This document shows positions 1 to 64,000 of a stretch of 64,000 nucleotides of DNA, piece after piece. Every line of letters begins with the position of its first letter. Positions within the stretch are counted from its first letter, which is position 1. The stretch lies in NCBI RefSeq assembly GCF_004361835.1, contig NZ_SNWD01000001.1, positions 1 through 64,000 of the forward strand. The letters run 5' to 3'. The DNA comes from Stakelama pacifica (GTDB taxonomy: Bacteria; Pseudomonadota; Alphaproteobacteria; Sphingomonadales; Sphingomonadaceae). Both the position numbers and the translations under genes were made by a program. Below the pieces are notes generated by a model. It ran no database searches and was not told the DNA's origin. It saw nothing but the letters and a program-made list of their open reading frames with translations.

Positions 1-12
1 GCTCCTCGCTGA

Positions 13-1455
13 ACCTCGATCGCTTCATTCGTCCGTCTCCTTGTCGAAGGCCGGACTCTACCTATCAATGGAGGAAATCTAGGGGCTCAGACCAATCAGC
101 TTGATGGTACGGCAGACGCGCTGTGGCGAGAATATAATGGCGGCAGCGACAGCCATCTTTCCCAGAATGTCTGGGAGGGCATGGTCGAAGTGCAGGCACC
201 GCTGGTCGAGGACAAGCCATTTGCCGAACTGCTGCAGTTCAATGGTGCGTTCCGCCTGTCGAAATACAGCACCAATCCCAGCACCTTCTCCACTTGGAAG
301 GCGGAAGGAATCTGGTCGCCAGTCCGGGACATCACGTTCCGCGGATCGATCAATCGTGCGCAGCGCGCGCCGACTGTGATCGAATCGTATCAGGCAAGCA
401 ACACGAGCTATGGGCGCATCGATCCGACCTACAATGATTTCTGTGCGCCGACGATCATACGCTACGATACCGGTCCGAACGGACAGCGCATTCCGGTATA
501 TGGCGATCCGAAGGCGTCGCAGGCGGTTTGTGCCGCGACCGGTCTGGCACCCGAAAAATACGGGAGTTCGGACCTGTTGTGCGACACCGATGTCGGCTGC
601 ACCTATCGCAGCGGCGGCTTCACGGTTGACCCGGAAACCGCCTATACCAAGACCTTCGGTGTCGTCGTCAGCCCGCGCTTCATCCCGGGCCTGACCGTGT
701 CGGTGGACCGCTTCCTGATCGATCTCGATCAGTCGATTGGGTATAATAACTATCAGTATTTCTCTGATGGTTGTCTTTCGACCGGCAGCGACTTCTTTTG
801 CAAGATGTTCGTTCGCAATGCCAATGGACAACTATTCAGCGATCCGGGCAGCAACCCGACCTCCGGTTATATCCGGCAGGGTACGACCAACTATTACAAA
901 GCGAAGTCGCATGGCTGGGACTTCCAGGCGCAATATGCGCTGCGGATGGGTAAAGCGGGTCGTCTCGACTTCGATTTTGCCGGATCGTTGACCACGCTGG
1001 CGGGTGCACAGGATTCTCCGATCCTCGCAGAGCGTAATTGCGTCGGATATTATGGCGGCGCCGGCTGCGGTCAGTTTATCTCGAAATGGTCGCACACCTT
1101 GCGCACGACCTATACGACATCGGATGATTTCTTCAGTGCGTCGCTCAACTGGCGCTATCTGGGACCGCTTACCCGGGTATCGAATTCGGGTGATCCGACG
1201 CTGGGTTGGAGCGAAGGCGATGATCGCACGACCTTCTACCGGATCGAAGGGTATAATTATTTCGATCTGGCACTCAGCTTCCGGGTGAACAAGGCGTTCT
1301 CGTTGCGGGTTGCGGCGAACAATATTCTCGACAAGGGGCCGCCGGTTTTCCCGAACTCGCGTGATGTTACAGGCCTGTTCCGCAACAACACGATTGCCCC
1401 GCGCTATGACTCGCTCGGGCGGCAGATCGCGATCGGGACCACGGTCAACTTCTGA
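13..1455 (+). CDS. TonB-dependent receptor, C-terminal part; 5' end missing or frameshifted
   Basis: This is the C-terminal half of an outer-membrane TonB-dependent receptor, a 22-strand barrel that imports large or scarce substrates using TonB energy. What is visible is about 480 residues of alternating barrel strands, long loops with paired cysteines, a NILDKGPPVFPN segment typical of the last strands, and a terminal aromatic residue (GTTVNF) as required for barrel insertion. The first ATG in frame is at 181, but the frame is open and receptor-like (NVWEGMVEVQAPL) well before it, so 181 is not the true start. The frame is closed by TGA at 10-12, although a complete receptor would need another 400-500 residues upstream including the plug. 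The gene is therefore either frameshifted near the window edge or a 5'-truncated relic. The substrate cannot be told. Confidence 0.85.
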   Translation, partial: TSIASFVRLLVEGRTLPINGGNLGAQTNQLDGTADALWREYNGGSDSHLSQNVWEGMVEVQAPLVEDKPFAELLQFNGAFRLSKYSTNPSTFSTWKAEGIWSPVRDITFRGSINRAQRAPTVIESYQASNTSYGRIDPTYNDFCAPTIIRYDTGPNGQRIPVYGDPKASQAVCAATGLAPEKYGSSDLLCDTDVGCTYRSGGFTVDPETAYTKTFGVVVSPRFIPGLTVSVDRFLIDLDQSIGYNNYQYFSDGCLSTGSDFFCKMFVRNANGQLFSDPGSNPTSGYIRQGTTNYYKAKSHGWDFQAQYALRMGKAGRLDFDFAGSLTTLAGAQDSPILAERNCVGYYGGAGCGQFISKWSHTLRTTYTTSDDFFSASLNWRYLGPLTRVSNSGDPTLGWSEGDDRTTFYRIEGYNYFDLALSFRVNKAFSLRVAANNILDKGPPVFPNSRDVTGLFRNNTIAPRYDSLGRQIAIGTTVNF

Positions 1456-1475
1456 TCTCCCACCCTGGAGTGCTT

Positions 1476-1512
1476 GGCCCGTCCTTTCCTTGTGGAAGGG
1501 CGGGCCTTTTTT
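1476..1512 (+). terminator. Rho-independent terminator after the TonB receptor
   Basis: A long GC-rich stem (GGCCCGTCCTTTCC paired with GGAAGGGCGGGCC, loop of about four bases) is followed directly by TTTTTT. It sits 20 bases after the receptor stop. The T-run reaches the stop codon of the convergent ZIP gene, so it may stop transcripts from both sides. Confidence 0.85.
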
Positions 1513-2239
1513 ATGCGATCGCGGAAAGTGCGGTCATGGCGAGGAAGCCGATGACCGGCGCGATCAGCCCTGAGCGCAGATGCCCGGCATGAAGGTTCGC
1601 GACGATATGCGCGGTGCCCAGATAGATGAACGTCCCTGCGCCCAGCGCCATGACGATGGGCGATGCGATTTCCCAGCCGGGATGGTGGAGAACCGATTCC
1701 CCGATGGCCGCGCCGAGCGGCAGCGACACGACGAACGCGCCGTGCAGGAGCAGCGCGGAACGGCGGGAAAGCGGGCTTTCGATGAGCAGTCGGGAAAGCG
1801 CGAAGGCAGCCATGCCCTTATGCGCGAAGAGCGCGGCGGTGAGGGTGAGGAGCGCGAGCGTGCCGACGGTCGCGCCCAGAACCGCGCCTTCCAGCAGGCT
1901 GTGGACCACCAGAACCAGTGTGGCGATAATGGGAAGGCCGGTGCGGCTTTGATGGCGCTGGCCGAACTGGGAGAGGAGGACGAGCGCGAGCAGGGTCGCG
2001 GCGACAATGGCAAAAGCAAGCGGGAAGCCGGGATGGAGGTCCGCCAGATCGTGCGCGGCATGGGGGAGCATGTGGACCAGCCCGGTGGCGATGAAGACCC
2101 CCTTGGCGAACTGATCGCCATATTCGGCGAGACGCCCGGTTCCCGGGGCTTTTCGGGCCAGGAAAGAGGGAAGGGCGGCGAGCAGCGCGACCGCGGTCAG
2201 CGCTGCGCAGCACAGGATCAGGAGCAGCAGAGGGGGCAA
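1511..2239 (-). CDS. ZIP family divalent metal (zinc) transporter
   Basis: This is an inner-membrane metal uptake permease of the ZIP family (242 aa), expected to bring Zn2+ into the cytoplasm. Eight hydrophobic segments can be traced. The diagnostic metal-site helices are present: HSLLEGAVLGA (TM4 type HS..EG) and AHKGMAAFALS (TM5 type HK), plus a histidine-rich first half (HMLPHAAHD). No ATG precedes the first transmembrane segment in frame. The best start is TTG at 2239, and a somewhat longer N-terminus cannot be excluded. The gene is monocistronic and convergent with the TonB receptor. A 17-bp palindrome 72 bp upstream is shared with the promoter of the COG0523 zinc GTPase at 38487, which points to control by Zur. 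Family assignment is firm. Zinc as the substrate is inferred from family and from the shared site. Confidence 0.88.
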   Translation of the reverse strand: MPPLLLLILCCAALTAVALLAALPSFLARKAPGTGRLAEYGDQFAKGVFIATGLVHMLPHAAHDLADLHPGFPLAFAIVAATLLALVLLSQFGQRHQSRTGLPIIATLVLVVHSLLEGAVLGATVGTLALLTLTAALFAHKGMAAFALSRLLIESPLSRRSALLLHGAFVVSLPLGAAIGESVLHHPGWEIASPIVMALGAGTFIYLGTAHIVANLHAGHLRSGLIAPVIGFLAMTALSAIA

Positions 2240-2310
2240 GCAGGGGGCCTTTGGACAAAGCGGGGCGAAGGTTACGAAGTTGGCGCCGAACAGCGCCTGC
2301 CGGAGGTTAG

Positions 2311-2327
2311 ATGATATAGTGTATCAT
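2311..2327. promoter_or_regulatory. Candidate Zur operator upstream of the ZIP transporter
   Basis: The palindrome ATGATA-TAGTG-TATCAT (extended by one pair to GATGATA/TATCATC) lies 72 bp upstream of the transporter start. The same 6-5-6 arrangement with identical arms occurs at 38503-38519 in front of the COG0523 GTPase. Both targets are zinc-homeostasis families, so Zur is the natural candidate regulator. The zur gene itself is not in the window. Confidence 0.6.
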
Positions 2328-2329
2328 CT

Positions 2330-2742
2330 ACCATAGGCAAGTCGCGACGCGGATGGTTTTTCTGCCGCAGGCAGCGACGGGTCGCTTTGGCCATAGGGTT
2401 CTGTCCAGCTTGCCTATCCGGTCGATCTTATGCCGATCTGCGTTGATCCGGACCTGTTGTACCAGCGTAAGGTAATCCGAGCGCCACAGCGGGTCGCAGC
2501 CTGGCATCGAGCCGCACCCGTCTGCCGTCACCCCGACCCAAGCCCGCCCTTGCGAGGCCGCAAGGCGCGCGGCAATCCGGAGCGGCGCGCACATCGCCGG
2601 ATCGCCGCGCGGTTTGCGGAAGCTGCGATGTCGCATGGCCGCTCGGAATGTGTCATTGGCTGCGCGAGAACCATTGTGCTGTCATCGAAATGAGACATTA
2701 TCTCCTTAGGCGATGCCGCAGAAAATCAGGCAAGGGACGCAT
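2330..2742. other. Non-coding stretch between ZIP gene and phosphoesterase
   Basis: About 410 bases with no convincing gene. A minus-strand open frame (2328-2636) has no recognisable domain and no good ribosome site. The 16-mer GTAAGGTAATCCGAGC at 2467-2482 recurs with one mismatch at 4533-4548, on the other side of the phosphoesterase gene. Confidence 0.5.
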
Positions 2743-4419
2743 ATGAGCAAGGGTGACAAGCCGGGAACGGGGCCGCAGGACATCGAAAATCCCCGGCGGC
2801 GCCAGCTTCTGGGCGGAGCGGCGGTCGCTGCCGGGCTGGCCGCGATCGGCGGCGCGGCGGGCGGTGCCGAGGCGCGGCAAAGCGAACCGAAAGCGACCGG
2901 CGCCGCGATCCCCGATGCGCTGCTTCGCGACAAAGTTGACACGGTGGTCGTCATCTTCGCCGAAAATCGCAGCTTCAATAACCTGTTCGGCGATTTTCCC
3001 GGCCTTGAAAAACCGCTGTCCGCCGTGCCGCCGGAGCAAAGTTTGCAGCGCGACCGCGACGGCAGCGTCCTGCGTCAACTTCCGCCGGTCTGGGAAGGGA
3101 TGGTCCCGAACAAGCAGGTGGTGCGCCACCGCGAATATCAGATCGGTCAGGACGATCTGCCGATCTTGCCCAATGCGCCCTTCACGCTGAAAACCCCCGA
3201 CGGCGATCCTTTGCCGCAGGGGCTGGTGACGCGTGACCTGATCCACGCTTTTTACAACAATCAGTTGCAGATCAACGGGGGCCGCAACGACGGCTTCGTC
3301 GCATGGGGCGATAGCGGCGCGCTGACCATGGGACGCTATGGCGACAACAGCGCCAATTTGCGGCTGTGGCAGATCGCGCGCGAATTCACGCTGTGCGACA
3401 ATTTCTTCATGGGCGCTTTCGGCGGATCGTTCCTGAACCACCAATATCTGATCGCAGCGCGTCCGCCCTTTTATCCCGATGCGGCGAACAGCCCGGCAAA
3501 GGGCCGGATCACGGTGCTGGAGGGGAGCGACCCGCGCGGCATTATGCCCAAACAGACGGCGAAATCGCCCAAAAGCGCGCTGGACGGGCCGGTGCAGTTC
3601 GTGCCGACATCGCTCAGCCCCGATTTCTACGCGGTCAACACGATGCTGCCGCCTTATGCGCCGACATACCGGCTGGACCCGGCACGGCCCGGATATTCCG
3701 ACTGGAGCGATTCGCACACACTGATCCCGCAAAAGCACGAAACGATCGGCGACAAGCTGTCAAAGCGCGGGGTGGACTGGGCCTGGTATGCGGGCGGTTG
3801 GGAAGCCGCGCTGGAGGGGCACGGGCAAAGCAACAGCTTCCCGTCGGTCCCCAATTTTCAGCCGCATCATCAGCCGTTCAACTATTACGAACAATTCGCG
3901 CCGGGGACGAAAGCGCGCGCGCAGCATCTGCGCGATGCCGGGCTGGGCGAAACCGCACGGACCAACCATTTCCTTGCCGATGCAGAGGCCGGGAAGCTGC
4001 CCCCGGTGAGCTTCTACAAACCGCAGGGCAACCTCAACATGCATGGCGGATATTCGGATGTCGATGCCGGCGACCGGCATATCACCGGCGTGCTCGAAAC
4101 GCTGCGCGCCAGCCCGCAATGGGACAAGATGCTGGTCGTCGTGACGTTCGACGAAAACGGCGGATGGTGGGACCATGTCGCACCGCCCAAGGGCGACCGC
4201 TGGGGCCCCGGAACGCGCGTGCCCGCGCTGATCGTATCGCCCTATGCCCGGCGCGGGGCGGTGGATCACAGCGTCTATGACACCGGGTCGATCGCCCGGT
4301 TCCTCACGCGGCGCTTCGGGCTGGAGAAGCTGCCCGGTCTGGCGGAACGCGAACGCGCGATGGTCGCGGCGGGCGGCGTTGCACCGGGCGACCTGACCGG
4401 GGCGCTGGAACTGGGGTGA
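2743..4419 (+). CDS. Tat-exported phosphoesterase (acid phosphatase / phospholipase C family)
   Basis: This is a periplasmic phosphoesterase of the PF04185 family (558 aa), which includes AcpA-type acid phosphatases and phospholipases C and hydrolyses phosphomonoesters or phosphodiesters using bound metal. The N-terminus carries a twin-arginine signal (PRRRQLLGG at about 17-25 followed by an Ala/Gly-rich hydrophobic stretch). The nucleophile region ENRSFNNLFG is at about 74-83. Late metal-ligand motifs are FDENGGWWDH and GPGTRVPALIVSPYA, in the usual order for the family. A longer open frame begins at 2713, but the ATG at 2743 has AAGGGA five bases before it and places the Tat motif correctly, so it is chosen. 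The gene stands alone between two gene-poor stretches. Phosphatase is somewhat more likely than phospholipase because the protein lacks the C-terminal domains of the classical PlcH type. Confidence 0.85.
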   Translation: MSKGDKPGTGPQDIENPRRRQLLGGAAVAAGLAAIGGAAGGAEARQSEPKATGAAIPDALLRDKVDTVVVIFAENRSFNNLFGDFPGLEKPLSAVPPEQSLQRDRDGSVLRQLPPVWEGMVPNKQVVRHREYQIGQDDLPILPNAPFTLKTPDGDPLPQGLVTRDLIHAFYNNQLQINGGRNDGFVAWGDSGALTMGRYGDNSANLRLWQIAREFTLCDNFFMGAFGGSFLNHQYLIAARPPFYPDAANSPAKGRITVLEGSDPRGIMPKQTAKSPKSALDGPVQFVPTSLSPDFYAVNTMLPPYAPTYRLDPARPGYSDWSDSHTLIPQKHETIGDKLSKRGVDWAWYAGGWEAALEGHGQSNSFPSVPNFQPHHQPFNYYEQFAPGTKARAQHLRDAGLGETARTNHFLADAEAGKLPPVSFYKPQGNLNMHGGYSDVDAGDRHITGVLETLRASPQWDKMLVVVTFDENGGWWDHVAPPKGDRWGPGTRVPALIVSPYARRGAVDHSVYDTGSIARFLTRRFGLEKLPGLAERERAMVAAGGVAPGDLTGALELG

Positions 4420-4928
4420 GGGCAGGCGAACATAACTGCCGGCCTTCGAAGGGTACCCCCATTACCGTTGTTACAGGCTCAGCCTTTGCCTCTGTTGCTA
4501 CAATGCCGTGCACTGCGACCGTGCATGCCGCAGTAAGGTAATCTGAGCTGAACCACCTACGATCCAGACCATAGCTAATCAATGTATCTGTGCTGTGGAG
4601 GCCGCAAAAGCTGGATTTCGTCCAGATCCATACCACGATCGTGGTACGATAGGGGGGCACGCGGGAATCTGTTCGTTGAAGCGCAGGATTCGATGGAGCA
4701 CTGCTAAGATTCTTTAGCTAGAGGTAGAGGCGCGGCACTTTCCGTTACTGGGATAACATGGCCGCGGAGAAAGACGCCTTGGCCGGAAAAGCAAGGCATT
4801 TCTCCGACCCATCGCTGCGTTGTTCGATATTGGGAAGAAGCGGGCATGTGTGGCAAAAACTATATTTCTTGTCTTCAATAACGGCGGGTGATATTTAGAA
4901 TCGACTCGTGGCTATTGGGGGGATGGCG
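4420..4928. other. Gene-poor, lower-GC stretch with a perfect 16-bp palindrome
   Basis: About 500 bases with visibly lower GC than the flanks and no supportable gene. It holds the second copy of the GTAAGGTAATC(T)GAGC word at 4533-4548 and a perfect palindrome TACCACGATCGTGGTA at 4631-4646, about 280 bp upstream of the secreted-protein gene. The composition suggests a site of past insertion, but no insertion-sequence gene is visible. Confidence 0.5.
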
Positions 4929-5465
4929 ATGAAAAATAAGCGCAATATATTTGGCGCTGCTGCAGTTGTGGTTGGCTTTTGTACCATCGGCTCTGCAGAG
5001 GCCGTAGCGCAGACTCCTTGCAACCCGTCGTCCATGGCATTGATGGTTCAGCATTTCCAAAGCGGTAGTGCCTATCTGCCGGCTTTTGCATGGCCTGTTC
5101 GACAGCTTATTCTGCAGCAGACCGGAGGGACCACGTATTATCCCCAGCTTGCCGCGCTTGGGCCGTTGCAGAATGTGAGCGTTATAGGCGCGCAGCAGCT
5201 TCCCAATGGCATCGTATGTGGTTTTGCAACGCAATTCGCCAATGTGAACCTTTTCTGGCAGGTGGCATATGGTGCCGACGGACTTATCTATGGTCTGAAC
5301 TACACGCCCGCTCCCGCTCCCTCGGTTCCGCGCAGTGGCAGTCCCGCGCCGGTGCCGTCTGCCGGACCGACAGGCGGCACGACACCCAGTCTTCCAACCC
5401 CCGGAACCTCCCCGGTTCCCCAGGGGCAGGAAGAGGGTTGCGACCTATATCCTAATCTATGCTGA
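4929..5465 (+). CDS. Small secreted protein with proline-rich tail (DUF3887-like)
   Basis: An exported protein of 178 aa with a clear Sec signal (KNKRN start, hydrophobic core, cleavage near AEAVAQ-T). The mature part has one compact domain whose end (PNGIVCGFATQFANVNLFWQ, then GADGLIYGLNYTPAP) resembles the DUF3887/NTF2-like fold found in exported bacterial proteins. A low-complexity Pro/Ser/Gly linker of about 40 residues follows, with a final cysteine-containing tail (EEGCDLYPNLC). Starts at 4908, 4923 and 4929 are possible. The last has the best G-rich ribosome site and begins the signal peptide with Lys. The stop overlaps the next gene by 7 bases, so the two are translationally coupled and probably work together outside the cytoplasm. 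The function is unknown. Confidence 0.7.
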   Translation: MKNKRNIFGAAAVVVGFCTIGSAEAVAQTPCNPSSMALMVQHFQSGSAYLPAFAWPVRQLILQQTGGTTYYPQLAALGPLQNVSVIGAQQLPNGIVCGFATQFANVNLFWQVAYGADGLIYGLNYTPAPAPSVPRSGSPAPVPSAGPTGGTTPSLPTPGTSPVPQGQEEGCDLYPNLC

Positions 5466-6253
5466 CCGGGGGCGTGACATCGCGCCGGTCGCTGTTCGGC
5501 ATTGCAGGCGGGGTTGTTGCCTGTTCGCTGTGCGGCATGGGACCGGTCAAGGCGCAGACCAACCAAGCCCGGAGCGTGTCGGGCGGATGCTGGATGGCAA
5601 AGGAAGAAGCCGCGCCGCTTCTTTCCGCTGCGCAGGACGTAATTTCCTATGCCAGCGGTAATGAGCCGATTGTGCTGAAATCGGGCAACGCGGTGTTTGA
5701 TCGCAGCCTTGCCAAATCGCTCGCGCGAATGACCGCGCTGTTCGGCGTATTGCCAGGTTTCGCGTATTTCGATGAGCCGATGGGCGAAGGCAGCAATGCA
5801 TATGCGACCTCCGCCGTGCGACTTGATCGCGACGATGGAACGGTGTTGTTCGGCACGCGTATGCTCAAAGGTCTCTTGGGACGCCCCACCGCGCCCGATG
5901 CCGCCGTTCTGGCGGTCTGTGCACATGAATATGGCCATATCGTGCAATATCGTCGCGGGCTTTCCGCACGATTAAACGCCGGTCAGTCGACGGTCAAACG
6001 GCAGGAATTGCATGCCGATTATCTTGCCGGCTATTTTGCAGCCGTGCGCAAGATAGAGAATGCGAATTTCTCCTCGGTCACCTTCGCAACAACCATGTAT
6101 GACTTAGGCGATACAGCCTTTCACTCCCGTAATCATCACGGTACTCATGATGAGCGCGCCGCCGCAGTGATGGCGGGATTTAGCGCTCGAAAGGAGCGGG
6201 GGCTGACTGTAGATCAGGCGATCGCCGATGGGCTTAATTATGTAGGCGCGTAA
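5459..6253 (+). CDS. Exported zinc metalloprotease-like protein (HExxH)
   Basis: A 264-aa protein with a twin-arginine-type leader (TSRRSLFGIAGG) and a zincin active site: HEYGHIVQ gives the HExxH helix, and ELHADYLAGYFAA about 30 residues later supplies the third ligand, in the manner of the YpfJ/neutral zinc metallopeptidase group. A second His-rich loop (FHSRNHHGTHDERAAA) follows. It is coupled to the preceding secreted protein through a 7-base overlap, and both carry export signals, so it may process or be guarded by that partner. The natural substrate is unknown. Metalloprotease fold is well supported, but activity has not been shown. Confidence 0.78.
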   Translation: MLTGGVTSRRSLFGIAGGVVACSLCGMGPVKAQTNQARSVSGGCWMAKEEAAPLLSAAQDVISYASGNEPIVLKSGNAVFDRSLAKSLARMTALFGVLPGFAYFDEPMGEGSNAYATSAVRLDRDDGTVLFGTRMLKGLLGRPTAPDAAVLAVCAHEYGHIVQYRRGLSARLNAGQSTVKRQELHADYLAGYFAAVRKIENANFSSVTFATTMYDLGDTAFHSRNHHGTHDERAAAVMAGFSARKERGLTVDQAIADGLNYVGA

Positions 6254-6444
6254 CAGCCCGCCGTTCGTGTGCCGGTCATGAATCGTTTCCGGTTTCATTG
6301 CCAATACCTGCGCGCCTTTTTCTATTTCGTTATTAGCCGAACAGGGCGCGCGAAAGCGTTGGATGAACCGTCTCCTAGCGGGGGATTCCCGTTCTTATTG
6401 GTGCGCCGATCGCGGTGGCGGCGCTTCGCTGATCGCTCCCCGCC

Positions 6445-6996
6445 CTATCCCAGCCGTGCTTCGATCCTGCCGAGCTGGTCGAGTATCCGTGCCTGTTGTT
6501 CGAGGATCAGGTCATGCTGTTCGCCGCGCAGGTGGTCGAGCTTTTCCTGCATGCCGAGGATTTCGAGTTCGGAGCGCAGATTGACTTCATAATCATGCGC
6601 GGCGGCGAGGCGGTCTTTTTCGGCCTGCCGGTTCTGGCTCATCATGATGATCGGTGCCTGAATCGCCGCCAGCATCGAAAGCATCAGGTTGAGAAAGATA
6701 TAGGGATAGGGGTCGAACACCTCCCCGCGGGTCAGCACGACGCTGTTGAGGCTGGTCCATGCCACCAGGAACAGGAAGAAAGCGCCGATAAAACCCCAGG
6801 AGCCGCCGATCCTTGCCACCGAATCGGCGAGGCGATCCCAGAAATTGTCCTGCGCGTCGGAGAGGTCGCCGACATCCTGACTGATCGGTGTGCGGCGTTC
6901 GATATGATCGACGACGCGCTGTGCTTCGGGATCGTCGGGGTGGGGGCCGAGACTTTTCCGTGCAAGTTCAAGGGTGATACGCCGGGGGGACTTCAT
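6445..6996 (-). CDS. DUF1003 membrane protein
   Basis: A 183-aa inner-membrane protein of the DUF1003 family. The diagnostic core is present: a soluble lead-in, DRLADSVARIGGSWGFI, a first membrane helix ending in W..LN, the signature DPYPYIFLNLMLS and a second helix with AAIQAPIIMMSQNR, then a charged coiled-coil tail rich in Glu/Leu. The open frame extends upstream to 7083, but ATG at 6996 has AAGGAG eleven bases before it and gives the usual family length. The molecular role of DUF1003 is not established. It is single-copy, with no obvious operon partner here. Confidence 0.85.
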   Translation of the reverse strand: MKSPRRITLELARKSLGPHPDDPEAQRVVDHIERRTPISQDVGDLSDAQDNFWDRLADSVARIGGSWGFIGAFFLFLVAWTSLNSVVLTRGEVFDPYPYIFLNLMLSMLAAIQAPIIMMSQNRQAEKDRLAAAHDYEVNLRSELEILGMQEKLDHLRGEQHDLILEQQARILDQLGRIEARLG

Positions 6997-7331
6997 GCAG
7001 CCATTCTCTCCTTCGGGCGAGGCGGCGTCGATGGTTCGATTCGCCCCTCGCCAAGCCGGAGTCTGGCTTATACCATGTTGCAATACGCGTGAATCGCTGA
7101 CCTGATCGTGATCGCGAGAAGCGCAGCGACGCAGCGATCCGGCGATGACCAGGCAGCTTCCGGATTGCCGCGCCCCTGCGGGGCTTGCAATGACGATTCT
7201 GTCATACGTTCAGGCAGTTTGTCTTGCTATCATAGTCGGGAAAACGGCCGGACAAGCGCGGCGTGCGAAGGAGTGCGCGTTCGCGTGATCGGCCCGCCGC
7301 GCCTCCCGATGGGAAACGCGGCGGGACCGGG
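6997..7331. other. Intergenic stretch containing a dispersed repeat
   Basis: No gene seen. The central part (7112-7200) is a copy of an intergenic repeat whose partner lies at 32432-32520. Confidence 0.6.
7112..7200. repeat. Dispersed intergenic repeat, copy 1
   Basis: This roughly 90-base segment aligns without gaps for most of its length to 32432-32520. The blocks GCGCAGCGAC, GCGATCCGGCG and TTGCCGCGCCC are shared, and the last part can fold on itself. Both copies lie between genes, as expected for an extragenic repeat family. Confidence 0.65.
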
Positions 7332-8030
7332 TCAGGCGGCGTCGACCAGCACGATCTCGCTATCCTCAATCGCGGTGACGGTGAGCGTTTCCACATCCTT
7401 GATCGCCGCGCCGTCGCGGGCGTTGACGCGGATGCCGTCAATCTCCACCGCGCCCGTAGCGGGGACGAGATAGCCGCGCCGATCGGTGCCGAGGCGATAT
7501 TCGGCGCTCTCCCCGGCGCGCAGCGTTGCGCCGATCACCCGCGCATCGGTGCGGATGGGGAGGGCGTCGCCATCCTCTGCAAAGCCCGAAGCCAGGGTGA
7601 TGAACCGGCCCGACCGCTCGCCTTTGGGAAAAGGTTTCGCGCCCCAGCCGGCGGCTTCGCCGGTGCGGGTGGGGAGAATCCAGATCTGGAAGATCTGCGT
7701 CTCCTGATCCTCGCGGTTATATTCGCTGTGCGCGATTCCCGTGCCCGCGCTCATCACCTGCACATCGCCCGCTTCAGTACGGCCGCGATTGCCGAGATTA
7801 TCCTCATGCGTGATCGCGCCTTTGCGGACATAGGTGATGATCTCCATGTCGCGATGCGGGTGCGGGGGAAAGCCGGTGCCCGGCTGGATGGTGTCGTCAT
7901 TCCACACGCGCAGATTGCCCCATTGGGTGCGGTCGGGGTCGTAATAACCGGCGAAGGAGAAGTGGTGCTTCGCGTTCAGCCAGCCATGGTCCGCGCCGCC
8001 AAGGGTCGAAAAGGGACGAAGGTCGATCAT
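7332..8030 (-). CDS. Pirin family protein (bicupin, YhaK-like)
   Basis: A cytoplasmic 232-aa bicupin of the pirin family. The N-terminal cupin has the metal-site pattern PPHPHRDMEIITYVRKG, with the downstream histidine and glutamate in GTGIAHSEYN. IFQIWILPTRTG is the usual junction to the second, metal-free cupin. Family members are non-haem iron proteins. Some have quercetin 2,3-dioxygenase activity in vitro, others act as redox sensors. The length matches the short YhaK subgroup rather than the 290-aa pirins. It is a single gene with no operon partner visible, and its physiological role here cannot be read from context. Confidence 0.88.
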   Translation of the reverse strand: MIDLRPFSTLGGADHGWLNAKHHFSFAGYYDPDRTQWGNLRVWNDDTIQPGTGFPPHPHRDMEIITYVRKGAITHEDNLGNRGRTEAGDVQVMSAGTGIAHSEYNREDQETQIFQIWILPTRTGEAAGWGAKPFPKGERSGRFITLASGFAEDGDALPIRTDARVIGATLRAGESAEYRLGTDRRGYLVPATGAVEIDGIRVNARDGAAIKDVETLTVTAIEDSEIVLVDAA

Positions 8031-8156
8031 GTCATATCTCCCGCATATCGGGGGCTGATGTGCCCGCCGGTTGCTGTGTTGGGGGCGATATAGGCCGGGC
8101 GGGGAGGCGCGATCAGGGGTCCAAATGGAAATGCAGCGTTCGCGAATGCGCGCCGG

Positions 8157-9449
8157 TCAGGCGGCGAGCGGTAACCGGATGCGCCGGGGGCGGCGGAGGA
8201 AATGGAGCGCGGAGAGGATCGTGAACAGCGCGACGATCAGCGCGGTCGCTTCGCTGCACAGGGTGAAAAAATGCAGCCAGCGCATATCGGGCGCTTCGAA
8301 ATGGCGGATCAGCAGCAGCGCGACGCTGCCCATATAGCCCGATGCATCGGCGATGTAGATCAGGAATCCGGCATTGGCGGCAGTGCCGATCGCCGCGATC
8401 ATGCGGTCGAACAGCATTGCGTTGAACGGCGTATAGGCAAGATAGAGGCCCGTGCCGGTGAGGGTCATCCACGCGATCGGCCCGATCAGCCCGGCATGAA
8501 AGGCAAGCGTCGACAGGCCGAGCAGCAGCGCGCCCGACAGGATCATGCCGTGCATCGCCAGCAGCGCGCGGCGATTGTCGCGCACCAGCATCAGCAAGGC
8601 GAGCGCGGCGAGGACGAGCAGCGCGACCGGTATCTCGCTTGCCGAAAACATCGCCGGTTCGCCGCCATGGCCAAGCGACGCCCATAGCTCCGCCGCGAAA
8701 TTGTCGCGGACATCGCGCAGCGCGGTGAGGAGGACATAGCCGGTGATGAGGAGCAGCAGCGTGGCGCCGTGCGCGCGCAGGAACGCCGCGCGATCGGCCG
8801 CCCGCATCGGCACGCGCGCGACCCGCTCCGCCTCGTCGCGGGCATCGGGCGGGGGGAGGCGCTCGAGCTGCCAAAGCGAGACGAGCAGCAGCGGCGTAAA
8901 GGCAAGGCCCGTCGCAGCGGGCATCCAGAATTCGGGCACCCCCGCCTGCAGCAGCAGCGCGGCGGCGGACTTCACCACGCCTGAGGACAGGATGAAGCTG
9001 GCGCAGAGCATCGAACCCAGCAATTCGGTCGCGCGCCGCCCCTCAATATAGCTGAACACCAGCCCCCAGATCAGCCCGAGCGGCAGCCCGTTGAGGAACA
9101 GGCACGCAATGTTCCACGGCGGGGGCACGAGGGGGAAGAGCAGCAGCGCGAGCCAGGACGCAAGGATCAGCGACAGGATCATCCGCGCGCGATGGCTGCG
9201 CCCGACCTCCGCAATGACGCGAACGCCGATCAGTTTGGACAGCGCATAGCCGATGACCTGAGCGATCAGCAGCGCGCTTTTATAGTCGAGCGCGAACGGC
9301 CAGCCGACGATATCGGCATAGGTCGCCGCAGCAAAGGCTTTGCGAAAGGCGTACATCGCGAAATAGGCGCCGAACGCGGCCAGCCCGCCCAGAAACAGGG
9401 TGAGGCCGGACGCCGATGCCCGCCTTCGCGCCGTATCGCCGCCGATCAT
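8157..9449 (-). CDS. DUF5690 family MFS-like membrane transporter
   Basis: A 430-aa polytopic membrane protein. The opening helix with YFAMYAFRKAFAAATY is characteristic of DUF5690, a branch of the major facilitator superfamily. Around twelve hydrophobic segments can be traced in two halves joined by a charged cytoplasmic loop (LERLPPPDARDEAERVARVP). The substrate is unknown. The open frame begins at GTG 9467. ATG at 9449 has GGGGAA just upstream and avoids a charged extension, so it is preferred, but both are possible. The gene is monocistronic and divergent from the PadR unit. Confidence 0.78.
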   Translation of the reverse strand: MIGGDTARRRASASGLTLFLGGLAAFGAYFAMYAFRKAFAAATYADIVGWPFALDYKSALLIAQVIGYALSKLIGVRVIAEVGRSHRARMILSLILASWLALLLFPLVPPPWNIACLFLNGLPLGLIWGLVFSYIEGRRATELLGSMLCASFILSSGVVKSAAALLLQAGVPEFWMPAATGLAFTPLLLVSLWQLERLPPPDARDEAERVARVPMRAADRAAFLRAHGATLLLLITGYVLLTALRDVRDNFAAELWASLGHGGEPAMFSASEIPVALLVLAALALLMLVRDNRRALLAMHGMILSGALLLGLSTLAFHAGLIGPIAWMTLTGTGLYLAYTPFNAMLFDRMIAAIGTAANAGFLIYIADASGYMGSVALLLIRHFEAPDMRWLHFFTLCSEATALIVALFTILSALHFLRRPRRIRLPLAA

Positions 9450-9581
9450 CCCGATTCCCCGAACCACGCCGGGGCCTTGTGCGCGATGCGCGCGACGAAT
9501 TGATGACAGGGGGGCTTAGCAACCGTCTTGACGAGCGGCATTCCTGAAGACGGTTTTCGGTGCCGACGCGGTTTCCGCCGC

Positions 9582-9616
9582 TTGACTCTTAAATCTACAT
9601 ATGTTGAAAATAAGAA
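9582..9616 (+). promoter_or_regulatory. Putative promoter/operator of the padR unit
   Basis: A short AT-rich segment with TTGACT at 9582-9587 and a palindromic ACATATGT at 9597-9604 lies immediately before the PadR start. PadR-type regulators commonly repress their own promoter through sites containing ACAT and ATGT half-sites. The -10 element is not clear. Confidence 0.35.
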
Positions 9617-9913
9617 ATGATGCGACAGCGGCGCCCCTCCAGACAAATGATTGCGCTTCTTCATTCGCTTGCCGATCGCCAATGGCACCATGGCTATGAT
9701 CTTATGAAGGATACGGGACTGCTGTCGGGCACGTTGTATCCGCTGCTGATACGGATGAGCGAACAGGATCTGGTCGAGGCGGAATGGCGCGAACCCGCCA
9801 TGACCGGCCGGCCGGCGCGGCACGCTTATCGTCTTACGCAAAAGGGAATGGCACTGGTTCAGGACCTTGCGCGCAACGATCCTGCACTATCGGGAAAGGC
9901 CGTTCGGATATGA
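9617..9913 (+). CDS. PadR family transcriptional regulator
   Basis: A 98-aa winged-helix regulator of the PadR family. The recognition-helix region (HGYDLMKDTGLLSGTLYPLLIRMSEQ) and the wing (YRLTQKGMALVQDL) match the family closely. It lacks the long C-terminal dimerisation helix of larger PadR proteins, as in the short PadR-s2 subgroup. ATG 9617 or 9620 are equivalent choices. Its stop overlaps the start of the membrane protein that follows (ATGA at 9910-9913), so the two are coupled and the regulator probably controls this operon. Confidence 0.88.
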   Translation: MMRQRRPSRQMIALLHSLADRQWHHGYDLMKDTGLLSGTLYPLLIRMSEQDLVEAEWREPAMTGRPARHAYRLTQKGMALVQDLARNDPALSGKAVRI

Positions 9914-10527
9914 AGCTTCTGCTTTCCCGCGCATTGATGACGCTCGCATGCCGGTGTCTGGGAGAAGGACGGCGAGAATGGGCGCAGGCGATGCTGGCCG
10001 AGTTCGATGCTGCGGTCGATGACGGCCGCCCGCTGACCTTCGCCGCCGGATGTCTGGCCGGGGCGCTTTGCCAGATGCCGGTTCGGGATGAAGGCCGGTT
10101 CATCCTGACGAGCTACGCGCTGGCGCTGATGATAATGGTACCGATCGCAGCGGTTGAAATCAGCTCTGCGGCGCTGGGAATACCTCATCTGTTGGGCGGG
10201 CAGGCGAACATCGGCGCGACCTATGCGCAAAAGCTGTTGATGGGCGAAGCCATTCGGGCGGCAGGGCCGTCGCTCGCCCTTTTGCTGCTATTGTCCGGCA
10301 TCGTGCAGATGCGTCTGGCATGGCTGACGCTTGAACGTGACTGGGTGCGCGCCGCCGCAACGGGCACTGCCGTACTTGCCGCGATCACTACCATGATACT
10401 CGTTCTGGGCTGCCTGTTTCTCGATATCGGACAGGCCGTCACGCTTGGCGGAGCGCTCGGGATCGAACTTGCGCTGATCGCCGGACTCAGAAGCTGGCAC
10501 GCTGATCTTAACCTGCCGCCTTATTAG
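9910..10527 (+). CDS. Integral membrane protein coupled to PadR
   Basis: A 205-aa protein with a short amphipathic cytoplasmic N-terminal region (GEGRREWAQAMLAEFDA) and four hydrophobic segments. Short membrane proteins of this layout are common beside PadR regulators in proteobacteria, but I do not recognise a named family. The reading frame is open further upstream, inside padR, but the start is set by the ATGA overlap at 9910. The membrane protein is probably the effector controlled by the regulator, for example an envelope-stress response. That is inference from operon layout only. Confidence 0.7.
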   Translation: MKLLLSRALMTLACRCLGEGRREWAQAMLAEFDAAVDDGRPLTFAAGCLAGALCQMPVRDEGRFILTSYALALMIMVPIAAVEISSAALGIPHLLGGQANIGATYAQKLLMGEAIRAAGPSLALLLLLSGIVQMRLAWLTLERDWVRAAATGTAVLAAITTMILVLGCLFLDIGQAVTLGGALGIELALIAGLRSWHADLNLPPY

Positions 10528-10597
10528 CGAAACGTGCGACTGTCGCGCGCTTCCCCGATTTATCGTCGCCTCAATGTCCTTGCCGGAGACCCGAACG

Positions 10598-12118
10598 ATG
10601 CAAAACGCACGAATGATCCTCTGTGCCCTGTCGCTTAGCGTCGTCGCCTGCGGCCCAGCACTTGCACAGACCGGGCCGGCGCGGTGCGTTGCGCCTTCCC
10701 TCACCGACGGCGGCCCCGTCAATTCGCATACCCGCAATGTCGAGACGAACCTGCGCCCGCCCGTCATCCGGCCCGGCGACCAGCCACGCACGCTGGCCGA
10801 GGCGATGCGCCGATACGACGTGCCGGGGATCAGCGTCGCGGTGATTCATGACGGCAGGATCGCCTGGGCACGGGGCTGGGGAGTTCGCGATCTCACCAGT
10901 TGCGCGCCGGTCACGCCCGATACTGCGTTTCAGGCGGCGTCGATCAGCAAAATAGTGACCGCGACGGTCGCATTGCGGCTGGTCGAACGGGGTACAATCG
11001 GCCTTGACCGGAATATCAACAGGTCGCTTCATTCCTGGCGGTTGCCGGAGGATGCGAAGCTGGCCCCCGATGGCGTGACGCTTCGCGAGCTGCTGAGTCA
11101 TACGGCAGGGCTGAGCGTGCACGGCTTCGATCACTGCTACCCGCCGGGTGCGCCGCTGCCCACGACAGTACAGACTTTGGACGGCATGCCGCCAGCCGCC
11201 AATCCGCCGGTCCGGAGCATCTTACCCGCAGGCGCGCAGTTCGAATATTCCGGCGGCGGCTATATGGTAACGCAGCTTGCGCTGTCCGATGTGACCGGCG
11301 TCCCGTTCGCCCAGCTTGCGCAAACTGAGATGCTGGGCCCGCTTCACATGACACGCAGCGGATTTGCCATGCCGCTCTCCCTGGCGATCCGCAGCGACAT
11401 GGCATTCGGTTCTGCGCACGGAAAAGCGATGCCCGGAAATTATTGCGTCTTTCCCCAGCTTGCGGCGGCAGGGTTGTGGGCGAGCGCAAGCGATCTGGCG
11501 CGGTTGCTCATCGATCTTCAGGCTTCCGCCGCAGGCAAGACAGGGCACCGCCTCTCGCCCGGGATGACGCATGCGATGATGACACCGGTCAAGGATAATT
11601 GGGGGCTTGGCGTCGCGCTTTACAGGGACGGCACCCCCCGCTTCGGCCATGACGGCGTCAATCCGGGATTCGAATCGTTCATGGAAGCCTATAGGGATAG
11701 AGGCGACGGCATCGTCGTGCTGACCAATGGCGGCGATGGCCGCCGATTGATCAACGAAGTCGTCCGCGCCGTTGCGAGCGATTATGGCTGGCCCGACATG
11801 GTTGTGCCGGCAAGTAAGGAAAAGCCGCTGTCGCTTGCTCAGCTTTCCAAAGCTGCGGGGCATTTCGAAGGCAGCGGGCTGAACATTGTGCTCGAAGCTC
11901 GTTCGGAAGGATTATTCGCACGGTTCGCCGGTGCTCCCGCCGCCACGTCCGAACGGCTGATCCCGCTCTCGCCACGGCGTTTTCGGTCCGAAGCCCTCGG
12001 CATCACCGTCGAATTCTCTCCTGATTTTGCGAGCTTCACCTTCATCGACGGCGCTCCGCCGATGAAGGTGCTTCGCGTCAATGGTGCGCCGCCTGTGGCG
12101 AAATCAAACGGATCCTAA
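10598..12118 (+). CDS. Periplasmic serine hydrolase, class C beta-lactamase family
   Basis: A 506-aa exported hydrolase of the beta-lactamase/D-alanyl-D-alanine carboxypeptidase fold (PF00144). A signal peptide ends near ALAQ-T. The SxxK motif is at S115-I-S-K118, the second element is YSGGGY in place of the canonical YxN, and the third is FGHDGVNPGF, equivalent to HxG/KTG. A C-terminal extension of about 100 residues (from roughly KPLSLAQLSKAAGHFEG) resembles the lipocalin-like tail of class C esterase homologues. Such proteins are usually esterases, amidases or D-peptidases rather than true beta-lactamases. ATG at 10598 is chosen over an upstream in-frame ATG at 10574 because GGAGA lies before it and it begins the signal peptide. 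The gene is 70 bases from the PadR-linked membrane gene and may be co-transcribed. Confidence 0.82.
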   Translation: MQNARMILCALSLSVVACGPALAQTGPARCVAPSLTDGGPVNSHTRNVETNLRPPVIRPGDQPRTLAEAMRRYDVPGISVAVIHDGRIAWARGWGVRDLTSCAPVTPDTAFQAASISKIVTATVALRLVERGTIGLDRNINRSLHSWRLPEDAKLAPDGVTLRELLSHTAGLSVHGFDHCYPPGAPLPTTVQTLDGMPPAANPPVRSILPAGAQFEYSGGGYMVTQLALSDVTGVPFAQLAQTEMLGPLHMTRSGFAMPLSLAIRSDMAFGSAHGKAMPGNYCVFPQLAAAGLWASASDLARLLIDLQASAAGKTGHRLSPGMTHAMMTPVKDNWGLGVALYRDGTPRFGHDGVNPGFESFMEAYRDRGDGIVVLTNGGDGRRLINEVVRAVASDYGWPDMVVPASKEKPLSLAQLSKAAGHFEGSGLNIVLEARSEGLFARFAGAPAATSERLIPLSPRRFRSEALGITVEFSPDFASFTFIDGAPPMKVLRVNGAPPVAKSNGS

Positions 12119-12170
12119 AAAAGCGAACAGGGCGGCTTGCCGTGGCATATCGCCGTGCCCGTCATTATTC

Positions 12171-13976
12171 CTACCGCTCCTCGTCCGGGTATGGGCCTTT
12201 GCCGCCGTCGGCGATGAATTTGTCGATGCGGGCGGTGAGGACAGGGAGGGGGACCGATCCGGTTTCGAGCACCGCATCATGAAAGGCGCGGATGTTGAAT
12301 TTGGGGCCGAGCGCTTTTTCGGCGCGCGCGCGGTCGTTTCGGATCGTCATTTCGCCGATATAGTAAGACAGCGCCTGACCGGGCCATGCGATATAGCGGT
12401 CGACTTCGGTCTTGATCTCCTGATCGGCGAGCGCGGTATTGTCGTGGAGATAGCGCTGCGCCTGTTCGCGGCTCCAGCCCATCGAATGGATGCCGGTATC
12501 GACGACCAGCCGCGCGGCGCGCCACATCTGATAGCTGAGCATCCCGAACCGGTCATAGGGCGTTTTGTACATGCCCATTTCCTGCCCCAGCCATTCGCAA
12601 TAGAGCGCCCAGCCTTCGCCATAGGCAGAGATGTACGTGTTCTGGCGAAAGGCGGGCAGGTCCTTGTTCTCCGCTGCCAGCGGCATCTGAAACGCATGGC
12701 CGGGCGCGCTTTCGTGCAGGGTCAGCGCCGGCAGCGAATAAAGCGGGCGTGAGGCGAGGTCATAGGTGTTGACCAGATAGATTCCGGGGCCGCCGCGCCC
12801 GCTGGTATAATAAGGCGCGATATCGGCAGGCACGGGTTCGATGGCGAAGCGGCTGCGCGGCAGATGGCCGATCCATTTCGATGCGATGCCGTCAAATTCC
12901 TTCGAAATCCACGCGGCATCTTTCAGCAATTCTTCCGGCGTTTTCGCATAGAATTGGAGGCCGGTGCGCAGGAAGTGCAGAAATTGCGGAAGCGTGCCGT
13001 CGAACTTCGCATCCTTCATGGTTTGCAGCATCTGGCTGCGGATTTCCGCGACCTCATCCAGCCCGATCTGATGAATTTGCGCGGGCGTCATGTCGAGCGT
13101 CGTGAATTCGCGGATCTTCGACTGATAATAGGCCTTGCCGTCGGGCAGATCATAGGCAGCGATCGACGCCTGCGCGTTCGGGATATAGTCTTTGGTAAGG
13201 AAGGTGAGCAGCTTTTGATGCGCGGGAATAACCGACCGGGTGATTGCCTCTACCGCCTCGGCGCGCAGCTCGGCTTTGGTCGCATCGGGGATGTTCGCGG
13301 GCATGGTGGCGAACGGCTTGTAGAAGACGCTGTCCTGCGGCGTCTTCACGTCGATCACCGAGCGGACGGTATCGTCGCGTCCCTGCAGCGTGATCTTCGG
13401 CGGGGTGAAGCCGCGGGCGAGGCCGGCGCGCATATTCGCGATCTGCTGATCGAAATAGCGGGGCATCTGATTCAGCTGCGAGAGATAGTTGCGATAGTCG
13501 GTTTCGGTCGTGAAACTCTGCCGCGCGGTGGAGGCGAGATTTCCCCAGAAGGACGTGTCGGAATTGAGCGGGCGCTGATAATCTTTGAACTGCTGCTGCC
13601 CGATCAATACGCTGATCTGCTGCCGATAGACATCGTAATTGGTCCGGTTGGCGGGTGAGAGGGCGGAGCGGTCGATCGCGTCGAGCGATTTTTCGACCGA
13701 TTGCCAGCGGGCGAGGCGCTTTGCCTGTGCCTCTGGCGATACATCGGGCAGGTCGGGGCGGATGGCAGCGTCGCCGCTGTCCTCGTCACCCGAGACCTGT
13801 TGCTGTCGCCAGCTCCATTCGTCGGTATAGAGTTTGCGGAACGCGGTGTCGGCCGGAGATTGCGCAGGCTTTGCGGCGCATTCGCATGCGGACTCGTCCT
13901 GCGTGGCGGCGGCGTGCGCCAGAGGGCTGGTCACGATGAAGAAGCCCAGTGCTCCCAGCTGGATCGAACGCCGCAT
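12171..13976 (-). CDS. Exported DUF885 family metallopeptidase
   Basis: A 601-aa exported protein of the DUF885 family (PF05960), a gluzincin-like peptidase group. A signal peptide ends around AHA-A. The catalytic helix is TLHESAPGHAFQMP (HExxxGH type), and the third ligand region is YGEGWALYCEWLG. Both are family hallmarks. Length is normal. Start ATG 13976 has AGGAGA upstream. It lies at the edge of the hydroxyproline locus, and an operator-like site (14006-14020) identical in 14 of 15 bases to the one between the D-amino acid dehydrogenase and epimerase genes lies 30 bp upstream. It therefore probably trims imported hydroxyproline-containing peptides in the periplasm. The peptidase family is clear, but the substrate is inferred. 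Confidence 0.85.
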   Translation of the reverse strand: MRRSIQLGALGFFIVTSPLAHAAATQDESACECAAKPAQSPADTAFRKLYTDEWSWRQQQVSGDEDSGDAAIRPDLPDVSPEAQAKRLARWQSVEKSLDAIDRSALSPANRTNYDVYRQQISVLIGQQQFKDYQRPLNSDTSFWGNLASTARQSFTTETDYRNYLSQLNQMPRYFDQQIANMRAGLARGFTPPKITLQGRDDTVRSVIDVKTPQDSVFYKPFATMPANIPDATKAELRAEAVEAITRSVIPAHQKLLTFLTKDYIPNAQASIAAYDLPDGKAYYQSKIREFTTLDMTPAQIHQIGLDEVAEIRSQMLQTMKDAKFDGTLPQFLHFLRTGLQFYAKTPEELLKDAAWISKEFDGIASKWIGHLPRSRFAIEPVPADIAPYYTSGRGGPGIYLVNTYDLASRPLYSLPALTLHESAPGHAFQMPLAAENKDLPAFRQNTYISAYGEGWALYCEWLGQEMGMYKTPYDRFGMLSYQMWRAARLVVDTGIHSMGWSREQAQRYLHDNTALADQEIKTEVDRYIAWPGQALSYYIGEMTIRNDRARAEKALGPKFNIRAFHDAVLETGSVPLPVLTARIDKFIADGGKGPYPDEER

Positions 13977-14005
13977 AGCCTTGTTTCTCCTGAAATTTCC
14001 TGATT

Positions 14006-14020
14006 AGTATACCGTATAAT
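14006..14020. promoter_or_regulatory. GntR-type operator candidate, DUF885 peptidase promoter
   Basis: AGTATACCGTATAAT, 30 bp before the start of the DUF885 peptidase gene. It differs by one base from the site at 27795-27809 and belongs to a set of six related sites in 14.0-27.8 kb. Confidence 0.65.
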
Positions 14021-14222
14021 CACAGGGCGCAACCGCCCGGTGCAGGGCCGGCAGGGGAAAGCGGGCACAAGCTGCCGGTTTTCACGCTGCGCCGATCCGG
14101 TGTTTATGGAAATCGATGCCATAATGCATCGTCCTTGCCCGTAGGCAGATGCCTTGCGCCATGGGCGAGAGCGATGTTCAGGCGCATCGGATGATCCTCC
14201 TGCCGGGCGAACCGTGAAAATA

Positions 14223-14249
14223 ACGGGCCGTGCGTCTGGCACGGCCCGT
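14223..14249 (-). terminator. Hairpin terminator of the TonB receptor transcript
   Basis: A perfect 11-bp stem (ACGGGCCGTGC with GCACGGCCCGT, 5-base loop), followed in the minus direction by a T-rich run (TATTTTC). It lies 27 bases after the receptor stop codon. Confidence 0.75.
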
Positions 14250-14275
14250 CAGTTCCGGGGAAATACCGGCCCGGA

Positions 14276-17221
14276 TCAGAATTCGGCGGTCAGCCCGGCA
14301 AAGATCCGGCGGCCGAGCGCGTCGTAAAAGCCGGGGAACGTATTGCCGTTGCCGAAGGCGCTGTTCTGCCCTTCGTAAAAAGCGGGCGGATCGCGATCGA
14401 ACAGATTGTTGATGCCGGCGCGCAGCGACACGCCGTCGAGTACCTTCACCGTTCCGGCAAGATCGAAATAGTCATAGGATTTGATCTTCGCGCCATAGAC
14501 ATAGGGTGTGCCGGAAAGCAGCGAATTATCCTGGTTGTTGGTAATCTCCGCCGGGCCTTTGTGCCGCCAGTTGATCGAAAGCGTCGCATTCGACCAGGGC
14601 ATCTGCCAGGTGGTGCGCATCGTGTGGCGCCAGTGCGGATTGGGCTGACCGCAGCTCGGCCCGAACAGGCCGACACAGTCATAGGTGCCGAGGCCGGGTA
14701 GCGGTTCGGTGATCTGATGCAGCACATAGCTTCCCACCAGATCGAAGGAGAGCCTGCCCATGCTGCCGACACCCACCGCATAGTTGGCGTTGATGTCGAT
14801 ACCGTCGGTCTTCAGATAGCCGGTATTCTGCGTCGTCGCGACGACATAGCCGTCGGTGCCGAACAATACGCCCGAACGCGGATCGCGGTGGAACAGGTCG
14901 CAGAAGAAGGGATTGCCGGTCGCAACGCATTGTTTGATCGTCAGCGCCGGATCGATGCTGCCGATATAGCCGTCGACCTTGATCCGGTAATAATCGAGCG
15001 ACATCGTAAAATCGGGCAGGAAGGTCGGCGTGAAAACCGCGCCGATCGTATAGGTGTCGGCCTTTTCGGGCTTCACGTTCGGATTGCCGCCGAATTGCTG
15101 AACGCAGGTTTCGGCCGGACATTCGGGGATTTTGCCGTATAGCGCCTCAGTAACGCCGCTCGCCTGACACGCCTGAAAGCTGGCCGCCGGAGAAGCGCCC
15201 GCGCACGGATCGCTTGCCGAGATGTTGCCGAGCCCCTGCGACTGGAAGAGTTCGGCGATATTGGGGGCACGAACCGCGCGGTTATAGCTTGCGCGCAACC
15301 GGATATCGCGGGTCGGCGCATAGTGGAATTCGAGCTTGTAGGTCGATGTCTTATATTCGGATTTCGAGGAAACACCCTTGTTCGTATAGTCCGAAAAGCG
15401 AAAACCGCCGTCCACGCCGAGCGAATGGATCAACGGTACATCGGACACGATCGGCAGATCGAGTTCGCCGAACACTTCGTTGACGTCGATCGTGCCGTGC
15501 GCGTTCTGGCTGCCCTTCGACAAAGCGACAAGATCGGCCTGGAAATCGAGATATTCTTCACGATGTTCGACGCCCAGTGCGACGCCAAGGCCCTGATCCG
15601 CCCATGGGGTCTTTATGCCATAGCTGGTGAGATCGGCGTTGACCGTGCCGTTCAGCACCAGCTGCCGATTGACGCCATGGGTGTAGCTTGGGACGTAGAG
15701 ATACTGGAACGCTTCGTCCGAGATCGTGCCGTACCCGAAAACATCGACCGGGGCGCAGGCCGGATCGCTGCCGTCGATCACTGATTTGCAGGTCGGCGTT
15801 CCGTCGACATTGACGACCTGAAGCGCCTTTGCCGCACGCGTCTGATCGATATCGTTCTTGTAGCTTTCGTCGAAGATCACCTCGGAGCGCAGCGCGCTGA
15901 CATCGAAGGAAATGCCCTTTGCGACATCGCCGCGAAGTCCGGCGGTGAAGCGATAATCGGTGTGGCGAAGGTCGTCACGCCGCGGGCTCGCACCGCCCGC
16001 CGTCGGGCGATAGCCGATGAATACGTCCGCATTTTCGGACGTGCCCGCATCGGCCCCGCACAGCGTCGATGCCTGCGATGCGCTGAGCAGCGGATTGTCG
16101 CAATTGATCGCGAAGGTCGTTCCCTGCCAGATCGCCGAGGGCGCGACCTGCGACCATGTATGGTCGTCCATGAACATCGCGCTGCCATAGAGCGTCAGAA
16201 AGTCCGTGACGTCATAATGGGCGAATGCGCCCGCCGTGTAGCGATTGTCCGAGCGCTGAAAATAATTGGTCGGGGCGTAATTATAGGCGAAAGACGGGTC
16301 ATAAGGCTGCCAGTTTTTCGATCCGTCCTTGGCATTGACCAGCGTCTGGCCCTGATTGGGGCCGGAGAGCAGCGTGAAAAGACCATATTGGTTGTTGCTC
16401 GATCCGCCGCAGCGAAGCTGGCTTCGCGCCGCATCGGCGGGGCTCAGCGCGCAGGCGGAAACGTCGCGCTGCGATTGCAGCACCGGGTTCGAATGGCGGT
16501 TGCCGATGAACATGGTGACGTTGCCGCGATGATCGGCGAAATCGGTGCCCATCGCCACGTTGATTTCATAGGTGTCGCCGTCGGTGACATGTTTCGGCGC
16601 GACTTCATATCCGCTGCCCGATACGAGATCGCGAAGCGTGCGGTTGTCGTTATTATGCTGGAAGAAGCTGTACGTGGAATCGATCCGGACGCCGTTCAGA
16701 TCGTCCTTCAGGATGAAATTGACGACACCTGATACCGCATCGGCACCATATACTGCCGAGGCACCGCCGGTCAGGACATCGACCCGTTCGACCAGCGAGG
16801 CGGGAATGAAGTTGAGGTCCATCGCCTGCGTGGGGAGCAGCCGCTTGCCGTTGAGCAGCGTCACCACGCGGTTGGACCCCAGATTGCGCAGATTGATGTT
16901 CGCGGTCCCGTCCGACCCGTTGGAGACGTTCGAATTGGCGTCCGGGGTGAACTGGGGAAGGCGGTTGAGCGTGTCCTCTACCGCAGTCGAACCCTGATAC
17001 TGGAATTCCTTGCTATCGACCATGGTGACCGGGCTGCTGCTTTCCAGATTGGGACGACGGATCAGCGAGCCGGTGACCAGAATATCGTCGGTGGTTTCGC
17101 TGGCAGAGGTCTGCGCAGCGGCGTCGCTTTGCGCGCGCGCAGGAGCGGAAATCATGATCGTCGCGAGCGCGATTCCTGCCGAACCGAGCAGTGCAGACTT
17201 TTTATTGCGCATGAACTGCAT
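14276..17221 (-). CDS. TonB-dependent receptor of the hydroxyproline locus
   Basis: A complete outer-membrane TonB-dependent receptor of 981 aa. A signal peptide (MQFMRNKKSALLGSAGIALA, cleavage after ARA) is followed by a TonB-box-like stretch (TDDILVTGSLIRR), a plug domain (LNRLPQFTPD, NINLRNLGSNRVVTLLNGKR, VYGADAVSGVVNFILK) and a large barrel ending in LTAEF. The open frame extends to 17311, but ATG 17221 has AGGGGG seven bases upstream and starts the signal peptide. An operator of the locus set is at 17289-17303, 68 bp upstream. Receptors with this plug type in sphingomonads import oligosaccharides or peptides. By context it would carry hydroxyproline-containing glycopeptides into the periplasm. 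That substrate is inferred. Confidence 0.92.
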   Translation of the reverse strand: MQFMRNKKSALLGSAGIALATIMISAPARAQSDAAAQTSASETTDDILVTGSLIRRPNLESSSPVTMVDSKEFQYQGSTAVEDTLNRLPQFTPDANSNVSNGSDGTANINLRNLGSNRVVTLLNGKRLLPTQAMDLNFIPASLVERVDVLTGGASAVYGADAVSGVVNFILKDDLNGVRIDSTYSFFQHNNDNRTLRDLVSGSGYEVAPKHVTDGDTYEINVAMGTDFADHRGNVTMFIGNRHSNPVLQSQRDVSACALSPADAARSQLRCGGSSNNQYGLFTLLSGPNQGQTLVNAKDGSKNWQPYDPSFAYNYAPTNYFQRSDNRYTAGAFAHYDVTDFLTLYGSAMFMDDHTWSQVAPSAIWQGTTFAINCDNPLLSASQASTLCGADAGTSENADVFIGYRPTAGGASPRRDDLRHTDYRFTAGLRGDVAKGISFDVSALRSEVIFDESYKNDIDQTRAAKALQVVNVDGTPTCKSVIDGSDPACAPVDVFGYGTISDEAFQYLYVPSYTHGVNRQLVLNGTVNADLTSYGIKTPWADQGLGVALGVEHREEYLDFQADLVALSKGSQNAHGTIDVNEVFGELDLPIVSDVPLIHSLGVDGGFRFSDYTNKGVSSKSEYKTSTYKLEFHYAPTRDIRLRASYNRAVRAPNIAELFQSQGLGNISASDPCAGASPAASFQACQASGVTEALYGKIPECPAETCVQQFGGNPNVKPEKADTYTIGAVFTPTFLPDFTMSLDYYRIKVDGYIGSIDPALTIKQCVATGNPFFCDLFHRDPRSGVLFGTDGYVVATTQNTGYLKTDGIDINANYAVGVGSMGRLSFDLVGSYVLHQITEPLPGLGTYDCVGLFGPSCGQPNPHWRHTMRTTWQMPWSNATLSINWRHKGPAEITNNQDNSLLSGTPYVYGAKIKSYDYFDLAGTVKVLDGVSLRAGINNLFDRDPPAFYEGQNSAFGNGNTFPGFYDALGRRIFAGLTAEF

Positions 17222-17288
17222 ATCAAACCCCCTTTTCATCTTGTGACCCGATGAAAAGAAAACATGATTCCAGATGGTTATCAAATAA

Positions 17289-17303
17289 ATTATACGATAT
17301 CTG
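17289..17303. promoter_or_regulatory. GntR-type operator candidate, TonB receptor promoter
   Basis: ATTATACGATATCTG. On the minus strand this matches the consensus AGTATACSGTATAAT at 11 of 15 positions, including the whole CGTATAAT half. It lies 68 bp before the receptor start in a very AT-rich promoter region. Confidence 0.5.
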
Positions 17304-17517
17304 ATATTCAATAATTATCGATTTGTTTCCAAACGGTTACGCGTTTTTGACAGTGATGGTCTTCAGCGCGGATCGAAGGCGATGCGGTTCGTGATTCATA
17401 TCGGCGCGAGTCGCGGGCAAAGATGATGGGACATACAGACACGCCCGGCATCGTTCCGACTCACGATCGAACCTGTTGAAATCCGATAAAGAAGTCCCGC
17501 AGGCGGGCGGCGGTCGA

Positions 17518-18942
17518 TCAGCCGGCAGCGTCGACCATATCGCGGGCAACCTGGCTGCGCGCGCGGCCATAAGCGAAATAGACCGCCAGCCCGATGGCGT
17601 TCCAGAGAACGAAGCGAACCAGCGTCTTTTCGGGCAGGCTGATCAGTAGATAGATACAGCCGAGGATCGCTGCCGTGCCGACGATATAGGGGGCCGGGCA
17701 GCGGAAGATGCGCTCCAGATCGGGCGCGCGGCGGCGCAGGATCATCATGCATGCGCCGACAGCGATAAAGGCCAGCAGCGTGCCCGCATTGGCGAGCTCG
17801 GCGATTTCGCCGACATTGAAAAAGGCAGCGATCAGCGACACGAACAGGCCGGTGATCGCAGTGACGAAAACCGGGGTTCCGCTGCGCTTCGACACACGGG
17901 CAAGCCGCCGCGGCAACAGGCCGTCGCGGGCCATGACGAAGAAGATGCGACTTTGCCCGTACATCATCACCAGAATCACCGAGGGCAGGGCGACAAGCGC
18001 CGCGCCCGCCACCAGCCAGGACGTCACCGGATGGCCGAGCTCGCGCAGCGCGAGCGCGAGCGGTTCGGGCGATCCGCCGAGAATCTGATACGACACCGCA
18101 CCGACCGCCGCCACCGCGACCAGAATATAGATGCCGGTCGATACCGCCATCGACCCGATGATGCCGATTTTGAGATCACGGCCCGGATTGCGCGCTTCCT
18201 CTGCCGAGGTTGCGACGGCGTCGAAGCCGTAAAAGGCGAAGAACACGATTGCCGCCGCCGCCATCACCCCGCGCTTTTCGCCGTCGATAACATGGCTGCC
18301 GAAGCCATAGGGCATGAAAGGGTGCAGATTGGCTGAATCGAAGGCAGGGAGGACGACCACCACGAAGATCGCGAGCGCCACCAGCTTGATGATGACGAGC
18401 AGGATGTTGACCGTCGCGCTTTCGCGCGTTCCCGCCATCAGCATCGCGGCGATGCCCATCGACACCAGAACCGCGGGAAGGTTGATCAGCCCGCCCGCAT
18501 CGGGACCGGCGAGCAGCCATTGCGGCGGATGTACGCCCGCCGACTGGATCAGCCCGACCAGATAGCCCGACCAGCCGACCGCGACGCCCGAACAGGCGAG
18601 CGAATATTCGAGGATCAGGCTCCATCCGACGATCCATGCGGCGACTTCGCCGAGCACCGAATAGCTATAGGTATAGGCGCTGCCCGCCGCCGGGATTGCG
18701 GTCGCCAGCTCGGCATAGGCAAGCGCGGCGCAGGCGCAAACCGCACCGGCTATGGCAAAGGCCAGGATGACGGCGGGGCCGGCGCGATCGGCGCCCACCC
18801 CGGTGAGCGTGTAAATGCCGGTGCCGACGATGGCACCGACGCCAAGCGCGATCAGGTGAGGCCAGGAGAGGCTGGGTTTCAGCCGATGTTCGCCGTTACC
18901 GGCACCGCGTTCGATCGGCTTGATCCGCCCCAATAGCCCCAT
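17518..18942 (-). CDS. APC superfamily amino acid permease
   Basis: An inner-membrane amino acid transporter of the APC superfamily (474 aa, twelve or more helices), closest in feel to the YfnA/cationic amino acid transporter subgroup. The first helix has the family substrate-binding signature GVGAIVGTGIYTLTG. Helix 6 region contains FFAFYGFDAVATSAEEARNP, the usual conserved loop. It follows the DapA-family deaminase on the same strand, 72 bases after its stop, so the two probably share the promoter at 19969-19983. Within the locus it would bring free hydroxyproline or proline into the cytoplasm. The transported amino acid is not readable from sequence. Confidence 0.87.
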   Translation of the reverse strand: MGLLGRIKPIERGAGNGEHRLKPSLSWPHLIALGVGAIVGTGIYTLTGVGADRAGPAVILAFAIAGAVCACAALAYAELATAIPAAGSAYTYSYSVLGEVAAWIVGWSLILEYSLACSGVAVGWSGYLVGLIQSAGVHPPQWLLAGPDAGGLINLPAVLVSMGIAAMLMAGTRESATVNILLVIIKLVALAIFVVVVLPAFDSANLHPFMPYGFGSHVIDGEKRGVMAAAAIVFFAFYGFDAVATSAEEARNPGRDLKIGIIGSMAVSTGIYILVAVAAVGAVSYQILGGSPEPLALALRELGHPVTSWLVAGAALVALPSVILVMMYGQSRIFFVMARDGLLPRRLARVSKRSGTPVFVTAITGLFVSLIAAFFNVGEIAELANAGTLLAFIAVGACMMILRRRAPDLERIFRCPAPYIVGTAAILGCIYLLISLPEKTLVRFVLWNAIGLAVYFAYGRARSQVARDMVDAAG

Positions 18943-19014
18943 GCGATTCCTACCCCTTTTGCATTGATCCGGTCATTTAACGGTGGCCGTGCCGCGCAGG
19001 CGCGGCCATGCTGG

Positions 19015-19938
19015 TCAGACCCGTTCGGTTTCGCGCAGGCTTGGCTGCGTCGCGCGGCATTGTTCGACCATGCGCGTAACCTCTGCCCTGCGTTCGCCGG
19101 TGAGCGGCATGCGCGGCATGCGCACACGCTCGCTGCCCCGGCCCATGATCGCTTCAGCGAGCTTGATCGACTGGACCAGATCATGTTCGGCATCGAGATG
19201 GAGCAGCGGCATGAACCAGCGATAGATTTCGCGCGCTTCTTCCCAGTTGCCGGCATCGGCCGCTGCGACAAGGCGGACGGATTCGCGCGGGAAAGCGCTG
19301 GTAAGGCCCGATACCCAGCCGCTGGCGCCCAGCATCAGCCCTTCGAGCGCGATATCGTCGAGGCCCGCCATCACGGTATAGCGGTCGCCGAAACGATTGA
19401 TGACATCGGTGATGCGCCGCGTGTCGGGCGCGCTTTCCTTGACCGCAACGATGTTCGAAACATCCTCAAGCGAGGCGAGCGTGTCGAAATCGATCGTCGT
19501 GCGATAGGCGGGAGGATTGTTGTAGAGCATGATCGGCAGCGAAGTCGCTTCCGCCACGGCGCGGAAATGTGCGGCCAGTTCCTCCGGCCTGGGAACATAG
19601 ACCATCGCGGGCAGTACCATCAGCGCATCAACGCCGATCTTTTCCGCATCGCGGACATAGTCGATAGCGGCTGCGGTCGTGAATTCCGACACACCCGCGA
19701 CCAGCGGCGCACGACCCTTCAGCGCCTCGACTGCGCCGGAGAGTACCGTTCGCTTTTCGTCGGCGGTGAGCGAATTATTCTCGCCGCACGTACCCAGCAG
19801 GATCAGGCCGTCGACCCCGTCATCGACGAGCGCGGTTTGCATCCGCTGCGTTGCGTCGAGATCGATCGAATCGTCCGCTGCGAACTGGGTCGTCGCGGCG
19901 GGGTATACGCCTTTCCACAAGGTCGTTGGCGCGGTCAT
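19015..19938 (-). CDS. DapA-family lyase, probable pyrroline-4-hydroxy-2-carboxylate deaminase
   Basis: A cytoplasmic 307-aa class I aldolase of the DapA superfamily. The Schiff-base lysine is K167 in AVKESAPDTRR, the assisting tyrosine is Y139 in LYNNPPAYR, and the glycine loop is LLGTCGENNSL. The superfamily contains DHDPS, N-acetylneuraminate lyase and the deaminase that converts 1-pyrroline-4-hydroxy-2-carboxylate to alpha-ketoglutarate semialdehyde in hydroxyproline catabolism. The neighbouring epimerase and FAD dehydrogenase make the last reading most likely. The frame is open to 19989, but ATG 19938 is preceded by GGAGGA. An operator of the locus set lies 31 bp upstream. An alternative would be a promiscuous 2-keto acid aldolase. 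Confidence 0.8.
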   Translation of the reverse strand: MTAPTTLWKGVYPAATTQFAADDSIDLDATQRMQTALVDDGVDGLILLGTCGENNSLTADEKRTVLSGAVEALKGRAPLVAGVSEFTTAAAIDYVRDAEKIGVDALMVLPAMVYVPRPEELAAHFRAVAEATSLPIMLYNNPPAYRTTIDFDTLASLEDVSNIVAVKESAPDTRRITDVINRFGDRYTVMAGLDDIALEGLMLGASGWVSGLTSAFPRESVRLVAAADAGNWEEAREIYRWFMPLLHLDAEHDLVQSIKLAEAIMGRGSERVRMPRMPLTGERRAEVTRMVEQCRATQPSLRETERV

Positions 19939-19968
19939 TGCTCGTAATTCCTCCAGATAAGATATCTT

Positions 19969-19983
19969 TGTATATGGTATAAT
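19969..19983. promoter_or_regulatory. GntR-type operator candidate, deaminase/permease promoter
   Basis: TGTATATGGTATAAT, 13 of 15 identical to AGTATACGGTATAAT, 31 bp before the deaminase start. Confidence 0.6.
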
Positions 19984-20005
19984 ATTCACACCGGCAACCG
20001 GATTA

Positions 20006-22765
20006 TCAGTCCGATTCGGCGGAAAGGCGCGCCGTCTCCGGCCTGAGCGTGATCTTTGTCGGACGCTCGCCTAGGGCAATGGCATGGGCACCGCGTTCGA
20101 GCCGATCATCGCCTTGCATTGCATAGACCGGGCCGTCTGCGGTCTGGTCGAAGCGAAGCAGCGCGGTTGCGGTATCGGCGGTCGCAGGCGCGAGGGTGAG
20201 CGTCACCATGCCGGTTGCGGTGTCGTAATCGACCGTGTCGAACTTTCCGGCATCGAGCGTCATCCACAGGCCCGCCGGAGCGATGAAGAATCGGCTGCGC
20301 GCGCTGTCCTTCGGCGCGACCTTAATGCGGGTGCCCTGCTGAGTCAGATTGCCGCCGAAGCTGATCCAGCCGAAACGCGGATCGTTCACGAGATAGGTGG
20401 CGGTTGCATAGGCATGGGCGAAAAACCCCATGCCGTAATCGCCGCTATACGGGTCCCAGCGCATCATATCAGGCCAGCTGTGAAAGGCGGCTGATCCGAA
20501 CCCTTTTTGATCGATATTGGTGATCCCGCCCATCAGGCCGCCATAGGCGACGCGCAGCAGGTGCAGGTCTTTGGGATTCTGCCGATAGGCTTCGAACAGG
20601 GGAATGGCGTTGTTGGTTGATCCGTAATGATGGATCTGCCGCTCGATACGCGGATATTTCCCGGCATAGAGGAAATCCCAATAGCGCCGCGCATTGCCGT
20701 TATAACCCCAACTTGGGATCGTTGGATCATAGCCGAGGATCACCTCGCGCGTTTCGTCGGCGAGCTTTTGCCGGCCGAAATAGCGCATCCATGCATAGAC
20801 TTCGGGCTGGCCCGTCGAATCCCACGCCATTTCGCTGCCGAACGGATAGGGGAGTGTCGCCCAGTGATCGGCGCGCGCTTTCATCAGCGCTTCGATCGTG
20901 TCCGCCTGCTGCGTCATGCCCTCGCGCCGCAGATCGGCCATGATGTCGAGGAACACCTCGCCCTCCATCTGACCGAACTGCGCATAATGCGGCGCGTCGC
21001 GCATCATCGCCACGATGGTCTGATATGCGTGGTTCAGATACCAGCGCCAGGGATGCGCGCTGACCAGCCCCTGATGATCGCGCGCGAGGCGATAGAGCAC
21101 CCAATGGCCGATTGCGACATGCGGATAGTTGAACGAACGGCCGAGGTCGTCCGCCTCCTTTTTCGGCCATGACGTCCAGGTCGACCAGTCGGTATCGGCG
21201 TTATAATAGCCCGGAAACGCCTTTGGGTCGTAATAGAACAGGCTCTTCTTAACCCCGCCCGCATGGGCACCGTCCGCGACCTGAAGCTTGCCGACCACGG
21301 TTTCGTCGACCATGCGTTCGAGCTTCGCGACTTCCTGCGGATCGGGATTGTCGAGCTGCTTCATCATCGCGGCGACCCATGCGCCCGCGCCACCTTCATC
21401 GCTCAGGCCCGCAATCCAGACGCGCGGTTCCTGCGTCAGGATCGCGCCCGCTTCATCGTCATAGCTGAGGACCGAAGGCGCGCGGTGGAACGGGTCGCTC
21501 CTGTCGTCGAACCATTGCTGATCGGTGGTGAAACGGCCCAGATCGGCGACCGTCCGGTCGAGTGCTTTGGTGAGGAAATAGCTAACCGTCTGCGCGCTGC
21601 CGTCGGCATAGGCGATGGTGAGGCGCGCGCGTCCGAAGCCGTGCCCCGTCACCGCATAGCGTTGCCACATGCCGCGCCCCGGCATCGGCGTTACGTTCAG
21701 CGCGCCATCGGGATAGCTGGAAAAGCCGGTGACCTTTTGCGGCGCTTTCAGGAACAGCGAAACATGCATATCGGCGGGGACGACATAGCCGGGGATTCCG
21801 ATCGCGACCGGTCGGCCATAGGCGGCCAGCGTGTCCTCTATTCCTCGGATGGTCGGCGACTGGACGAGACGCAGGCCGAAGCGGCGCGTTTCATGCGGGG
21901 CAAGCGTGATGCTGGTCGGCTCGTTCCACTGGCGGCCCGCTTGCTTCCATTCGCGCTCCGCGAACCCCTTGCTGGCGACGGTCCAGTCGTAAAAGCCTTC
22001 CGAGGTCTGATTGCGCGGGGTGCGTTCGGTGAAAATGTCGGCGTCATGGTCGCTCGCCCCCGCGTGACGCAGCGGGCGATAGGCTTCGAGGGGGGTGCCC
22101 TTTTCGGGCAGGACCAGCAGCGCCGGTCCCTTGCCATTGAGGCGCGTGACCTGAAGATAGCCCGCATCGCGGCCGATATAGGGATCGACGAAGCTCGCCT
22201 TGGCATGCGCTTGCTCCAGCGTGCGGTCCTGAATGATATTGTCGAACACCATCGGCATGCCGAATGCGCCGATCTCGATCGGTTGATCGGTGGGATTGGT
22301 AAGGGTGAAGCGCACGATCAGCGCCTCATCGGCCGCGATCCAGTCGCGCCGGACGGTGAGCGGGAAGCCGGTGCCCATCGTCGCGGTGATGTCGGCAGCG
22401 GCGATGATGTCTCCATGAATCGGCAGTGCACGGATCGGGGCACGATCATGCGCCGAGGCGAAGTCGCGCCATTCGCCGCCAGTGGTGCGCAGGCGCAGGT
22501 TAAGGTCGCCGATATGGTTATAGCCGTCGCCGCTTCGTTCAGCTTCCCGGCTGGTCGGAACGAAGCTGAAACCGGGAAGCGCGCGCGGCGAGAGGCGGAC
22601 GAGCGTCTGGGTATCGCTGCGCAATCCGACCGCAAAAGCGGGAAGCTCCCGGTTCATCATGCTGACCCTCGGAGCGGAGCCTGCTCGAAGCTCCGCCGGA
22701 CAGGCCGGGCCGGAAAGGGCGGCTACCGTTAACGCGGCGATACTGATGATGCGGTTCGCTTTCAC
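20006..22765 (-). CDS. Exported DUF5695 protein, likely glycoside hydrolase (six-hairpin type)
   Basis: A large exported protein (919 aa) that I assign to DUF5695, a family with a beta-sandwich N-terminal half and a C-terminal alpha-toroid resembling six-hairpin glycosidases. The C-terminal half shows many aromatic-acidic helical segments (NYPHVAIGHWVLYRLARDH, GSTNNAIPLFEAYRQNPKD, RWDPYSGDYGMGFFAHAYA). The start is GTG 22765, not the upstream ATG 22828: AAGGGGG lies seven bases before it and the next residues are a Sec signal (KANRIISIAALTVAALSG). The gene is divergent from the GH127 arabinofuranosidase with two locus operators between them. The co-regulation suggests it attacks a glycan on the same substrate, for example an arabinan or galactan side chain. 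Catalytic residues and specificity are not known to me. Confidence 0.75.
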   Translation of the reverse strand: MKANRIISIAALTVAALSGPACPAELRAGSAPRVSMMNRELPAFAVGLRSDTQTLVRLSPRALPGFSFVPTSREAERSGDGYNHIGDLNLRLRTTGGEWRDFASAHDRAPIRALPIHGDIIAAADITATMGTGFPLTVRRDWIAADEALIVRFTLTNPTDQPIEIGAFGMPMVFDNIIQDRTLEQAHAKASFVDPYIGRDAGYLQVTRLNGKGPALLVLPEKGTPLEAYRPLRHAGASDHDADIFTERTPRNQTSEGFYDWTVASKGFAEREWKQAGRQWNEPTSITLAPHETRRFGLRLVQSPTIRGIEDTLAAYGRPVAIGIPGYVVPADMHVSLFLKAPQKVTGFSSYPDGALNVTPMPGRGMWQRYAVTGHGFGRARLTIAYADGSAQTVSYFLTKALDRTVADLGRFTTDQQWFDDRSDPFHRAPSVLSYDDEAGAILTQEPRVWIAGLSDEGGAGAWVAAMMKQLDNPDPQEVAKLERMVDETVVGKLQVADGAHAGGVKKSLFYYDPKAFPGYYNADTDWSTWTSWPKKEADDLGRSFNYPHVAIGHWVLYRLARDHQGLVSAHPWRWYLNHAYQTIVAMMRDAPHYAQFGQMEGEVFLDIMADLRREGMTQQADTIEALMKARADHWATLPYPFGSEMAWDSTGQPEVYAWMRYFGRQKLADETREVILGYDPTIPSWGYNGNARRYWDFLYAGKYPRIERQIHHYGSTNNAIPLFEAYRQNPKDLHLLRVAYGGLMGGITNIDQKGFGSAAFHSWPDMMRWDPYSGDYGMGFFAHAYATATYLVNDPRFGWISFGGNLTQQGTRIKVAPKDSARSRFFIAPAGLWMTLDAGKFDTVDYDTATGMVTLTLAPATADTATALLRFDQTADGPVYAMQGDDRLERGAHAIALGERPTKITLRPETARLSAESD

Positions 22766-22855
22766 GGCAATCCCCCTTACTGCCTTTCTCGCGGTAGCGG
22801 TATCGGCCGCGCATTGAGGTGCATACAACCGGGTCGCGTTCCTCAGGTCAAGTAT

Positions 22856-22870
22856 ATTATATCGTATACG
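22856..22870. promoter_or_regulatory. GntR-type operator candidate, DUF5695 side of divergent promoter
   Basis: ATTATATCGTATACG. Read on the minus strand it is CGTATACGATATAAT, matching the consensus at 13 of 15 positions. It lies 91 bp before the DUF5695 start. Confidence 0.6.
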
Positions 22871-22940
22871 TATCGGAAGAGCTGTCGCACAGCCAGGCAG
22901 GCATTTTGTGCGAGATGGATTGACCCCGGCTCAAAAACAC

Positions 22941-22956
22941 ATATCGTATACGATAT
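22941..22956. promoter_or_regulatory. Perfect palindromic operator in front of GH127
   Basis: ATATCGTATACGATAT is a perfect 16-bp palindrome ending five bases before the ribosome site of the GH127 gene. It has the GTATAC core of the other locus sites. A repressor bound here would block the transcript directly. Its position inside the open frame also argues that translation starts downstream of it. Confidence 0.65.
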
Positions 22957-22975
22957 CCAAGGGGAGAGGTTGATC

Positions 22976-25345
22976 GTGACGACGCGCAGGACATTGCTCA
23001 TCGGTGCCGCAATGGGCGCTTTGATCGGACGAGGCGGGGCCGCATTCGCTTTTTCGCCGCTCGCTTCCCGCCTGCCGAACCGGGCCGCGCCCCTACCGTT
23101 ATCGGCGGTACGCCTGCTCCCTTCCGACTTTGCGACTGCCGTAGAGGTCAATCGCGGCTATCTGATGCGGCTCGAACCCGATCGGCTGCTCCACAATTTC
23201 CGCCTTTATGCGGGGCTGAAGCCCAAGGGGAAAATCTATGGCGGGTGGGAAAGCGATACGATCGCCGGCCATACGCTGGGTCATTATCTCTCCGCCCTCG
23301 CACTCACCCATGCGCAGACCGGCGATGCGGAAGCGTGCGAGCGGGCGAATTACATCGTCGATGAACTTGCAGAAGCACAGGAAAAGCGCGGCACCGGCTA
23401 TGTCGGCGCGCTTCAGCGTAAGCGCAAGGACGGGACCATCGCCGATGGTGAGGAGATTTTTCCCGAAATCATGCGCGGCGAAATCCGTTCGGGCGGCTTC
23501 GATCTGAACGGTTCCTGGTCGCCGCTTTATACGGTGCACAAGCTGTTCGCCGGGCTGCTCGACGTTCAGGCGATGTGCGGCAATGACAAGGCGATGGCGG
23601 TGGCGCTTGCGCTGGGCGGCTATTTCGAACGCGTGTTCGCCGCGCTCGACGATGCGCAGATGCAGGAAGTGCTGGCGTGCGAATATGGCGGGCTGAACGA
23701 AAGTTTCGCCGAAATGTACGCGCGTACCGGCGACAAACGCTGGCTGCGGCTGGCCGAGCGTATCTATGACCGCAAGGTGCTCGACCCGCTGGTTGCGCGG
23801 CAGGATCAGCTATCGAACCTGCACGCCAATACGCAGGTGCCCAAGCTGATCGGGCTTGCCCGGCTGCACGAACTGACCGGCAAGGAGGATCAGCGGGTTG
23901 CGCCACGCTTCTTCTGGGAAACGGTGACGCGGCATCACAGCTATGTGATCGGGGGCAATGCCGATCGCGAATATTTCTCCGCGCCCGATACGATCGCGGA
24001 GCATATTACCGAGCAGACGTGCGAGCACTGCAACACCTATAATATGCTGAAGCTGACCGGGCATTTGTTCGGCTGGAATCCCGATGGTGCGCTGTTCGAT
24101 TATTATGAGCGCGCGCATCTTAATCACGTGCTGTCGGCGCAGAATCCGCGCACGGCGGGCTTTACCTATATGACGCCGCTGATGAGCGGTACGGCACGCG
24201 AATATTCGAAACCGGACGAGGATGCATTCTGGTGCTGTGTCGGATCGGGGATGGAAAGCCATGCCAAACATGGCGAGGCGATATTCTGGGAAAGCGGCGA
24301 CACGCTGTTCGTCAATCTCTATATTCCGGCCGAGGCGCAGTGGCAGGCGCGCGGGGCGCAAATAACGCTCGACACCAATTATCCGTTCGAACCTGAAACG
24401 CGGTTGCGTTTCGATCGGCTGGCAAAGCCGGGACGGTTCGCGGTGGCGCTACGTATTCCCGGCTGGGCAGGCGATGGCGCGCAGCTTGCCGTAAACGGCA
24501 AACCGGTGCCGGTGACGCCCGACCGGGGCTATGCCGTCATCGAGCGCGACTGGAAAGCGGGCGACAGCGTGGCTATCGTGACGCCGCTCGACCTGCGCAT
24601 CGAAGCGACGCCGGGCGATGAAAAGACGATTGCCGTGCTTCGCGGACCGATGGTGCTGGCGGGCGATCTGGGGACGGCGGAGAACCCGTTCAATGCGACC
24701 GATCCCGCGATGGTGGGCTCCGATCTGCTCGCTGGTTTTACACCGGTCGCCGCCGATCGCGGCCTGTACAGCACCAAAGGGATCATCCGGCCTGAAAACC
24801 TGAATTTCGTGCCCTTTTACAGCCAGTATGAGCGGCGCAGTGCGGTGTATTTCAAACGGTTCACCGAGCCTGAATGGAAAGCGGAGGAGGCGGCCTTCCT
24901 TGCCGCGCAGGCGCGCGCAAAGGATATCGCCGCCCGGTCGGTCGATGTCATGCATCTGGGCGAGATGCAGCCCGAGCGCGATCATGACCTGACGTCGGAA
25001 ATTTCCTACCCCGTAACCTATCGCGGGAAAAACGGGCGTGATGCGCGTTCGGGCGGCTTCTTCGCCTTCGATATGAAGGTGAAGCCGGGGCCGCTTATCC
25101 TGCAGGCGACTTATTGGGGCAGCGAACGTTCGCGCGATTTCGACATCATGGTCGATGGCGTGAAGCTGGCCACGCAGCACCTGGACGCAGACAAGCCCGG
25201 CGAATTTTTCGACGTCGAATATCCCCTGCCGCAGGCGCTCACCCACGGTAAGCAGAAGGTGCGCATCACCTTCCTTCCGCACGACCGCAGCAGTGCCGGG
25301 CCGGTATTCGGCGTGCGCCTGTTCACCGCCCGGCCCGCACCTTAA
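22976..25345 (+). CDS. GH127 (DUF1680) beta-L-arabinofuranosidase, Tat-exported
   Basis: A 789-aa exported glycosidase of family GH127, formerly DUF1680. In the characterised member HypBA1 the enzyme removes beta-L-arabinofuranose from hydroxyproline-linked arabino-oligosaccharides, using a zinc-bound cysteine nucleophile. The zinc and catalytic pattern is visible: E350-H-C352 in EHCNTYNMLKLTGHLF and C420-C421 in FWCCVGSGMESHAKHG, close to E338/C340/C417/C418 of HypBA1. Residues 1-30 form a twin-arginine leader (TTRRTLLIGAAMG). The frame is open from 22814, but GTG 22976 with GGGGAG nine bases upstream is chosen, because an operator palindrome lies just before it. The 3' end overlaps the convergent M24 gene by four bases through a shared TTAA. 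Family assignment is firm, and the hydroxyproline link is supported by the surrounding pathway. Confidence 0.9.
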   Translation: MTTRRTLLIGAAMGALIGRGGAAFAFSPLASRLPNRAAPLPLSAVRLLPSDFATAVEVNRGYLMRLEPDRLLHNFRLYAGLKPKGKIYGGWESDTIAGHTLGHYLSALALTHAQTGDAEACERANYIVDELAEAQEKRGTGYVGALQRKRKDGTIADGEEIFPEIMRGEIRSGGFDLNGSWSPLYTVHKLFAGLLDVQAMCGNDKAMAVALALGGYFERVFAALDDAQMQEVLACEYGGLNESFAEMYARTGDKRWLRLAERIYDRKVLDPLVARQDQLSNLHANTQVPKLIGLARLHELTGKEDQRVAPRFFWETVTRHHSYVIGGNADREYFSAPDTIAEHITEQTCEHCNTYNMLKLTGHLFGWNPDGALFDYYERAHLNHVLSAQNPRTAGFTYMTPLMSGTAREYSKPDEDAFWCCVGSGMESHAKHGEAIFWESGDTLFVNLYIPAEAQWQARGAQITLDTNYPFEPETRLRFDRLAKPGRFAVALRIPGWAGDGAQLAVNGKPVPVTPDRGYAVIERDWKAGDSVAIVTPLDLRIEATPGDEKTIAVLRGPMVLAGDLGTAENPFNATDPAMVGSDLLAGFTPVAADRGLYSTKGIIRPENLNFVPFYSQYERRSAVYFKRFTEPEWKAEEAAFLAAQARAKDIAARSVDVMHLGEMQPERDHDLTSEISYPVTYRGKNGRDARSGGFFAFDMKVKPGPLILQATYWGSERSRDFDIMVDGVKLATQHLDADKPGEFFDVEYPLPQALTHGKQKVRITFLPHDRSSAGPVFGVRLFTARPAP

Positions 25346-26529
25346 CCGACCGGCCGGTCGATCGCCGCTTGCGGCGGGGTGAACCAGGCTGCGCCGGTTT
25401 CGGTGACGTGGAAATGGTCCTCCAGCCGGATGCCGAAGCGATCGGGCACGACGATCATCGGTTCGTTCGAAAAGCACATGCCCGGTTCGAGCACGGTCCG
25501 GTCGCCGCGCACCAGATAAGCGGGTTCGTGGATCGAAAGGCCGACGCCATGGCCGGTGCGATGCGGCAGGCCGGGCAGCCTGTAATCGGGACCGAGGCCC
25601 GCTTTTTCGATCACGCCGCGCGCCGCCGCGTCGATTTCCTCACAGGTGCGCCCGGGGCGCACGGCGTCGAATGCCGCCTGCTGCGCCTCTGCCTCAACAG
25701 CCCAGATGCGGTGTTCGTCCGCGCCCACTTCGCCAAAAGCATAAGTGCGGGTAATGTCGGAATTATATCCGTCGACCAGACAACCGGTATCGACCAGCAC
25801 GAGCTGATCGTCTTCCAGCGCGCGGTCGCCGGGCAGGCCGTGGGGATAGGCGGTGGCATGGCCGAACTGGACGATGCAGAAGCTCGACCCCGACGCGCCC
25901 AGCGCGCGGTGCGCCGCGTCGATGAAGCGGACGACCTCGCTTTGCAGGATGCCGGGGCGAAGGATGCGCGCGGTGCGGCGATGCACTTCCAGCGTCATCG
26001 CCTTTGCCTGTGCAAGGAGCGCGAGTTCGGCGGGCGATTTGATGATCCGGCACTCGTCGATCGCGGGGCCGCCGTCGATCAGCCGCCAAGGGGTCGCTGC
26101 GCGCAGCCGCTCGCCCCACTGAAACGGAAAGAGCGGGTCCACCGCCAGCGTTTTGCCCGACAGCGAAGCCAGCGTATCGGCGATCAGCGCGATCGGATCT
26201 TCATCCTCCTCCCATAGCCGCATATCCGCGGCGATGCAGAGATCGGCTTCGAGCGAGCCGAGTTCGAAGGCGGGACAGATCATCACCGGCTGCCCCGATA
26301 CCGGCACCAGCATGGCGACGAGCCGCTCGGTCGGCCGCCACGGCACGCCGGTGAAATAGTGCATACTGGCCCCGACATTCACCAGCACCGCGTCGGCACC
26401 CGAACCGCCGGCGAGCGCACGCAGCTTTTCGATCCGCTCGATCCGCTCCTGCTGCGCAATGGCCGGTGCGGGGTTTTGCCAGCGTTCGAGGTCGGCCAGT
26501 TCCGCTTCGGGGGTCGATCCGCCGATCAT
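25342..26529 (-). CDS. M24B Xaa-Pro peptidase
   Basis: A cytoplasmic creatinase-fold metallopeptidase (395 aa) of the Xaa-Pro dipeptidase/aminopeptidase P group. It cleaves the bond before proline or hydroxyproline. All five dinuclear metal ligands can be placed: D247 and D258 (LVDTGCLVDGYNSDITRTY), H327 (RTGHGVGLSIHEPAY), E356 (SNEPMIV) and E370 (GIRLEDHFHVTE). An N-terminal creatinase domain of about 160 residues precedes. The ATG at 26529 overlaps the stop of the upstream dehydrogenase (ATGA) and has GGGAGAA before it. A longer upstream frame is a shadow of that gene. Coupling to a D-hydroxyproline dehydrogenase suggests its job is to free hydroxyproline from Xaa-Hyp peptides. Confidence 0.88.
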   Translation of the reverse strand: MIGGSTPEAELADLERWQNPAPAIAQQERIERIEKLRALAGGSGADAVLVNVGASMHYFTGVPWRPTERLVAMLVPVSGQPVMICPAFELGSLEADLCIAADMRLWEEDEDPIALIADTLASLSGKTLAVDPLFPFQWGERLRAATPWRLIDGGPAIDECRIIKSPAELALLAQAKAMTLEVHRRTARILRPGILQSEVVRFIDAAHRALGASGSSFCIVQFGHATAYPHGLPGDRALEDDQLVLVDTGCLVDGYNSDITRTYAFGEVGADEHRIWAVEAEAQQAAFDAVRPGRTCEEIDAAARGVIEKAGLGPDYRLPGLPHRTGHGVGLSIHEPAYLVRGDRTVLEPGMCFSNEPMIVVPDRFGIRLEDHFHVTETGAAWFTPPQAAIDRPVG

Positions 26530-27755
26530 GAAATTCTCCCATTGGTTTGGAAACGTTCGATATCGAAAGGGGCGAGGTCGCGTTCGGGCGGCGCATCGCC
26601 GATCATCGCAGCGACAATCTCTGCGGTGACGGGCGCGAGAGTCAGGCCGAGATGCTGATGCCCGAAAGCGTAAAAGAGGTTCGACGCCCGGCGCGACTTG
26701 CCGATCGCCGGAAGATAGTCGGGAAGCGTGGGGCGGCATCCCATCCAGCGGCGATAGGGCGGTTCGATCGGCAGGCCGAGTTCGGCGACATGGCGTTCCA
26801 GCCGTCGCCATTTGCGCGGATCGGGCGGGGCGGCGGGATCGCCCAGTTCGACAAAGCTCGCCGCCTGAACGCAATGTTCATAGCGCGTGACGATCATCGC
26901 GCGATCTTCGAACACAACCGGCGGCAGGTCAGCGGGCCAGCGGTTCGCGCTTGCGCGAATATGATAGCCCCGCTCAGCGATCAGCGGCGTGCGATGGCCG
27001 GTCTGCTCCATCAGGAGACGCGATCCCGTTCCCGCCGCGATCAGCACCGCATCGGGCGCGACGCCGTCGATGGACGCACGGCCGTTGGAGAGCGCCAGAT
27101 CGGCATGGCGCTCGCGTACCTCGACGCCTGCGTCGACCAGCGCGGTGCGCAAGCAATCGTGCAGGCGGGAGAGGTCGCGTATCTGGCCGCTGCCGGTGAA
27201 CGCGACCGGCCCGAATAATCGCGCTTCGGTCAGCGCGGCGAGCTTCGCTTGCGTTCGGGCATCGGCGGGCGCGAGCGTCGCGGTGCCGAGCGCTGCGGCT
27301 TCCCACGCGCGCTGTCCCGCTTTTGCCGAAGCGGCGCTTTCCCATGCCACCAGATGCCCGTTTTCGCTGAGCATATCGGGCGCATCCAGCGTTTCGACCA
27401 GCCGCCGCCAGGCGGGCATCGCACCGGCCATCAGCCCTTCCAGCGCAGCCTGTCCGGCAAGAAATCGCCGCGGCGCCGTCGCGCGCAGGAAGCGCCAGGC
27501 AAAGGGCAGCCAGTGCCGCGCCATGCCGGGGGGGAAGTCCAGCGCCCCGCCCACGGCGAACAGCTTTCGCGGCGCGGCGAACAATGCAGCGCGCGAGGCG
27601 AGCGGGGCGATCTGCTCCACCGCGATATGCCCGGCATTGCCCCAGGAGGGCGCAGCATCGTCGCGCGGGGCGTAAGCGATGACGCGTTGTCCGGCACGCG
27701 CCAGCGCCAGCGCGCTGCTCAGCCCGACAATCCCTCCGCCGATTACTACCGTCAT
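26526..27755 (-). CDS. FAD-dependent D-amino acid dehydrogenase, probable D-hydroxyproline dehydrogenase
   Basis: A 409-aa flavoprotein of the DAO/DadA family. The dinucleotide-binding motif VVIGGGIVGLSSALALARAG begins at residue 3. A C-terminal FAD contact region is present (RRWMGCRPTLPDYLPAIG, then FYAFGHQHLGLTLAP), as in DadA-like and hydroxyproline catabolic oxidases. The likely reaction is oxidation of cis-4-hydroxy-D-proline to 1-pyrroline-4-hydroxy-2-carboxylate at the inner membrane face. ATG 27755 is taken because it starts directly before the Rossmann motif. It is divergent from the epimerase gene, with one operator between them, and is coupled to the downstream M24 peptidase. Substrate assignment rests on the neighbouring epimerase and deaminase. 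A general D-amino acid dehydrogenase is the alternative. Confidence 0.83.
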   Translation of the reverse strand: MTVVIGGGIVGLSSALALARAGQRVIAYAPRDDAAPSWGNAGHIAVEQIAPLASRAALFAAPRKLFAVGGALDFPPGMARHWLPFAWRFLRATAPRRFLAGQAALEGLMAGAMPAWRRLVETLDAPDMLSENGHLVAWESAASAKAGQRAWEAAALGTATLAPADARTQAKLAALTEARLFGPVAFTGSGQIRDLSRLHDCLRTALVDAGVEVRERHADLALSNGRASIDGVAPDAVLIAAGTGSRLLMEQTGHRTPLIAERGYHIRASANRWPADLPPVVFEDRAMIVTRYEHCVQAASFVELGDPAAPPDPRKWRRLERHVAELGLPIEPPYRRWMGCRPTLPDYLPAIGKSRRASNLFYAFGHQHLGLTLAPVTAEIVAAMIGDAPPERDLAPFDIERFQTNGRIS

Positions 27756-27794
27756 GTTCGCATTCTTCGCCCGTTGCACCGCAACGGCCCCTAT

Positions 27795-27809
27795 AGTATA
27801 CGGTATAAT
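27795..27809. promoter_or_regulatory. GntR-type operator candidate between dehydrogenase and epimerase genes
   Basis: AGTATACGGTATAAT, 39 bp upstream of the dehydrogenase start and in the shared region with the divergent epimerase. It is one base different from the site at 14006-14020. Confidence 0.65.
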
Positions 27810-27967
27810 AGTGCAATTGCAGTGCGGTCGTTGCCGGAAACATCTGGTACGATCCGACAGGACGGTGCAAGGGAGAAGGTGCTGGAATGACGGTTTTTCG
27901 GCTCCTCAGCGACGCGTCGTGCCGCATGTCGCTGCACTCCTGACCCCATCTTCTGACACGAACGATC

Positions 27968-28966
27968 ATGCGACACACATTTTTCTGCATCGACGGCCAT
28001 ACGGCCGGAAACCCTGTGCGGCTGGTCGCCGGCGGCGCGCCGCCGCTAAAGGGAGCGAACATGTCCGAACGGCGGCAGGATTTCCTTGCCCGGTTCGACT
28101 GGATTCGCACCGGCCTGTGTTTCGAACCGCGCGGGCATGACATGATGTCGGGCGGGTTTCTGTACCCGCCGACGCGTGAGGATGCCGATGTCGGGATTCT
28201 GTTCATCGAAACATCGGGATGCCTGCCGATGTGCGGGCATGGCACGATCGGTATCATCACCTTCGGGATTGAGCACGGCCTGATCCATCCCGCTGAACCG
28301 GGCAGGGTGCGCGCCGAGGTTCCCGCCGGGCTGATCGACATTCGTTATGAGCAAAGCGGCAATCGGGTGACGTCGGTCCGGATCACCAATATCGCATCCT
28401 ATGTCGCGGCACGCGACATCCGGATCAATGTGGAAGGCATCGGGCCGCTGACCGTCGATATCAGCTATGGCGGCAATTTCTATGCAATCGTCGAACCGCA
28501 GGGCAGCTATGCGGGGCTGGATGCGATGGGGGCGGCGCGACTGCTCGACCTAAGCCCGAAAGTGCGGGCGGCGGTTCGCGAACAGGTAACCCCGGTACAT
28601 CCGGTCGATCCGACGATTCAGGGCGTGAGCCATGTGTTGTGGGCGGACACTCCCAAAGGCGAGGGTGCACACGGTCGCAATGCGGTATTTTACGGCGACC
28701 GGGCGATCGATCGCAGTCCTTGCGGCACGGGCACTTCGGCGCGTATAGCGCATCTTCGCGCCGCCGGGCGGCTGAGCGTGGGCGAAAGCTTCGTCCATGA
28801 GAGCTATATCGGCAGCCGCTTTACCGGGCGGATCGAGCGTGAGGTGATGCTGGGGGACCACCCCGCCATCATCCCCTCGATCGAAGGATCGGCAATCGCC
28901 ACCGGACTGAACACGATCTGGATTGACGAGGAAGATTTGTTCTGGCGAGGGTTTCAGGTCACATGA
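27968..28966 (+). CDS. 4-hydroxyproline 2-epimerase (proline racemase family)
   Basis: A cytoplasmic 332-aa enzyme of the proline racemase family. Both catalytic cysteines are present: C89 in CLPMCGHGTIG and C252 in DRSPCGTGTSAR, close to positions 88-90 and 236-253 of known enzymes. The start FFCIDGHTAGNPVRLV and the segment EPRGHDMMSGGFLYPP match the hydroxyproline epimerase branch rather than true proline racemases. It converts trans-4-hydroxy-L-proline to cis-4-hydroxy-D-proline, the first committed step of the pathway completed by the flavin dehydrogenase and DapA-type deaminase nearby. The ribosome site is weak. The gene is divergent from the dehydrogenase and 31 bases before the GntR regulator, forming an operon with it. 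Confidence 0.9.
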   Translation: MRHTFFCIDGHTAGNPVRLVAGGAPPLKGANMSERRQDFLARFDWIRTGLCFEPRGHDMMSGGFLYPPTREDADVGILFIETSGCLPMCGHGTIGIITFGIEHGLIHPAEPGRVRAEVPAGLIDIRYEQSGNRVTSVRITNIASYVAARDIRINVEGIGPLTVDISYGGNFYAIVEPQGSYAGLDAMGAARLLDLSPKVRAAVREQVTPVHPVDPTIQGVSHVLWADTPKGEGAHGRNAVFYGDRAIDRSPCGTGTSARIAHLRAAGRLSVGESFVHESYIGSRFTGRIEREVMLGDHPAIIPSIEGSAIATGLNTIWIDEEDLFWRGFQVT

Positions 28967-28997
28967 GGGCGAAAGCTTTCGCAGGGGAATCGAGAAG

Positions 28998-29654
28998 ATG
29001 AGCATCGTTGTCCGCACGCTTTCGGAGCAGGTGTTCGAAATTATCCGCGAACGGATCATCTCAGGCCAGTTGCGCAAGGATGCGCCGATCCGTCAGGATG
29101 CGCTCGCCGCTGAACTGGGGGTCAGCAAGATCCCGCTGCGCGAGGCGCTGGCCCGGCTGGAGCAGGAAGGGCTGCTGACCAGCCATGCCAATCGCGGCTA
29201 TGCGGTGCGCGCGATGAGCGCCGAAGAGGCCGATGAGATTTTCGCACTTCGCCTTGCCATCGAACCGACCGCGGCCAGTGCCGGGGCGCTCGCCGCCGAG
29301 GACGAAGATCGTGCGACGGTAGAGCGGCTGTTCGAGGAACTCGACGCCGCGACGCTGGAGGGTGGGGCCGATGTCGCCGAGCGTAACCGTCGATTCCACA
29401 CAGCGCTGGTACGTCCCGGCGGGCGATTGCTCACCACCCAGCTGGTCGAACGGCTGGCGATCCTGTCCGAACGCTATGTCATCGCGCATCTGCAGCCGGC
29501 GGGTCGTGAAAGCCGGGCGCATCAGGAGCATCGCGGCCTGCTTGATGCATGGCTGGCGCGCGACGGTGATCTGACCGCGAAACTGCTGGGTGGCCATATT
29601 CAGGGAACACGCGACGATCTTCGCGAACAGCTCGCTGCCGAGCGTCAGGGCTGA
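28998..29654 (+). CDS. GntR family regulator, FadR/FCD subgroup
   Basis: A 218-aa transcription factor with an N-terminal GntR winged helix (LSEQVFEIIRERIISGQLRK, then KIPLREALARLEQEGLL) and a C-terminal all-helical FCD ligand domain (FALRLAIEPTAAS, ERNRRFHTALV, HQEHRGLLDAW; the conserved His residues form the usual metal/ligand site). The frame is open from 28923, but ATG 28998 with GGGGAA upstream gives the normal N-terminus. It follows the epimerase gene by 31 bases. FCD regulators bind short palindromes, often with a GTATAC or GGT..ACC core. The six GTATAC-type sites across 14.0-27.8 kb are therefore its likely targets, with hydroxyproline or a pathway intermediate as likely inducer. Target and ligand are inferred. 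Confidence 0.88.
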   Translation: MSIVVRTLSEQVFEIIRERIISGQLRKDAPIRQDALAAELGVSKIPLREALARLEQEGLLTSHANRGYAVRAMSAEEADEIFALRLAIEPTAASAGALAAEDEDRATVERLFEELDAATLEGGADVAERNRRFHTALVRPGGRLLTTQLVERLAILSERYVIAHLQPAGRESRAHQEHRGLLDAWLARDGDLTAKLLGGHIQGTRDDLREQLAAERQG

Positions 29655-30018
29655 TCCTCGCCGGATAAGGCCGGCCCGGCCGGTACAACATCATCGCAAC
29701 GTTGCATTTTTGTCGCGCGCGGCTTTTCAATTGCGCGGGCAACGGGCGGCGATCTTGACAGTAAGCACGTCCCGGCACACTTCCTTCGTTACAGGGAGAG
29801 AGAACCCGGCGAGGCAAGCCAAAGATGCGCTGCCGGCCAGGATGGGTCCGCACCGGCAGCGATGTCGGTTCGACGCGCAAATTGCGCCCCGATGGACGGA
29901 ACCACTCCCCTGCAGATGGCCGCGCGCGGCATCGTGATCCGCGCAACGGTCCGGCAAAACCGCACCCGTTCCGGCGTTTAGGGACAGAGGATGCGGCAGT
30001 CAGGAGGGAGAAGGCGAT
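29655..30018. other. Promoter region of the second TonB receptor
   Basis: About 360 bases without a gene. It contains a perfect palindrome GCAACGTTGC at 29696-29705, a LacI-type half-site arrangement, and a TTGACA hexamer near 29755 without a convincing -10 box. None of the GTATAC-type locus sites is present, so the receptor may be controlled separately from the hydroxyproline genes. Confidence 0.5.
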
Positions 30019-32406
30019 ATGATGAAACCGGTCTGGATGGGAGCGAGCCTTTTCGCGCTCGCACTGTCGGCAAGCCCTGCATTCGCGCAGGACGCGGCCG
30101 GCGCGAATGACGATATGGCGACGCCCGAGGCGCAGGATGCCGCGCAGGATATCGTCGTGGTTGGCACCGCAGGCGCGGGCACCCGGCGGCAGGACGCGGC
30201 CTTTGCGGTGACTTCGCTCGATGCGCAGGCGATTGCCGAGGCAGCACCGGCGAGCACTGCGGACATCCTGAAAATGGTGCCGGGCGTTTCGGTCGAAAGT
30301 TCGGGCGGGCAGAACGGCGCGAATATCTTCGTTCGCGGTTATCCTTCGGGCGGCGATGCGCAGTTCGTGACGTTCCAGTCGTCGGGCGTGCCGATCTTTC
30401 CGCCGCCGACCTTGTCCTTCCTCGAAAATTCGCAGCTGATCCGGATCGACAATACGGTCGAGCGGATCGAGGCGGTGCGCGGCGGCACCGGATCGCTGTT
30501 TTCGAACGGTCAGCCGGGCCTGACGGTCAATCTGGTTCAGCGCGAGGGCGGGCGGACGCTTGCCGGAAAGATGCAGGGCAGCATCACCAATTACGGCGAA
30601 TATCGCGCCGACGGCTATGTTTCCGGCCCGCTGGACGAGGACACGGGCTTCATGGTCGGCGGTTTCTATCGTCAGGGCACCGGTGTGCGCGATCCGCAGT
30701 TCGATTCCGAAAAGGGCGGGCAGATCACCGCCAACATCCGCCATGATTTCAGTCCGGACAGTTCAGTGCTGCTCTATGCCCGCTATCTGAACGATCGCGG
30801 TCAATGGCTGCTTCCCGTGCCGGTCATTCAGGACGGCAGCGATATTTCGGCCTTTCCCGGGTTCGATCCGAATGACGGCACGCTGGCGAGCGAGGATGTG
30901 CGCTACACCACGCTCAATACGGGGCAGCGAGTCGATCTGGCGCGCGGGCGCGGCGCGAAAATCGTCAATGTCGGCGCCAATTTCAATTTCGGCCTTAGCG
31001 ATAGTTTGAGCTTTCGCGACCGGATCGGCTTTCTGGGCGGCAGAGCGTTCACCACCGGGCTGGTCCCTGACGGTCCGCCGACCAGCGCGCAGGCCTATGC
31101 CGAGCGGCTGGGCGGCGCCGGATCGGTGATCGGGTCGCTCACCTATGTCGATGGCGGGGCGGCGGTATCGCCCGATCAGCAGGTCATTCAGGCGGGCATC
31201 TGGACCGTCGACAAAAAGATCAACAGCGTCGTCAACGACGCCTCGCTACAGCTGGAGACGGGCAGGAACACGCTTACCGGCGGCTTTTATTACGCCAATT
31301 ATTTCACCCACGACATGTGGAATCTCGGTAACGGCATGATCCTGACTGCCGAGGATAATGCGCGGCGCATCAACCTGACCTTTGCCGATGGGCGCGTGGC
31401 GACGCGCGACGGCTTCATGCAGGGATCGTTCTACCTGATCGATGCCGCCTATACGGGCGAAGATGTCGCATTTTACGCAGTCGATGAGTTTCAGGTGACC
31501 GACAAGCTGCGCATCGACGGCGGGCTACGCTGGCAAAAGCACCGGATCGAGGGCTATGTCGTTCAGCCGGTGACGGTCGACAGCGATAATGATCCCAATA
31601 CGCTGTACAATAATAACGATGCACAGCGCGGTACCAGCCAGACGCCGATCGATTATTCCGAAGACAAATGGTCCTATACGGCGGGCGTCAATTACGATCT
31701 GACCTCGCAAATCGGGTTCTTCGGGCGCTACAGCAAGGGACACAGCTTCCCGCAATTCGACAATCTGCGCGAGGGCGTCACCGATATCGCGTCGGTCGAT
31801 ACCTGGGAGGGCGGCCTGAAGGTTTCGACCAATATGGTGAACCTGTATGCAACGCTGTTCCATAACAAGTTCGAGGGGCTTTCGAGCGTTCAGTTCCTGC
31901 CGGGCGGCAATGTCGCGCAGGTCGGGGGCGCAAAGGCGACCGGTGTCGAGGTCGAGGGTGCGCTGCGCCCGACCAGCTGGTTCTCGCTCAACGGATCGCT
32001 GACCTATCTCGATGCGACCTATGAGAATTTCTTCTCCGCCGGGGTGGATCAGAGCGGCAACCGGGTGCAGCGTCAGCCGAAATGGCAATGGCGGCTTATG
32101 CCGACGCTGAAGCCCGATTTCGGCGGCGTGAAGCCGACCATCTATGCCACGCTGCAATATTATGGCGACCGCTTCTCCGATCCCGAAAACCAGCAGCTGC
32201 TGCCGTCTTTCTATCAGCTTGACGCGGGCGTGTCGGTGAAGGTGATGGACCGGATCGACCTTCGGGTTACCGGCACCAATCTGACCAACGAAATCGGGCT
32301 GACCGAGGGCAATCCGCGCGTGATCGGATCGCAGGGGACGGGAGCGATCCTTGCCCGGCCGATCCTCGGGCGGTCGTTCACTTTCTCGGCGGCCTATTCC
32401 TTCTGA
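30019..32406 (+). CDS. TonB-dependent receptor
   Basis: A complete outer-membrane receptor (795 aa): signal peptide ending at AFA-Q, TonB-box-like IVVVGTAGAGTRRQ, plug (ILKMVPGVSVESSGGQNGAN, then VRGYPSGGDAQFV), and a barrel with the characteristic late strands DLRVTGTNLTNEIGLTEG and terminal AYSF. Start ATG 30019 has GGAGGGAGAAGG upstream. It is shorter than the receptor at 14276 and of a different branch, closer to the siderophore/small-sugar receptor type. It follows the GntR gene by about 360 bases and is convergent with the periplasmic trehalase. Either a sugar such as trehalose or an iron complex is possible as substrate, and the sequence does not decide. Confidence 0.9.
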   Translation: MMKPVWMGASLFALALSASPAFAQDAAGANDDMATPEAQDAAQDIVVVGTAGAGTRRQDAAFAVTSLDAQAIAEAAPASTADILKMVPGVSVESSGGQNGANIFVRGYPSGGDAQFVTFQSSGVPIFPPPTLSFLENSQLIRIDNTVERIEAVRGGTGSLFSNGQPGLTVNLVQREGGRTLAGKMQGSITNYGEYRADGYVSGPLDEDTGFMVGGFYRQGTGVRDPQFDSEKGGQITANIRHDFSPDSSVLLYARYLNDRGQWLLPVPVIQDGSDISAFPGFDPNDGTLASEDVRYTTLNTGQRVDLARGRGAKIVNVGANFNFGLSDSLSFRDRIGFLGGRAFTTGLVPDGPPTSAQAYAERLGGAGSVIGSLTYVDGGAAVSPDQQVIQAGIWTVDKKINSVVNDASLQLETGRNTLTGGFYYANYFTHDMWNLGNGMILTAEDNARRINLTFADGRVATRDGFMQGSFYLIDAAYTGEDVAFYAVDEFQVTDKLRIDGGLRWQKHRIEGYVVQPVTVDSDNDPNTLYNNNDAQRGTSQTPIDYSEDKWSYTAGVNYDLTSQIGFFGRYSKGHSFPQFDNLREGVTDIASVDTWEGGLKVSTNMVNLYATLFHNKFEGLSSVQFLPGGNVAQVGGAKATGVEVEGALRPTSWFSLNGSLTYLDATYENFFSAGVDQSGNRVQRQPKWQWRLMPTLKPDFGGVKPTIYATLQYYGDRFSDPENQQLLPSFYQLDAGVSVKVMDRIDLRVTGTNLTNEIGLTEGNPRVIGSQGTGAILARPILGRSFTFSAAYSF

Positions 32407-32431
32407 CGCCGTGGCGCTGCGCCTGTCGTTA

Positions 32432-32520
32432 TGGCGAGAGGCGCAGCGACGAGGCGATCCGGCGGTGTGCGTGACGCTGCTGGGTTGCCGCGCCCTTGGG
32501 GGCTCGCGATTGTTGCTGTG
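32432..32520. repeat. Dispersed intergenic repeat, copy 2
   Basis: Aligns largely without gaps to 7112-7200. Shared blocks are GCGCAGCGAC, GCGATCCGGCG and TTGCCGCGCCC. Confidence 0.65.
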
Positions 32521-32548
32521 GTCCTCGCAAGGGGGGGCAGACGATGAC

Positions 32549-32625
32549 GGCCCCGGCCTTCGCCGGGCGACGATTGTGTGAATCGCGGTGCTGACCCTAT
32601 GCGTCGCCCCGGCGGAGGCCGGGGC
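32549..32625. repeat. Long GC-rich inverted repeat
   Basis: GGCCCCGGCCTTCGCCGGG at 32549-32567 pairs with its near-complement at 32604-32625 (CCCCGGCGGAGGCCGGGGCC), and both arms continue into GCGACG/CGTCGC. This is a common sphingomonad type of extragenic palindrome and a possible transcript stop between convergent genes. Confidence 0.6.
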
Positions 32626-32739
32626 CCTTGCCGTATGGCGCTATGGCGCCGCGGAGCGGCGTGCTGCGCGGTTGCGGGCGGAGCGGCGCTCAGGATAGCC
32701 TGACATTGGCACCATAGGTTCGATCAACACAGGCCGGGA

Positions 32740-34326
32740 TTATTTCTCCGCACCGTCCGGATCGAGATCGGGATAGCGCGCGAGCAGCGCACTGGTGACG
32801 CCGTTGGTCCAGCCGAACCCGTCCTGCAACGGATATTCGCCGCCGCCGCCGGGCAGCCGTTCCTCGACATCATATTTTTCGAGCATCTTCCCGGTCCCGG
32901 AATAGGTGCGCGCGACGGTGTCGATCCAGCGCGCGGCAATGTCATGCGCCAGCGCGCGATGGCCGTAGCGGGCGAGGCCGTCGATCGCGATCCATTGCAG
33001 CGGCGCCCAGCCATTGGGGCTGTCCCATTGCTGCCCGGTACGGTTGAGCGTGGTGCGCAGCCCGCCCTGCGCGACCAGCTTCGCTTGCGTGAGCGCGGCG
33101 ACTTTCCCGGCCTGCGCCGGCGAGGCCATGCCGACGAACAGCGGATATAGCGTCGCGGCGGAGAGGGTGGGCGTCGGGGCGGCGGCCACACGGTCCCAAT
33201 CGGCATAGCGGCGCTCGCCTGCCTGCCACAGATATTTGTCGACTGCCTTGTGCCGCTTCGCCGCCGCCTGCGTGAAGTCGCGGAAACAGGCGTTGTCGCC
33301 GCTGTCGCGGCATCCGCGCGCGATGCGTTCCTCCATGGCGTAGAGCAGCGCGTTGAGGTCGACGGGAACGATATCGGTGGTGCGGATCGTGGTCAGCGCT
33401 TTCCCGTCGCGCAGCCAGCGCGAGCTGAAGTCCCAGCCGCTTTCGGCGCCCGCCCGCAGGTCGCGATAGGTTTGCGCGGCGGGCCGGTCCGTGACCTTCG
33501 CCGCGGTGGCGCGATCCTCGGCAAAGGATTCATCGCGCGGCGTGTCGCGTTCGTCCCAATAGCGGTTGAGGCGGCTGCCGTCGGGCATGACGACGACATT
33601 GGCGCACGGTTTCGCCCGCGTCGCGCACGCAGCGCCCGCCATCCAGTAACGATATTCGGTGCGCAGCGCCGCGAGCCGTTTTGCCTTCACGGCGCTGTCG
33701 TCGCTATCCGACAGGTCGAGCATCAGCGCGAAAAAGGGCGGTTGCGACCGGCTGATATAATAGGTCCGGGTGCCGTTGGGGATATGGCCGAACCGGTCGA
33801 TCAGGCTGACAAAATCGTCGAGCATCGATTCGACCAGCTTCTGCTCGCCATCGACCTTCAGGCCGAGCATCGTGAAATAGCTGTCCCAGTAATAGATTTC
33901 GCGAAACCGCCCGCCGGGCACGATATAAGGTTCGGGCAGCGGAATCTTTGATCCGCCGGCGACCTGCGGCTCGGGCTGGCGGACGAGCTGGGGCCAGAGC
34001 GCGCGGATATGCGCGCGAAGCGGCAGCTGACGCGTGTCGTTGACCCCCGGCACGGTGAAATTGGCGAGCACGAAGCGGCGCAGCGCTTCGGTATCGCCGG
34101 GCGGGGAGCGGCGATAATCGGCCATGATCGCATCCGGCGCACGGTGCGGCACGGCATCGGCGAACGCCTTGCCATCGTCGAAAACATGCGCTTCCTGCAC
34201 CCGGACGAACAGTTCGCCATAGAGATCCGCCGGGGTAAGCGGGCCATTGGCGGCGAGCGCGAATGCCAGCCCCAACGCCAGCAGGAACCGCCCCCGACGA
34301 TTGGCAGGATGATGGTTCGCCGTCAT
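32740..34326 (-). CDS. treA: Periplasmic trehalase (GH37)
   Basis: A 528-aa exported alpha,alpha-trehalase that splits trehalose to two glucose molecules in the periplasm. Both family signatures are present: PGGRFREIYYWDSY at about 137-150 and QWDSPNGWAPLQW near 430, with a C-terminal glycine-rich GGGGEYPLQDGFGWTNG. An N-terminal hydrophobic segment (FLLALGLAFALAANGP) is the signal peptide. ATG 34326 has GGAGGGG close upstream. The gene is convergent with a TonB receptor and divergent from the S46 peptidase, with an 18-bp palindrome between the two starts. It carries slightly unusual insertions around residues 240-290 (ATRAKPCANVVVMPDGS) that resemble those of sphingomonad and xanthomonad trehalases. 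Confidence 0.93.
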   Translation of the reverse strand: MTANHHPANRRGRFLLALGLAFALAANGPLTPADLYGELFVRVQEAHVFDDGKAFADAVPHRAPDAIMADYRRSPPGDTEALRRFVLANFTVPGVNDTRQLPLRAHIRALWPQLVRQPEPQVAGGSKIPLPEPYIVPGGRFREIYYWDSYFTMLGLKVDGEQKLVESMLDDFVSLIDRFGHIPNGTRTYYISRSQPPFFALMLDLSDSDDSAVKAKRLAALRTEYRYWMAGAACATRAKPCANVVVMPDGSRLNRYWDERDTPRDESFAEDRATAAKVTDRPAAQTYRDLRAGAESGWDFSSRWLRDGKALTTIRTTDIVPVDLNALLYAMEERIARGCRDSGDNACFRDFTQAAAKRHKAVDKYLWQAGERRYADWDRVAAAPTPTLSAATLYPLFVGMASPAQAGKVAALTQAKLVAQGGLRTTLNRTGQQWDSPNGWAPLQWIAIDGLARYGHRALAHDIAARWIDTVARTYSGTGKMLEKYDVEERLPGGGGEYPLQDGFGWTNGVTSALLARYPDLDPDGAEK

Positions 34327-34502
34327 TTTCCCCTCCGGACACAGATCTCGTTTTGACCCGGATCATCCCGGGCATCGCCTGTACAGTCAAGATCGGGCAC
34401 CTCGAAGCCTTGCCGGACTGTGCAGATGTCGCATCGATGGCGCGATGCGCGGCCGTTATTCACGGGCGTCGGTTCGCATATTGACGGTCCGTAAGCAGAA
34501 CA

Positions 34503-34520
34503 GATACGTTGCAACATATC
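34503..34520. promoter_or_regulatory. LacI-type palindrome between treA and the S46 peptidase
   Basis: GATACGTTGCAACATATC is an 18-bp palindrome (GATA-n-GTTGCAAC-n-TATC) with one mismatched pair, 19 bp before the S46 start and in the divergent region of treA. The GTTGCAAC core resembles LacI-family operators. No LacI gene is in the window. Confidence 0.45.
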
Positions 34521-34538
34521 ATATCTGGAGAAGTGAAG

Positions 34539-36626
34539 TTGAAACCCAGTCGGTTCGCCACCCTTTTGGCATCGGGCGCCGCCAGCGCGCTGTTCGCCGT
34601 TCCCCCCGTTCATGCCGATGAAGGCATGTGGACGTTCGACAATTTTCCCGCCGCTAAGGTTAATGCCGAATATGGCACGGATATCAATCAGGCATGGCTC
34701 GACCATGTTCGCGGCGCGGCGGTTCGCCTGTCGGTCGGTTGTTCGGCATCGACGGTCAGCGATTACGGGCTTGTCCTCACCAACAATCATTGCGTCGTGG
34801 GCTGCGCGCAGAATCTGTCCTCGTCCGATGACGATTATTATACGCATGGCTATACCGCGAACGGCCTGTCGGAAGAGCGTAAATGCCCCGGCATGAACGG
34901 CGAAATCCTGATGTCGATCAGTGATGTCACCAACCGCGTGACCGCCGCCGGTGCCGGCAAGAGCGGCAGCGATCTGGTCAAGGCGCGTAATGCGGTGACG
35001 AGCCGGATCGAAGAGGAAAATTGCGGTGACGATCCCAAATGGCGGTGTCAGGTCGTCAATCTTTATCATGGCGGCCAGTATAAGCTGTACAAATATCGGC
35101 GCTATTCGGACGTGCGGCTGGTATTTTCGCCCGGCGTGCAGACCGCGTTTTTCGGCGGCGATCCGGACAATTTCAATTTTCCGCGCTACGATCTCGATAG
35201 CGCTTTTGTGCGCCTGTACGAAAATGGCAAGCCGGTTGCGACGCCCGACCATCTGGTCTGGAACCCGGCACCGCCAAAAGCGGGCGAGCCGGTCTTCGTC
35301 GCGGGCAATCCCGGCGGCACCGACCGGCAGCTTACCGTATCGCAGCTGGAAACGCAGCGCGACCTGACCCTGCCGATCACCGCGCTGCAATTGTCCGAAC
35401 TGCGCGGCCGCCTGATCCGGTTCAGCGAGGAAAGCGCCGAGCATAAGCGGATCGCGCAGGACCTGCTGTTCGGATTGCAGAACAGCTACAAGGTCTATTT
35501 CGGGCGGCTCTTTGCGCTGAAGGATGAAAGCTTCATGGCGAAGAAGCAGGCCGAGCAGACGGCGCTGCGGCAAAAGGTCGCTGCACTGGGGCCGAAGCTG
35601 CCGAAGGATTTTGGTACGCCATGGCAGACGATCGATACGGCGCAGTCGTCGGTCAAGGCGATGTACCTGCCCTATCGCTTTGTCGAGGGGGGCCCGATGG
35701 GTTCGGAACTGTTCGGCTATGCCCGCGAACTGGTGCGGGCAGCGGCTGAGCGCGAAAAGCCGTCGGCCGACCGGCTGCCCGGCTATGCCGATGCCGATCT
35801 GCCGCGCCTGCAAAAGAGCCTGTTCGACGAAGTGCCGGTGCATGCCGACCTGGAGGAAGTGACGCTGGAATTCTGGCTGTCCAAGGCACGCGAATATCTG
35901 ACCGCGGATTCGCCCGAGACGAAGCTGTTGCTGGGCAAGGAAAGCCCGGAAAGTCTCGCTGCGCGGCTGGCTACGTCGAAGCTGGGTGATCCTGCCGTCC
36001 GCAAAGCGCTGTATGATGGCGGGATGGCGGCGATCAAAGCGTCGGACGATCCGATGATCCAATATGCGCTGCGCATCGACCCCGAAGCGCGCAAGCTGCG
36101 TTCGGCATGGGAGGAACAGGTTTCGGGCCCGCTGACCACGGCATCGGAAAAGATCGCAAAGGCACGTTTCCTTGCGCTGGGCGACAGCATCTATCCCGAC
36201 GCGACCTTCACGCTGCGTCTGTCTTACGGCAAGATTGCGGGCTGGACCTATCGCGGGACCGAGGTGCCGCCGTTCACGCACTTCGCCGGACTATATGAGC
36301 GGGCAACGGGGCATGAGCCGTACAAGCTCGACCCGCGCTGGATCGCGGCGAAGGATAAGCTCGACCTGTCGACCATCTTCGACATTTCGACCACCAACGA
36401 CATTATCGGCGGCAATTCGGGATCGCCGCTGATCAATGCGAAGGGCGAGGCGATCGGGACGGTGTTCGACGGCAATATCCACAGCCTTGGCGGCAATTAC
36501 GGCTATGATGCAAAGCTTAATCGTACCGTTGCCGTATCGGCGGCCGCGATCAATGAAGCGCTGCGCAAGGTCTATGGTGCAGACGCCATCGCCGATGAGC
36601 TGACGGGCAAGCATAAACCTTCATAA
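34539..36626 (+). CDS. S46 family dipeptidyl-peptidase (DPP7/DPP11 type)
   Basis: A 695-aa periplasmic serine exopeptidase of family S46 that removes N-terminal dipeptides from imported oligopeptides. The chymotrypsin-type triad is visible: H84 in LTNNHCVVG, D220 in FPRYDLDSAF and S627 in GGNSGSPLIN, in the spacing of known DPP7/DPP11 enzymes. A long helical cap lies between D220 and S627. The signal peptide ends near VHA-D. The start is TTG 34539: GGAG is eight bases before it and the signal peptide begins with KPSRFATLL. The GTG at 34533 is too close to the ribosome site. Whether it prefers hydrophobic or acidic P1 residues cannot be told. It could supply dipeptides to the nearby M24 Xaa-Pro peptidase. 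Confidence 0.9.
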   Translation: MKPSRFATLLASGAASALFAVPPVHADEGMWTFDNFPAAKVNAEYGTDINQAWLDHVRGAAVRLSVGCSASTVSDYGLVLTNNHCVVGCAQNLSSSDDDYYTHGYTANGLSEERKCPGMNGEILMSISDVTNRVTAAGAGKSGSDLVKARNAVTSRIEEENCGDDPKWRCQVVNLYHGGQYKLYKYRRYSDVRLVFSPGVQTAFFGGDPDNFNFPRYDLDSAFVRLYENGKPVATPDHLVWNPAPPKAGEPVFVAGNPGGTDRQLTVSQLETQRDLTLPITALQLSELRGRLIRFSEESAEHKRIAQDLLFGLQNSYKVYFGRLFALKDESFMAKKQAEQTALRQKVAALGPKLPKDFGTPWQTIDTAQSSVKAMYLPYRFVEGGPMGSELFGYARELVRAAAEREKPSADRLPGYADADLPRLQKSLFDEVPVHADLEEVTLEFWLSKAREYLTADSPETKLLLGKESPESLAARLATSKLGDPAVRKALYDGGMAAIKASDDPMIQYALRIDPEARKLRSAWEEQVSGPLTTASEKIAKARFLALGDSIYPDATFTLRLSYGKIAGWTYRGTEVPPFTHFAGLYERATGHEPYKLDPRWIAAKDKLDLSTIFDISTTNDIIGGNSGSPLINAKGEAIGTVFDGNIHSLGGNYGYDAKLNRTVAVSAAAINEALRKVYGADAIADELTGKHKPS

Positions 36627-36634
36627 GGAGTGCG

Positions 36635-36660
36635 CGGGCGGGGCCACAGCGTCCCGCCCG
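36635..36660. terminator. Hairpin between convergent S46 and DUF1826 genes
   Basis: CGGGCGGG pairs with CCCGCCCG across a 10-base loop, nine bases after the peptidase stop. The following T-run is short (CTTTC), so it is a weak candidate. Confidence 0.4.
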
Positions 36661-36673
36661 GCGCTTTCGAAGG

Positions 36674-37270
36674 TTAAAGATCGGCCTCGTTGATCGGATC
36701 GATCGCGAGAAGCAGGCGTTTCTGGCCGCTGTCGCCGAGCGGCGGCGAGCGATGCAGGATCGTCGGTTCGTCGGTGAGCAGCCGCCCCTTGAATATCCCG
36801 ACATCGCCGGGGCGGAGCGTTCCGGTGGGTTGCTCGCTTCCGCGATGCGTCCATTGGGTGCCCGGCCCGACGAGCGGCGTCAGCAAGCGGAACGTCACAT
36901 AATCGGCGTGGAAGCGTCGGCAGGCATCGGTTTCGATCACTTCCAGCCGGATGCGCAGCGTATCGGCGGCGGTCAGGTCGGCGAAGCGCCGGGCCAGCGC
37001 GACGATCTCACCCGCCAGCGCGACGCGGTTATCGGGATAGCCCGCCGTTTCGAGCAGCAACGGCAGCGCAGCTCCAAGCGTCGCTACCTGCACCGCCGAG
37101 TCCACATCGTCAATCGCCCGCCAGTCGAGATCGGCAAGACCGGCAAGCGGTGCGGGCAGGGGGCGACGCCACACCGCGAGATGGACCGCGCCTTCGCGCA
37201 CCGAGTTTAGCGCCGCTGCGTCCTCCGCCTCGATGACGGGCGAAACGCCGAGAAGCGTGTCGGCGATCAT
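36674..37270 (-). CDS. DUF1826 protein coupled to a zinc GTPase
   Basis: A cytoplasmic 198-aa protein of family DUF1826. The core [20 protein letters not shown] followed by TQWT is the family hallmark, together with a late LHRSPP segment. ATG 37270 overlaps the stop of the COG0523 GTPase gene (ATGA). Longer upstream frames are shadows. DUF1826 genes are repeatedly found next to COG0523/CobW genes and Zur sites, and the same arrangement is seen here. The biochemical role is unknown. It may assist zinc allocation under scarcity. Confidence 0.82.
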
Positions 37271-38487
37271 GCCATCACCTCCGCCTGCGGTTCCCAGCTG
37301 GGGAAGTGATCGGGAAGATCGGCCCAATGCTGCGGCGTGAAAGCCTGCGCGGGCAGGAGGCATGCATCGAGCCTTGCGCGGATATGCGCTTCGTCCATGC
37401 CGATCCCGATAAAGACCAGTTCCTGCCGCCGGTCGCCCCATTCGCTGTCCCAATGCTGTGCCACGAAGCGTTCGAACCGGTCATCGTCAGGCCAGTGATT
37501 TTTGGGCACCGATCCCCACCAGCGGCCCATGCGCGCGGTCATCACCTGCGCGCCTGCCACCGCGAGTTCGCCGACCCAGTCGGGGCGGGTGGCGATCCAG
37601 AAATGGCCCTTGGCGCGCACGACATGGTTGAGGCCGCCATCGGTCAGAAATGCGCGGAACTTCTCCGGTTCGAACGGGCGGCGGGCGCGATAGACGAAGC
37701 TTTCAATGCCATATTCCTCCGTCTCCGGCTGATGACTGGCATAGCCGTAGAGTTCCTTTGCCCAGAGCGGATGCTGGCTTGCGCGTTCTTCATCGAAAAG
37801 GCCGGTGTCGAGCACAGCGTCGAGCGGTACCCGGCCACGGTCACAGGTGAGGATGCGCGCATCGGCGTTGAGCGAGGCGACGAGCTTCTTCACCACGCCA
37901 AGCTGATCCGCCGATACCGAACTCGCCTTATTCACGACCACGACATCGGCAAATTCGATCTGTTCGACCAGCAGCCCGACCAGACTGCGTTGATCGTCTT
38001 CGCCCAGGCTTTCGCCGCGATCGACGAGGAAATCCTCGCTCGAATAATCGGCGAGCAGGTTCATCGCGTCGACCACGGTGACCATGGTGTCGAGCCGCGC
38101 GACATCGCCCAGCGACTGCCCCGCTTCGTCGCGAAAGGAAAAGGTCGTGGCGACGGGCAGCGGTTCGGAAATGCCGGTGCTTTCAATGACCAGGCTGTCG
38201 AAGCGGCCAGCCTCTGCCAGCGCGCGAACCTCCTGCAACAGATCGTCGCGCAAGGTGCAGCAGATGCAGCCATTGGGCATTTCGACGAGCGTTTCCTCCG
38301 ACCGGGCAAGCGTGGCATCGCCGCCGCGCACCAGATCGGCGTCGATATTCACTTCCGACATGTCGTTGACGATCACCGCGACGCGACGACCCGAGCGATT
38401 CGAGAGGATGTGATTGAGCAGTGTGGTCTTTCCCGCGCCCAGAAAGCCGGAGAGCACGGTAACGGGTAGGCGGTCATGAAAAAGCAT
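37267..38487 (-). CDS. COG0523 (CobW/ZNG) metallochaperone GTPase
   Basis: A 406-aa G3E P-loop GTPase that inserts or allocates metal, usually zinc, to client enzymes. Features in order: Walker A GFLGAGKT (14-21), switch region with [11 protein letters not shown], the metal-binding CICC at 74-77 ([13 protein letters not shown]), Walker B and ESTGISEP, the base-recognition NKAS in place of NKxD, and a C-terminal CobW domain ([19 protein letters not shown], then [16 protein letters not shown]). The open frame reaches 38625, but ATG 38487 has AGGGAC upstream and the Zur-like palindrome lies between, so the shorter start is taken. Operon with DUF1826 downstream. Zinc is favoured over cobalt because no cobalamin genes are near and the promoter shares the ZIP transporter site. 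Confidence 0.9.
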
Positions 38488-38502
38488 GTCTGTCCCTGAT
38501 GC

Positions 38503-38519
38503 ATGATACAATATATCAT
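38503..38519. promoter_or_regulatory. Candidate Zur operator upstream of the COG0523 GTPase
   Basis: ATGATA-CAATA-TATCAT, 16 bp before the GTPase start. The arms and spacing are identical to the site at 2311-2327 in front of the ZIP gene. Confidence 0.6.
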
Positions 38520-38688
38520 TATGTAGCGTATCGATGATCGAGCGTCCAGAAGGTTGCGAATGAACCGCGCCAGCGGGCGTCTCGCGTCCAATGCGACCGG
38601 TATGCGGTAATTGCATCGGATTCATGATTTGCTAATGATATTCGTTCGCAGTAATAGGGGCTGGCCGAATGCCGAGGAGGAGCCGTTC

Positions 38689-39117
38689 ATGGCCTATTTC
38701 GAACCCGTCACGCCCGCCGATAGCGATGATGTCGTGGTGGAGGCGCTACGATGCTATTGCGCGAACCGGCGTGCGCACCTTGCAATCCTGCCCTCGATGC
38801 TCGCTTTTGCAGAGCGCAGGCAGTTCGGCGCCCATGCGATGATCGCGCTGACCAGCGTATTCGAGCTGGCCGAAGCGTGTCTGGGCCGCCCGCTGGAGGC
38901 CGAAACGGATCAGGATGCGCCGTTGTCGAGTGATGAACAGGCGATGCTGATGCTGCTCGCCAGTGTCGGCGATGTCGGTGCGTATTGTGGCAGCGCCGCG
39001 CTCCCGCACGGGCTGCCGGGCACGCTCGCCTGGGCGGTGCGGACCGCCAACCGGCTGTGCGGCCGGCGCTGCATCGACATGGCGCTGAGCCCTTCTGCCT
39101 GTCCGTTCGACGGCTGA
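38689..39117 (+). CDS. Hypothetical protein (142 aa)
   Basis: A soluble, mainly helical 142-aa protein with no domain I recognise. It contains scattered cysteines (RCYCANRRAH, DVGAYCGSAA, LCGRRCIDMAL, SACPFDG) and no signal peptide. The frame is open from 38611, but ATG 38689 has GGAGGAG six bases upstream. It is divergent from the zinc GTPase and followed 28 bases later by another unknown gene that is coupled to a ferredoxin reductase. The layout suggests a small redox or stress operon, but this is only context. Confidence 0.55.
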   Translation: MAYFEPVTPADSDDVVVEALRCYCANRRAHLAILPSMLAFAERRQFGAHAMIALTSVFELAEACLGRPLEAETDQDAPLSSDEQAMLMLLASVGDVGAYCGSAALPHGLPGTLAWAVRTANRLCGRRCIDMALSPSACPFDG

Positions 39118-39145
39118 TATTGTACGAAGCGGAGACCAGTTCTTT

Positions 39146-39553
39146 ATGTATGCCTATCTCGACCGGCGATGGCCGGAGCTTGCCGACGCGGACCGGTTCA
39201 TGCTCTCGGCCATGCGGCAATGGGTGACAGCCGCGCGTCAGGGCAAATGTCTGTGCGCCACGCTTATCGCCGGATTCGCCGCGCGCCGCGCCACGGATGC
39301 GCTGCGCGACTTTGCGGGCGCGATGGCGATACTGGATCGCAGCGGGACGATGCGGTTCCGTTTCGCGCCGCCCTGTTGCGTCCGGATTACCGATGACGAA
39401 GCCCGGCTGCTCGCGCTTTTCGCGCTGGGGCGCAGCGGGGAGAGCTACCGGCTCTGGCAGGTTTGCGCGACGCTTGTTTTCGACGAAGCGGTCGCGTCGC
39501 TTCACGTAGCGGTTGAGACGGTCGGCGCCGTGCTTATAGAGGACCCCGCATGA
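39146..39553 (+). CDS. Hypothetical protein (135 aa) coupled to ferredoxin reductase
   Basis: A 135-aa soluble protein of unknown family. It opens with an aromatic helix (YAYLDRRWPELADADRFML), carries cysteine pairs (GKCLCATLIAGF, APPCCVRITDDE) and ends with VETVGAVLIEDPA. Its size and style resemble the gene before it, so the two may be distant paralogues. The stop overlaps the start of the ferredoxin-NADP reductase gene by four bases (ATGA), which supports that it is really translated. Function unknown. Confidence 0.6.
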   Translation: MYAYLDRRWPELADADRFMLSAMRQWVTAARQGKCLCATLIAGFAARRATDALRDFAGAMAILDRSGTMRFRFAPPCCVRITDDEARLLALFALGRSGESYRLWQVCATLVFDEAVASLHVAVETVGAVLIEDPA

Positions 39554-40368
39554 ACATGGAGTGCCTTTTGCCTGATACGATTCCTGACAGTCCCGCGTTC
39601 CATACCGTCGCGGTGACAACGGTCCGTCATTGGAACGACCATCTCTTTTCCTTCTCGGTCGAACGGCCGGGCAGCTTTCGCTTTCGTTCGGGCGAGTTTG
39701 TGATGCTCGGTCTGCCGCAGGACGGGGGCAAACCGCTGCTGCGCGCGTATTCGATCGCAAGCCCGGCATGGGCCGATGAGCTCGACTTTCTGTCGATCAA
39801 GGTGCCGGGCGGTCCGCTGACCTCGCGCCTGAAATCGGTTCGTCCCGGCGATCAGCTGTATCTGGGGCGCAAGCCGACCGGTACGCTGGTCGCCGATGCG
39901 TTGCTGGGCGGCAAGCGGCTGTTCCTGTTGTCCACCGGAACCGGACTGGCGCCGTTTCTCAGCATCGCCCGCGATCCCGAAATCTATTCGCGGTTCGAAC
40001 AGGTGGTGGTGGTGCATTCGGTGCGGCGGGTGAGCGATCTTGCCTATCATGATCAGCAGACCGCCTTATGGGCCGACGATCCGCTGATCCACGAAGAGGC
40101 AGCGGTGCAGTTTTATTATGTGCCCACCGTGACGCGCGAGCCGTTTCACACGACCGAGCGGATCGGAACGCTGGTGGAGAATGGCGGATTGTTTCCGAAC
40201 ACGCTGGACGGGCCGCGCCGGTTCGATCCCGAACAGGACCGGATCATGCTTTGCGGTTCGATGGCGATGATCCGCGAAACCTCCGCGATGCTCGAAAAGC
40301 TGGGCTTTGTGGAAGGCTCCAATTCGCGACCGGGAACCTATGTGATCGAGCGCGCTTTTGTCGATTGA
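39550..40368 (+). CDS. fpr: Ferredoxin--NADP(+) reductase, bacterial subclass I
   Basis: A cytoplasmic 272-aa FAD flavoprotein that passes electrons between NADPH and ferredoxin or flavodoxin. It has the FAD motif RAYSIAS, the pyrophosphate loop LYLGRKPTGTL, the NADP motif LLSTGTGLAPFLSI and a CGSMAMI segment. The C-terminus runs past the usual aromatic stop (VIERAFVD), as in the Azotobacter/Rhodobacter subclass linked to oxidative stress and iron-sulfur supply. The start is coupled by ATGA to the preceding gene. ATG 39556 is an alternative. No ferredoxin gene is adjacent. Confidence 0.92.
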   Translation: MNMECLLPDTIPDSPAFHTVAVTTVRHWNDHLFSFSVERPGSFRFRSGEFVMLGLPQDGGKPLLRAYSIASPAWADELDFLSIKVPGGPLTSRLKSVRPGDQLYLGRKPTGTLVADALLGGKRLFLLSTGTGLAPFLSIARDPEIYSRFEQVVVVHSVRRVSDLAYHDQQTALWADDPLIHEEAAVQFYYVPTVTREPFHTTERIGTLVENGGLFPNTLDGPRRFDPEQDRIMLCGSMAMIRETSAMLEKLGFVEGSNSRPGTYVIERAFVD

Positions 40369-40727
40369 TTGTGCGCGGCCATGGTGGAGACGCCATGGCC
40401 CGCAGCTTTGTAGCGCACAGCCACTATCCCAACAGTATAGTGTACCGTCAGACCATTTAAAATTTAGATAATGTCGATTCAGGTATTGCTGCGTAAGTTA
40501 GCTTTCAGGGTAAATGAACCGCACTGCTGATAGCTATTGAAAACCTCTGCTCCGGCGCAGAATTTCCGATTTATTTGAAAAAAATCCTGATAAAATAGCT
40601 GCTTTGCGAAGTGCGGTACAAAAAGTTCCGCAGAGCACCGTGCATTACGTATATCCTCTACAATAGTTCCCGGAACCCGATCGGTGGTTCTGTACGGCGA
40701 ATTGCCAGAACATGAGAGGGTATTCCT
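40369..40727. other. AT-rich region upstream of the chemosensory operon
   Basis: About 360 bases with no gene and clearly lower GC than the flanks. It starts with an 8-bp inverted repeat, GGCCATGG at 40377-40384 with CCATGGCC at 40393-40400, which may end the reductase transcript. The rest presumably contains the operon promoter. I see neither a clear sigma-54 nor a sigma-28 site. Confidence 0.5.
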
Positions 40728-41069
40728 GTGAACTGCGCGGGCAATAGTTGGAAATCACTTGAAAATCTGACCATCTCCGAGGTCCGGGATGCAACCGAAG
40801 CCTTGCGCGCGCTGGTCCGGTCGGAAGGCGATATCGAAATCGACCTGCGGCCCGTTGAGGACATCGACACCGCAGGGGTCCAGCTGCTGGTCGCGCTGCG
40901 TCGAAGTGTCGAACGCGCGGGAAAATCGCTTCGCATCCATGCGAACCATAACGGCGCGCTTCAAAAAACACTGATCGGCATCGGCCTTCTGACGGCCGAG
41001 GGAACAACTCGCAGCGCCGGAGAGCAGCTGTGGGCGGGCTATATTGAAGAAGGGGCAACTCCGGCATGA
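40728..41069 (+). CDS. STAS domain protein, first gene of the chemosensory operon
   Basis: A 113-aa stand-alone STAS domain. The signature strand-loop is VEDIDTAGVQLLVALRRS: threonine stands where anti-sigma factor antagonists carry the phosphorylatable serine. It starts with GTG 40728 (GAGAGGG upstream) and ends in an ATGA overlap with the CheY gene, so it belongs to the chemotaxis operon. STAS proteins in such operons may scaffold receptors or respond to a kinase. No partner anti-sigma kinase is seen here. Confidence 0.8.
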   Translation: MNCAGNSWKSLENLTISEVRDATEALRALVRSEGDIEIDLRPVEDIDTAGVQLLVALRRSVERAGKSLRIHANHNGALQKTLIGIGLLTAEGTTRSAGEQLWAGYIEEGATPA

Positions 41070-41434
41070 GCAAAACGATTTTGACGATCGACGATTCCCC
41101 GTCGGTCCGTCAGCTGGTCGCACTGACGCTTTCCACCGCAGGCTATTCGGTGATCGAGGCAGGAGACGGTGCCGAGGGATATGAGAAGGCGACCACCAAC
41201 CGCGTCAATGCGGTCATCACCGACCTGAACATGCCCGTCATGAACGGGCTCGATTTCATTCGTAAATATCGCGCGCATCCGTCGAGCGCGGGCATACCGA
41301 TCATCTTTCTGACAACCGAATCCGATGACGCACTGAAGACCGAGGCACGCGCCGCCGGTGCCACCGGCTGGCTGGTGAAGCCGTTCAAGCAGGATCAGAT
41401 GCTCGCGATTATGCGAAAGGTCGTCGGCGCATGA
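41066..41434 (+). CDS. cheY: CheY response regulator
   Basis: A single receiver domain (122 aa). The acidic pair is at D9-D10 (LTIDDSPSV), the phosphoacceptor is D53 (ITDLNMPVMNG), the switch threonine lies in FLTTESD, and the lysine is in LVKPFKQ. It is coupled to the STAS gene upstream and cheA downstream by ATGA overlaps. It would carry the signal from CheA to a motor, either a flagellar switch or a pilus. Confidence 0.92.
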   Translation: MSKTILTIDDSPSVRQLVALTLSTAGYSVIEAGDGAEGYEKATTNRVNAVITDLNMPVMNGLDFIRKYRAHPSSAGIPIIFLTTESDDALKTEARAAGATGWLVKPFKQDQMLAIMRKVVGA

Positions 41435-43440
41435 GCCGGCCTGACCCCGCCGAAACCTTTCGGCAGGAGGCGCGCGACCTTCTTGAGGCGCTCGAGCAGG
41501 CGCTGCTCGATCTGTCGGAAGATCATGGCGATCGCGAGCTGGTCGATACCGCGTTTCGCGCGCTTCACACGCTCAAAGGATCGGGCAGCATGTCCGGTTT
41601 CGATGAAGTGGCGGCCTTCGTCCATGATTTCGAAACCGCATTCGATCGCGTTCGCAAGGGGCTGGCCCCGATCAGCGATGCGCTGGTCCGGATCGCGCTG
41701 AACGCGAAAGACCATGTCCAGTTGCTGATCGCCGAACCCGGCGTCCATGCCGCCGCCGGGATGCCGATCCTCGCGGCACTTCACGCGCTGGTCGCTGAAA
41801 ATGGCGTGGCCGCGCCTCCGCCGGGCGACGCCGCTATGGCGCGCCCCGCCAAAACTGTAGCGGAAGACGGTTCGGCAAGCGGATGGCGAGTTCGTTTTCG
41901 CCTGCCCGGCGATGCGATGGCAATGGGCACCAATCCGCTGTTGCTGCTCGAAGAGCTTCGCGATCTTGGTCCGTGCGAGATCGTGGCGGATGACGAGGCG
42001 GTGCCGCCGCTCGACGATTTCGACCCGCTGGTCATCTATCTGGGCTGGGACGTGACGCTGCGTGCCGATGTGCCGCGCGAAGCAATCGAAGATGTGTTCC
42101 TGTTCCTGCGCGACGCAATGGAGCTGTCGATCGATCCGCTGGCCGATGAACGCGCTGAGGCCGGGAGTGACGGTGCGGACGAGCCTGCCGACGTTCCGGT
42201 CGAACGAGCCGCGCCTATAAAGGCTGCGGCTGCATCCGCGTCGAAAAGCGGGGGCGCATCGCTGCGCGTCGCTGCCGAACGGCTCGACGAACTGATGGAT
42301 TGTGTCGGCGAGCTCGTCATCGCGCAGGCGCGACTGTCGCAGATCGCCGGCCATAGTCAGGATGTCGGCCTCAGCTCGGTTGCCGAGGATATCGAACGGC
42401 TGGCTGCGACGCTGCGCGACACGACGATGAGCGTTCGCATGGTGCCGATCGGCAGCCTGTTCGGACGATTCCGACGGCTGGTCCATGACCTTGCCGACGA
42501 TCTGGGCAAGGAAGTCCAGTTCGTCACGATGGGCGAGGAAACCGAGCTCGACAAGACGATGGTCGAACGGCTTGCCGATCCGCTGGTCCATATCATCCGC
42601 AACGCGATCGACCACGGCATGGAAAAGCCCGACAAACGGCTGGCCGACGGCAAATCGACATGCGGTACGGTCCGGCTGACCGCGGTACATTCGGGCGCGG
42701 AAGTCGCGATTTCGGTGTCGGACGACGGCGCCGGGCTCAACGCGCAGCGCATCCGCGCCAAGGCGGAAGAGGCGGGGCTCATTACGCCCGAGGCGCGGCT
42801 GTCCGACCATGAACTGTTTCAGTATATCTTCCACCCCGGCTTTTCGACCGCGCAGGAAATCACCTCAATTTCGGGGCGCGGGGTCGGCATGGATGTCGTG
42901 AAGCGCGCGATCGAAGGATTGCGCGGCACGATCGAGCTGACCAGCAAGGCTGGCGAGGGGACGAAGGCGACGCTGCGCCTGCCGCTCACCCTGGCGATCG
43001 TCGAAGGGATGCTCGTGCGTGTCGGCGACGGGCGCTACGCCATCCCGCTATCGGCGGTGGAGGAATGCCTCGAACTGCCTGCATCGGAAGTGGCGGGGAC
43101 GAGCGGGCGCAACTTCCTCGACGTGCGCGGCACGCTGGTTCCCTATCTGCGCCTGCGCGAGATGTTCGGCACCGATGCGCCGCCCGATCTGCACCAGAAG
43201 GTGGTGATCGTCGGTTCGGGCGATCTTCGCGTCGGGCTGGTCGTCGATCAGATCATCGGAAATGCGCAGACCGTCATCAAGTCGCTGTCGCGGCTTCATG
43301 CCGGGATTGGCACCTTTTCGGGCGCGACGATCCTGGGCGACGGCGAGGTCGCGCTGATCCTCGACGTGGCGCAGCTGGTGAGCTCCGCCGAACAACAGCA
43401 ACGCCGCGTATCGGGGCGAAATCTGGGGATTGCAGCATGA
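41431..43440 (+). CDS. cheA: CheA chemotaxis histidine kinase
   Basis: A 669-aa cytoplasmic hybrid of the usual CheA domains. P1 Hpt domain with phosphorylated H46 (RALHTLKGSGSM); a variable P2-like region (about 150-230) and linker; P3 dimerisation helix (ERLDELMDCVGELVIAQARL); P4 ATPase (N box IIRNAIDHGM, G boxes VSDDGAGLN and GRGVGMDVVK); and P5 CheW-like domain (GDGRYAIPLSAVEECLEL). All key catalytic boxes are intact. ATGA overlaps on both sides place it firmly in the operon. It phosphorylates CheY and CheB in response to the receptor encoded two genes downstream. Confidence 0.95.
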   Translation: MSRPDPAETFRQEARDLLEALEQALLDLSEDHGDRELVDTAFRALHTLKGSGSMSGFDEVAAFVHDFETAFDRVRKGLAPISDALVRIALNAKDHVQLLIAEPGVHAAAGMPILAALHALVAENGVAAPPPGDAAMARPAKTVAEDGSASGWRVRFRLPGDAMAMGTNPLLLLEELRDLGPCEIVADDEAVPPLDDFDPLVIYLGWDVTLRADVPREAIEDVFLFLRDAMELSIDPLADERAEAGSDGADEPADVPVERAAPIKAAAASASKSGGASLRVAAERLDELMDCVGELVIAQARLSQIAGHSQDVGLSSVAEDIERLAATLRDTTMSVRMVPIGSLFGRFRRLVHDLADDLGKEVQFVTMGEETELDKTMVERLADPLVHIIRNAIDHGMEKPDKRLADGKSTCGTVRLTAVHSGAEVAISVSDDGAGLNAQRIRAKAEEAGLITPEARLSDHELFQYIFHPGFSTAQEITSISGRGVGMDVVKRAIEGLRGTIELTSKAGEGTKATLRLPLTLAIVEGMLVRVGDGRYAIPLSAVEECLELPASEVAGTSGRNFLDVRGTLVPYLRLREMFGTDAPPDLHQKVVIVGSGDLRVGLVVDQIIGNAQTVIKSLSRLHAGIGTFSGATILGDGEVALILDVAQLVSSAEQQQRRVSGRNLGIAA

Positions 43441-43940
43441 CCGAGACGCTTCTCGAAACCGAGGCTGTATTGCGCGGCGCAAGCCGTCCCGCGCTCACCT
43501 TTGCGCTTCAGGGCGAAATTTTCGCGATCGACGCGGATACGGTGCGCGAAATCCTCGACATGCCTGCGATCACGCGGGTGCCCAATGCTCCGGCCTTCGC
43601 CAACGGGCTGATCAATGTGCGCGGCCGCGTCGTGCCGCTCGCCGATCTGCGCGTGACCTTTGCGATGGACCGGCCCGAACCCGATGCCGACACGCGCATC
43701 ATCGTGATCGAGACTTTGCTCGACGGTGAGGAGAACATCCTCGGCATCGTGGCGGACAAGGTCCTCGACGTTTGCGACCTGGAAGATGTCGCGATCGAGG
43801 ATGCGCCGCAGGTCGGTATGCGCTGGCACCCCGAATTCCTGCTCGGGATCGGCCGCTATGCCGGAGACTTCGTAATCCTCCCGAATATCGGCCAGATTTT
43901 TGCCGATCACCTCAACTCGCTGAACCGCGAAACCAACTGA
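43437..43940 (+). CDS. cheW: CheW coupling protein (first copy)
   Basis: A 167-aa CheW domain protein that links receptor tips to CheA. The typical segments are present: [33 protein letters not shown], and [14 protein letters not shown]. The frame is open far upstream inside cheA, but ATG 43437 overlaps the cheA stop. A second CheW follows the receptor gene. Two coupling proteins in one operon may give arrays of mixed composition. Confidence 0.92.
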
Positions 43941-43962
43941 ACCTTTAGGAAAAGGTAGAGCC

Positions 43963-45657
43963 ATGAAGATGACCCTCAAGCTGAAACTGGCGGCGGCATT
44001 CTCCGCCATCCTGTTGCTGACCGCCATACTCGGCACGGTCGGCATCATGAAAATGGGCGCGATCAACGATAAGTCGACGGAGATCGCGAGCAACTGGATG
44101 CCGAGCATCGATGCGATCCATAGGCTGAATACCGAGACGTCGAACGTTCGGGTGAAGGAATATCGCCATGTGATGCAAACTACGCCGGACGGCATGCGTC
44201 AGGCGGAGGAGCAGATGGTCCCGATTTTCGCCAAGATCAATGCTGGCATGGAAAAATACGAAAAGCTGATCTCTTCGGAAGAAGAGCGGGGCATTTTCAA
44301 CCAGTTCAAGGAAAAATGGGCGCGCTATCTGCAGGATCACGAGCAGCTTCTCGCCATTTCGCGCTCGAACCAGAATGAGGCGGCTACCGAAAAGCTGGGT
44401 CAGATGACTCAGTTGTTCGACAGCGCCCAGGCGGATCTGATCAAACTCGTCGACATGAATGTGTCGGGCGGAGACACTGCCAGCAAAGAGGGCGACCAAA
44501 CCTATACCAGTGCCCGCTTGCTGTTCATCGGCATGATGATCGCCGCTATGCTGGTCGGCATCGGCGCGGCAATCCTCGTGACCCGCAGCGTTATGAAGCA
44601 GATCGGCGGCGAACCTGACTATGCCCGCGATGTGATGCGCGAAATCGCAGCTGGCAATCTGACCGTCGACGTCGAAACGAAGTCGAACGATCGCCATAGC
44701 CTGCTCGCCGGAACGCGCGACATGGTGGCGAAGCTGCGCGACGTGATCGGTGAAGTGTCCGGTGCAGCACGCAATGTCGCATCGGGCAGCGAACAGATGG
44801 CCGCCGGTGCCGAACAGCTCTCGCAGGGCGCGACCGAACAGGCCGCATCCACTGAGGAAGCGTCGAGCTCGATCGAAGAGATGGCGGCGAATATCAAGCA
44901 GAGCGCTGACAATGCGGCCCAGACCGAGGAAATCGCACGCCAGTCCGCCGCCAATGCGGAAGTGTCGGGCAAGGCGGTGGCCGAAGCCGTCGCCGCGATG
45001 GAAACGATCGCTGACAAGATCATGATCGTGCAGGAAATCGCACGTCAGACCGATCTTCTGGCGCTCAACGCAGCGGTAGAGGCGGCACGCGCCGGTGAAC
45101 ATGGCCGCGGCTTCGCGGTGGTGGCAGCCGAAGTGCGCAAGCTTGCCGAGCGCAGTCAGGCAGCGGCGCAGGAAATCTCCGGCCTGTCGGGCAATACGGT
45201 GAAGGCGGCGCAGAGCGCGGGCGAAATGCTCTCCAAGCTGGTGCCGGACATCCGCAAGACCGCGGAACTGGTCGCTGAGATTGCCGGTGCGAGCAACGAA
45301 CAGAATGTCGGTGCCGCTCAGATCAATCAGGCGATCCAGCAGCTGGACAAGGTGACTCAGCAGAACACCTCCGCATCGGAGGAAATGTCCTCGACCGCCG
45401 AGGAACTGTCGAGCCAGGCCGATCAGCTCAATAGTGCGATCGCTTATTTCCGGGTCGCAGGCGGCGATAGCCCGAACCGTGCGCCCGCGCGGGCCGCATC
45501 GGGTAGCGCTGCCCGCAATCCGGTCGGTGCGATGCACGCACGGCTGAAATCGGCAGCGTCCACCATGCGACCGAATGGCGGCGGCTTCGACCTCGATATG
45601 GGTGATATGGGGGACGAAACCGACCTTCAGTTCAGCCGGAACCGCGACGCGGCCTGA
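43963..45657 (+). CDS. Methyl-accepting chemotaxis protein
   Basis: A 564-aa transmembrane receptor. TM1 is at residues 8-30 ([19 protein letters not shown]), followed by a periplasmic four-helix-bundle ligand domain of about 150 residues, TM2 ([18 protein letters not shown]), a HAMP region and a signalling hairpin whose tip ([20 protein letters not shown], then [20 protein letters not shown]) is canonical and centred near residue 370. There is no C-terminal CheR-binding pentapeptide; the tail is disordered and acidic. It is the only receptor in the operon and probably its own cognate sensor. Ligand unknown. Confidence 0.93.
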
Positions 45658-45671
45658 CAGAGGAAGCGCAT

Positions 45672-46157
45672 ATGGCCGACTCGGCACAATATGTAACGAT
45701 GGGCGTGGCGGGCGAATGTTTCGCCCTCCCCGTCGAGCGGGTGCGGGAAATTCTGGAAAATCGCCAGGTTTCCCGCATGCCCCACGCGCCGGCAGGCTTT
45801 CTGGGCCTGATCGATGTGCGCAACCAGAGCGTGCCGGTGTTTGACCTCAGGGTGCAACTCGGGTTCGAAAATGGCGAGGACAATGACGCGACCCGCATCG
45901 TCGTCCTCACCATGGTTGCCGAAGATATGGGCGAAATGGTGGTGGGGTTGAAGACTGACCGGGTCTTTGAAGTCACTGTGCTCGACGATGACGGTGCCAT
46001 CGATCCGCCGCCTTCGGTCGGACCGGCAGGCAAGACGAAATGCGTGCTCGGCCTTGGCCGGCGCAACGGCGCGTTCGTGAAGCTGCTCGACATCGACCGG
46101 CTCTTTTCCACTCAGCAGATCGGGGCGATCGGCGACGGCCAGAGCCTCGCCGCCTGA
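45672..46157 (+). CDS. cheW: CheW coupling protein (second copy)
   Basis: A 161-aa CheW domain protein: YVTMGVAGECFALPVERVRE, then GLIDVRNQSVPVFDLR, then VVGLKTDRVFEVT. It is less similar to the first CheW than expected for a recent duplicate. It sits between the receptor and cheR with 14- and 19-base gaps. It probably acts in the same array or in coupling the soluble receptor-like protein at 48200. Confidence 0.92.
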   Translation: MADSAQYVTMGVAGECFALPVERVREILENRQVSRMPHAPAGFLGLIDVRNQSVPVFDLRVQLGFENGEDNDATRIVVLTMVAEDMGEMVVGLKTDRVFEVTVLDDDGAIDPPPSVGPAGKTKCVLGLGRRNGAFVKLLDIDRLFSTQQIGAIGDGQSLAA

Positions 46158-46176
46158 TCCCGCCAAGGCGACACCT

Positions 46177-47070
46177 ATGTCCACCGCCCTTGCCAGAGCC
46201 CGGCCCCACGGCGCTTCGTTCGAATCCGAACTCAGCGCAGCCGATTTTTCGCGCGTCGCCGCATTGGTCAGCGACCATACCGGCATCAAACTGCCCGCCG
46301 CCAAGCGAGTCATGGTGGAGGGTAGGTTGCGGCGGCGTGCGTCGTTGTGCGGTTTCGCCACGGTATCCGATTATTGCAGCCATCTGTTCGATTCCGGCGG
46401 GCTCGATCAGGAATTTCAGCACCTCGTCGATGTCGTCACGACCAACAAGACCGACTTTTTCCGCGAACCCGGCCATTTCACGTATCTCGAAGAGGTGATC
46501 GTGCCGACTCTGATGGGAAAGGCGGCAGTACGGGGAAGCTCCGGTCGAACGATCAAATTGTGGAGCGCGGCAAGCTCGAACGGTGCCGAAGCCTATACCA
46601 CCGCCATGGTGATGGCCGATCTTGCCCGCAATCACGGCGGGCTGCGCTATGCCATTTTGGGGACCGATATCTCCAGCGCGATGATCGATCAGGCGCGGCT
46701 TGCCATCTATCCGCAGGCGATGCTCGATCCGGTATCGGACGAACGGCGCAAACGTTATGTGATGGTCGAACAGGGCAAGGGCGCTTCGGGCCGTGCCCGC
46801 ATCGTTCCCGAACTGCGTCGGCAGTGCAATTTTCAGGCGATGAACCTGATGGACGATGTCTATCCCTATGATCACGACGTCGATGTCATCCTGATGCGCA
46901 ATGCGCTCATCTATTTCGAAGCGGATGTTCAGGATGCGGTGGTCCGGCGTTTATGGTCGCATTTGCGGCCCGGAGGTCACCTGATGCTCGGTCATTCGGA
47001 ATCGATGATCGGCACGCGCGCAGGCCTGCCCCAGGTAAGCAATGCCGTTTTTCGTAAAGGGGGCGCGTAA
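46177..47070 (+). CDS. cheR: CheR protein-glutamate methyltransferase
   Basis: A 297-aa methyltransferase that adds methyl groups to receptor glutamates with S-adenosylmethionine. N-terminal CheR helical domain ([17 protein letters not shown]), SAM-binding loop ([18 protein letters not shown], with S-N-G-A where CTG/STGEE is usual), [14 protein letters not shown] and the late [11 protein letters not shown] motif. The SAM loop is slightly divergent, but the fold is intact. It sits directly before cheB, as is normal. Confidence 0.9.
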
Positions 47071-47072
47071 CA

Positions 47073-48203
47073 GTGAACAGCATGACTCCGGATTTCCCGC
47101 CGGTGCGGGGACGAAAGAAACGCATTCTGATCGTCGATGACTCCGCAGCGGTGCGTCAGGCCCTGAGCTCCATCATCGAAAGCGATCCTGCGCTGGAAGT
47201 GATGGGCGTCGCGGCCGATCCCTATGTCGCCGCGCAGCGCATTCGCGACGAGGTGCCCGATGCAATTATTCTCGATATCGAGATGCCGCGGATGGACGGG
47301 CTGACCTTCTTGCGCAAGCTGATGGCGCAGCGGCCGATTCCGGTGGTGATTTGTTCGACGCTGACCGAGGACGGATCGAGCGCGATGGTCGCGGCATTGG
47401 AGGCAGGCGCCGTCGATGTCATTACCAAGCCCCGCGTCGACACCGCGCACGCATTGCACGAGGCGACCCTGCGGATTTGCGACGTGGCGCGCGCCGCCGC
47501 GCATGCAAGGCCCGCGCGCGCCCGCGCTGCCGCAAGACCGGTGAAGGTGGAGGCGAAGCTGAGCGCTGATGTCATGTTGCCGCCCGCGATGCGTGCGACT
47601 GCGCGACGAGGCGCATCGGGACCGCTGGTCTGTATCGGCGCATCCACCGGCGGTACCGAAGCGCTGCGCGAAGTGCTGATGGCGCTTCCCGCCCAGTGTC
47701 CGGCAACGGTGATCGTGCAGCATATGCCGGAGAAATTCACCGCTGCCTTTGCCGGCCGGCTGAACGGCATCTGCGCCCCGCATATCAAGGAAGCGGCGGA
47801 TGGCGACGCGGTCGTGCCGGGGCAGGTGCTGATCGCGCCGGGCGACCGCCATCTGCTGCTCGAACGGCTCGGCTCGGGCTATCGCGTGCGGATCAAGGAA
47901 GGGCCGCGCGTTTCGCGCCATCGCCCCTCGGTCGATGTACTGTTTCGCTCGGCTGCGCAGACGGCGGGCGCATCCGCCCTGGGCATATTGATGACCGGCA
48001 TGGGCGATGACGGCGCGCACGGCCTGCTGGAGATGCGCAATGCGGGTGCGTTGACCATCGCGCAGGACGAAGCCTCCTGTGTGGTTTTCGGCATGCCCAA
48101 GGCGGCGATCGATCTGGGCGGGGCGGCCCGGGTGACAGCGCTTCATCGTATCGCCCGGGAAGTTATGGATTTCGCTGCTCGATCAAGTCTGGAAACGCAA
48201 TGA
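47073..48203 (+). CDS. cheB: CheB protein-glutamate methylesterase/deamidase
   Basis: A 376-aa two-domain protein. The N-terminal receiver has D68 as phosphoacceptor ([12 protein letters not shown]). After an Ala/Arg-rich linker, the methylesterase domain has the catalytic set: serine in [11 protein letters not shown], histidine in VQHMPEKF and aspartate in [12 protein letters not shown] 47073 is the start, two bases after the cheR stop, and the 3' end overlaps the next gene by four bases. Together with CheR it sets receptor adaptation. Confidence 0.94.
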
Positions 48204-49996
48204 AGAACGAACCGATTTCGCAGCCGGATGCGGCGCCGCTCGACCCTGCGGCTTCGATTGCGCTTGGCCTCGCAACGCAGCTTGCGCAGAGCTGCGCGAC
48301 GATTGAATCGCGTTTTTCGGGCACGGGTGACCGCCTGACCGAATGCGCGATGCGCCTGAACGAAGTGTCGGCCGCGCATGAAGGACTGCCGGGCGCACTG
48401 GACAGTGCGGATTTCGCGAGCGCTGAAGCCAGCCTCGCCTCGATATCGCGCGAACTGGCGCATTTCGGGGAAAGCGACGGCAGCGAGGATACCGCGATCG
48501 TGGAGTTGCGCGATCTTGCCGCGCGTATGGGCGAACCGCTGGTCGAATTGCGCAGGGTCATGCTGCTGCTCGAAATCATTTCGGCCAATGCGGGGATATT
48601 GGCGGCGGAATTGTCCGGCACGAACGGCGAACTGAGCGCCTTTACTGGCGACATGGTCTCGCTGGCGCATGGCGCGCTGAACGGGATTGCGGGCTTCGAA
48701 CATCTGCGTCTGGCGTTGCTGAGCCAGTTGACGGGCGCAGCGGCGGCGGGCGATCGCTTTGCCCGGACGCATGCCGATACGCTGACGCATGTTCGCGAAC
48801 GGCTGGACGGCCATGTCGAGGCGATCCTGCGCCATCGCCGGTCCGGCGGAGAACAGTATTCGGACAATGCGGCGGCGACGCGGCGGATTGCGGCGCGCGT
48901 TGCCGATGTCGTGTCGGCGATGCAGATCGGCGATATTACGCGCCAGCGGATCGAGCATGTCCAGCAGGGACTGGAGCGGCTTTCCGAGCAGCTGCAACCG
49001 CAGGCGGAGACCGGCGACGCAGCGGGGGATACCGGCGACGACACCGACGCCCGGCGCGCGGCGACCGCTGCCCGGCTGCGCAGCCTGCAACAGGCGCAAT
49101 TGCGCAGCGCGATCGAGGAATTCGGCGAGCGTACCGGCTTTATCGCCCGCTCGCTTCCTGAGCTTGCCGCCGATACCGAACAGGTGCTCGCCGATGGCGA
49201 CCGGCAGGCGCGCGCGCTCACCGATACCAGCAGCGACACGCTGACCGCGATGCTCGAAGATCTTCGCAAGGTCCGCCGCCTGTTCAGCGATTTCCGCGCG
49301 GTTCGCGGGGAGGCCGACCGCATGTCGGCAGCGGTGGCCGAGGGAATCGAGAATATGGTGGCGCAGTTGCGCACGATCGACCGGATCGAACGCCAGATCC
49401 GCGTGCTGAGCTTCAACATGGCGGCGCAGTGCAACCGGCTGGGCGAGGAAGGGCGCGCGATGATGGTGATTACTCAGCAATTGCGCGAACTGGCCATCCG
49501 CACCGAACAGGCGTCCGAACTGGTGCGCGCCAATCTGGGCAAAGGTGCCGAGGCAGCGGTCGGTATCGCGGGTGCGAAGGCGCGCAGCGAAAAGCTGAGC
49601 GAACTCGACGGCGCGACCGAGGACGCCATCACCCGGATCGAAGCGGCGAGCGAGGAAATGCGCGGCCATGCCCGCACGCTGAGCGAGCGCGGGCCGGGTG
49701 CGCTCGATATTTTGCGTAAAGCCGCCGATGCCGCTCAGACGCTGGATGAAGCCGAGGCGGCGTGGAATCAGGTACTGCACGAACTGGAAGCCGGGCAGGG
49801 CGCCGCGCCTGAGGCGGATGCGGAAATCGACCACATCCTGTTCGCCGATCTTCGTCGCGCCTACACGATGGACAGCGAACGGCGCATTCATGATGAGATG
49901 ATCGGCGGCGGGACGAGCGGCACCGATAGCGAAGGTAATGAACCCGCTGTGGCGGCCGACGACAGCGACGACGATTTTCTCTCCGCGCTATTCTGA
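48200..49996 (+). CDS. Soluble coiled-coil chemosensory protein with degenerate MCP hairpin and CheZ-like motif
   Basis: A 598-aa acidic, almost wholly helical protein with no membrane segment, coupled to cheB by an ATGA overlap. Residues 403-435 ([20 protein letters not shown], then [13 protein letters not shown]) align with the receptor hairpin tip [20 protein letters not shown] at about a third identity: N, R, GE-GR and R-LA are kept, but the E-A-A-R contact residues for CheA/CheW are lost. Residues 238-255 contain [18 protein letters not shown], where D245 and Q249 reproduce the D-x-x-x-Q spacing of CheZ phosphatase. The C-terminus is acidic and ends in DDDFLSALF, similar to the CheY-binding tail logic of CheZ. 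It may be a CheY-P phosphatase or adaptor that evolved from a receptor. Function not established. Confidence 0.72.
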
Positions 49997-50264
49997 GCTG
50001 ACGGAGGAGGAGAGGCGGGGCTGGCGCCTGCCCGAGGCACGGCCCGCGTCGATCGACATGTGTGTGGAGGCCGAGCCGGAATCGAATTAATAGATATTTA
50101 TCATTTAGTATCAGGCGGTTGATTGATTGTATCGAGCGCAAAGGCCCCCAAAAAGGCCCCAGTAATTTCAGCCTGCGATTTCACTCGGGCCGCAAAGGGA
50201 GATGACCTTCCTTTTTCACCACTTGTTCTGTCGGTAAAACAAGCGAACACGGCGATAGGACATC
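49997..50264. other. Junction between chromosome-like genes and the mobile element
   Basis: No gene. AT-rich part at 50085-50130 and the repeated word AAGGCCCC (50141-50163) precede the 3' end of hsdR. The gene style changes here from the chemotaxis operon to mobile-element genes, so a left element end is likely in this stretch. I cannot identify the attachment site without the other end. Confidence 0.4.
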
Positions 50265-53258
50265 TTACGGCGCATGAACGTCGCGGACTTGTCGAAGTGC
50301 TCGATTGAAAAAGTGGCGTGTGGCCTTGTCCCGCGCCTCTGCGTCCGTCAACACGATGTTGCGCATCTCATTATCGCGCTGGAACATGCGGACCGCGCCT
50401 TGGAAGAACGCTTGGGCGAAGGCAGTGTAAACAACGTCCGGCGGGTTGTTGCGCAACATCTCCGCAAGGTTGTCGCCCAAAATCTCTTCGTTTACCTGCT
50501 CGAAACGGATCATGTCGCCTTCGGAGAATTGCGTTCCGTGACGTTCGTTGAACGCGTTGACGATCTCGGACAACTCCTTCTGCTCGTCCTCAGTGTAGGG
50601 CTTAGCCCCAAACTCGCTGATTGCTTTGAGCGCCGCCCTGTCGCCAGCGGCGAGCGAGGCGTCACCCTGCTCCTTCTGCTCGACCTTAAACTTTTGTAGC
50701 CGGAGCATGTCGTCGGTGATTTCAATTTCGGGTGGAATCTGCCGGTTGGGAAGGAGGCGCGCGAGCCATGTGACGTATGAATAGAGCTTTTCCAAGCCCG
50801 TATCCTCCAGCTTCATCACCTGCGCTATGAAGCTGTAGAAACGCATGTAGCTGCGCAGAAGTTGGCGGAACTCCTCCTGCCGCCCCTCATCTTCATCAAA
50901 TTCAAACCGGGCGACGGCCTGACGGACAAGCCCTTCGAGCCGTGCGCGGTCCCCGCCGTCGAGCTGCCCCTTATAATAGGTCGCTGCGAACCGCTCGATT
51001 TCCTCCTTGTCGAGATAGGTGAATTTGAACAACCGTCCTTCAAGATCGTAAACGAGATTGGGGTCGGAGTTGGCTTCGAGCGCCGACACTTCGAAATATG
51101 GGCGAAAGGCATCCCGTATGTCCTCGATGGTATTTTGGAAGTCGAGGATGTAAGTCTGGTCTTTGCCGGGCCGGGTGCGGTTCAGACGCGACAGGGTTTG
51201 AACCGCCTGTAGGCCCGCCAGCTTGCGATCCACATACATGGCACAAAGCTTGGGCTGGTCGAAGCCAGTCTGGTATTTCTCGGCGACGATCAGGATTTGA
51301 TACTGCTCGGGATAGGGTGTGCCGTCCGGCTTGAAACCGTCGAAGCGGCCCGGCAGCTCGGTTTCAGCAAAGCCCGTCAGGTCGGCTTCGGTGTAGGTTT
51401 GACCATCGAAGGTAAGTTCGCCCGAGAAAGCGACCAGCGCACGAAGATCGGCATAGCCCTGCGCCTTGATGTAGTCGCGCACGCCGAAAAAGTAGCGCAG
51501 CGCATGATCGCGGCTCCCGGTGACGATCATTGCCTTGGCCTGTCCGTCCAGCATCTTGGCGACATGGCGGCGGAAATGCTCGACAATGATCTCGACCTTC
51601 TGACCGATGGCAGTGGGATGTAGATTGGCATAGCGCGCAACCCGGCGCTGGCCGCGCCGCCCGCTTAGCTGCGGGTCATCCTCGATGGCCTTTTCGAGCT
51701 CGTAATAGGCTTTGTAGGTCATGTAATTCTGGAGAACGTCCAGAATGAAACCCTCCTCGATGGCTTGGCGCATCGAATAGAGATGGAATGGGTGCGGGAG
51801 TCCGTCAGGGCCTTTGGTGCCGAAGCGTTCCAGCGTGACATTACGCGGGGTCGCGGTGAACGCGAAGAAGCTGATGTTCGCCTGCGGACCGCGCGCCTTC
51901 TGATAGGCAGCGATAATGTCTTCGATGTCGTCGCTGGAGTCCCCCTCGCGCGTGAGCGCGTCGGTCATGGCTTGGGCTGATTTGCCGGACTGGCTGCTGT
52001 GTGCTTCGTCCACGATGACGGCGAAGGTGCGATCGCCCTGACCGGAAATCTCTTTCAGGTGCTCGGTCGAAAATTTCTGGATCGTTGTGACGATGATGCG
52101 CGCGCCTTTGGCGATGGCCTGCTTAAGCTGCTTCGATGTGCCCTCGATTTTGCGCACGACGCCCTGCGTCTGCTCGAACTGCGAGACGGTGCTTTGAAGC
52201 TGGCGGTCCAGCACGATACGGTCGGTAACGATGATCGCGGTGTTGAATACCGCCTTGTCATCCATGTCATGAAGGTTGATCGCGTGATGCGCGAGCCAGC
52301 CGATGGTGTTGGATTTGCCTGAGCCTGCGGAGTGCTGGATCAGGTAGTTGCGTCCCGCGCCGAACTGGCCCGCGTGCGCCATGAGCCTGCGCACGGCGTC
52401 AAGCTGCTGGAAGCGCGGAAAGATCAAGGCTTCCGTCCTGCCGCTGGTGTCGAGGTGGATGAAACGCCCTATGATGTCGAGTAGCACGGCGCGGGAGAAT
52501 ATCGCCGCACCCCATTCACCAAAACTGTAGAGATAGGCGACCCGGAACTCATCCTCAATGTCGGGATTTCCGGCCCCGCCATCGCGGCCCCGGTTGAAGG
52601 GCAGGAAGCGGGTGCGGCCATTTTGCAGCCGCGTGGTCATGGATACGTTGTCCTCGTCCAGCGCGAAATGGACCAACGCCCCGCGCTTGAAGGTCAGCAA
52701 CGGTTCGCCCGCTGGCGAGCGATCCTGCCGGTATTGCTTTTCGGCATGACGGAAATTGGAGCCGGTGAGGAGGTTCTTTGCCTCCATCGTGGCGACGGGC
52801 AGTCCGTTGAGGAAAAGCGCAACGTCCAGCCGCCCGCCGTGCCGCTCGCTGTATTCGACCTCCTTCATCACCGAGAGGATATTAGCCTCGTATTCGGCGA
52901 CGCGCTTAGGTTCCAATCCGCTGGCGGGGCGGAAGTAGCAGAGCGCAAACGTGATGCCGGGGACAATCTTGATCCCCTGCCGCAGCACGTCCAGCAGTCC
53001 GCGATCTTTCAGGGATTTTTCGAGCTGTTTGAAAAACGTGTCCTCCGCCGCTGTGGTGTAATGCCCTTCCAGCTTGGTCCATTCTCCGGGCTGGGTGCTT
53101 TGGATGAAGCGCAGGACCAAAGCCCTATCCATCGCCAGCGCCCGGTCATAGTTGGCCTTGGCATCGCGCAATTCATAGCCCCCACCCGCGATAAGCCGCG
53201 TAATCAGGTGATCCTGCACTACCTGTTCCTTGTGGGCGTTATGGGCGGCGGTACTCAT
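50265..53258 (-). CDS. hsdR: Type I restriction enzyme R subunit
   Basis: A 997-aa type I restriction subunit. The N-terminal nuclease domain has the PD-(D/E)xK type motif around LFLNGLPVATMEAKNLLTG. SF2 motor motifs follow: Walker A HSAGSGKSNTIGW, DEAH box VDEAHSSQSGKS, TATP motif FTATPRNVTL and late motif AEKYQTGFDQPKL. It cleaves DNA after translocation when its site is unmethylated, using the M and S subunits encoded upstream on the same strand. Its start overlaps the stop of a TIR-like gene by four bases. The length and motif set are intact. Confidence 0.93.
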   Translation of the reverse strand: MSTAAHNAHKEQVVQDHLITRLIAGGGYELRDAKANYDRALAMDRALVLRFIQSTQPGEWTKLEGHYTTAAEDTFFKQLEKSLKDRGLLDVLRQGIKIVPGITFALCYFRPASGLEPKRVAEYEANILSVMKEVEYSERHGGRLDVALFLNGLPVATMEAKNLLTGSNFRHAEKQYRQDRSPAGEPLLTFKRGALVHFALDEDNVSMTTRLQNGRTRFLPFNRGRDGGAGNPDIEDEFRVAYLYSFGEWGAAIFSRAVLLDIIGRFIHLDTSGRTEALIFPRFQQLDAVRRLMAHAGQFGAGRNYLIQHSAGSGKSNTIGWLAHHAINLHDMDDKAVFNTAIIVTDRIVLDRQLQSTVSQFEQTQGVVRKIEGTSKQLKQAIAKGARIIVTTIQKFSTEHLKEISGQGDRTFAVIVDEAHSSQSGKSAQAMTDALTREGDSSDDIEDIIAAYQKARGPQANISFFAFTATPRNVTLERFGTKGPDGLPHPFHLYSMRQAIEEGFILDVLQNYMTYKAYYELEKAIEDDPQLSGRRGQRRVARYANLHPTAIGQKVEIIVEHFRRHVAKMLDGQAKAMIVTGSRDHALRYFFGVRDYIKAQGYADLRALVAFSGELTFDGQTYTEADLTGFAETELPGRFDGFKPDGTPYPEQYQILIVAEKYQTGFDQPKLCAMYVDRKLAGLQAVQTLSRLNRTRPGKDQTYILDFQNTIEDIRDAFRPYFEVSALEANSDPNLVYDLEGRLFKFTYLDKEEIERFAATYYKGQLDGGDRARLEGLVRQAVARFEFDEDEGRQEEFRQLLRSYMRFYSFIAQVMKLEDTGLEKLYSYVTWLARLLPNRQIPPEIEITDDMLRLQKFKVEQKEQGDASLAAGDRAALKAISEFGAKPYTEDEQKELSEIVNAFNERHGTQFSEGDMIRFEQVNEEILGDNLAEMLRNNPPDVVYTAFAQAFFQGAVRMFQRDNEMRNIVLTDAEARDKATRHFFNRALRQVRDVHAP

Positions 53259-53977
53259 GCTGATGCCCCTGCAATGCTTCTAGGGTCAATATTGAACCCG
53301 GAACCTTGGAGTCGCTGTGCCAGCTTCGGAACAATCTCGCGAACGTGATCATTGAACTCGATGTAGAGTATGCCCGCCGCGTCAGACGGCATTTCAAGTG
53401 CGCCCTTTTTAAGAATCACCATTTTGTCGCGCCCTAGCGCGGCCATCACCATTCCCATTTCGAGTATGACGTTCTGACGGGCGCGGGCCTGCTTTTCGGT
53501 TTCCCCGGCCACCTTGGAATAGCCGAAGTCATCGGGCGTAAGGAGGATAATGCCGAAGGCGGCCTCGCGATAAATGTTCTTCTCCAACGCTTCGATGACG
53601 GTTTTGCTCTCACCATCGGAATTTTGCAGAATGAAAGGTTGCAGACCGAGCCGCATGAGTACCAGTTCCAACTGGTCCCGTGCGTCACGGTCGTGACCAT
53701 GCACTAGAAATATTTTGGCACTTGCCGCGACAGCTACAGCACTTGGGGTCATGCTCCCATTTCCGTTTAGTGCTGCTTGTAGAGATATCCGAAAGGCATC
53801 CTGATTTTGGCCCTGAAACTGGATCGTGCCTTTGCTCGGCCACCAATTCAAGATTTCGCCGGTGCGTCCCCGGAAAGAATGGTTATTCGCCTTAGCATTA
53901 TCAGTCCAAGCCCCTACCAATCCGCATGAATCGATCGCAGTTTTTAGCTCATCGATACTCCCATGAAACTTGTTCAT
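53255..53977 (-). CDS. TIR-like nucleotide-binding protein inside the hsd operon
   Basis: A 240-aa protein with two parts. Residues 1-75 contain a small domain with FRGRTGEILNWWPSKGTIQF, of a kind often fused to this TIR type. Residues 88-230 form the PF10137-like TIR domain: KIFLVHGHDRDARDQLELVL, VIEALEKN, GIILLTPDDFGY, and RQNVILEMGMVMAALGRDKM, where E173 is at the usual catalytic glutamate position. TIR proteins of this class hydrolyse NAD or bind nucleotides in anti-phage defence. It overlaps hsdS and hsdR by four bases on each side, so it is made together with the restriction enzyme. A suicide or back-up defence role is inferred. Confidence 0.82.
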   Translation of the reverse strand: MNKFHGSIDELKTAIDSCGLVGAWTDNAKANNHSFRGRTGEILNWWPSKGTIQFQGQNQDAFRISLQAALNGNGSMTPSAVAVAASAKIFLVHGHDRDARDQLELVLMRLGLQPFILQNSDGESKTVIEALEKNIYREAAFGIILLTPDDFGYSKVAGETEKQARARQNVILEMGMVMAALGRDKMVILKKGALEMPSDAAGILYIEFNDHVREIVPKLAQRLQGSGFNIDPRSIAGASA

Positions 53978-55233
53978 GCCTGAATGACCTCCCCTATTTT
54001 ATCCAATCGGCGCTGTGTTTCACCGAGCCTACCCCAGGTCGCCACGTCGATCTGGCCGGTTAAGGCGGCAGTGATGAGAGCGGCGCGGAACTCTCCCAGT
54101 CGCGCAATCGACTGTTCTGTTTTCCCTTTCAATCGTCGCTCGAAATCAACTGCTTGCTCAACAGCCTTCTGCAACGCTGATCCGGGGACGGGGATTTTTT
54201 CTTTTCCAAGGCGGCGCACGTTGAGGGGCCTGTTGCGACCCGCCGAACCTCTCGATGCCTCGTTGAGAAGGAAATCACCGTAGCTGCTCCGCAAGAGCCC
54301 AAGCAAATAGGAGGTGTTAACCCCGGACTTGCCCCGATAGACAGGATAACGGTGCGAAACGACGCAGCCTTCTTCATCGGCGGTGGCGAGAGCGACTGCA
54401 CCCTCCCATGCGAACTGACCGCTAAGGATAAGATCGCCAGCCTCGACGAAGAAGAACTCGGAATCACCCATGCCTTCTTCGTCGGCGGCGGGCTTTCTGA
54501 AAATACCGCGCCCCCGGTTGTAGAGGCCAAGCCGAACCAACTCATCGTGCTCGGACAACGTGACAGGGCGTGAAACGCGCTGCGTCAGGTGTTCAAATCG
54601 TGTGCGTGGCACATTGGCGTCTGCAATCGCTTGGTCAACAAGCGCCTCTATCCGACGTGCTACGCCCGTCACAAAGAGACGTTTTTTCTCGATCAATTGT
54701 TCAATGCGGGCAGTTTCGCGGTCAAGGAAATCAGCGATGAGCAGTTGAATATCGATAGAAGGCAGCCAAAGCTCTGTTGAGAGAAATTCTCGGGGATTTA
54801 GCCGTAGAAACCCCGTTCCCATCCCTTTTGATCGGCAATGAAACTCGGCTGCGTATAGAGTCGTCCTACATAAGTATTCTATAAAACGCGGAACAACTTG
54901 GTCCGAAAATTCGTAAACAGCATAGTCAGGACTGGTAATACCGTTGTAGGGTGATATGCCAAACATGCCGTTCCATGCTTGCATCTTGTTCGAGATGAGC
55001 TGACCTTCTCGGACGTGTTTGTATCCGACATAAGAGGACGCTTCTGACGCTCGTTGTCCCATATCGGATCGCCGAAGCACACCCCGACTTCCAGAAAGTC
55101 CTAAAACTTCTTCGTCCCCGGTTTCTGAACGGGCATCAATTTCACGCAAGAAGTGCTTCGCACGGACACGAGGCCAATCAAGGCTCTGGTTTCGCCCATA
55201 ATAATCTTCGATCAAGAAGCCGGTGTTGCTCAC
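53974..55233 (-). CDS. hsdS: Type I restriction-modification specificity subunit S
   Basis: A 419-aa specificity subunit with two target-recognition domains (about 15-180 and 205-375) separated by conserved helical spacers (PSIDIQLLIADFLDRETARI at about 165-185; a second after ALQKAVEQAVDFERRL). The two halves read as related repeats, as is typical. It determines the bipartite DNA site recognised by the M2S and R2M2S complexes. The base composition is visibly lower in GC than its neighbours, common for hsdS. ATGA overlaps with hsdM and the TIR gene. Confidence 0.9.
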   Translation of the reverse strand: MSNTGFLIEDYYGRNQSLDWPRVRAKHFLREIDARSETGDEEVLGLSGSRGVLRRSDMGQRASEASSYVGYKHVREGQLISNKMQAWNGMFGISPYNGITSPDYAVYEFSDQVVPRFIEYLCRTTLYAAEFHCRSKGMGTGFLRLNPREFLSTELWLPSIDIQLLIADFLDRETARIEQLIEKKRLFVTGVARRIEALVDQAIADANVPRTRFEHLTQRVSRPVTLSEHDELVRLGLYNRGRGIFRKPAADEEGMGDSEFFFVEAGDLILSGQFAWEGAVALATADEEGCVVSHRYPVYRGKSGVNTSYLLGLLRSSYGDFLLNEASRGSAGRNRPLNVRRLGKEKIPVPGSALQKAVEQAVDFERRLKGKTEQSIARLGEFRAALITAALTGQIDVATWGRLGETQRRLDKIGEVIQA

Positions 55234-57248
55234 GCCGCCACCTCTCGCAGCAGCCCCGCAATTTCCGCTTCCAGCGCCTTTAGCTCTGCGTCGATCTCAT
55301 CCAGCGGACGCGGCGGGGTATAGCGGTAGAAATAGCGGTTGAAGTTGATCTCGTAGCCGACACGACCAATTTCGCGGTCGCGGGCGTCGCGGTAAGATTC
55401 GTCCACCCAAGCATCGGGAGCAAAGGGCGTCACCTCGCGCGCAATATACTCGCGCCAGTCCTCCTTGAGCGGCACAAGTTCGTGGTCACGCAGGTCGGTA
55501 TCCGGCTCAGGGTTGCCGTCCTTGTCGGTGCAAATGTCGGCGTCCTCGTCGCGCTCGGAAAGGCCCGAAAGGACCGCCTTCCTGACTGGCCCCGCGATCT
55601 TCACGCCCTCGACCTTGAACGCCTTGGCCAAAGCCTTGTTGAAGGCATCGCGGTTGGTGAAGAGCGTATCGCCCATCCCCAGCAAAACGACTTCGATCTC
55701 TTCCTGCTCGTCCTCGGGCAGGCGCGCAAACACTTTCTCGTCGGCAAGGCGGGCGATCCGTTCCCGACTGGCCTGAAAATTCAGGCGCAACGGGCGTTCG
55801 ACGCGGACTTCGCGATGGCCGAAGTCCGCAACGTCGAAGATTTTGGCAACGTCGCCTTCGCCGCGACCGCCGTTCAGGAGGCCTCCGTAGATGCGCACGA
55901 TGTCGGCGCGGGCTTCTTCGGGAATCTCCCGGCGCTTGGAGCCAAGCGATTTCCGCATGGACTTCCAAAACCGTTCGCTGCTAGCGTCGATCAACTGCAC
56001 CTTGCCCCGGCGATCGGCGGGCTTGCGGTTGGTCAGCAGCCACACATAGGTTTGGATGCCAGTGTTGTAAAACAGGTCTGTAGGCAGAGCGACAATCGCC
56101 TCCACCCAATCGTTCTCGAACATCCAGCGGCGGATTTCGCTTTCGCCGGACCCGGCCCCGCCCGTGAACAGCGGCGAGCCGTTCATGACGATGCCGATGC
56201 GCGAGCCGATTTCATCGTCGCGCATTTTCGAGATCATGTGTTGGAGGAAGAGAAGCTGGCCATCGGAAATGCGCGGCGTGCCCGCCCCGAAACGGCCGTC
56301 GAAGCCCAAGGTGTCGGCTTCGCCCTTGATCGCGTCCTGATACTTTTTCCAGTCCACGCCGTAGGGCGGGTTCGATAGCATGTAGTGGAATTTCTTGTCC
56401 TTATGGGCATCCTGCGTGAGAGTGTTGCCGAAGGCGATCTGTTCGGGATCGTGGCCCGTCACGAGCATGTCGGATTTGCAGATACCGAAGGATTCCCCGT
56501 TCAATTCCTGTCCGAACAATTCGACGCGGATTGAGGGGTTAAACTCCTGCAAGGCGGCTTCGGTGAGGGCGAGCATACCGCCCGTGCCGCAGGCCGGATC
56601 ATAGACCTGCCGGATGATGCCGCGTCCGGTCAGCTTGGTATCGTCGTTGGCGATCAGCAATTCCACGATCAGGCGGATCACCTCGCGCGGGGTGAAGTGT
56701 TCGCCCGCTGTCTCGTTGGAGATTTCCGAGAAGCGGCGGATCAGCTCCTCGAAGAGATAGCCCATCTCGATATTGCTGACCGTATCGGGATGCAGGTCGA
56801 TCTCGGTGAAACGCTCAAAGACGTTCCAAAGGATGCCCCCTTCCTTGAGACGCTTAAGCTGGTCGGTGAACAGAAATTTGTCGAGAAAGATGTCGCGGAC
56901 GTTGGCCGAAAACTTGGTGATGTAATCGACCAAATTGGCGTGAAGCTGGCCGGGGTCTTGGCCCTGGAGGGTGGTCAGCGTGAAGCGGGACAGGTTGTAA
57001 ACTTTCACGTTCCCGCCCACCGCGCTGAACAAAATCATATCGCGGGTGGCGTCGTCCACGCCCTCGGGAACCGAATTGGCGGCTTCAAGAACGGCAGCTT
57101 TGGTCGACTCAAGGATGCAGTCGAGTCGGCGCAATACGACAAAAGGCAAAATAACCTTGCCGTATTCAGACTGTTTGAAGTCGCCGCGTAAAATCTCGGC
57201 AATTGACCACACAAACCCGCCAAGGTTGCGAACTTCTTCTCGTTGCAT
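55230..57248 (-). CDS. hsdM: Type I restriction-modification DNA methyltransferase M subunit
   Basis: A 672-aa N6-adenine methyltransferase. An N-terminal helical domain (GGFVWSIAEILRGDFKQSEY, then LPFVVLRRLDCIL) is followed by the motif I DPACGTGGML and the catalytic motif IV SNPPYGVDW. A C-terminal extension from about residue 500 ends in a helical region (DEIDAELKALEAEIAGLLRE) that contacts HsdS. First gene of the hsdM-hsdS-tir-hsdR operon. The start ATG 57248 overlaps no gene, and the promoter must lie in the 79 bases before it, after the HigA-like gene. Confidence 0.93.
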   Translation of the reverse strand: MQREEVRNLGGFVWSIAEILRGDFKQSEYGKVILPFVVLRRLDCILESTKAAVLEAANSVPEGVDDATRDMILFSAVGGNVKVYNLSRFTLTTLQGQDPGQLHANLVDYITKFSANVRDIFLDKFLFTDQLKRLKEGGILWNVFERFTEIDLHPDTVSNIEMGYLFEELIRRFSEISNETAGEHFTPREVIRLIVELLIANDDTKLTGRGIIRQVYDPACGTGGMLALTEAALQEFNPSIRVELFGQELNGESFGICKSDMLVTGHDPEQIAFGNTLTQDAHKDKKFHYMLSNPPYGVDWKKYQDAIKGEADTLGFDGRFGAGTPRISDGQLLFLQHMISKMRDDEIGSRIGIVMNGSPLFTGGAGSGESEIRRWMFENDWVEAIVALPTDLFYNTGIQTYVWLLTNRKPADRRGKVQLIDASSERFWKSMRKSLGSKRREIPEEARADIVRIYGGLLNGGRGEGDVAKIFDVADFGHREVRVERPLRLNFQASRERIARLADEKVFARLPEDEQEEIEVVLLGMGDTLFTNRDAFNKALAKAFKVEGVKIAGPVRKAVLSGLSERDEDADICTDKDGNPEPDTDLRDHELVPLKEDWREYIAREVTPFAPDAWVDESYRDARDREIGRVGYEINFNRYFYRYTPPRPLDEIDAELKALEAEIAGLLREVAA

Positions 57249-57327
57249 CAGTTAATATCCCGCCGGTATCGAATGTATAAATGTGACCTCTGCTTCACCC
57301 GATCTGGGTGGCTTAGGCCAATTTCTG

Positions 57328-57645
57328 TTAGTCGTCTCGTAGTTTGCCTTTGAAAGGAAAAACCTTAATTTCCGCTTCCCGTTTGCGAGTTTGCGCAATG
57401 TCGTAGCTGCTTTGCATCTGCATGAGGGTATCCATCGACACGCCGAATCCCTTCTCGATACGCAGCGCCATTTCAGGCGACAGGTTCGCGCGCTCATTGA
57501 GCAACGTTGAAAGCGTCGCGCGCGTAATGCCCAGCACGGCCGCTGCCGCTGTAACCGACAAGCCCAGCGGCTCTATGATCTCATGCTTGATGAAACCGCC
57601 GGGGTGAGCCGGATTTTTCAAGCGAATATCTGCAATCGCGATCAT
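57328..57645 (-). CDS. higA: HigA/VapI-type helix-turn-helix protein, without a toxin partner
   Basis: A 105-aa HTH regulator of the HigA family. The conserved N-terminal PAHPGGFIKHEIIEPLGLSV precedes the HTH (AAAAVLGITRATLSTLLNER), then LSPEMALRIEKGFGVSMDTL. The start is ATG 57645 (AGGGGGG upstream); the longer open frame is a shadow of the relaxase. HigB normally lies immediately upstream, but only 70 bases separate this gene from the relaxase stop and no RelE-like frame is present. It may have been kept as a regulator of the restriction operon just downstream, a common role for small HTH proteins beside hsd or mod genes. Confidence 0.85.
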   Translation of the reverse strand: MIAIADIRLKNPAHPGGFIKHEIIEPLGLSVTAAAAVLGITRATLSTLLNERANLSPEMALRIEKGFGVSMDTLMQMQSSYDIAQTRKREAEIKVFPFKGKLRDD

Positions 57646-57715
57646 AGTTACCCCCCTGCATCGTGCGCCGTTGGGCGACGCTATACAGTTGTCGGCGAGC
57701 GGATAAACCCCATCT

Positions 57716-60478
57716 TTATCCCAACCCCGCGCCAAAATCCTTGCGGGCGGCTGGGTTGGGCGCGGCGTGCTGCACAAGCGCGGTCTGCTTCTCGCCGGTT
57801 CGCTCGGCAATCGCGCCCTCCAGTCTGGCGCGGTCGTTCGTGAACAACGTTACGAACGCCTTGGCGCGGGACAGTTTGGTGTAGAAGCTCTTCTGATCGA
57901 CGAGATTGGTGGCCGCGCTGTCCGCGTGAACGATGATATGATCGACCGTGCGGCCTTGGGCGGTGAAGGTGGTGGACACGTAAGCATGGGCGATGTGCCG
58001 GTCACGGGCAGCGTCAAGATCGAGCGTCTGGACCTTGCCGCGCTCGGTGCGCACCGTCGCGGTGCGGTTCTGTGCGTCGAGCGCTATTACCGCACCGAGC
58101 GTGCCATTGTTCCGTCCGGCCTCGCGGTCATTGCGCGTGAACCGGATGGCATCGCCGGTTTTGAGGTCCATCGCCTGCGGGGCGAACGCCTGCACATGGC
58201 TCGCACCCCATTGGCGCAGACGCCAGTCCACTTCGCGACCATCTTCCGATCTGAGCATGATCGCCGCCTTGGCCGCATCGATGGATTCAACCGTATAGGC
58301 TTCGCCGCGCATCACCCCCTTATGCTGATAGTCTCGGAAGAACCGGATCACATCACCTTTATTGTAGGACATGGGGTCATGCGCATCGGCACGAGTTAGC
58401 CCCTTGCTGTCGAGACGCTGAATGGGAACCGCAGGCCCGGTGATCGCACCTGCTTCGCTCAGGGCTTCGCGTATGTCCGCAATGAGCCTGTCACGCCCCT
58501 CGCGGGAGGGCTCGACTACTAGTGTACGGGCACGCGCCACCTCGTCCATCGCGGTATAGCGCGTGGCCATCATGGCGAACCGTGCTGCCCGCTCTTCATG
58601 CTCGATGACTGTGCCCCCGCCCCGGTCGAGCGCGGCCAGTGCCTTTTGGGCGTCTCCTTGGATAGACGCCAGCACAGCCTCCTTTGTTGCCTCGTTGGTC
58701 TGTCGGACAATCTCGGTCAGCTTCGCCGTCTCCATGCCCGCCTGCTGTAGCTGCTCGAACGCCGCACCAGCTGCGACCGATCCAAGCTGCTGCACGTCAC
58801 CCACCAGCACGATGCGGGCGTGATGCTTTTCAGCCAGGTCGAACAGTTGCGCCGTGTCCTGTGCCGAGAGCAAGGACGCCTCGTCCACGATCCATAGGAC
58901 GGGCCGCGTCGGGTCGGGTCGCTCGGGCAGGCGCAGGTGACGCGCGACCGTATCGGAGCGCGTCTCCAGCGCCTCTCCGAGCACCATCGCCGCTGATGAT
59001 GTGGGAGCCAAGGCGACGACCGACAGGCCTTTCGCCCCGGCCTCGCGGGCGAAGGTAGCCAGAACCGTTGTGGTTTTGGCCGTCCCTGCAAAACCTTGGA
59101 TAGCCGTGATGCGGTTGCGGCTGGTCAAAAGCTGCGTGGTGGCCTCCCGCTGCTCGACATTCCACGCGAACCCGGCCCGCTCGGCCTGCATGGCGGCGCT
59201 GCCGACCGCCTTGGCGGCTTCAAGCGGTGAAGCAATGGGCGCACACGCGCCGCGTCCTTGCGCCTCGACGCGCAACAGGGTGGTTTCGGTTTCGACATTA
59301 CGGCGCGTGGTGAACCCGTCGAACTTTGCGCCGCGCCGATCAAGAAAGGTCCGGTCGATCAATGCCCCGCCTCGCGTTTCCTCCGCGATAGCGCTGGCGA
59401 TCTGCGCATGGCTAGCCTTACCAAGACTGAACCGGCCGGCCTCCGCTTGCAGGGCAGCGTGCGAGAAGACCGATTGCCGTTCGCCAAGATGTGCGCTGGC
59501 CTGTGCGATGGCCCGGAAAGCGGCCTGATGGCCCTGCCGCGCAAGGGCGGCGAGATAGGCCGGATCGGCTGCCTTGGCCTCGGCCGCTGCGACGATCGCC
59601 AGACGCTCGGACGCCCGGAACCCGGCATCGCTCGCCGTCTCGCGCCAGTCGGCGACAAGCGCGCCCTGATCTACGAAAAATTTAGTCTCGCGCGTGTCGA
59701 GCGCGATAACCTGCTTCTGAGCAGCGCTGGCCGTATCGCGGGAAGCGCCGCGCTCTGCCAAGGCCGCTTCGATCTGCGCGCTGCGGGTGCTAAATGCCTC
59801 AAGCACCTCGGCGGGCACGCCTGCAATCTCGAACATCGAGCCTTTGGCCGTCTCGATCTGATAGCCAAGCTCGCGCACCTTCACGCTTAGTTCCTGCCGG
59901 TAGATTGAACCGATCTGCTTCTGAAGCTGGTAGATCGCTCTCGGTTCAAGGCTGCGCCATTCGCCATCGGCGCTTTGGGTCGCGTTCATCACCACATTAT
60001 GCGTGTGCAATTGCGGGTCCTGAGCTCGGCTGGTCCCATGTTGAAAGCTGGCGATCACCAGATTGCCGGTGGACTCGCGGGCAACGCTTCCGCCGTCCCG
60101 GATACGGGTGGCGGCCATGTGACGTTCGACATGAGCCATGGCGATGCTGACCGCTTCGTCATGGGCGGCGATCAAACGCCGGTCGCCTGCCACCTCGGCC
60201 ATGATCGACACGGATTTAGGCGCGCTCAGCGTCACGTCCCAGCCGGGGCGATGTTCCAATTCGCCGCCGCGCATGGTGCCAAGCATCTGATTGCCGATCT
60301 TCCCGTCCAGCGCCTCGCGGAAGCGCTCCCGGTCCACTTCGCCGGACAGGCCTAGCGCCTGTGCACCTTGGCCCCGCCATTGCGATGGGGCGAGCCCGTC
60401 TTCCGAATAATAGTCATCGGCCTCGTAATAGCTCGCGGCCTGTGCGGCGCTGGTCAGCGCGGAAACGGACGCGACCAT
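57716..60478 (-). CDS. MobF (TrwC/TraI) conjugative relaxase-helicase
   Basis: A 920-aa relaxase that nicks oriT, stays bound to the 5' end and unwinds the strand for transfer. N-terminal tyrosines Y17/Y18 and Y23/Y24 (ASYYEADDYYSEDG) are the nicking candidates, and the three-histidine metal site is HGTSRAQDPQLHTHNVVM. Then come the helicase domain with Walker A IQGFAGTAKTTT, Walker B WIVDEAS, and late motifs RHIAHAYVSTTFTAQGRTVD and YTKLSRAKAFVTLFT. The length is close to TrwC (966 aa). ATG 60478 overlaps the traD stop by one base. The longer upstream frame is a shadow. Together with TraD it makes the element mobilizable, but no type IV secretion genes are visible in the window. Confidence 0.92.
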   Translation of the reverse strand: MVASVSALTSAAQAASYYEADDYYSEDGLAPSQWRGQGAQALGLSGEVDRERFREALDGKIGNQMLGTMRGGELEHRPGWDVTLSAPKSVSIMAEVAGDRRLIAAHDEAVSIAMAHVERHMAATRIRDGGSVARESTGNLVIASFQHGTSRAQDPQLHTHNVVMNATQSADGEWRSLEPRAIYQLQKQIGSIYRQELSVKVRELGYQIETAKGSMFEIAGVPAEVLEAFSTRSAQIEAALAERGASRDTASAAQKQVIALDTRETKFFVDQGALVADWRETASDAGFRASERLAIVAAAEAKAADPAYLAALARQGHQAAFRAIAQASAHLGERQSVFSHAALQAEAGRFSLGKASHAQIASAIAEETRGGALIDRTFLDRRGAKFDGFTTRRNVETETTLLRVEAQGRGACAPIASPLEAAKAVGSAAMQAERAGFAWNVEQREATTQLLTSRNRITAIQGFAGTAKTTTVLATFAREAGAKGLSVVALAPTSSAAMVLGEALETRSDTVARHLRLPERPDPTRPVLWIVDEASLLSAQDTAQLFDLAEKHHARIVLVGDVQQLGSVAAGAAFEQLQQAGMETAKLTEIVRQTNEATKEAVLASIQGDAQKALAALDRGGGTVIEHEERAARFAMMATRYTAMDEVARARTLVVEPSREGRDRLIADIREALSEAGAITGPAVPIQRLDSKGLTRADAHDPMSYNKGDVIRFFRDYQHKGVMRGEAYTVESIDAAKAAIMLRSEDGREVDWRLRQWGASHVQAFAPQAMDLKTGDAIRFTRNDREAGRNNGTLGAVIALDAQNRTATVRTERGKVQTLDLDAARDRHIAHAYVSTTFTAQGRTVDHIIVHADSAATNLVDQKSFYTKLSRAKAFVTLFTNDRARLEGAIAERTGEKQTALVQHAAPNPAARKDFGAGLG

Positions 60479-62355
60479 CAAACCGGCCCCTGCCCGGCCG
60501 GCCCGGCAGGCGATGGCGGCGGTGCTGACGAAGCCGAGGGCTGGCCTGCGGGCGGAGCGGCAGGCGGTACGGGCGCGATGCGCGCTGCTTCCTTCCACAA
60601 GGTCGCGTCGGGATCGCCCGCGATATATCCGGGCTGGCGGGGTGCCCCTCGCTGCGCGATATGGTCGGCGGTTAACTTGATCCGCGCCACGGGCAAGCCA
60701 TCCGGCAGCAACAAATAGCCGGCATGCGGTGGCAGGCGCAATTCGCTTTCAAGCACGGCAGGGCGGGTCTGGCGATCACGGCTCAGGCTGGGACCGCCTG
60801 CTGTGGTGCCGGACGGCAGCGTGTGGTTCATCGTGGCGATTTCCACCTCTTGGGTGCCAATCGTCTCGCTGGCCCATTCGCGCGTTTCCGCATCGACGAG
60901 TTGCAGGAACAGCTTGCTATTGCAGTTGCCCAACATCGCTTCGGCGATCTGCGGGCCGTAGCGATGGCTCATCTGGCCGATCGCCTGAAAGGTCAGCACG
61001 ACCGCCGCCCCGAATTTGCGACCCTCGGGCAGGAGCCGCGCGAGATTATCGACGCGGGGCAGGTCGGCGAGCTCGTCGAGGATGAACCAGACGCGCCGGG
61101 AGCCCGATGGCGAGAGGCCCAGCACGGCGCTGGCCGCGCATTCGAGCCAGCACGCTAAGAGGGGCTTGGAGGCCTCGAAGTAATCTTCCTTCCTCGGCAC
61201 AAATATCCACGGCTTCGGGCCATTGCGCTGGTCCAGATTGCGGAAGTACGTCCGAAACGCGAAGGGCTCGGCCCCGCTTTCCTCGGCGCGCAGGAACTGG
61301 ATGAGGTTCGCGGTCTTGGCCAGCATGAACAACACGCTGCCCGTCGCGCGATCGGCATCATCCGCGAAGGTCCGCGCTGATGACGTATGCGCCAGCCGCT
61401 CCCGCAATTCTTCCTTGCTGCTCATCTGGAGCATAGTCAGCAGGCCGGTCAGCGTAGGATTGCCGCGCTGCGACAGATCACGCAGCATGTTGGCGACCAA
61501 GATGCGGGTGGTCTGGAGCCACACATCATGGTCATGATCGCCAGTCTGCGGAACAAGCTGCGTGGCGATCCGGTCCGCGTCCGCCGGGTGGCCGATTTCG
61601 GCGAACGGGGACCAGAAGGCGCACCGGGCATCGAAGGAGTTCAAGATCACGTCACCCCGAGCCGGATTGTAGTAGTTTTCGATGAACTCGCCTGACGTGT
61701 CATAGACCAAAGCGGCTTCGCCCCGTCCCTCGATCCTATCCAGCATCTGGCGCAGGACCGTCGTTTTGCCCGATCCGGTGGTGCCGATCATGGCAATGTG
61801 GCGTGTCTCCAAGCGGGCCGGGATTGGCACGGAAGCGATGGTGAGCGTGTAGGGTCCCGCCTCGGCGCGGAGCCGCTTGGCAAGCGCCGCCTCGGTCGTA
61901 ACGACCGTCCCGCCGATGATTCGGTCTTGCAGCGCTTGCGCCCGTCGCCGCGCCATGACCTTTCGCAGCAACAGCAGGCCGGCGAGCCAGCCCGCAAGGC
62001 CAAGACCGCCCCCCGCCATAGCGTGAGCGAGCGTCGTATCGACCGCCCGATGGTAATAGGGGTGCGCAATCACGGCGCGGGCCAATGCATTATAGCCTTG
62101 CCCACCATCCTCGATCCGCAAGACCGGATCGCGAACGAGTCCCCCAAGCAGCGCAACCTTCGTTTCTGCAAGCATGTAGGTCGAAATCGCCTCGGCATCG
62201 CCCGGAGCTCGCAACACATAGGACGTAGTGGCGCCCCCCAGCGCGCAGGACAGGAGCATGAGGCCGCTATGCAGTTTGAATTGGGCGAGAAGATTGTTGC
62301 GGCGCTGGCGCGCAAGCGCGCCAGCATGGATGTGGTGATCATGGGCGTGGATCAT
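60478..62355 (-). CDS. traD: Type IV coupling protein (TraD/TrwB family)
   Basis: A 625-aa inner-membrane ATPase that delivers the relaxase-DNA complex to a secretion channel. Two N-terminal membrane helices (LLSCALGGATTSYVL and LGLAGWLAGLLLL), Walker A MIGTTGSGKTTVLR, Walker B VWFILDELADLPR, and a C-terminal proline-rich tail (APPAGQPSASSAPPPSPAGP). ATG 62355 overlaps the preceding small gene by four bases. It is coupled to the relaxase downstream, a layout typical for mobilizable integrative elements. Confidence 0.92.
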   Translation of the reverse strand: MIHAHDHHIHAGALARQRRNNLLAQFKLHSGLMLLSCALGGATTSYVLRAPGDAEAISTYMLAETKVALLGGLVRDPVLRIEDGGQGYNALARAVIAHPYYHRAVDTTLAHAMAGGGLGLAGWLAGLLLLRKVMARRRAQALQDRIIGGTVVTTEAALAKRLRAEAGPYTLTIASVPIPARLETRHIAMIGTTGSGKTTVLRQMLDRIEGRGEAALVYDTSGEFIENYYNPARGDVILNSFDARCAFWSPFAEIGHPADADRIATQLVPQTGDHDHDVWLQTTRILVANMLRDLSQRGNPTLTGLLTMLQMSSKEELRERLAHTSSARTFADDADRATGSVLFMLAKTANLIQFLRAEESGAEPFAFRTYFRNLDQRNGPKPWIFVPRKEDYFEASKPLLACWLECAASAVLGLSPSGSRRVWFILDELADLPRVDNLARLLPEGRKFGAAVVLTFQAIGQMSHRYGPQIAEAMLGNCNSKLFLQLVDAETREWASETIGTQEVEIATMNHTLPSGTTAGGPSLSRDRQTRPAVLESELRLPPHAGYLLLPDGLPVARIKLTADHIAQRGAPRQPGYIAGDPDATLWKEAARIAPVPPAAPPAGQPSASSAPPPSPAGPAGQGPV

Positions 62356-62723
62356 GGCTTCGTCTCCCGCGCCAGCAGACGCTGACGCTCATAGGCTTTG
62401 TGGATTTCTTCGGTGATGGCTTCGTCGCTCGCCCGTGCGGCCAGCGCCGCGCTGCGGGAATATGCATAGGCTGCGCAGGCGGTGAACAGCGCCCTGTCCA
62501 GCAGCCGCTCGACCTCCGTCATGCGAACGCTGAGCGCGGCCAGTTCGGTGACAAGCTCGCGATTGCCGGCGTCCGGGTCGGGCGCGTCGGTGAGCGCCGC
62601 AAGGCCCGCCTTCACGCAACGCTGGAGCATCGCATAATGACCGACGCCATGGCGCTCGGCGAGGTTCCTGAGCACTCTATCGAGCGGCTGGGACAGACGG
62701 ATGGAGTGGTGCGCCTGCTTCAT
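62352..62723 (-). CDS. Small relaxosome-type DNA-binding protein
   Basis: A 123-aa protein first in the traD-relaxase operon. The N-terminal HHSIRLSQPLDRVLRNLAER looks like a ribbon-helix-helix (strand followed by helix), and the rest is a helical, Ala/Leu/Glu-rich coiled coil. This matches TrwA/TraJ/MobC-like accessory proteins that bind near oriT and repress the operon. The start is ATG 62723; longer frames run over the repeat region. Four copies of an 11-bp word lie just upstream (62737-62814), a good candidate for its binding site. Family membership is inferred from layout. Confidence 0.7.
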   Translation of the reverse strand: MKQAHHSIRLSQPLDRVLRNLAERHGVGHYAMLQRCVKAGLAALTDAPDPDAGNRELVTELAALSVRMTEVERLLDRALFTACAAYAYSRSAALAARASDEAITEEIHKAYERQRLLARETKP

Positions 62724-62736
62724 GCGGCGCCCCCTG

Positions 62737-62814
62737 CGAGGGTGCGCGGCGCACCCTCGACAAGCGGCGGAACCGCGTGACCGACACCCCCCGCGCACCC
62801 TCGGCGCACCCTCG
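62737..62814. repeat. 11-bp repeats in the promoter of the mobilization operon (oriT or operator candidate)
   Basis: GCGCACCCTCG occurs at 62749-62759, 62793-62803 and 62804-62814 (the last two in tandem), and its exact inverse CGAGGGTGCGC at 62737-62747 forms a perfect inverted repeat with a 1-base spacer. The cluster starts 14 bases before the DNA-binding protein gene. It fits either an autoregulatory site or part of oriT. Confidence 0.6.
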
Positions 62815-62873
62815 CGCAGGGGCGGAAAACCGCCATGCACCCGTGCGTGAGGTGTGATCCCTTATTGCAGGCG

Positions 62874-62888
62874 CGAGGCAAAGCCTCG
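62874..62888. repeat. Short hairpin near the mobilization repeats
   Basis: CGAGGC-AAA-GCCTCG, a 6-bp perfect stem with a 3-base loop, between the 11-bp repeats and the next gene. A small hairpin next to direct repeats is a usual feature of nicking regions, but no nic consensus is recognised. Confidence 0.4.
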
Positions 62889-62921
62889 TCGCCCCGCGAA
62901 GCAGCGATCCGGGTGGAGGGC

Positions 62922-63497
62922 TCAGTCATGCTCGGTGCCTCCCACCTGCGGGTCTTGTGCGGCGCTAGACGGCTCGTAACTGGACATCCATTCCGGCACG
63001 CCAGCCGAGATCCAAGCCATTGCTTGCGCATCGGCGGTGGCGCGATCAAAATCCGCAAGGACCGGCGGGCGTTCGTGTAGACGATGCTCCTCCACCCACT
63101 CGACAATTTGGACCTCGATGGCCTCGCGGATGCGATCTCGCAGCGCGTCCGCCTCGAATGGGGTGAGGTGTGCCGTAACACCGGGGGACTGGATTAACCC
63201 GCCCATCGGCAGGAACCACCCATGCGGATAGTCAAGCGGCGCCTCGACCAGCGGCCCGTCAATTCGGCACAGGCTGACCGAGCCCAGATAATAATCGAGC
63301 GGCGGGCGCTCAGCGCGGAACCAGTGCGCCACCGCGACGCGGTAGGTCTCGCCGTCCTTGCTGCCGTCAAGCAGCTTGCGAATGAGCGGGACCGCATAAT
63401 CAGCCGTCCTCGCATCGGTCTGGAAGCGTAGGGTGACGGGGGCATGAGGCGAGAGACGGAAGCCCAGCCGGGCCTTGAAGCGACGGAAAAAGGACAT
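62922..63497 (-). CDS. Conserved-looking hypothetical protein of the mobile element (191 aa)
   Basis: A 191-aa soluble protein with no domain I recognise. It has a basic N-terminal helix (FFRRFKARLGFRLSPHAP), an aromatic core (HWFRAERPPLDYYLGSVSLC, then YPHGWFLPMGGLIQSPG) and an acidic C-terminus. ATG 63497 has AAAGGAAG upstream, a good ribosome site. It lies between the AlpA-like gene and the mobilization operon. Its role is unknown. Confidence 0.65.
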   Translation of the reverse strand: MSFFRRFKARLGFRLSPHAPVTLRFQTDARTADYAVPLIRKLLDGSKDGETYRVAVAHWFRAERPPLDYYLGSVSLCRIDGPLVEAPLDYPHGWFLPMGGLIQSPGVTAHLTPFEADALRDRIREAIEVQIVEWVEEHRLHERPPVLADFDRATADAQAMAWISAGVPEWMSSYEPSSAAQDPQVGGTEHD

Positions 63498-63586
63498 AAT
63501 TCTTCCTTTCGTGAAATCACGAGTGACGTGGATTGGATTGTCGGAGTGTGACGGGCAGGATTAGCCCGCCGATCAATCAGACCGGA

Positions 63587-63772
63587 TCAGGACGCCTGCG
63601 TGCCGTCCTTGTTGGTCTGGATCAGGCGGGCGATGGATGCGGTCGTGACCAGCGTGCGCGTGCCCATTTTGACGGCATCGAGCTTACCGGTTTTGATCAG
63701 CGCATAGGTCAGCGATCTGCCGATGCCGAGCGCCTTGGCCGTGTCGTTGATAGAAAGCGCAAGTGGCTTCAT
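63587..63772 (-). CDS. AlpA-like/excisionase helix-turn-helix protein
   Basis: A 61-aa MerR-like HTH of the AlpA/excisionase group: LSINDTAKALGIGRSLTYAL, then KLDAVKMGTRTLVTTASIARLI. ATG 63772 has AAGGAG upstream. Such proteins sit beside the integrase in integrative elements and control excision or integrase expression. An integrase is therefore expected just beyond the right edge of the window. Confidence 0.82.
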   Translation of the reverse strand: MKPLALSINDTAKALGIGRSLTYALIKTGKLDAVKMGTRTLVTTASIARLIQTNKDGTQAS

Positions 63773-64000
63773 GTGCGTCTCCTTGGTTGCCGATTGGCGG
63801 CGGGAGACATGTCCATATCCACGGGACTGCGGGCATACGAACGGTGGTCAATACTGAGGAAATCAGCCACTCACAGCACCTTCCCGGTAATTGCCCGGCA
63901 ACCGGAATGCCTGATTTCCGTCATTTATCGGTAATCCGGATCGGAATTACCGCGCACGATTTTTCCGAATGACGTCCAAGATCATCTTTGCATAGAGGGC
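63773..64000. other. Right-edge intergenic region with GGTAAT repeats
   Basis: No gene seen. It holds CCGGTAATTGCC at 63884-63895, CGGTAAT at 63929-63935 and the inverse ATTACCG at 63946-63952, the last two forming an interrupted palindrome. This is a plausible binding site for the AlpA-like protein or part of a promoter for a gene beyond the edge. Confidence 0.45.

Follow-up and report, generated by a model that had tools for sequence, protein, structure and literature searches.

Toxic effectors are known inside type I restriction-modification loci. PrrC is encoded within the EcoprrI locus (available text of PMC12707154 and PMC3710099), and DarTG2 of the RRDM island and another gene pair have each been reported between hsdS and hsdR, a place that the authors suggest is a recombination hotspot (available part of PMC12255303). 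TIR domains of the PF10137 family occur in CBASS (Cap12/TIR-STING) and in Pycsar (PycTIR), and the active site of SfSTING comprises the catalytic E84, the pocket residues R78 and N80, and D110, which comes from the other TIR in the dimer (available text of PMC9402430). A further class, the phage defense candidates (PDC), was collected by "guilt-by-embedding" and is called unvalidated in the available sections of PMC12988326 and PMC10855318. The name PDC-S35 and any account of its N-terminal domain were not found in the literature searched, nor was the hsdS-tir-hsdR order or a PF10137 TIR bearing a TBP-like domain described there, and the embedding-approach preprint (doi 10.1101/2024.01.29.577857) may well describe the arrangement.

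The window analyzed here, a 64,000-nucleotide stretch of the Stakelama pacifica genome, contains a type I restriction-modification operon with HsdM, HsdS, and HsdR encoded together and with a TIR gene embedded in it. The four genes follow one another on the minus strand, listed here in the order of transcription.

55230-57248, minus strand: hsdM, type I DNA methyltransferase subunit, 672 aa (Pfam N6_Mtase, E value 1.5e-55, and HsdM_N, 6e-22; PADLOC MTase_I, 1.1e-270)
53974-55233, minus strand: hsdS, specificity subunit, 419 aa, GTG start (PADLOC Specificity_I, E value 1.2e-87; Pfam Methylase_S, 4e-5)
53255-53977, minus strand: tir, PDC-S35 family, 240 aa (PADLOC-DB 2.0.0 profile PDLC05003 over residues 1-239 of 240, E value 5.7e-99; PF10137)
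50265-53258, minus strand: hsdR, type I restriction subunit, 997 aa (Pfam HSDR_N, SWI2_SNF2, and T1R_D3-like)

The original prediction had given the order as hsdM-hsdS-tir-hsdR, and the ORF coordinates bear this out, with Pfam and PADLOC concurring on all four identities. It had also described an ATGA overlap at all three joints. Every joint does overlap by 4 bases, and ATGA is present at hsdS/tir and at tir/hsdR, but the hsdM/hsdS joint reads GTGA because the start codon of hsdS is GTG. These overlaps suggest that the genes may be translationally coupled. HsdM and HsdR look intact in their translations, where we can read what we take to be the NPPY motif of HsdM and the Walker A, DEAH, and D...ExK stretches of HsdR. 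We also considered, and dropped, a separate promoter for tir, as a pattern scan of positions 50000-58000 returned promoter-like sites at shuffle level (3 versus 3.1 in shuffles) and was uninformative; the Shine-Dalgarno-like pattern in locus L014 (2 matches versus 2.8 expected) was uninformative as well.

The window TIR protein shares with PDC-S35 a full-length profile match and the embedding in a defense operon, here between hsdS and hsdR. With Cap12/TIR-STING and PycTIR it has the TIR family and the active-site residues in common, but it differs from both in having no STING domain by Pfam, no adjoining cyclase gene, and a sensor-like part that is N-terminal. Membership in CBASS (Cap12, TIR-STING) was accordingly rejected: the Pfam scan shows no STING domain, the equivalog scores 33 bits against a cut-off of 450, and the genes on either side are hsdS and hsdR, not a CD-NTase gene. 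EcoprrI-PrrC and the RRDM island resemble the locus in placing a toxic effector inside a type I operon, the latter likewise between hsdS and hsdR (available text of PMC12255303 and PMC12707154), while their effector chemistry differs from that of the window TIR, whose family is also found outside hsd operons.

Two parts can be told apart in the TIR protein.

53762-53977, minus strand: N-terminal domain, about residues 1-72, helix-four strands-helix, predicted to be TBP-like and of the RNase HIII N-domain type (model; best match 4py5 over 70 residues)
53351-53716, minus strand: TIR domain, residues 88-209, with R167, N169, E173, and D199 (PF10137; structure match to SfSTING 7un8; residue mapping; conservation)

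PF10137 matches residues 88-209 with an E value of 1.2e-33 and 116 bits against a curated cut-off of 24.7, which together with the catalytic glutamate E173 makes this a TIR of the CAP12/Pycsar type. The best structural match to the TIR part of the model is SfSTING (7un8; Z 15.6, 2.3 Å, 129 residues), and the TIR-APAZ of SPARTA is also near (8qlp; Z 14.5, 2.8 Å, 140 residues). Given 8 extra residues in the SfSTING construct, an offset deduced from the residue ranges of the structure match, the alignment pairs R167, N169, E173, and D199 with SfSTING R78, N80, E84, and D110, and all four positions are invariant in the 23 aligned homologs (23/23). The glutamate that had been placed at the catalytic position is therefore kept, and the assignment of the tir product as a putative NADase-type effector is well supported by its active-site residues.

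The insertion is not peculiar to the window. A tblastn survey with the window Hsd proteins found hsdS-tir-hsdR with a full-length tir at five further loci (L071, L072, L073, L174, and L175), giving six in all. L071 to L073 belong to three genomes from three other families of the phylum (HsdM of L073 was not found by tblastn within the stretch examined), and L174 and L175 are IMG/VR contigs, the two among 65 IMG/VR loci with HsdS-TIR-HsdR. Recurrence at six loci, with the site residues kept throughout the aligned homologs, is the opposite of the single occurrence with a degraded active site that would have counted against the original prediction. On an HsdR tree of 46 rows, built by a quick method with SH-aLRT support only, with a long-branch warning and with the truncated row L138 included, the TIR label changes 4 times, all 4 changes being forced by starred branches, although such label changes do not distinguish gain from loss. 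On the TIR tree (24 rows) the six hsd-borne copies do not form one clade; their label changes 3 times, at least 2 of these forced, and constraining the hsd-borne copies to a single clade costs 110.7 log-likelihood units (p-AU, 5.85e-6).

Full-length members of the TIR family are also found away from restriction genes. Around the copies at L003, L004, L005, L006, L070, L099, and L100, tblastn with the window Hsd proteins detected no hsd genes within the flanks examined. Identity to the window TIR is 64% for L003, 59% for L004, and 66% for L070, and by path length on the TIR tree these three are closer to it than any hsd-borne copy is. The L070 copy lies between pheS and pheT (TIGR00468 and TIGR00472, both above cut-off), so that the TIR family embeds in a housekeeping operon too; the L099 copy is on a Paludisphaera plasmid, and that of L100 is in an Escherichia coli phage, where the neighboring gene carries the annotation DNA polymerase. 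In the IMG/VR set, tblastn found no hsd genes at 63 of the 65 loci (for some of these the match covers just the TIR domain, or the flanks are short), and several of twelve IMG/VR contigs examined gene by gene resemble phages or prophages. The TIR is, judging from these sequences, apparently independent of hsd.

The gap between hsdS and hsdR is a general site for exchangeable cargo, often defense genes. A search of 396 genomes of the phylum found HsdR matches at an E value of ≤1e-80 in 60 of them, the window's own genome included. From the 64 non-window matches we took 43, setting aside G900 and the 20 lowest, and, after dropping 5 loci without an identifiable hsdS, placed both hsdS and hsdR in 38, among them the TIR loci L071 to L073. 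In 29 of the 38 loci, the three TIR loci included, the gap is occupied by one or more same-strand ORFs of ≥100 aa; these ORFs were called mechanically, and some may be false. The conclusion follows from this occupancy and from the unrelated families that contribute to it. Of 20 cargo proteins scanned with Pfam, 18 had a match at an E value of ≤0.01, comprising SLFN_AlbA_2 (L146, L168, and L073), GmrSD (L145), Fic (L147), macro (L160), an AAA protein plus a subtilase (L141), DUF4357 with or without GIY-YIG (L148, L164, and L170), an HNH protein with an integron-cassette protein (L137), HepT (L071), and FRG (L072 and L073), among others. PADLOC, run on ten proteins of which three are the TIRs, identified the ATPases in the L140 and L144 gaps as PtuA. 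Four-base overlaps with the cargo are found on the hsdS side in 13 of the 29 loci, on the hsdR side in 4, and on both sides in 3, and in L140, with PtuA as cargo, they occur at every joint. The four nearest HsdR relatives (L134 to L137; 65 to 70% identity) all have no TIR in this position: L134 has a 147-bp gap, L136 no same-strand ORF of 100 aa, L135 a 176-aa protein without a Pfam match, and L137 the HNH pair.

These comparisons bear on the proposal that the arrangement is tighter than simple co-location in a defense island. The embedding does recur, at six loci, and the NADase-type site is intact. A special tie to this restriction enzyme is not supported, since the slot is in general use, with unrelated genes and the same overlaps in other loci, and since the TIR family also lives outside hsd operons, where the nearest relatives of the window TIR are found, while the nearest relatives of HsdR are without TIR. 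Operon embedding alone does not prove functional wiring, as the hsdS-hsdR gap swaps unrelated defense genes. A TIR lodged in this one slot across at least four label changes could nevertheless reflect a functional tie to restriction.

The hsd operon is itself the distal cargo of an element integrated at tRNA-Cys. A tyrosine integrase, which we take to be P4-like, is encoded at contig positions 64906-66183, adjoining tRNA-Cys (66317-66390), and the genes of the element include those for a relaxase (TrwC) and a coupling protein (TrwB). GC content is 0.521 in tir, 0.536 in hsdS, 0.589 in hsdR, and 0.650 in the relaxase gene. One end of the element falls in the window.

50071-50086, strand not assigned: left end repeat of the integrated element, 16 bp, with its partner inside tRNA-Cys at contig positions 66324-66339, beyond the window

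Our preferred explanation, to which we give about an even chance, is that tir encodes an autonomous single-gene abortive-infection effector (PDC-S35), with an N-terminal domain that senses an infection-specific ligand, and that it travels as interchangeable cargo between hsdS and hsdR of a type I restriction operon itself borne by the tRNA-Cys element. Autonomy is suggested because copies of the family occur outside hsd, at pheS/pheT, on a plasmid, and in a phage, and because the hsd-borne copies are not one clade. The TBP-like N-terminal domain would bind the ligand, most likely a nucleic acid, for example an RNA/DNA hybrid. TIR domains would then come into contact, the E173 site of one being completed by D199 from the one beside it, and the completed site would split NAD+ and stop the growth of the infected cell. 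Restriction would then be the first line of defense, and the TIR protein, making use of the expression of the operon, would act independently as the second.

The small N-terminal domain reported in the original prediction is real. Modeled alone (AF2, 22 sequences), it has a mean pLDDT of 90.2, with a helix at residues 8-17, four strands, and a helix at residues 59-74. VIA-align, which re-ranks Foldseek candidates, puts RNase H3 with an RNA/DNA hybrid on top (4py5; Z 8.6, 70 residues, 2.4 Å), a modest match, followed by RNase H3 3vn5 (Z 8.1, 69 residues, 2.6 Å) and RnlA 6y2s (Z 8.1, 73 residues, 3.0 Å). Unrelated folds are close behind, 1.1 to 1.4 Z under 4py5 (an AMPK adenylate sensor at Z 7.5 and BamC at 7.2), and Foldseek alone returned nothing for the model at an E value of ≤0.001, with polo-box domains on top at low probability. 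At the sequence level, the Pfam and NCBIfam scans found neither DUF3378 nor rnhC in the window protein. DUF3378 appeared in 3 of 10 scanned relatives, each time below the curated cut-off (L214, E value 0.027; L215, 0.046; L069, 0.084), the L214 match being collinear over residues 5-60 with 15.1 bits against a cut-off of 27, and L069 matched rnhC with an E value of 0.0017 and 17.8 bits against a cut-off of 161; neither the window protein nor any scanned relative thus has an above-cut-off Pfam or NCBIfam match of the RNase HIII type. A PDB search with the domain profile gave weak matches only, the best (E value 0.1) to an unrelated hypothetical protein and RNase HIII 3vn5 at 0.64, and the L214 domain alone matched ribosomal protein L6 (0.21) ahead of RNase H3 4py5 (0.52).

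Position 46 of the domain is aromatic in all 23 rows (Y in 11, W in 7, and F in 5), and G56 is kept in 22 of 23. In the weak alignment of L214 with 4py5 (E value 0.52), this aromatic and G56 fall on Tyr43 and Gly52 of RNase H3, allowing for a deduced one-residue shift in numbering, and these two residues contact the hybrid (available text of PMC4132731). The domain may share its predicted fold with the RNase HIII N-domain (DUF3378) and with the TBP-like domains of RnlA/LsoA, and its conserved aromatic and glycine align, if weakly, with hybrid-contact positions; it differs from the RNase HIII N-domain in being joined to TIR or dCTP deaminase rather than to an RNase and in scoring below the Pfam cut-off in relatives. 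A tblastn search with the domain yielded one record among plasmids and one among phages, the fusion partners seen being TIR and dCTP deaminase. In a gut scaffold (MT838710, L102) the same domain stands N-terminal to an anti-phage dCTP deaminase (NF041025, 488 bits; cut-off, 400). The TBP-like fold match to RNase H3 and this position ahead of an anti-phage dCTP deaminase suggest a nucleic-acid sensor, with a hybrid sensor only moderately supported.

We offer as a tentative, and still doubtful, extension that the TIR NADase is controlled by a hybrid-binding domain of the RNase HIII type, so that one protein would serve as an innate sensor of RNA/DNA hybrids arising as intermediates of phage replication or transcription. 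Its sensor module would be common to the anti-phage dCTP deaminase and, by fold, to RnlA-type toxins, and its entry into type I restriction operons would have happened on more than one occasion. If the domain does bind RNA/DNA hybrids, an unvalidated TIR family would gain a trigger, and the question of what single-gene TIR effectors sense would become directly testable on one small domain. Alternatively, the TIR effector could be autonomous with an N-terminal domain that binds no nucleic acid and instead detects a nucleotide or a protein of the phage, or serves for oligomerization alone. The near-neutral charge of the domain (net -3 to +3 across 22 rows) and the closeness of the AMPK adenylate-sensor folds (Z 7.5 versus 8.6) fit such a role, and other TIR systems sense proteins, e.g., capsids (available text of PMC12578639). 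We nevertheless regard it as rather unlikely, given that VIA ranks two RNase H3 structures and RnlA highest, that relatives show weak rnhC and DUF3378 matches, and that the aromatic and the glycine are conserved.

TIR sensing of restriction failure, as raised in the original prediction, is possible, and in its explicit form it would be a guard like PrrC, in which the HsdMSR complex keeps the TIR silent and a phage block of restriction fires it. Such embedded partners are known, namely PrrC in EcoprrI and DarTG2 between hsdS and hsdR (available text of PMC12707154, PMC3710099, and PMC12255303), and the six hsdS-tir-hsdR loci, the label changes on the HsdR tree (at least 4), and the suggested translational coupling would all suit a partnership of this kind. 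We judge it unlikely, however, because tblastn finds full-length TIR relatives, including the closest ones to the window TIR, without an hsd neighbor, because the hsdS-hsdR slot accepts unrelated genes, and because the Pfam scan shows no PrrC-like ATPase or HEPN domain. Confinement of the effector to hsd operons, a yardstick of our own and no part of the definition of PrrC, does not hold for this family. That tir is a passive or decaying hitchhiker of the mobile element, with no defense role, is very improbable: the operon does sit on an integrated element and the GC content of tir is low (0.521), but the frame is open, the four site residues are kept in 23 of 23 homologs over deep divergence, and the embedding is not of one origin on the TIR and HsdR trees.

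One further gene lies beside the operon, upstream of hsdM.

57328-57645, minus strand: HigA-family regulator, 79 bp upstream of hsdM (TIGR02607, 94 bits; cut-off, 47.7; ATG start at 57645 from the ORF, scan on 57328-57681)

Between this gene and the stop codon of the relaxase gene (57716) there is no room for a higB gene. The regulator is positioned similarly to RptR of the E. coli island, a likeness that we draw for comparison only.

The hsd-tir operon lies within an integrated mobile element of approximately 16.3 kb, bounded by a 16-bp repeat and extending beyond the window along the same contig (L239). In addition to the operon, the element encodes a tyrosine integrase adjoining tRNA-Cys, a TrwC relaxase, a TrwB coupling protein, and a HigA-like regulator.

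Features of the element
Window 50071-64000, continuing on the contig to 66390: integrated mobile element, with the 16-bp repeat at both ends
Window 57328-57645: HigA-family regulator, directly upstream of hsdM

No higB gene neighbours the HigA-family regulator, which is possibly a regulator of the hsd-tir operon.

The slot between hsdS and hsdR holds other cargo elsewhere. One of the nearest hsd relatives of the window (L135), which lacks the TIR gene, encodes a 176-aa slot protein (5117-5647) that matched neither Pfam nor PADLOC; this protein is possibly a defence cargo of unknown kind. In another locus (L073, 8043-11902), a single slot stacks three cargo genes, encoding a TIR protein, an FRG-domain protein, and an SLFN_AlbA protein.

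TIR homologues also occur outside hsd operons. In L070, a full-length homologue (8926-9633; 66% identity) splits the pheS/pheT pair. An Escherichia coli phage (L100) and similar IMG/VR contigs (L177, L178, L192, and L194) carry the TIR gene between a DNA-polymerase-like gene and a downstream helicase-like gene; these flanking genes were profile-scanned in L178 only, with matches below the cut-off, and the other four loci look alike by eye. The Stakelama pacifica genome itself contains a second, weak PF10137-like stretch (G000:C4:23490-23705; 23.8 bits versus a cut-off of 24.7).

The N-terminal domain of the TIR protein, predicted to be TBP-like of the RNase HIII type, was likewise found in other settings. 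An 87-aa open reading frame in L096 (9294-9557) resembles this domain on its own, without an effector, and in an unannotated human-gut phage scaffold (MT838710; L102, 478-2247), the domain is fused N-terminally to an anti-phage dCTP deaminase.
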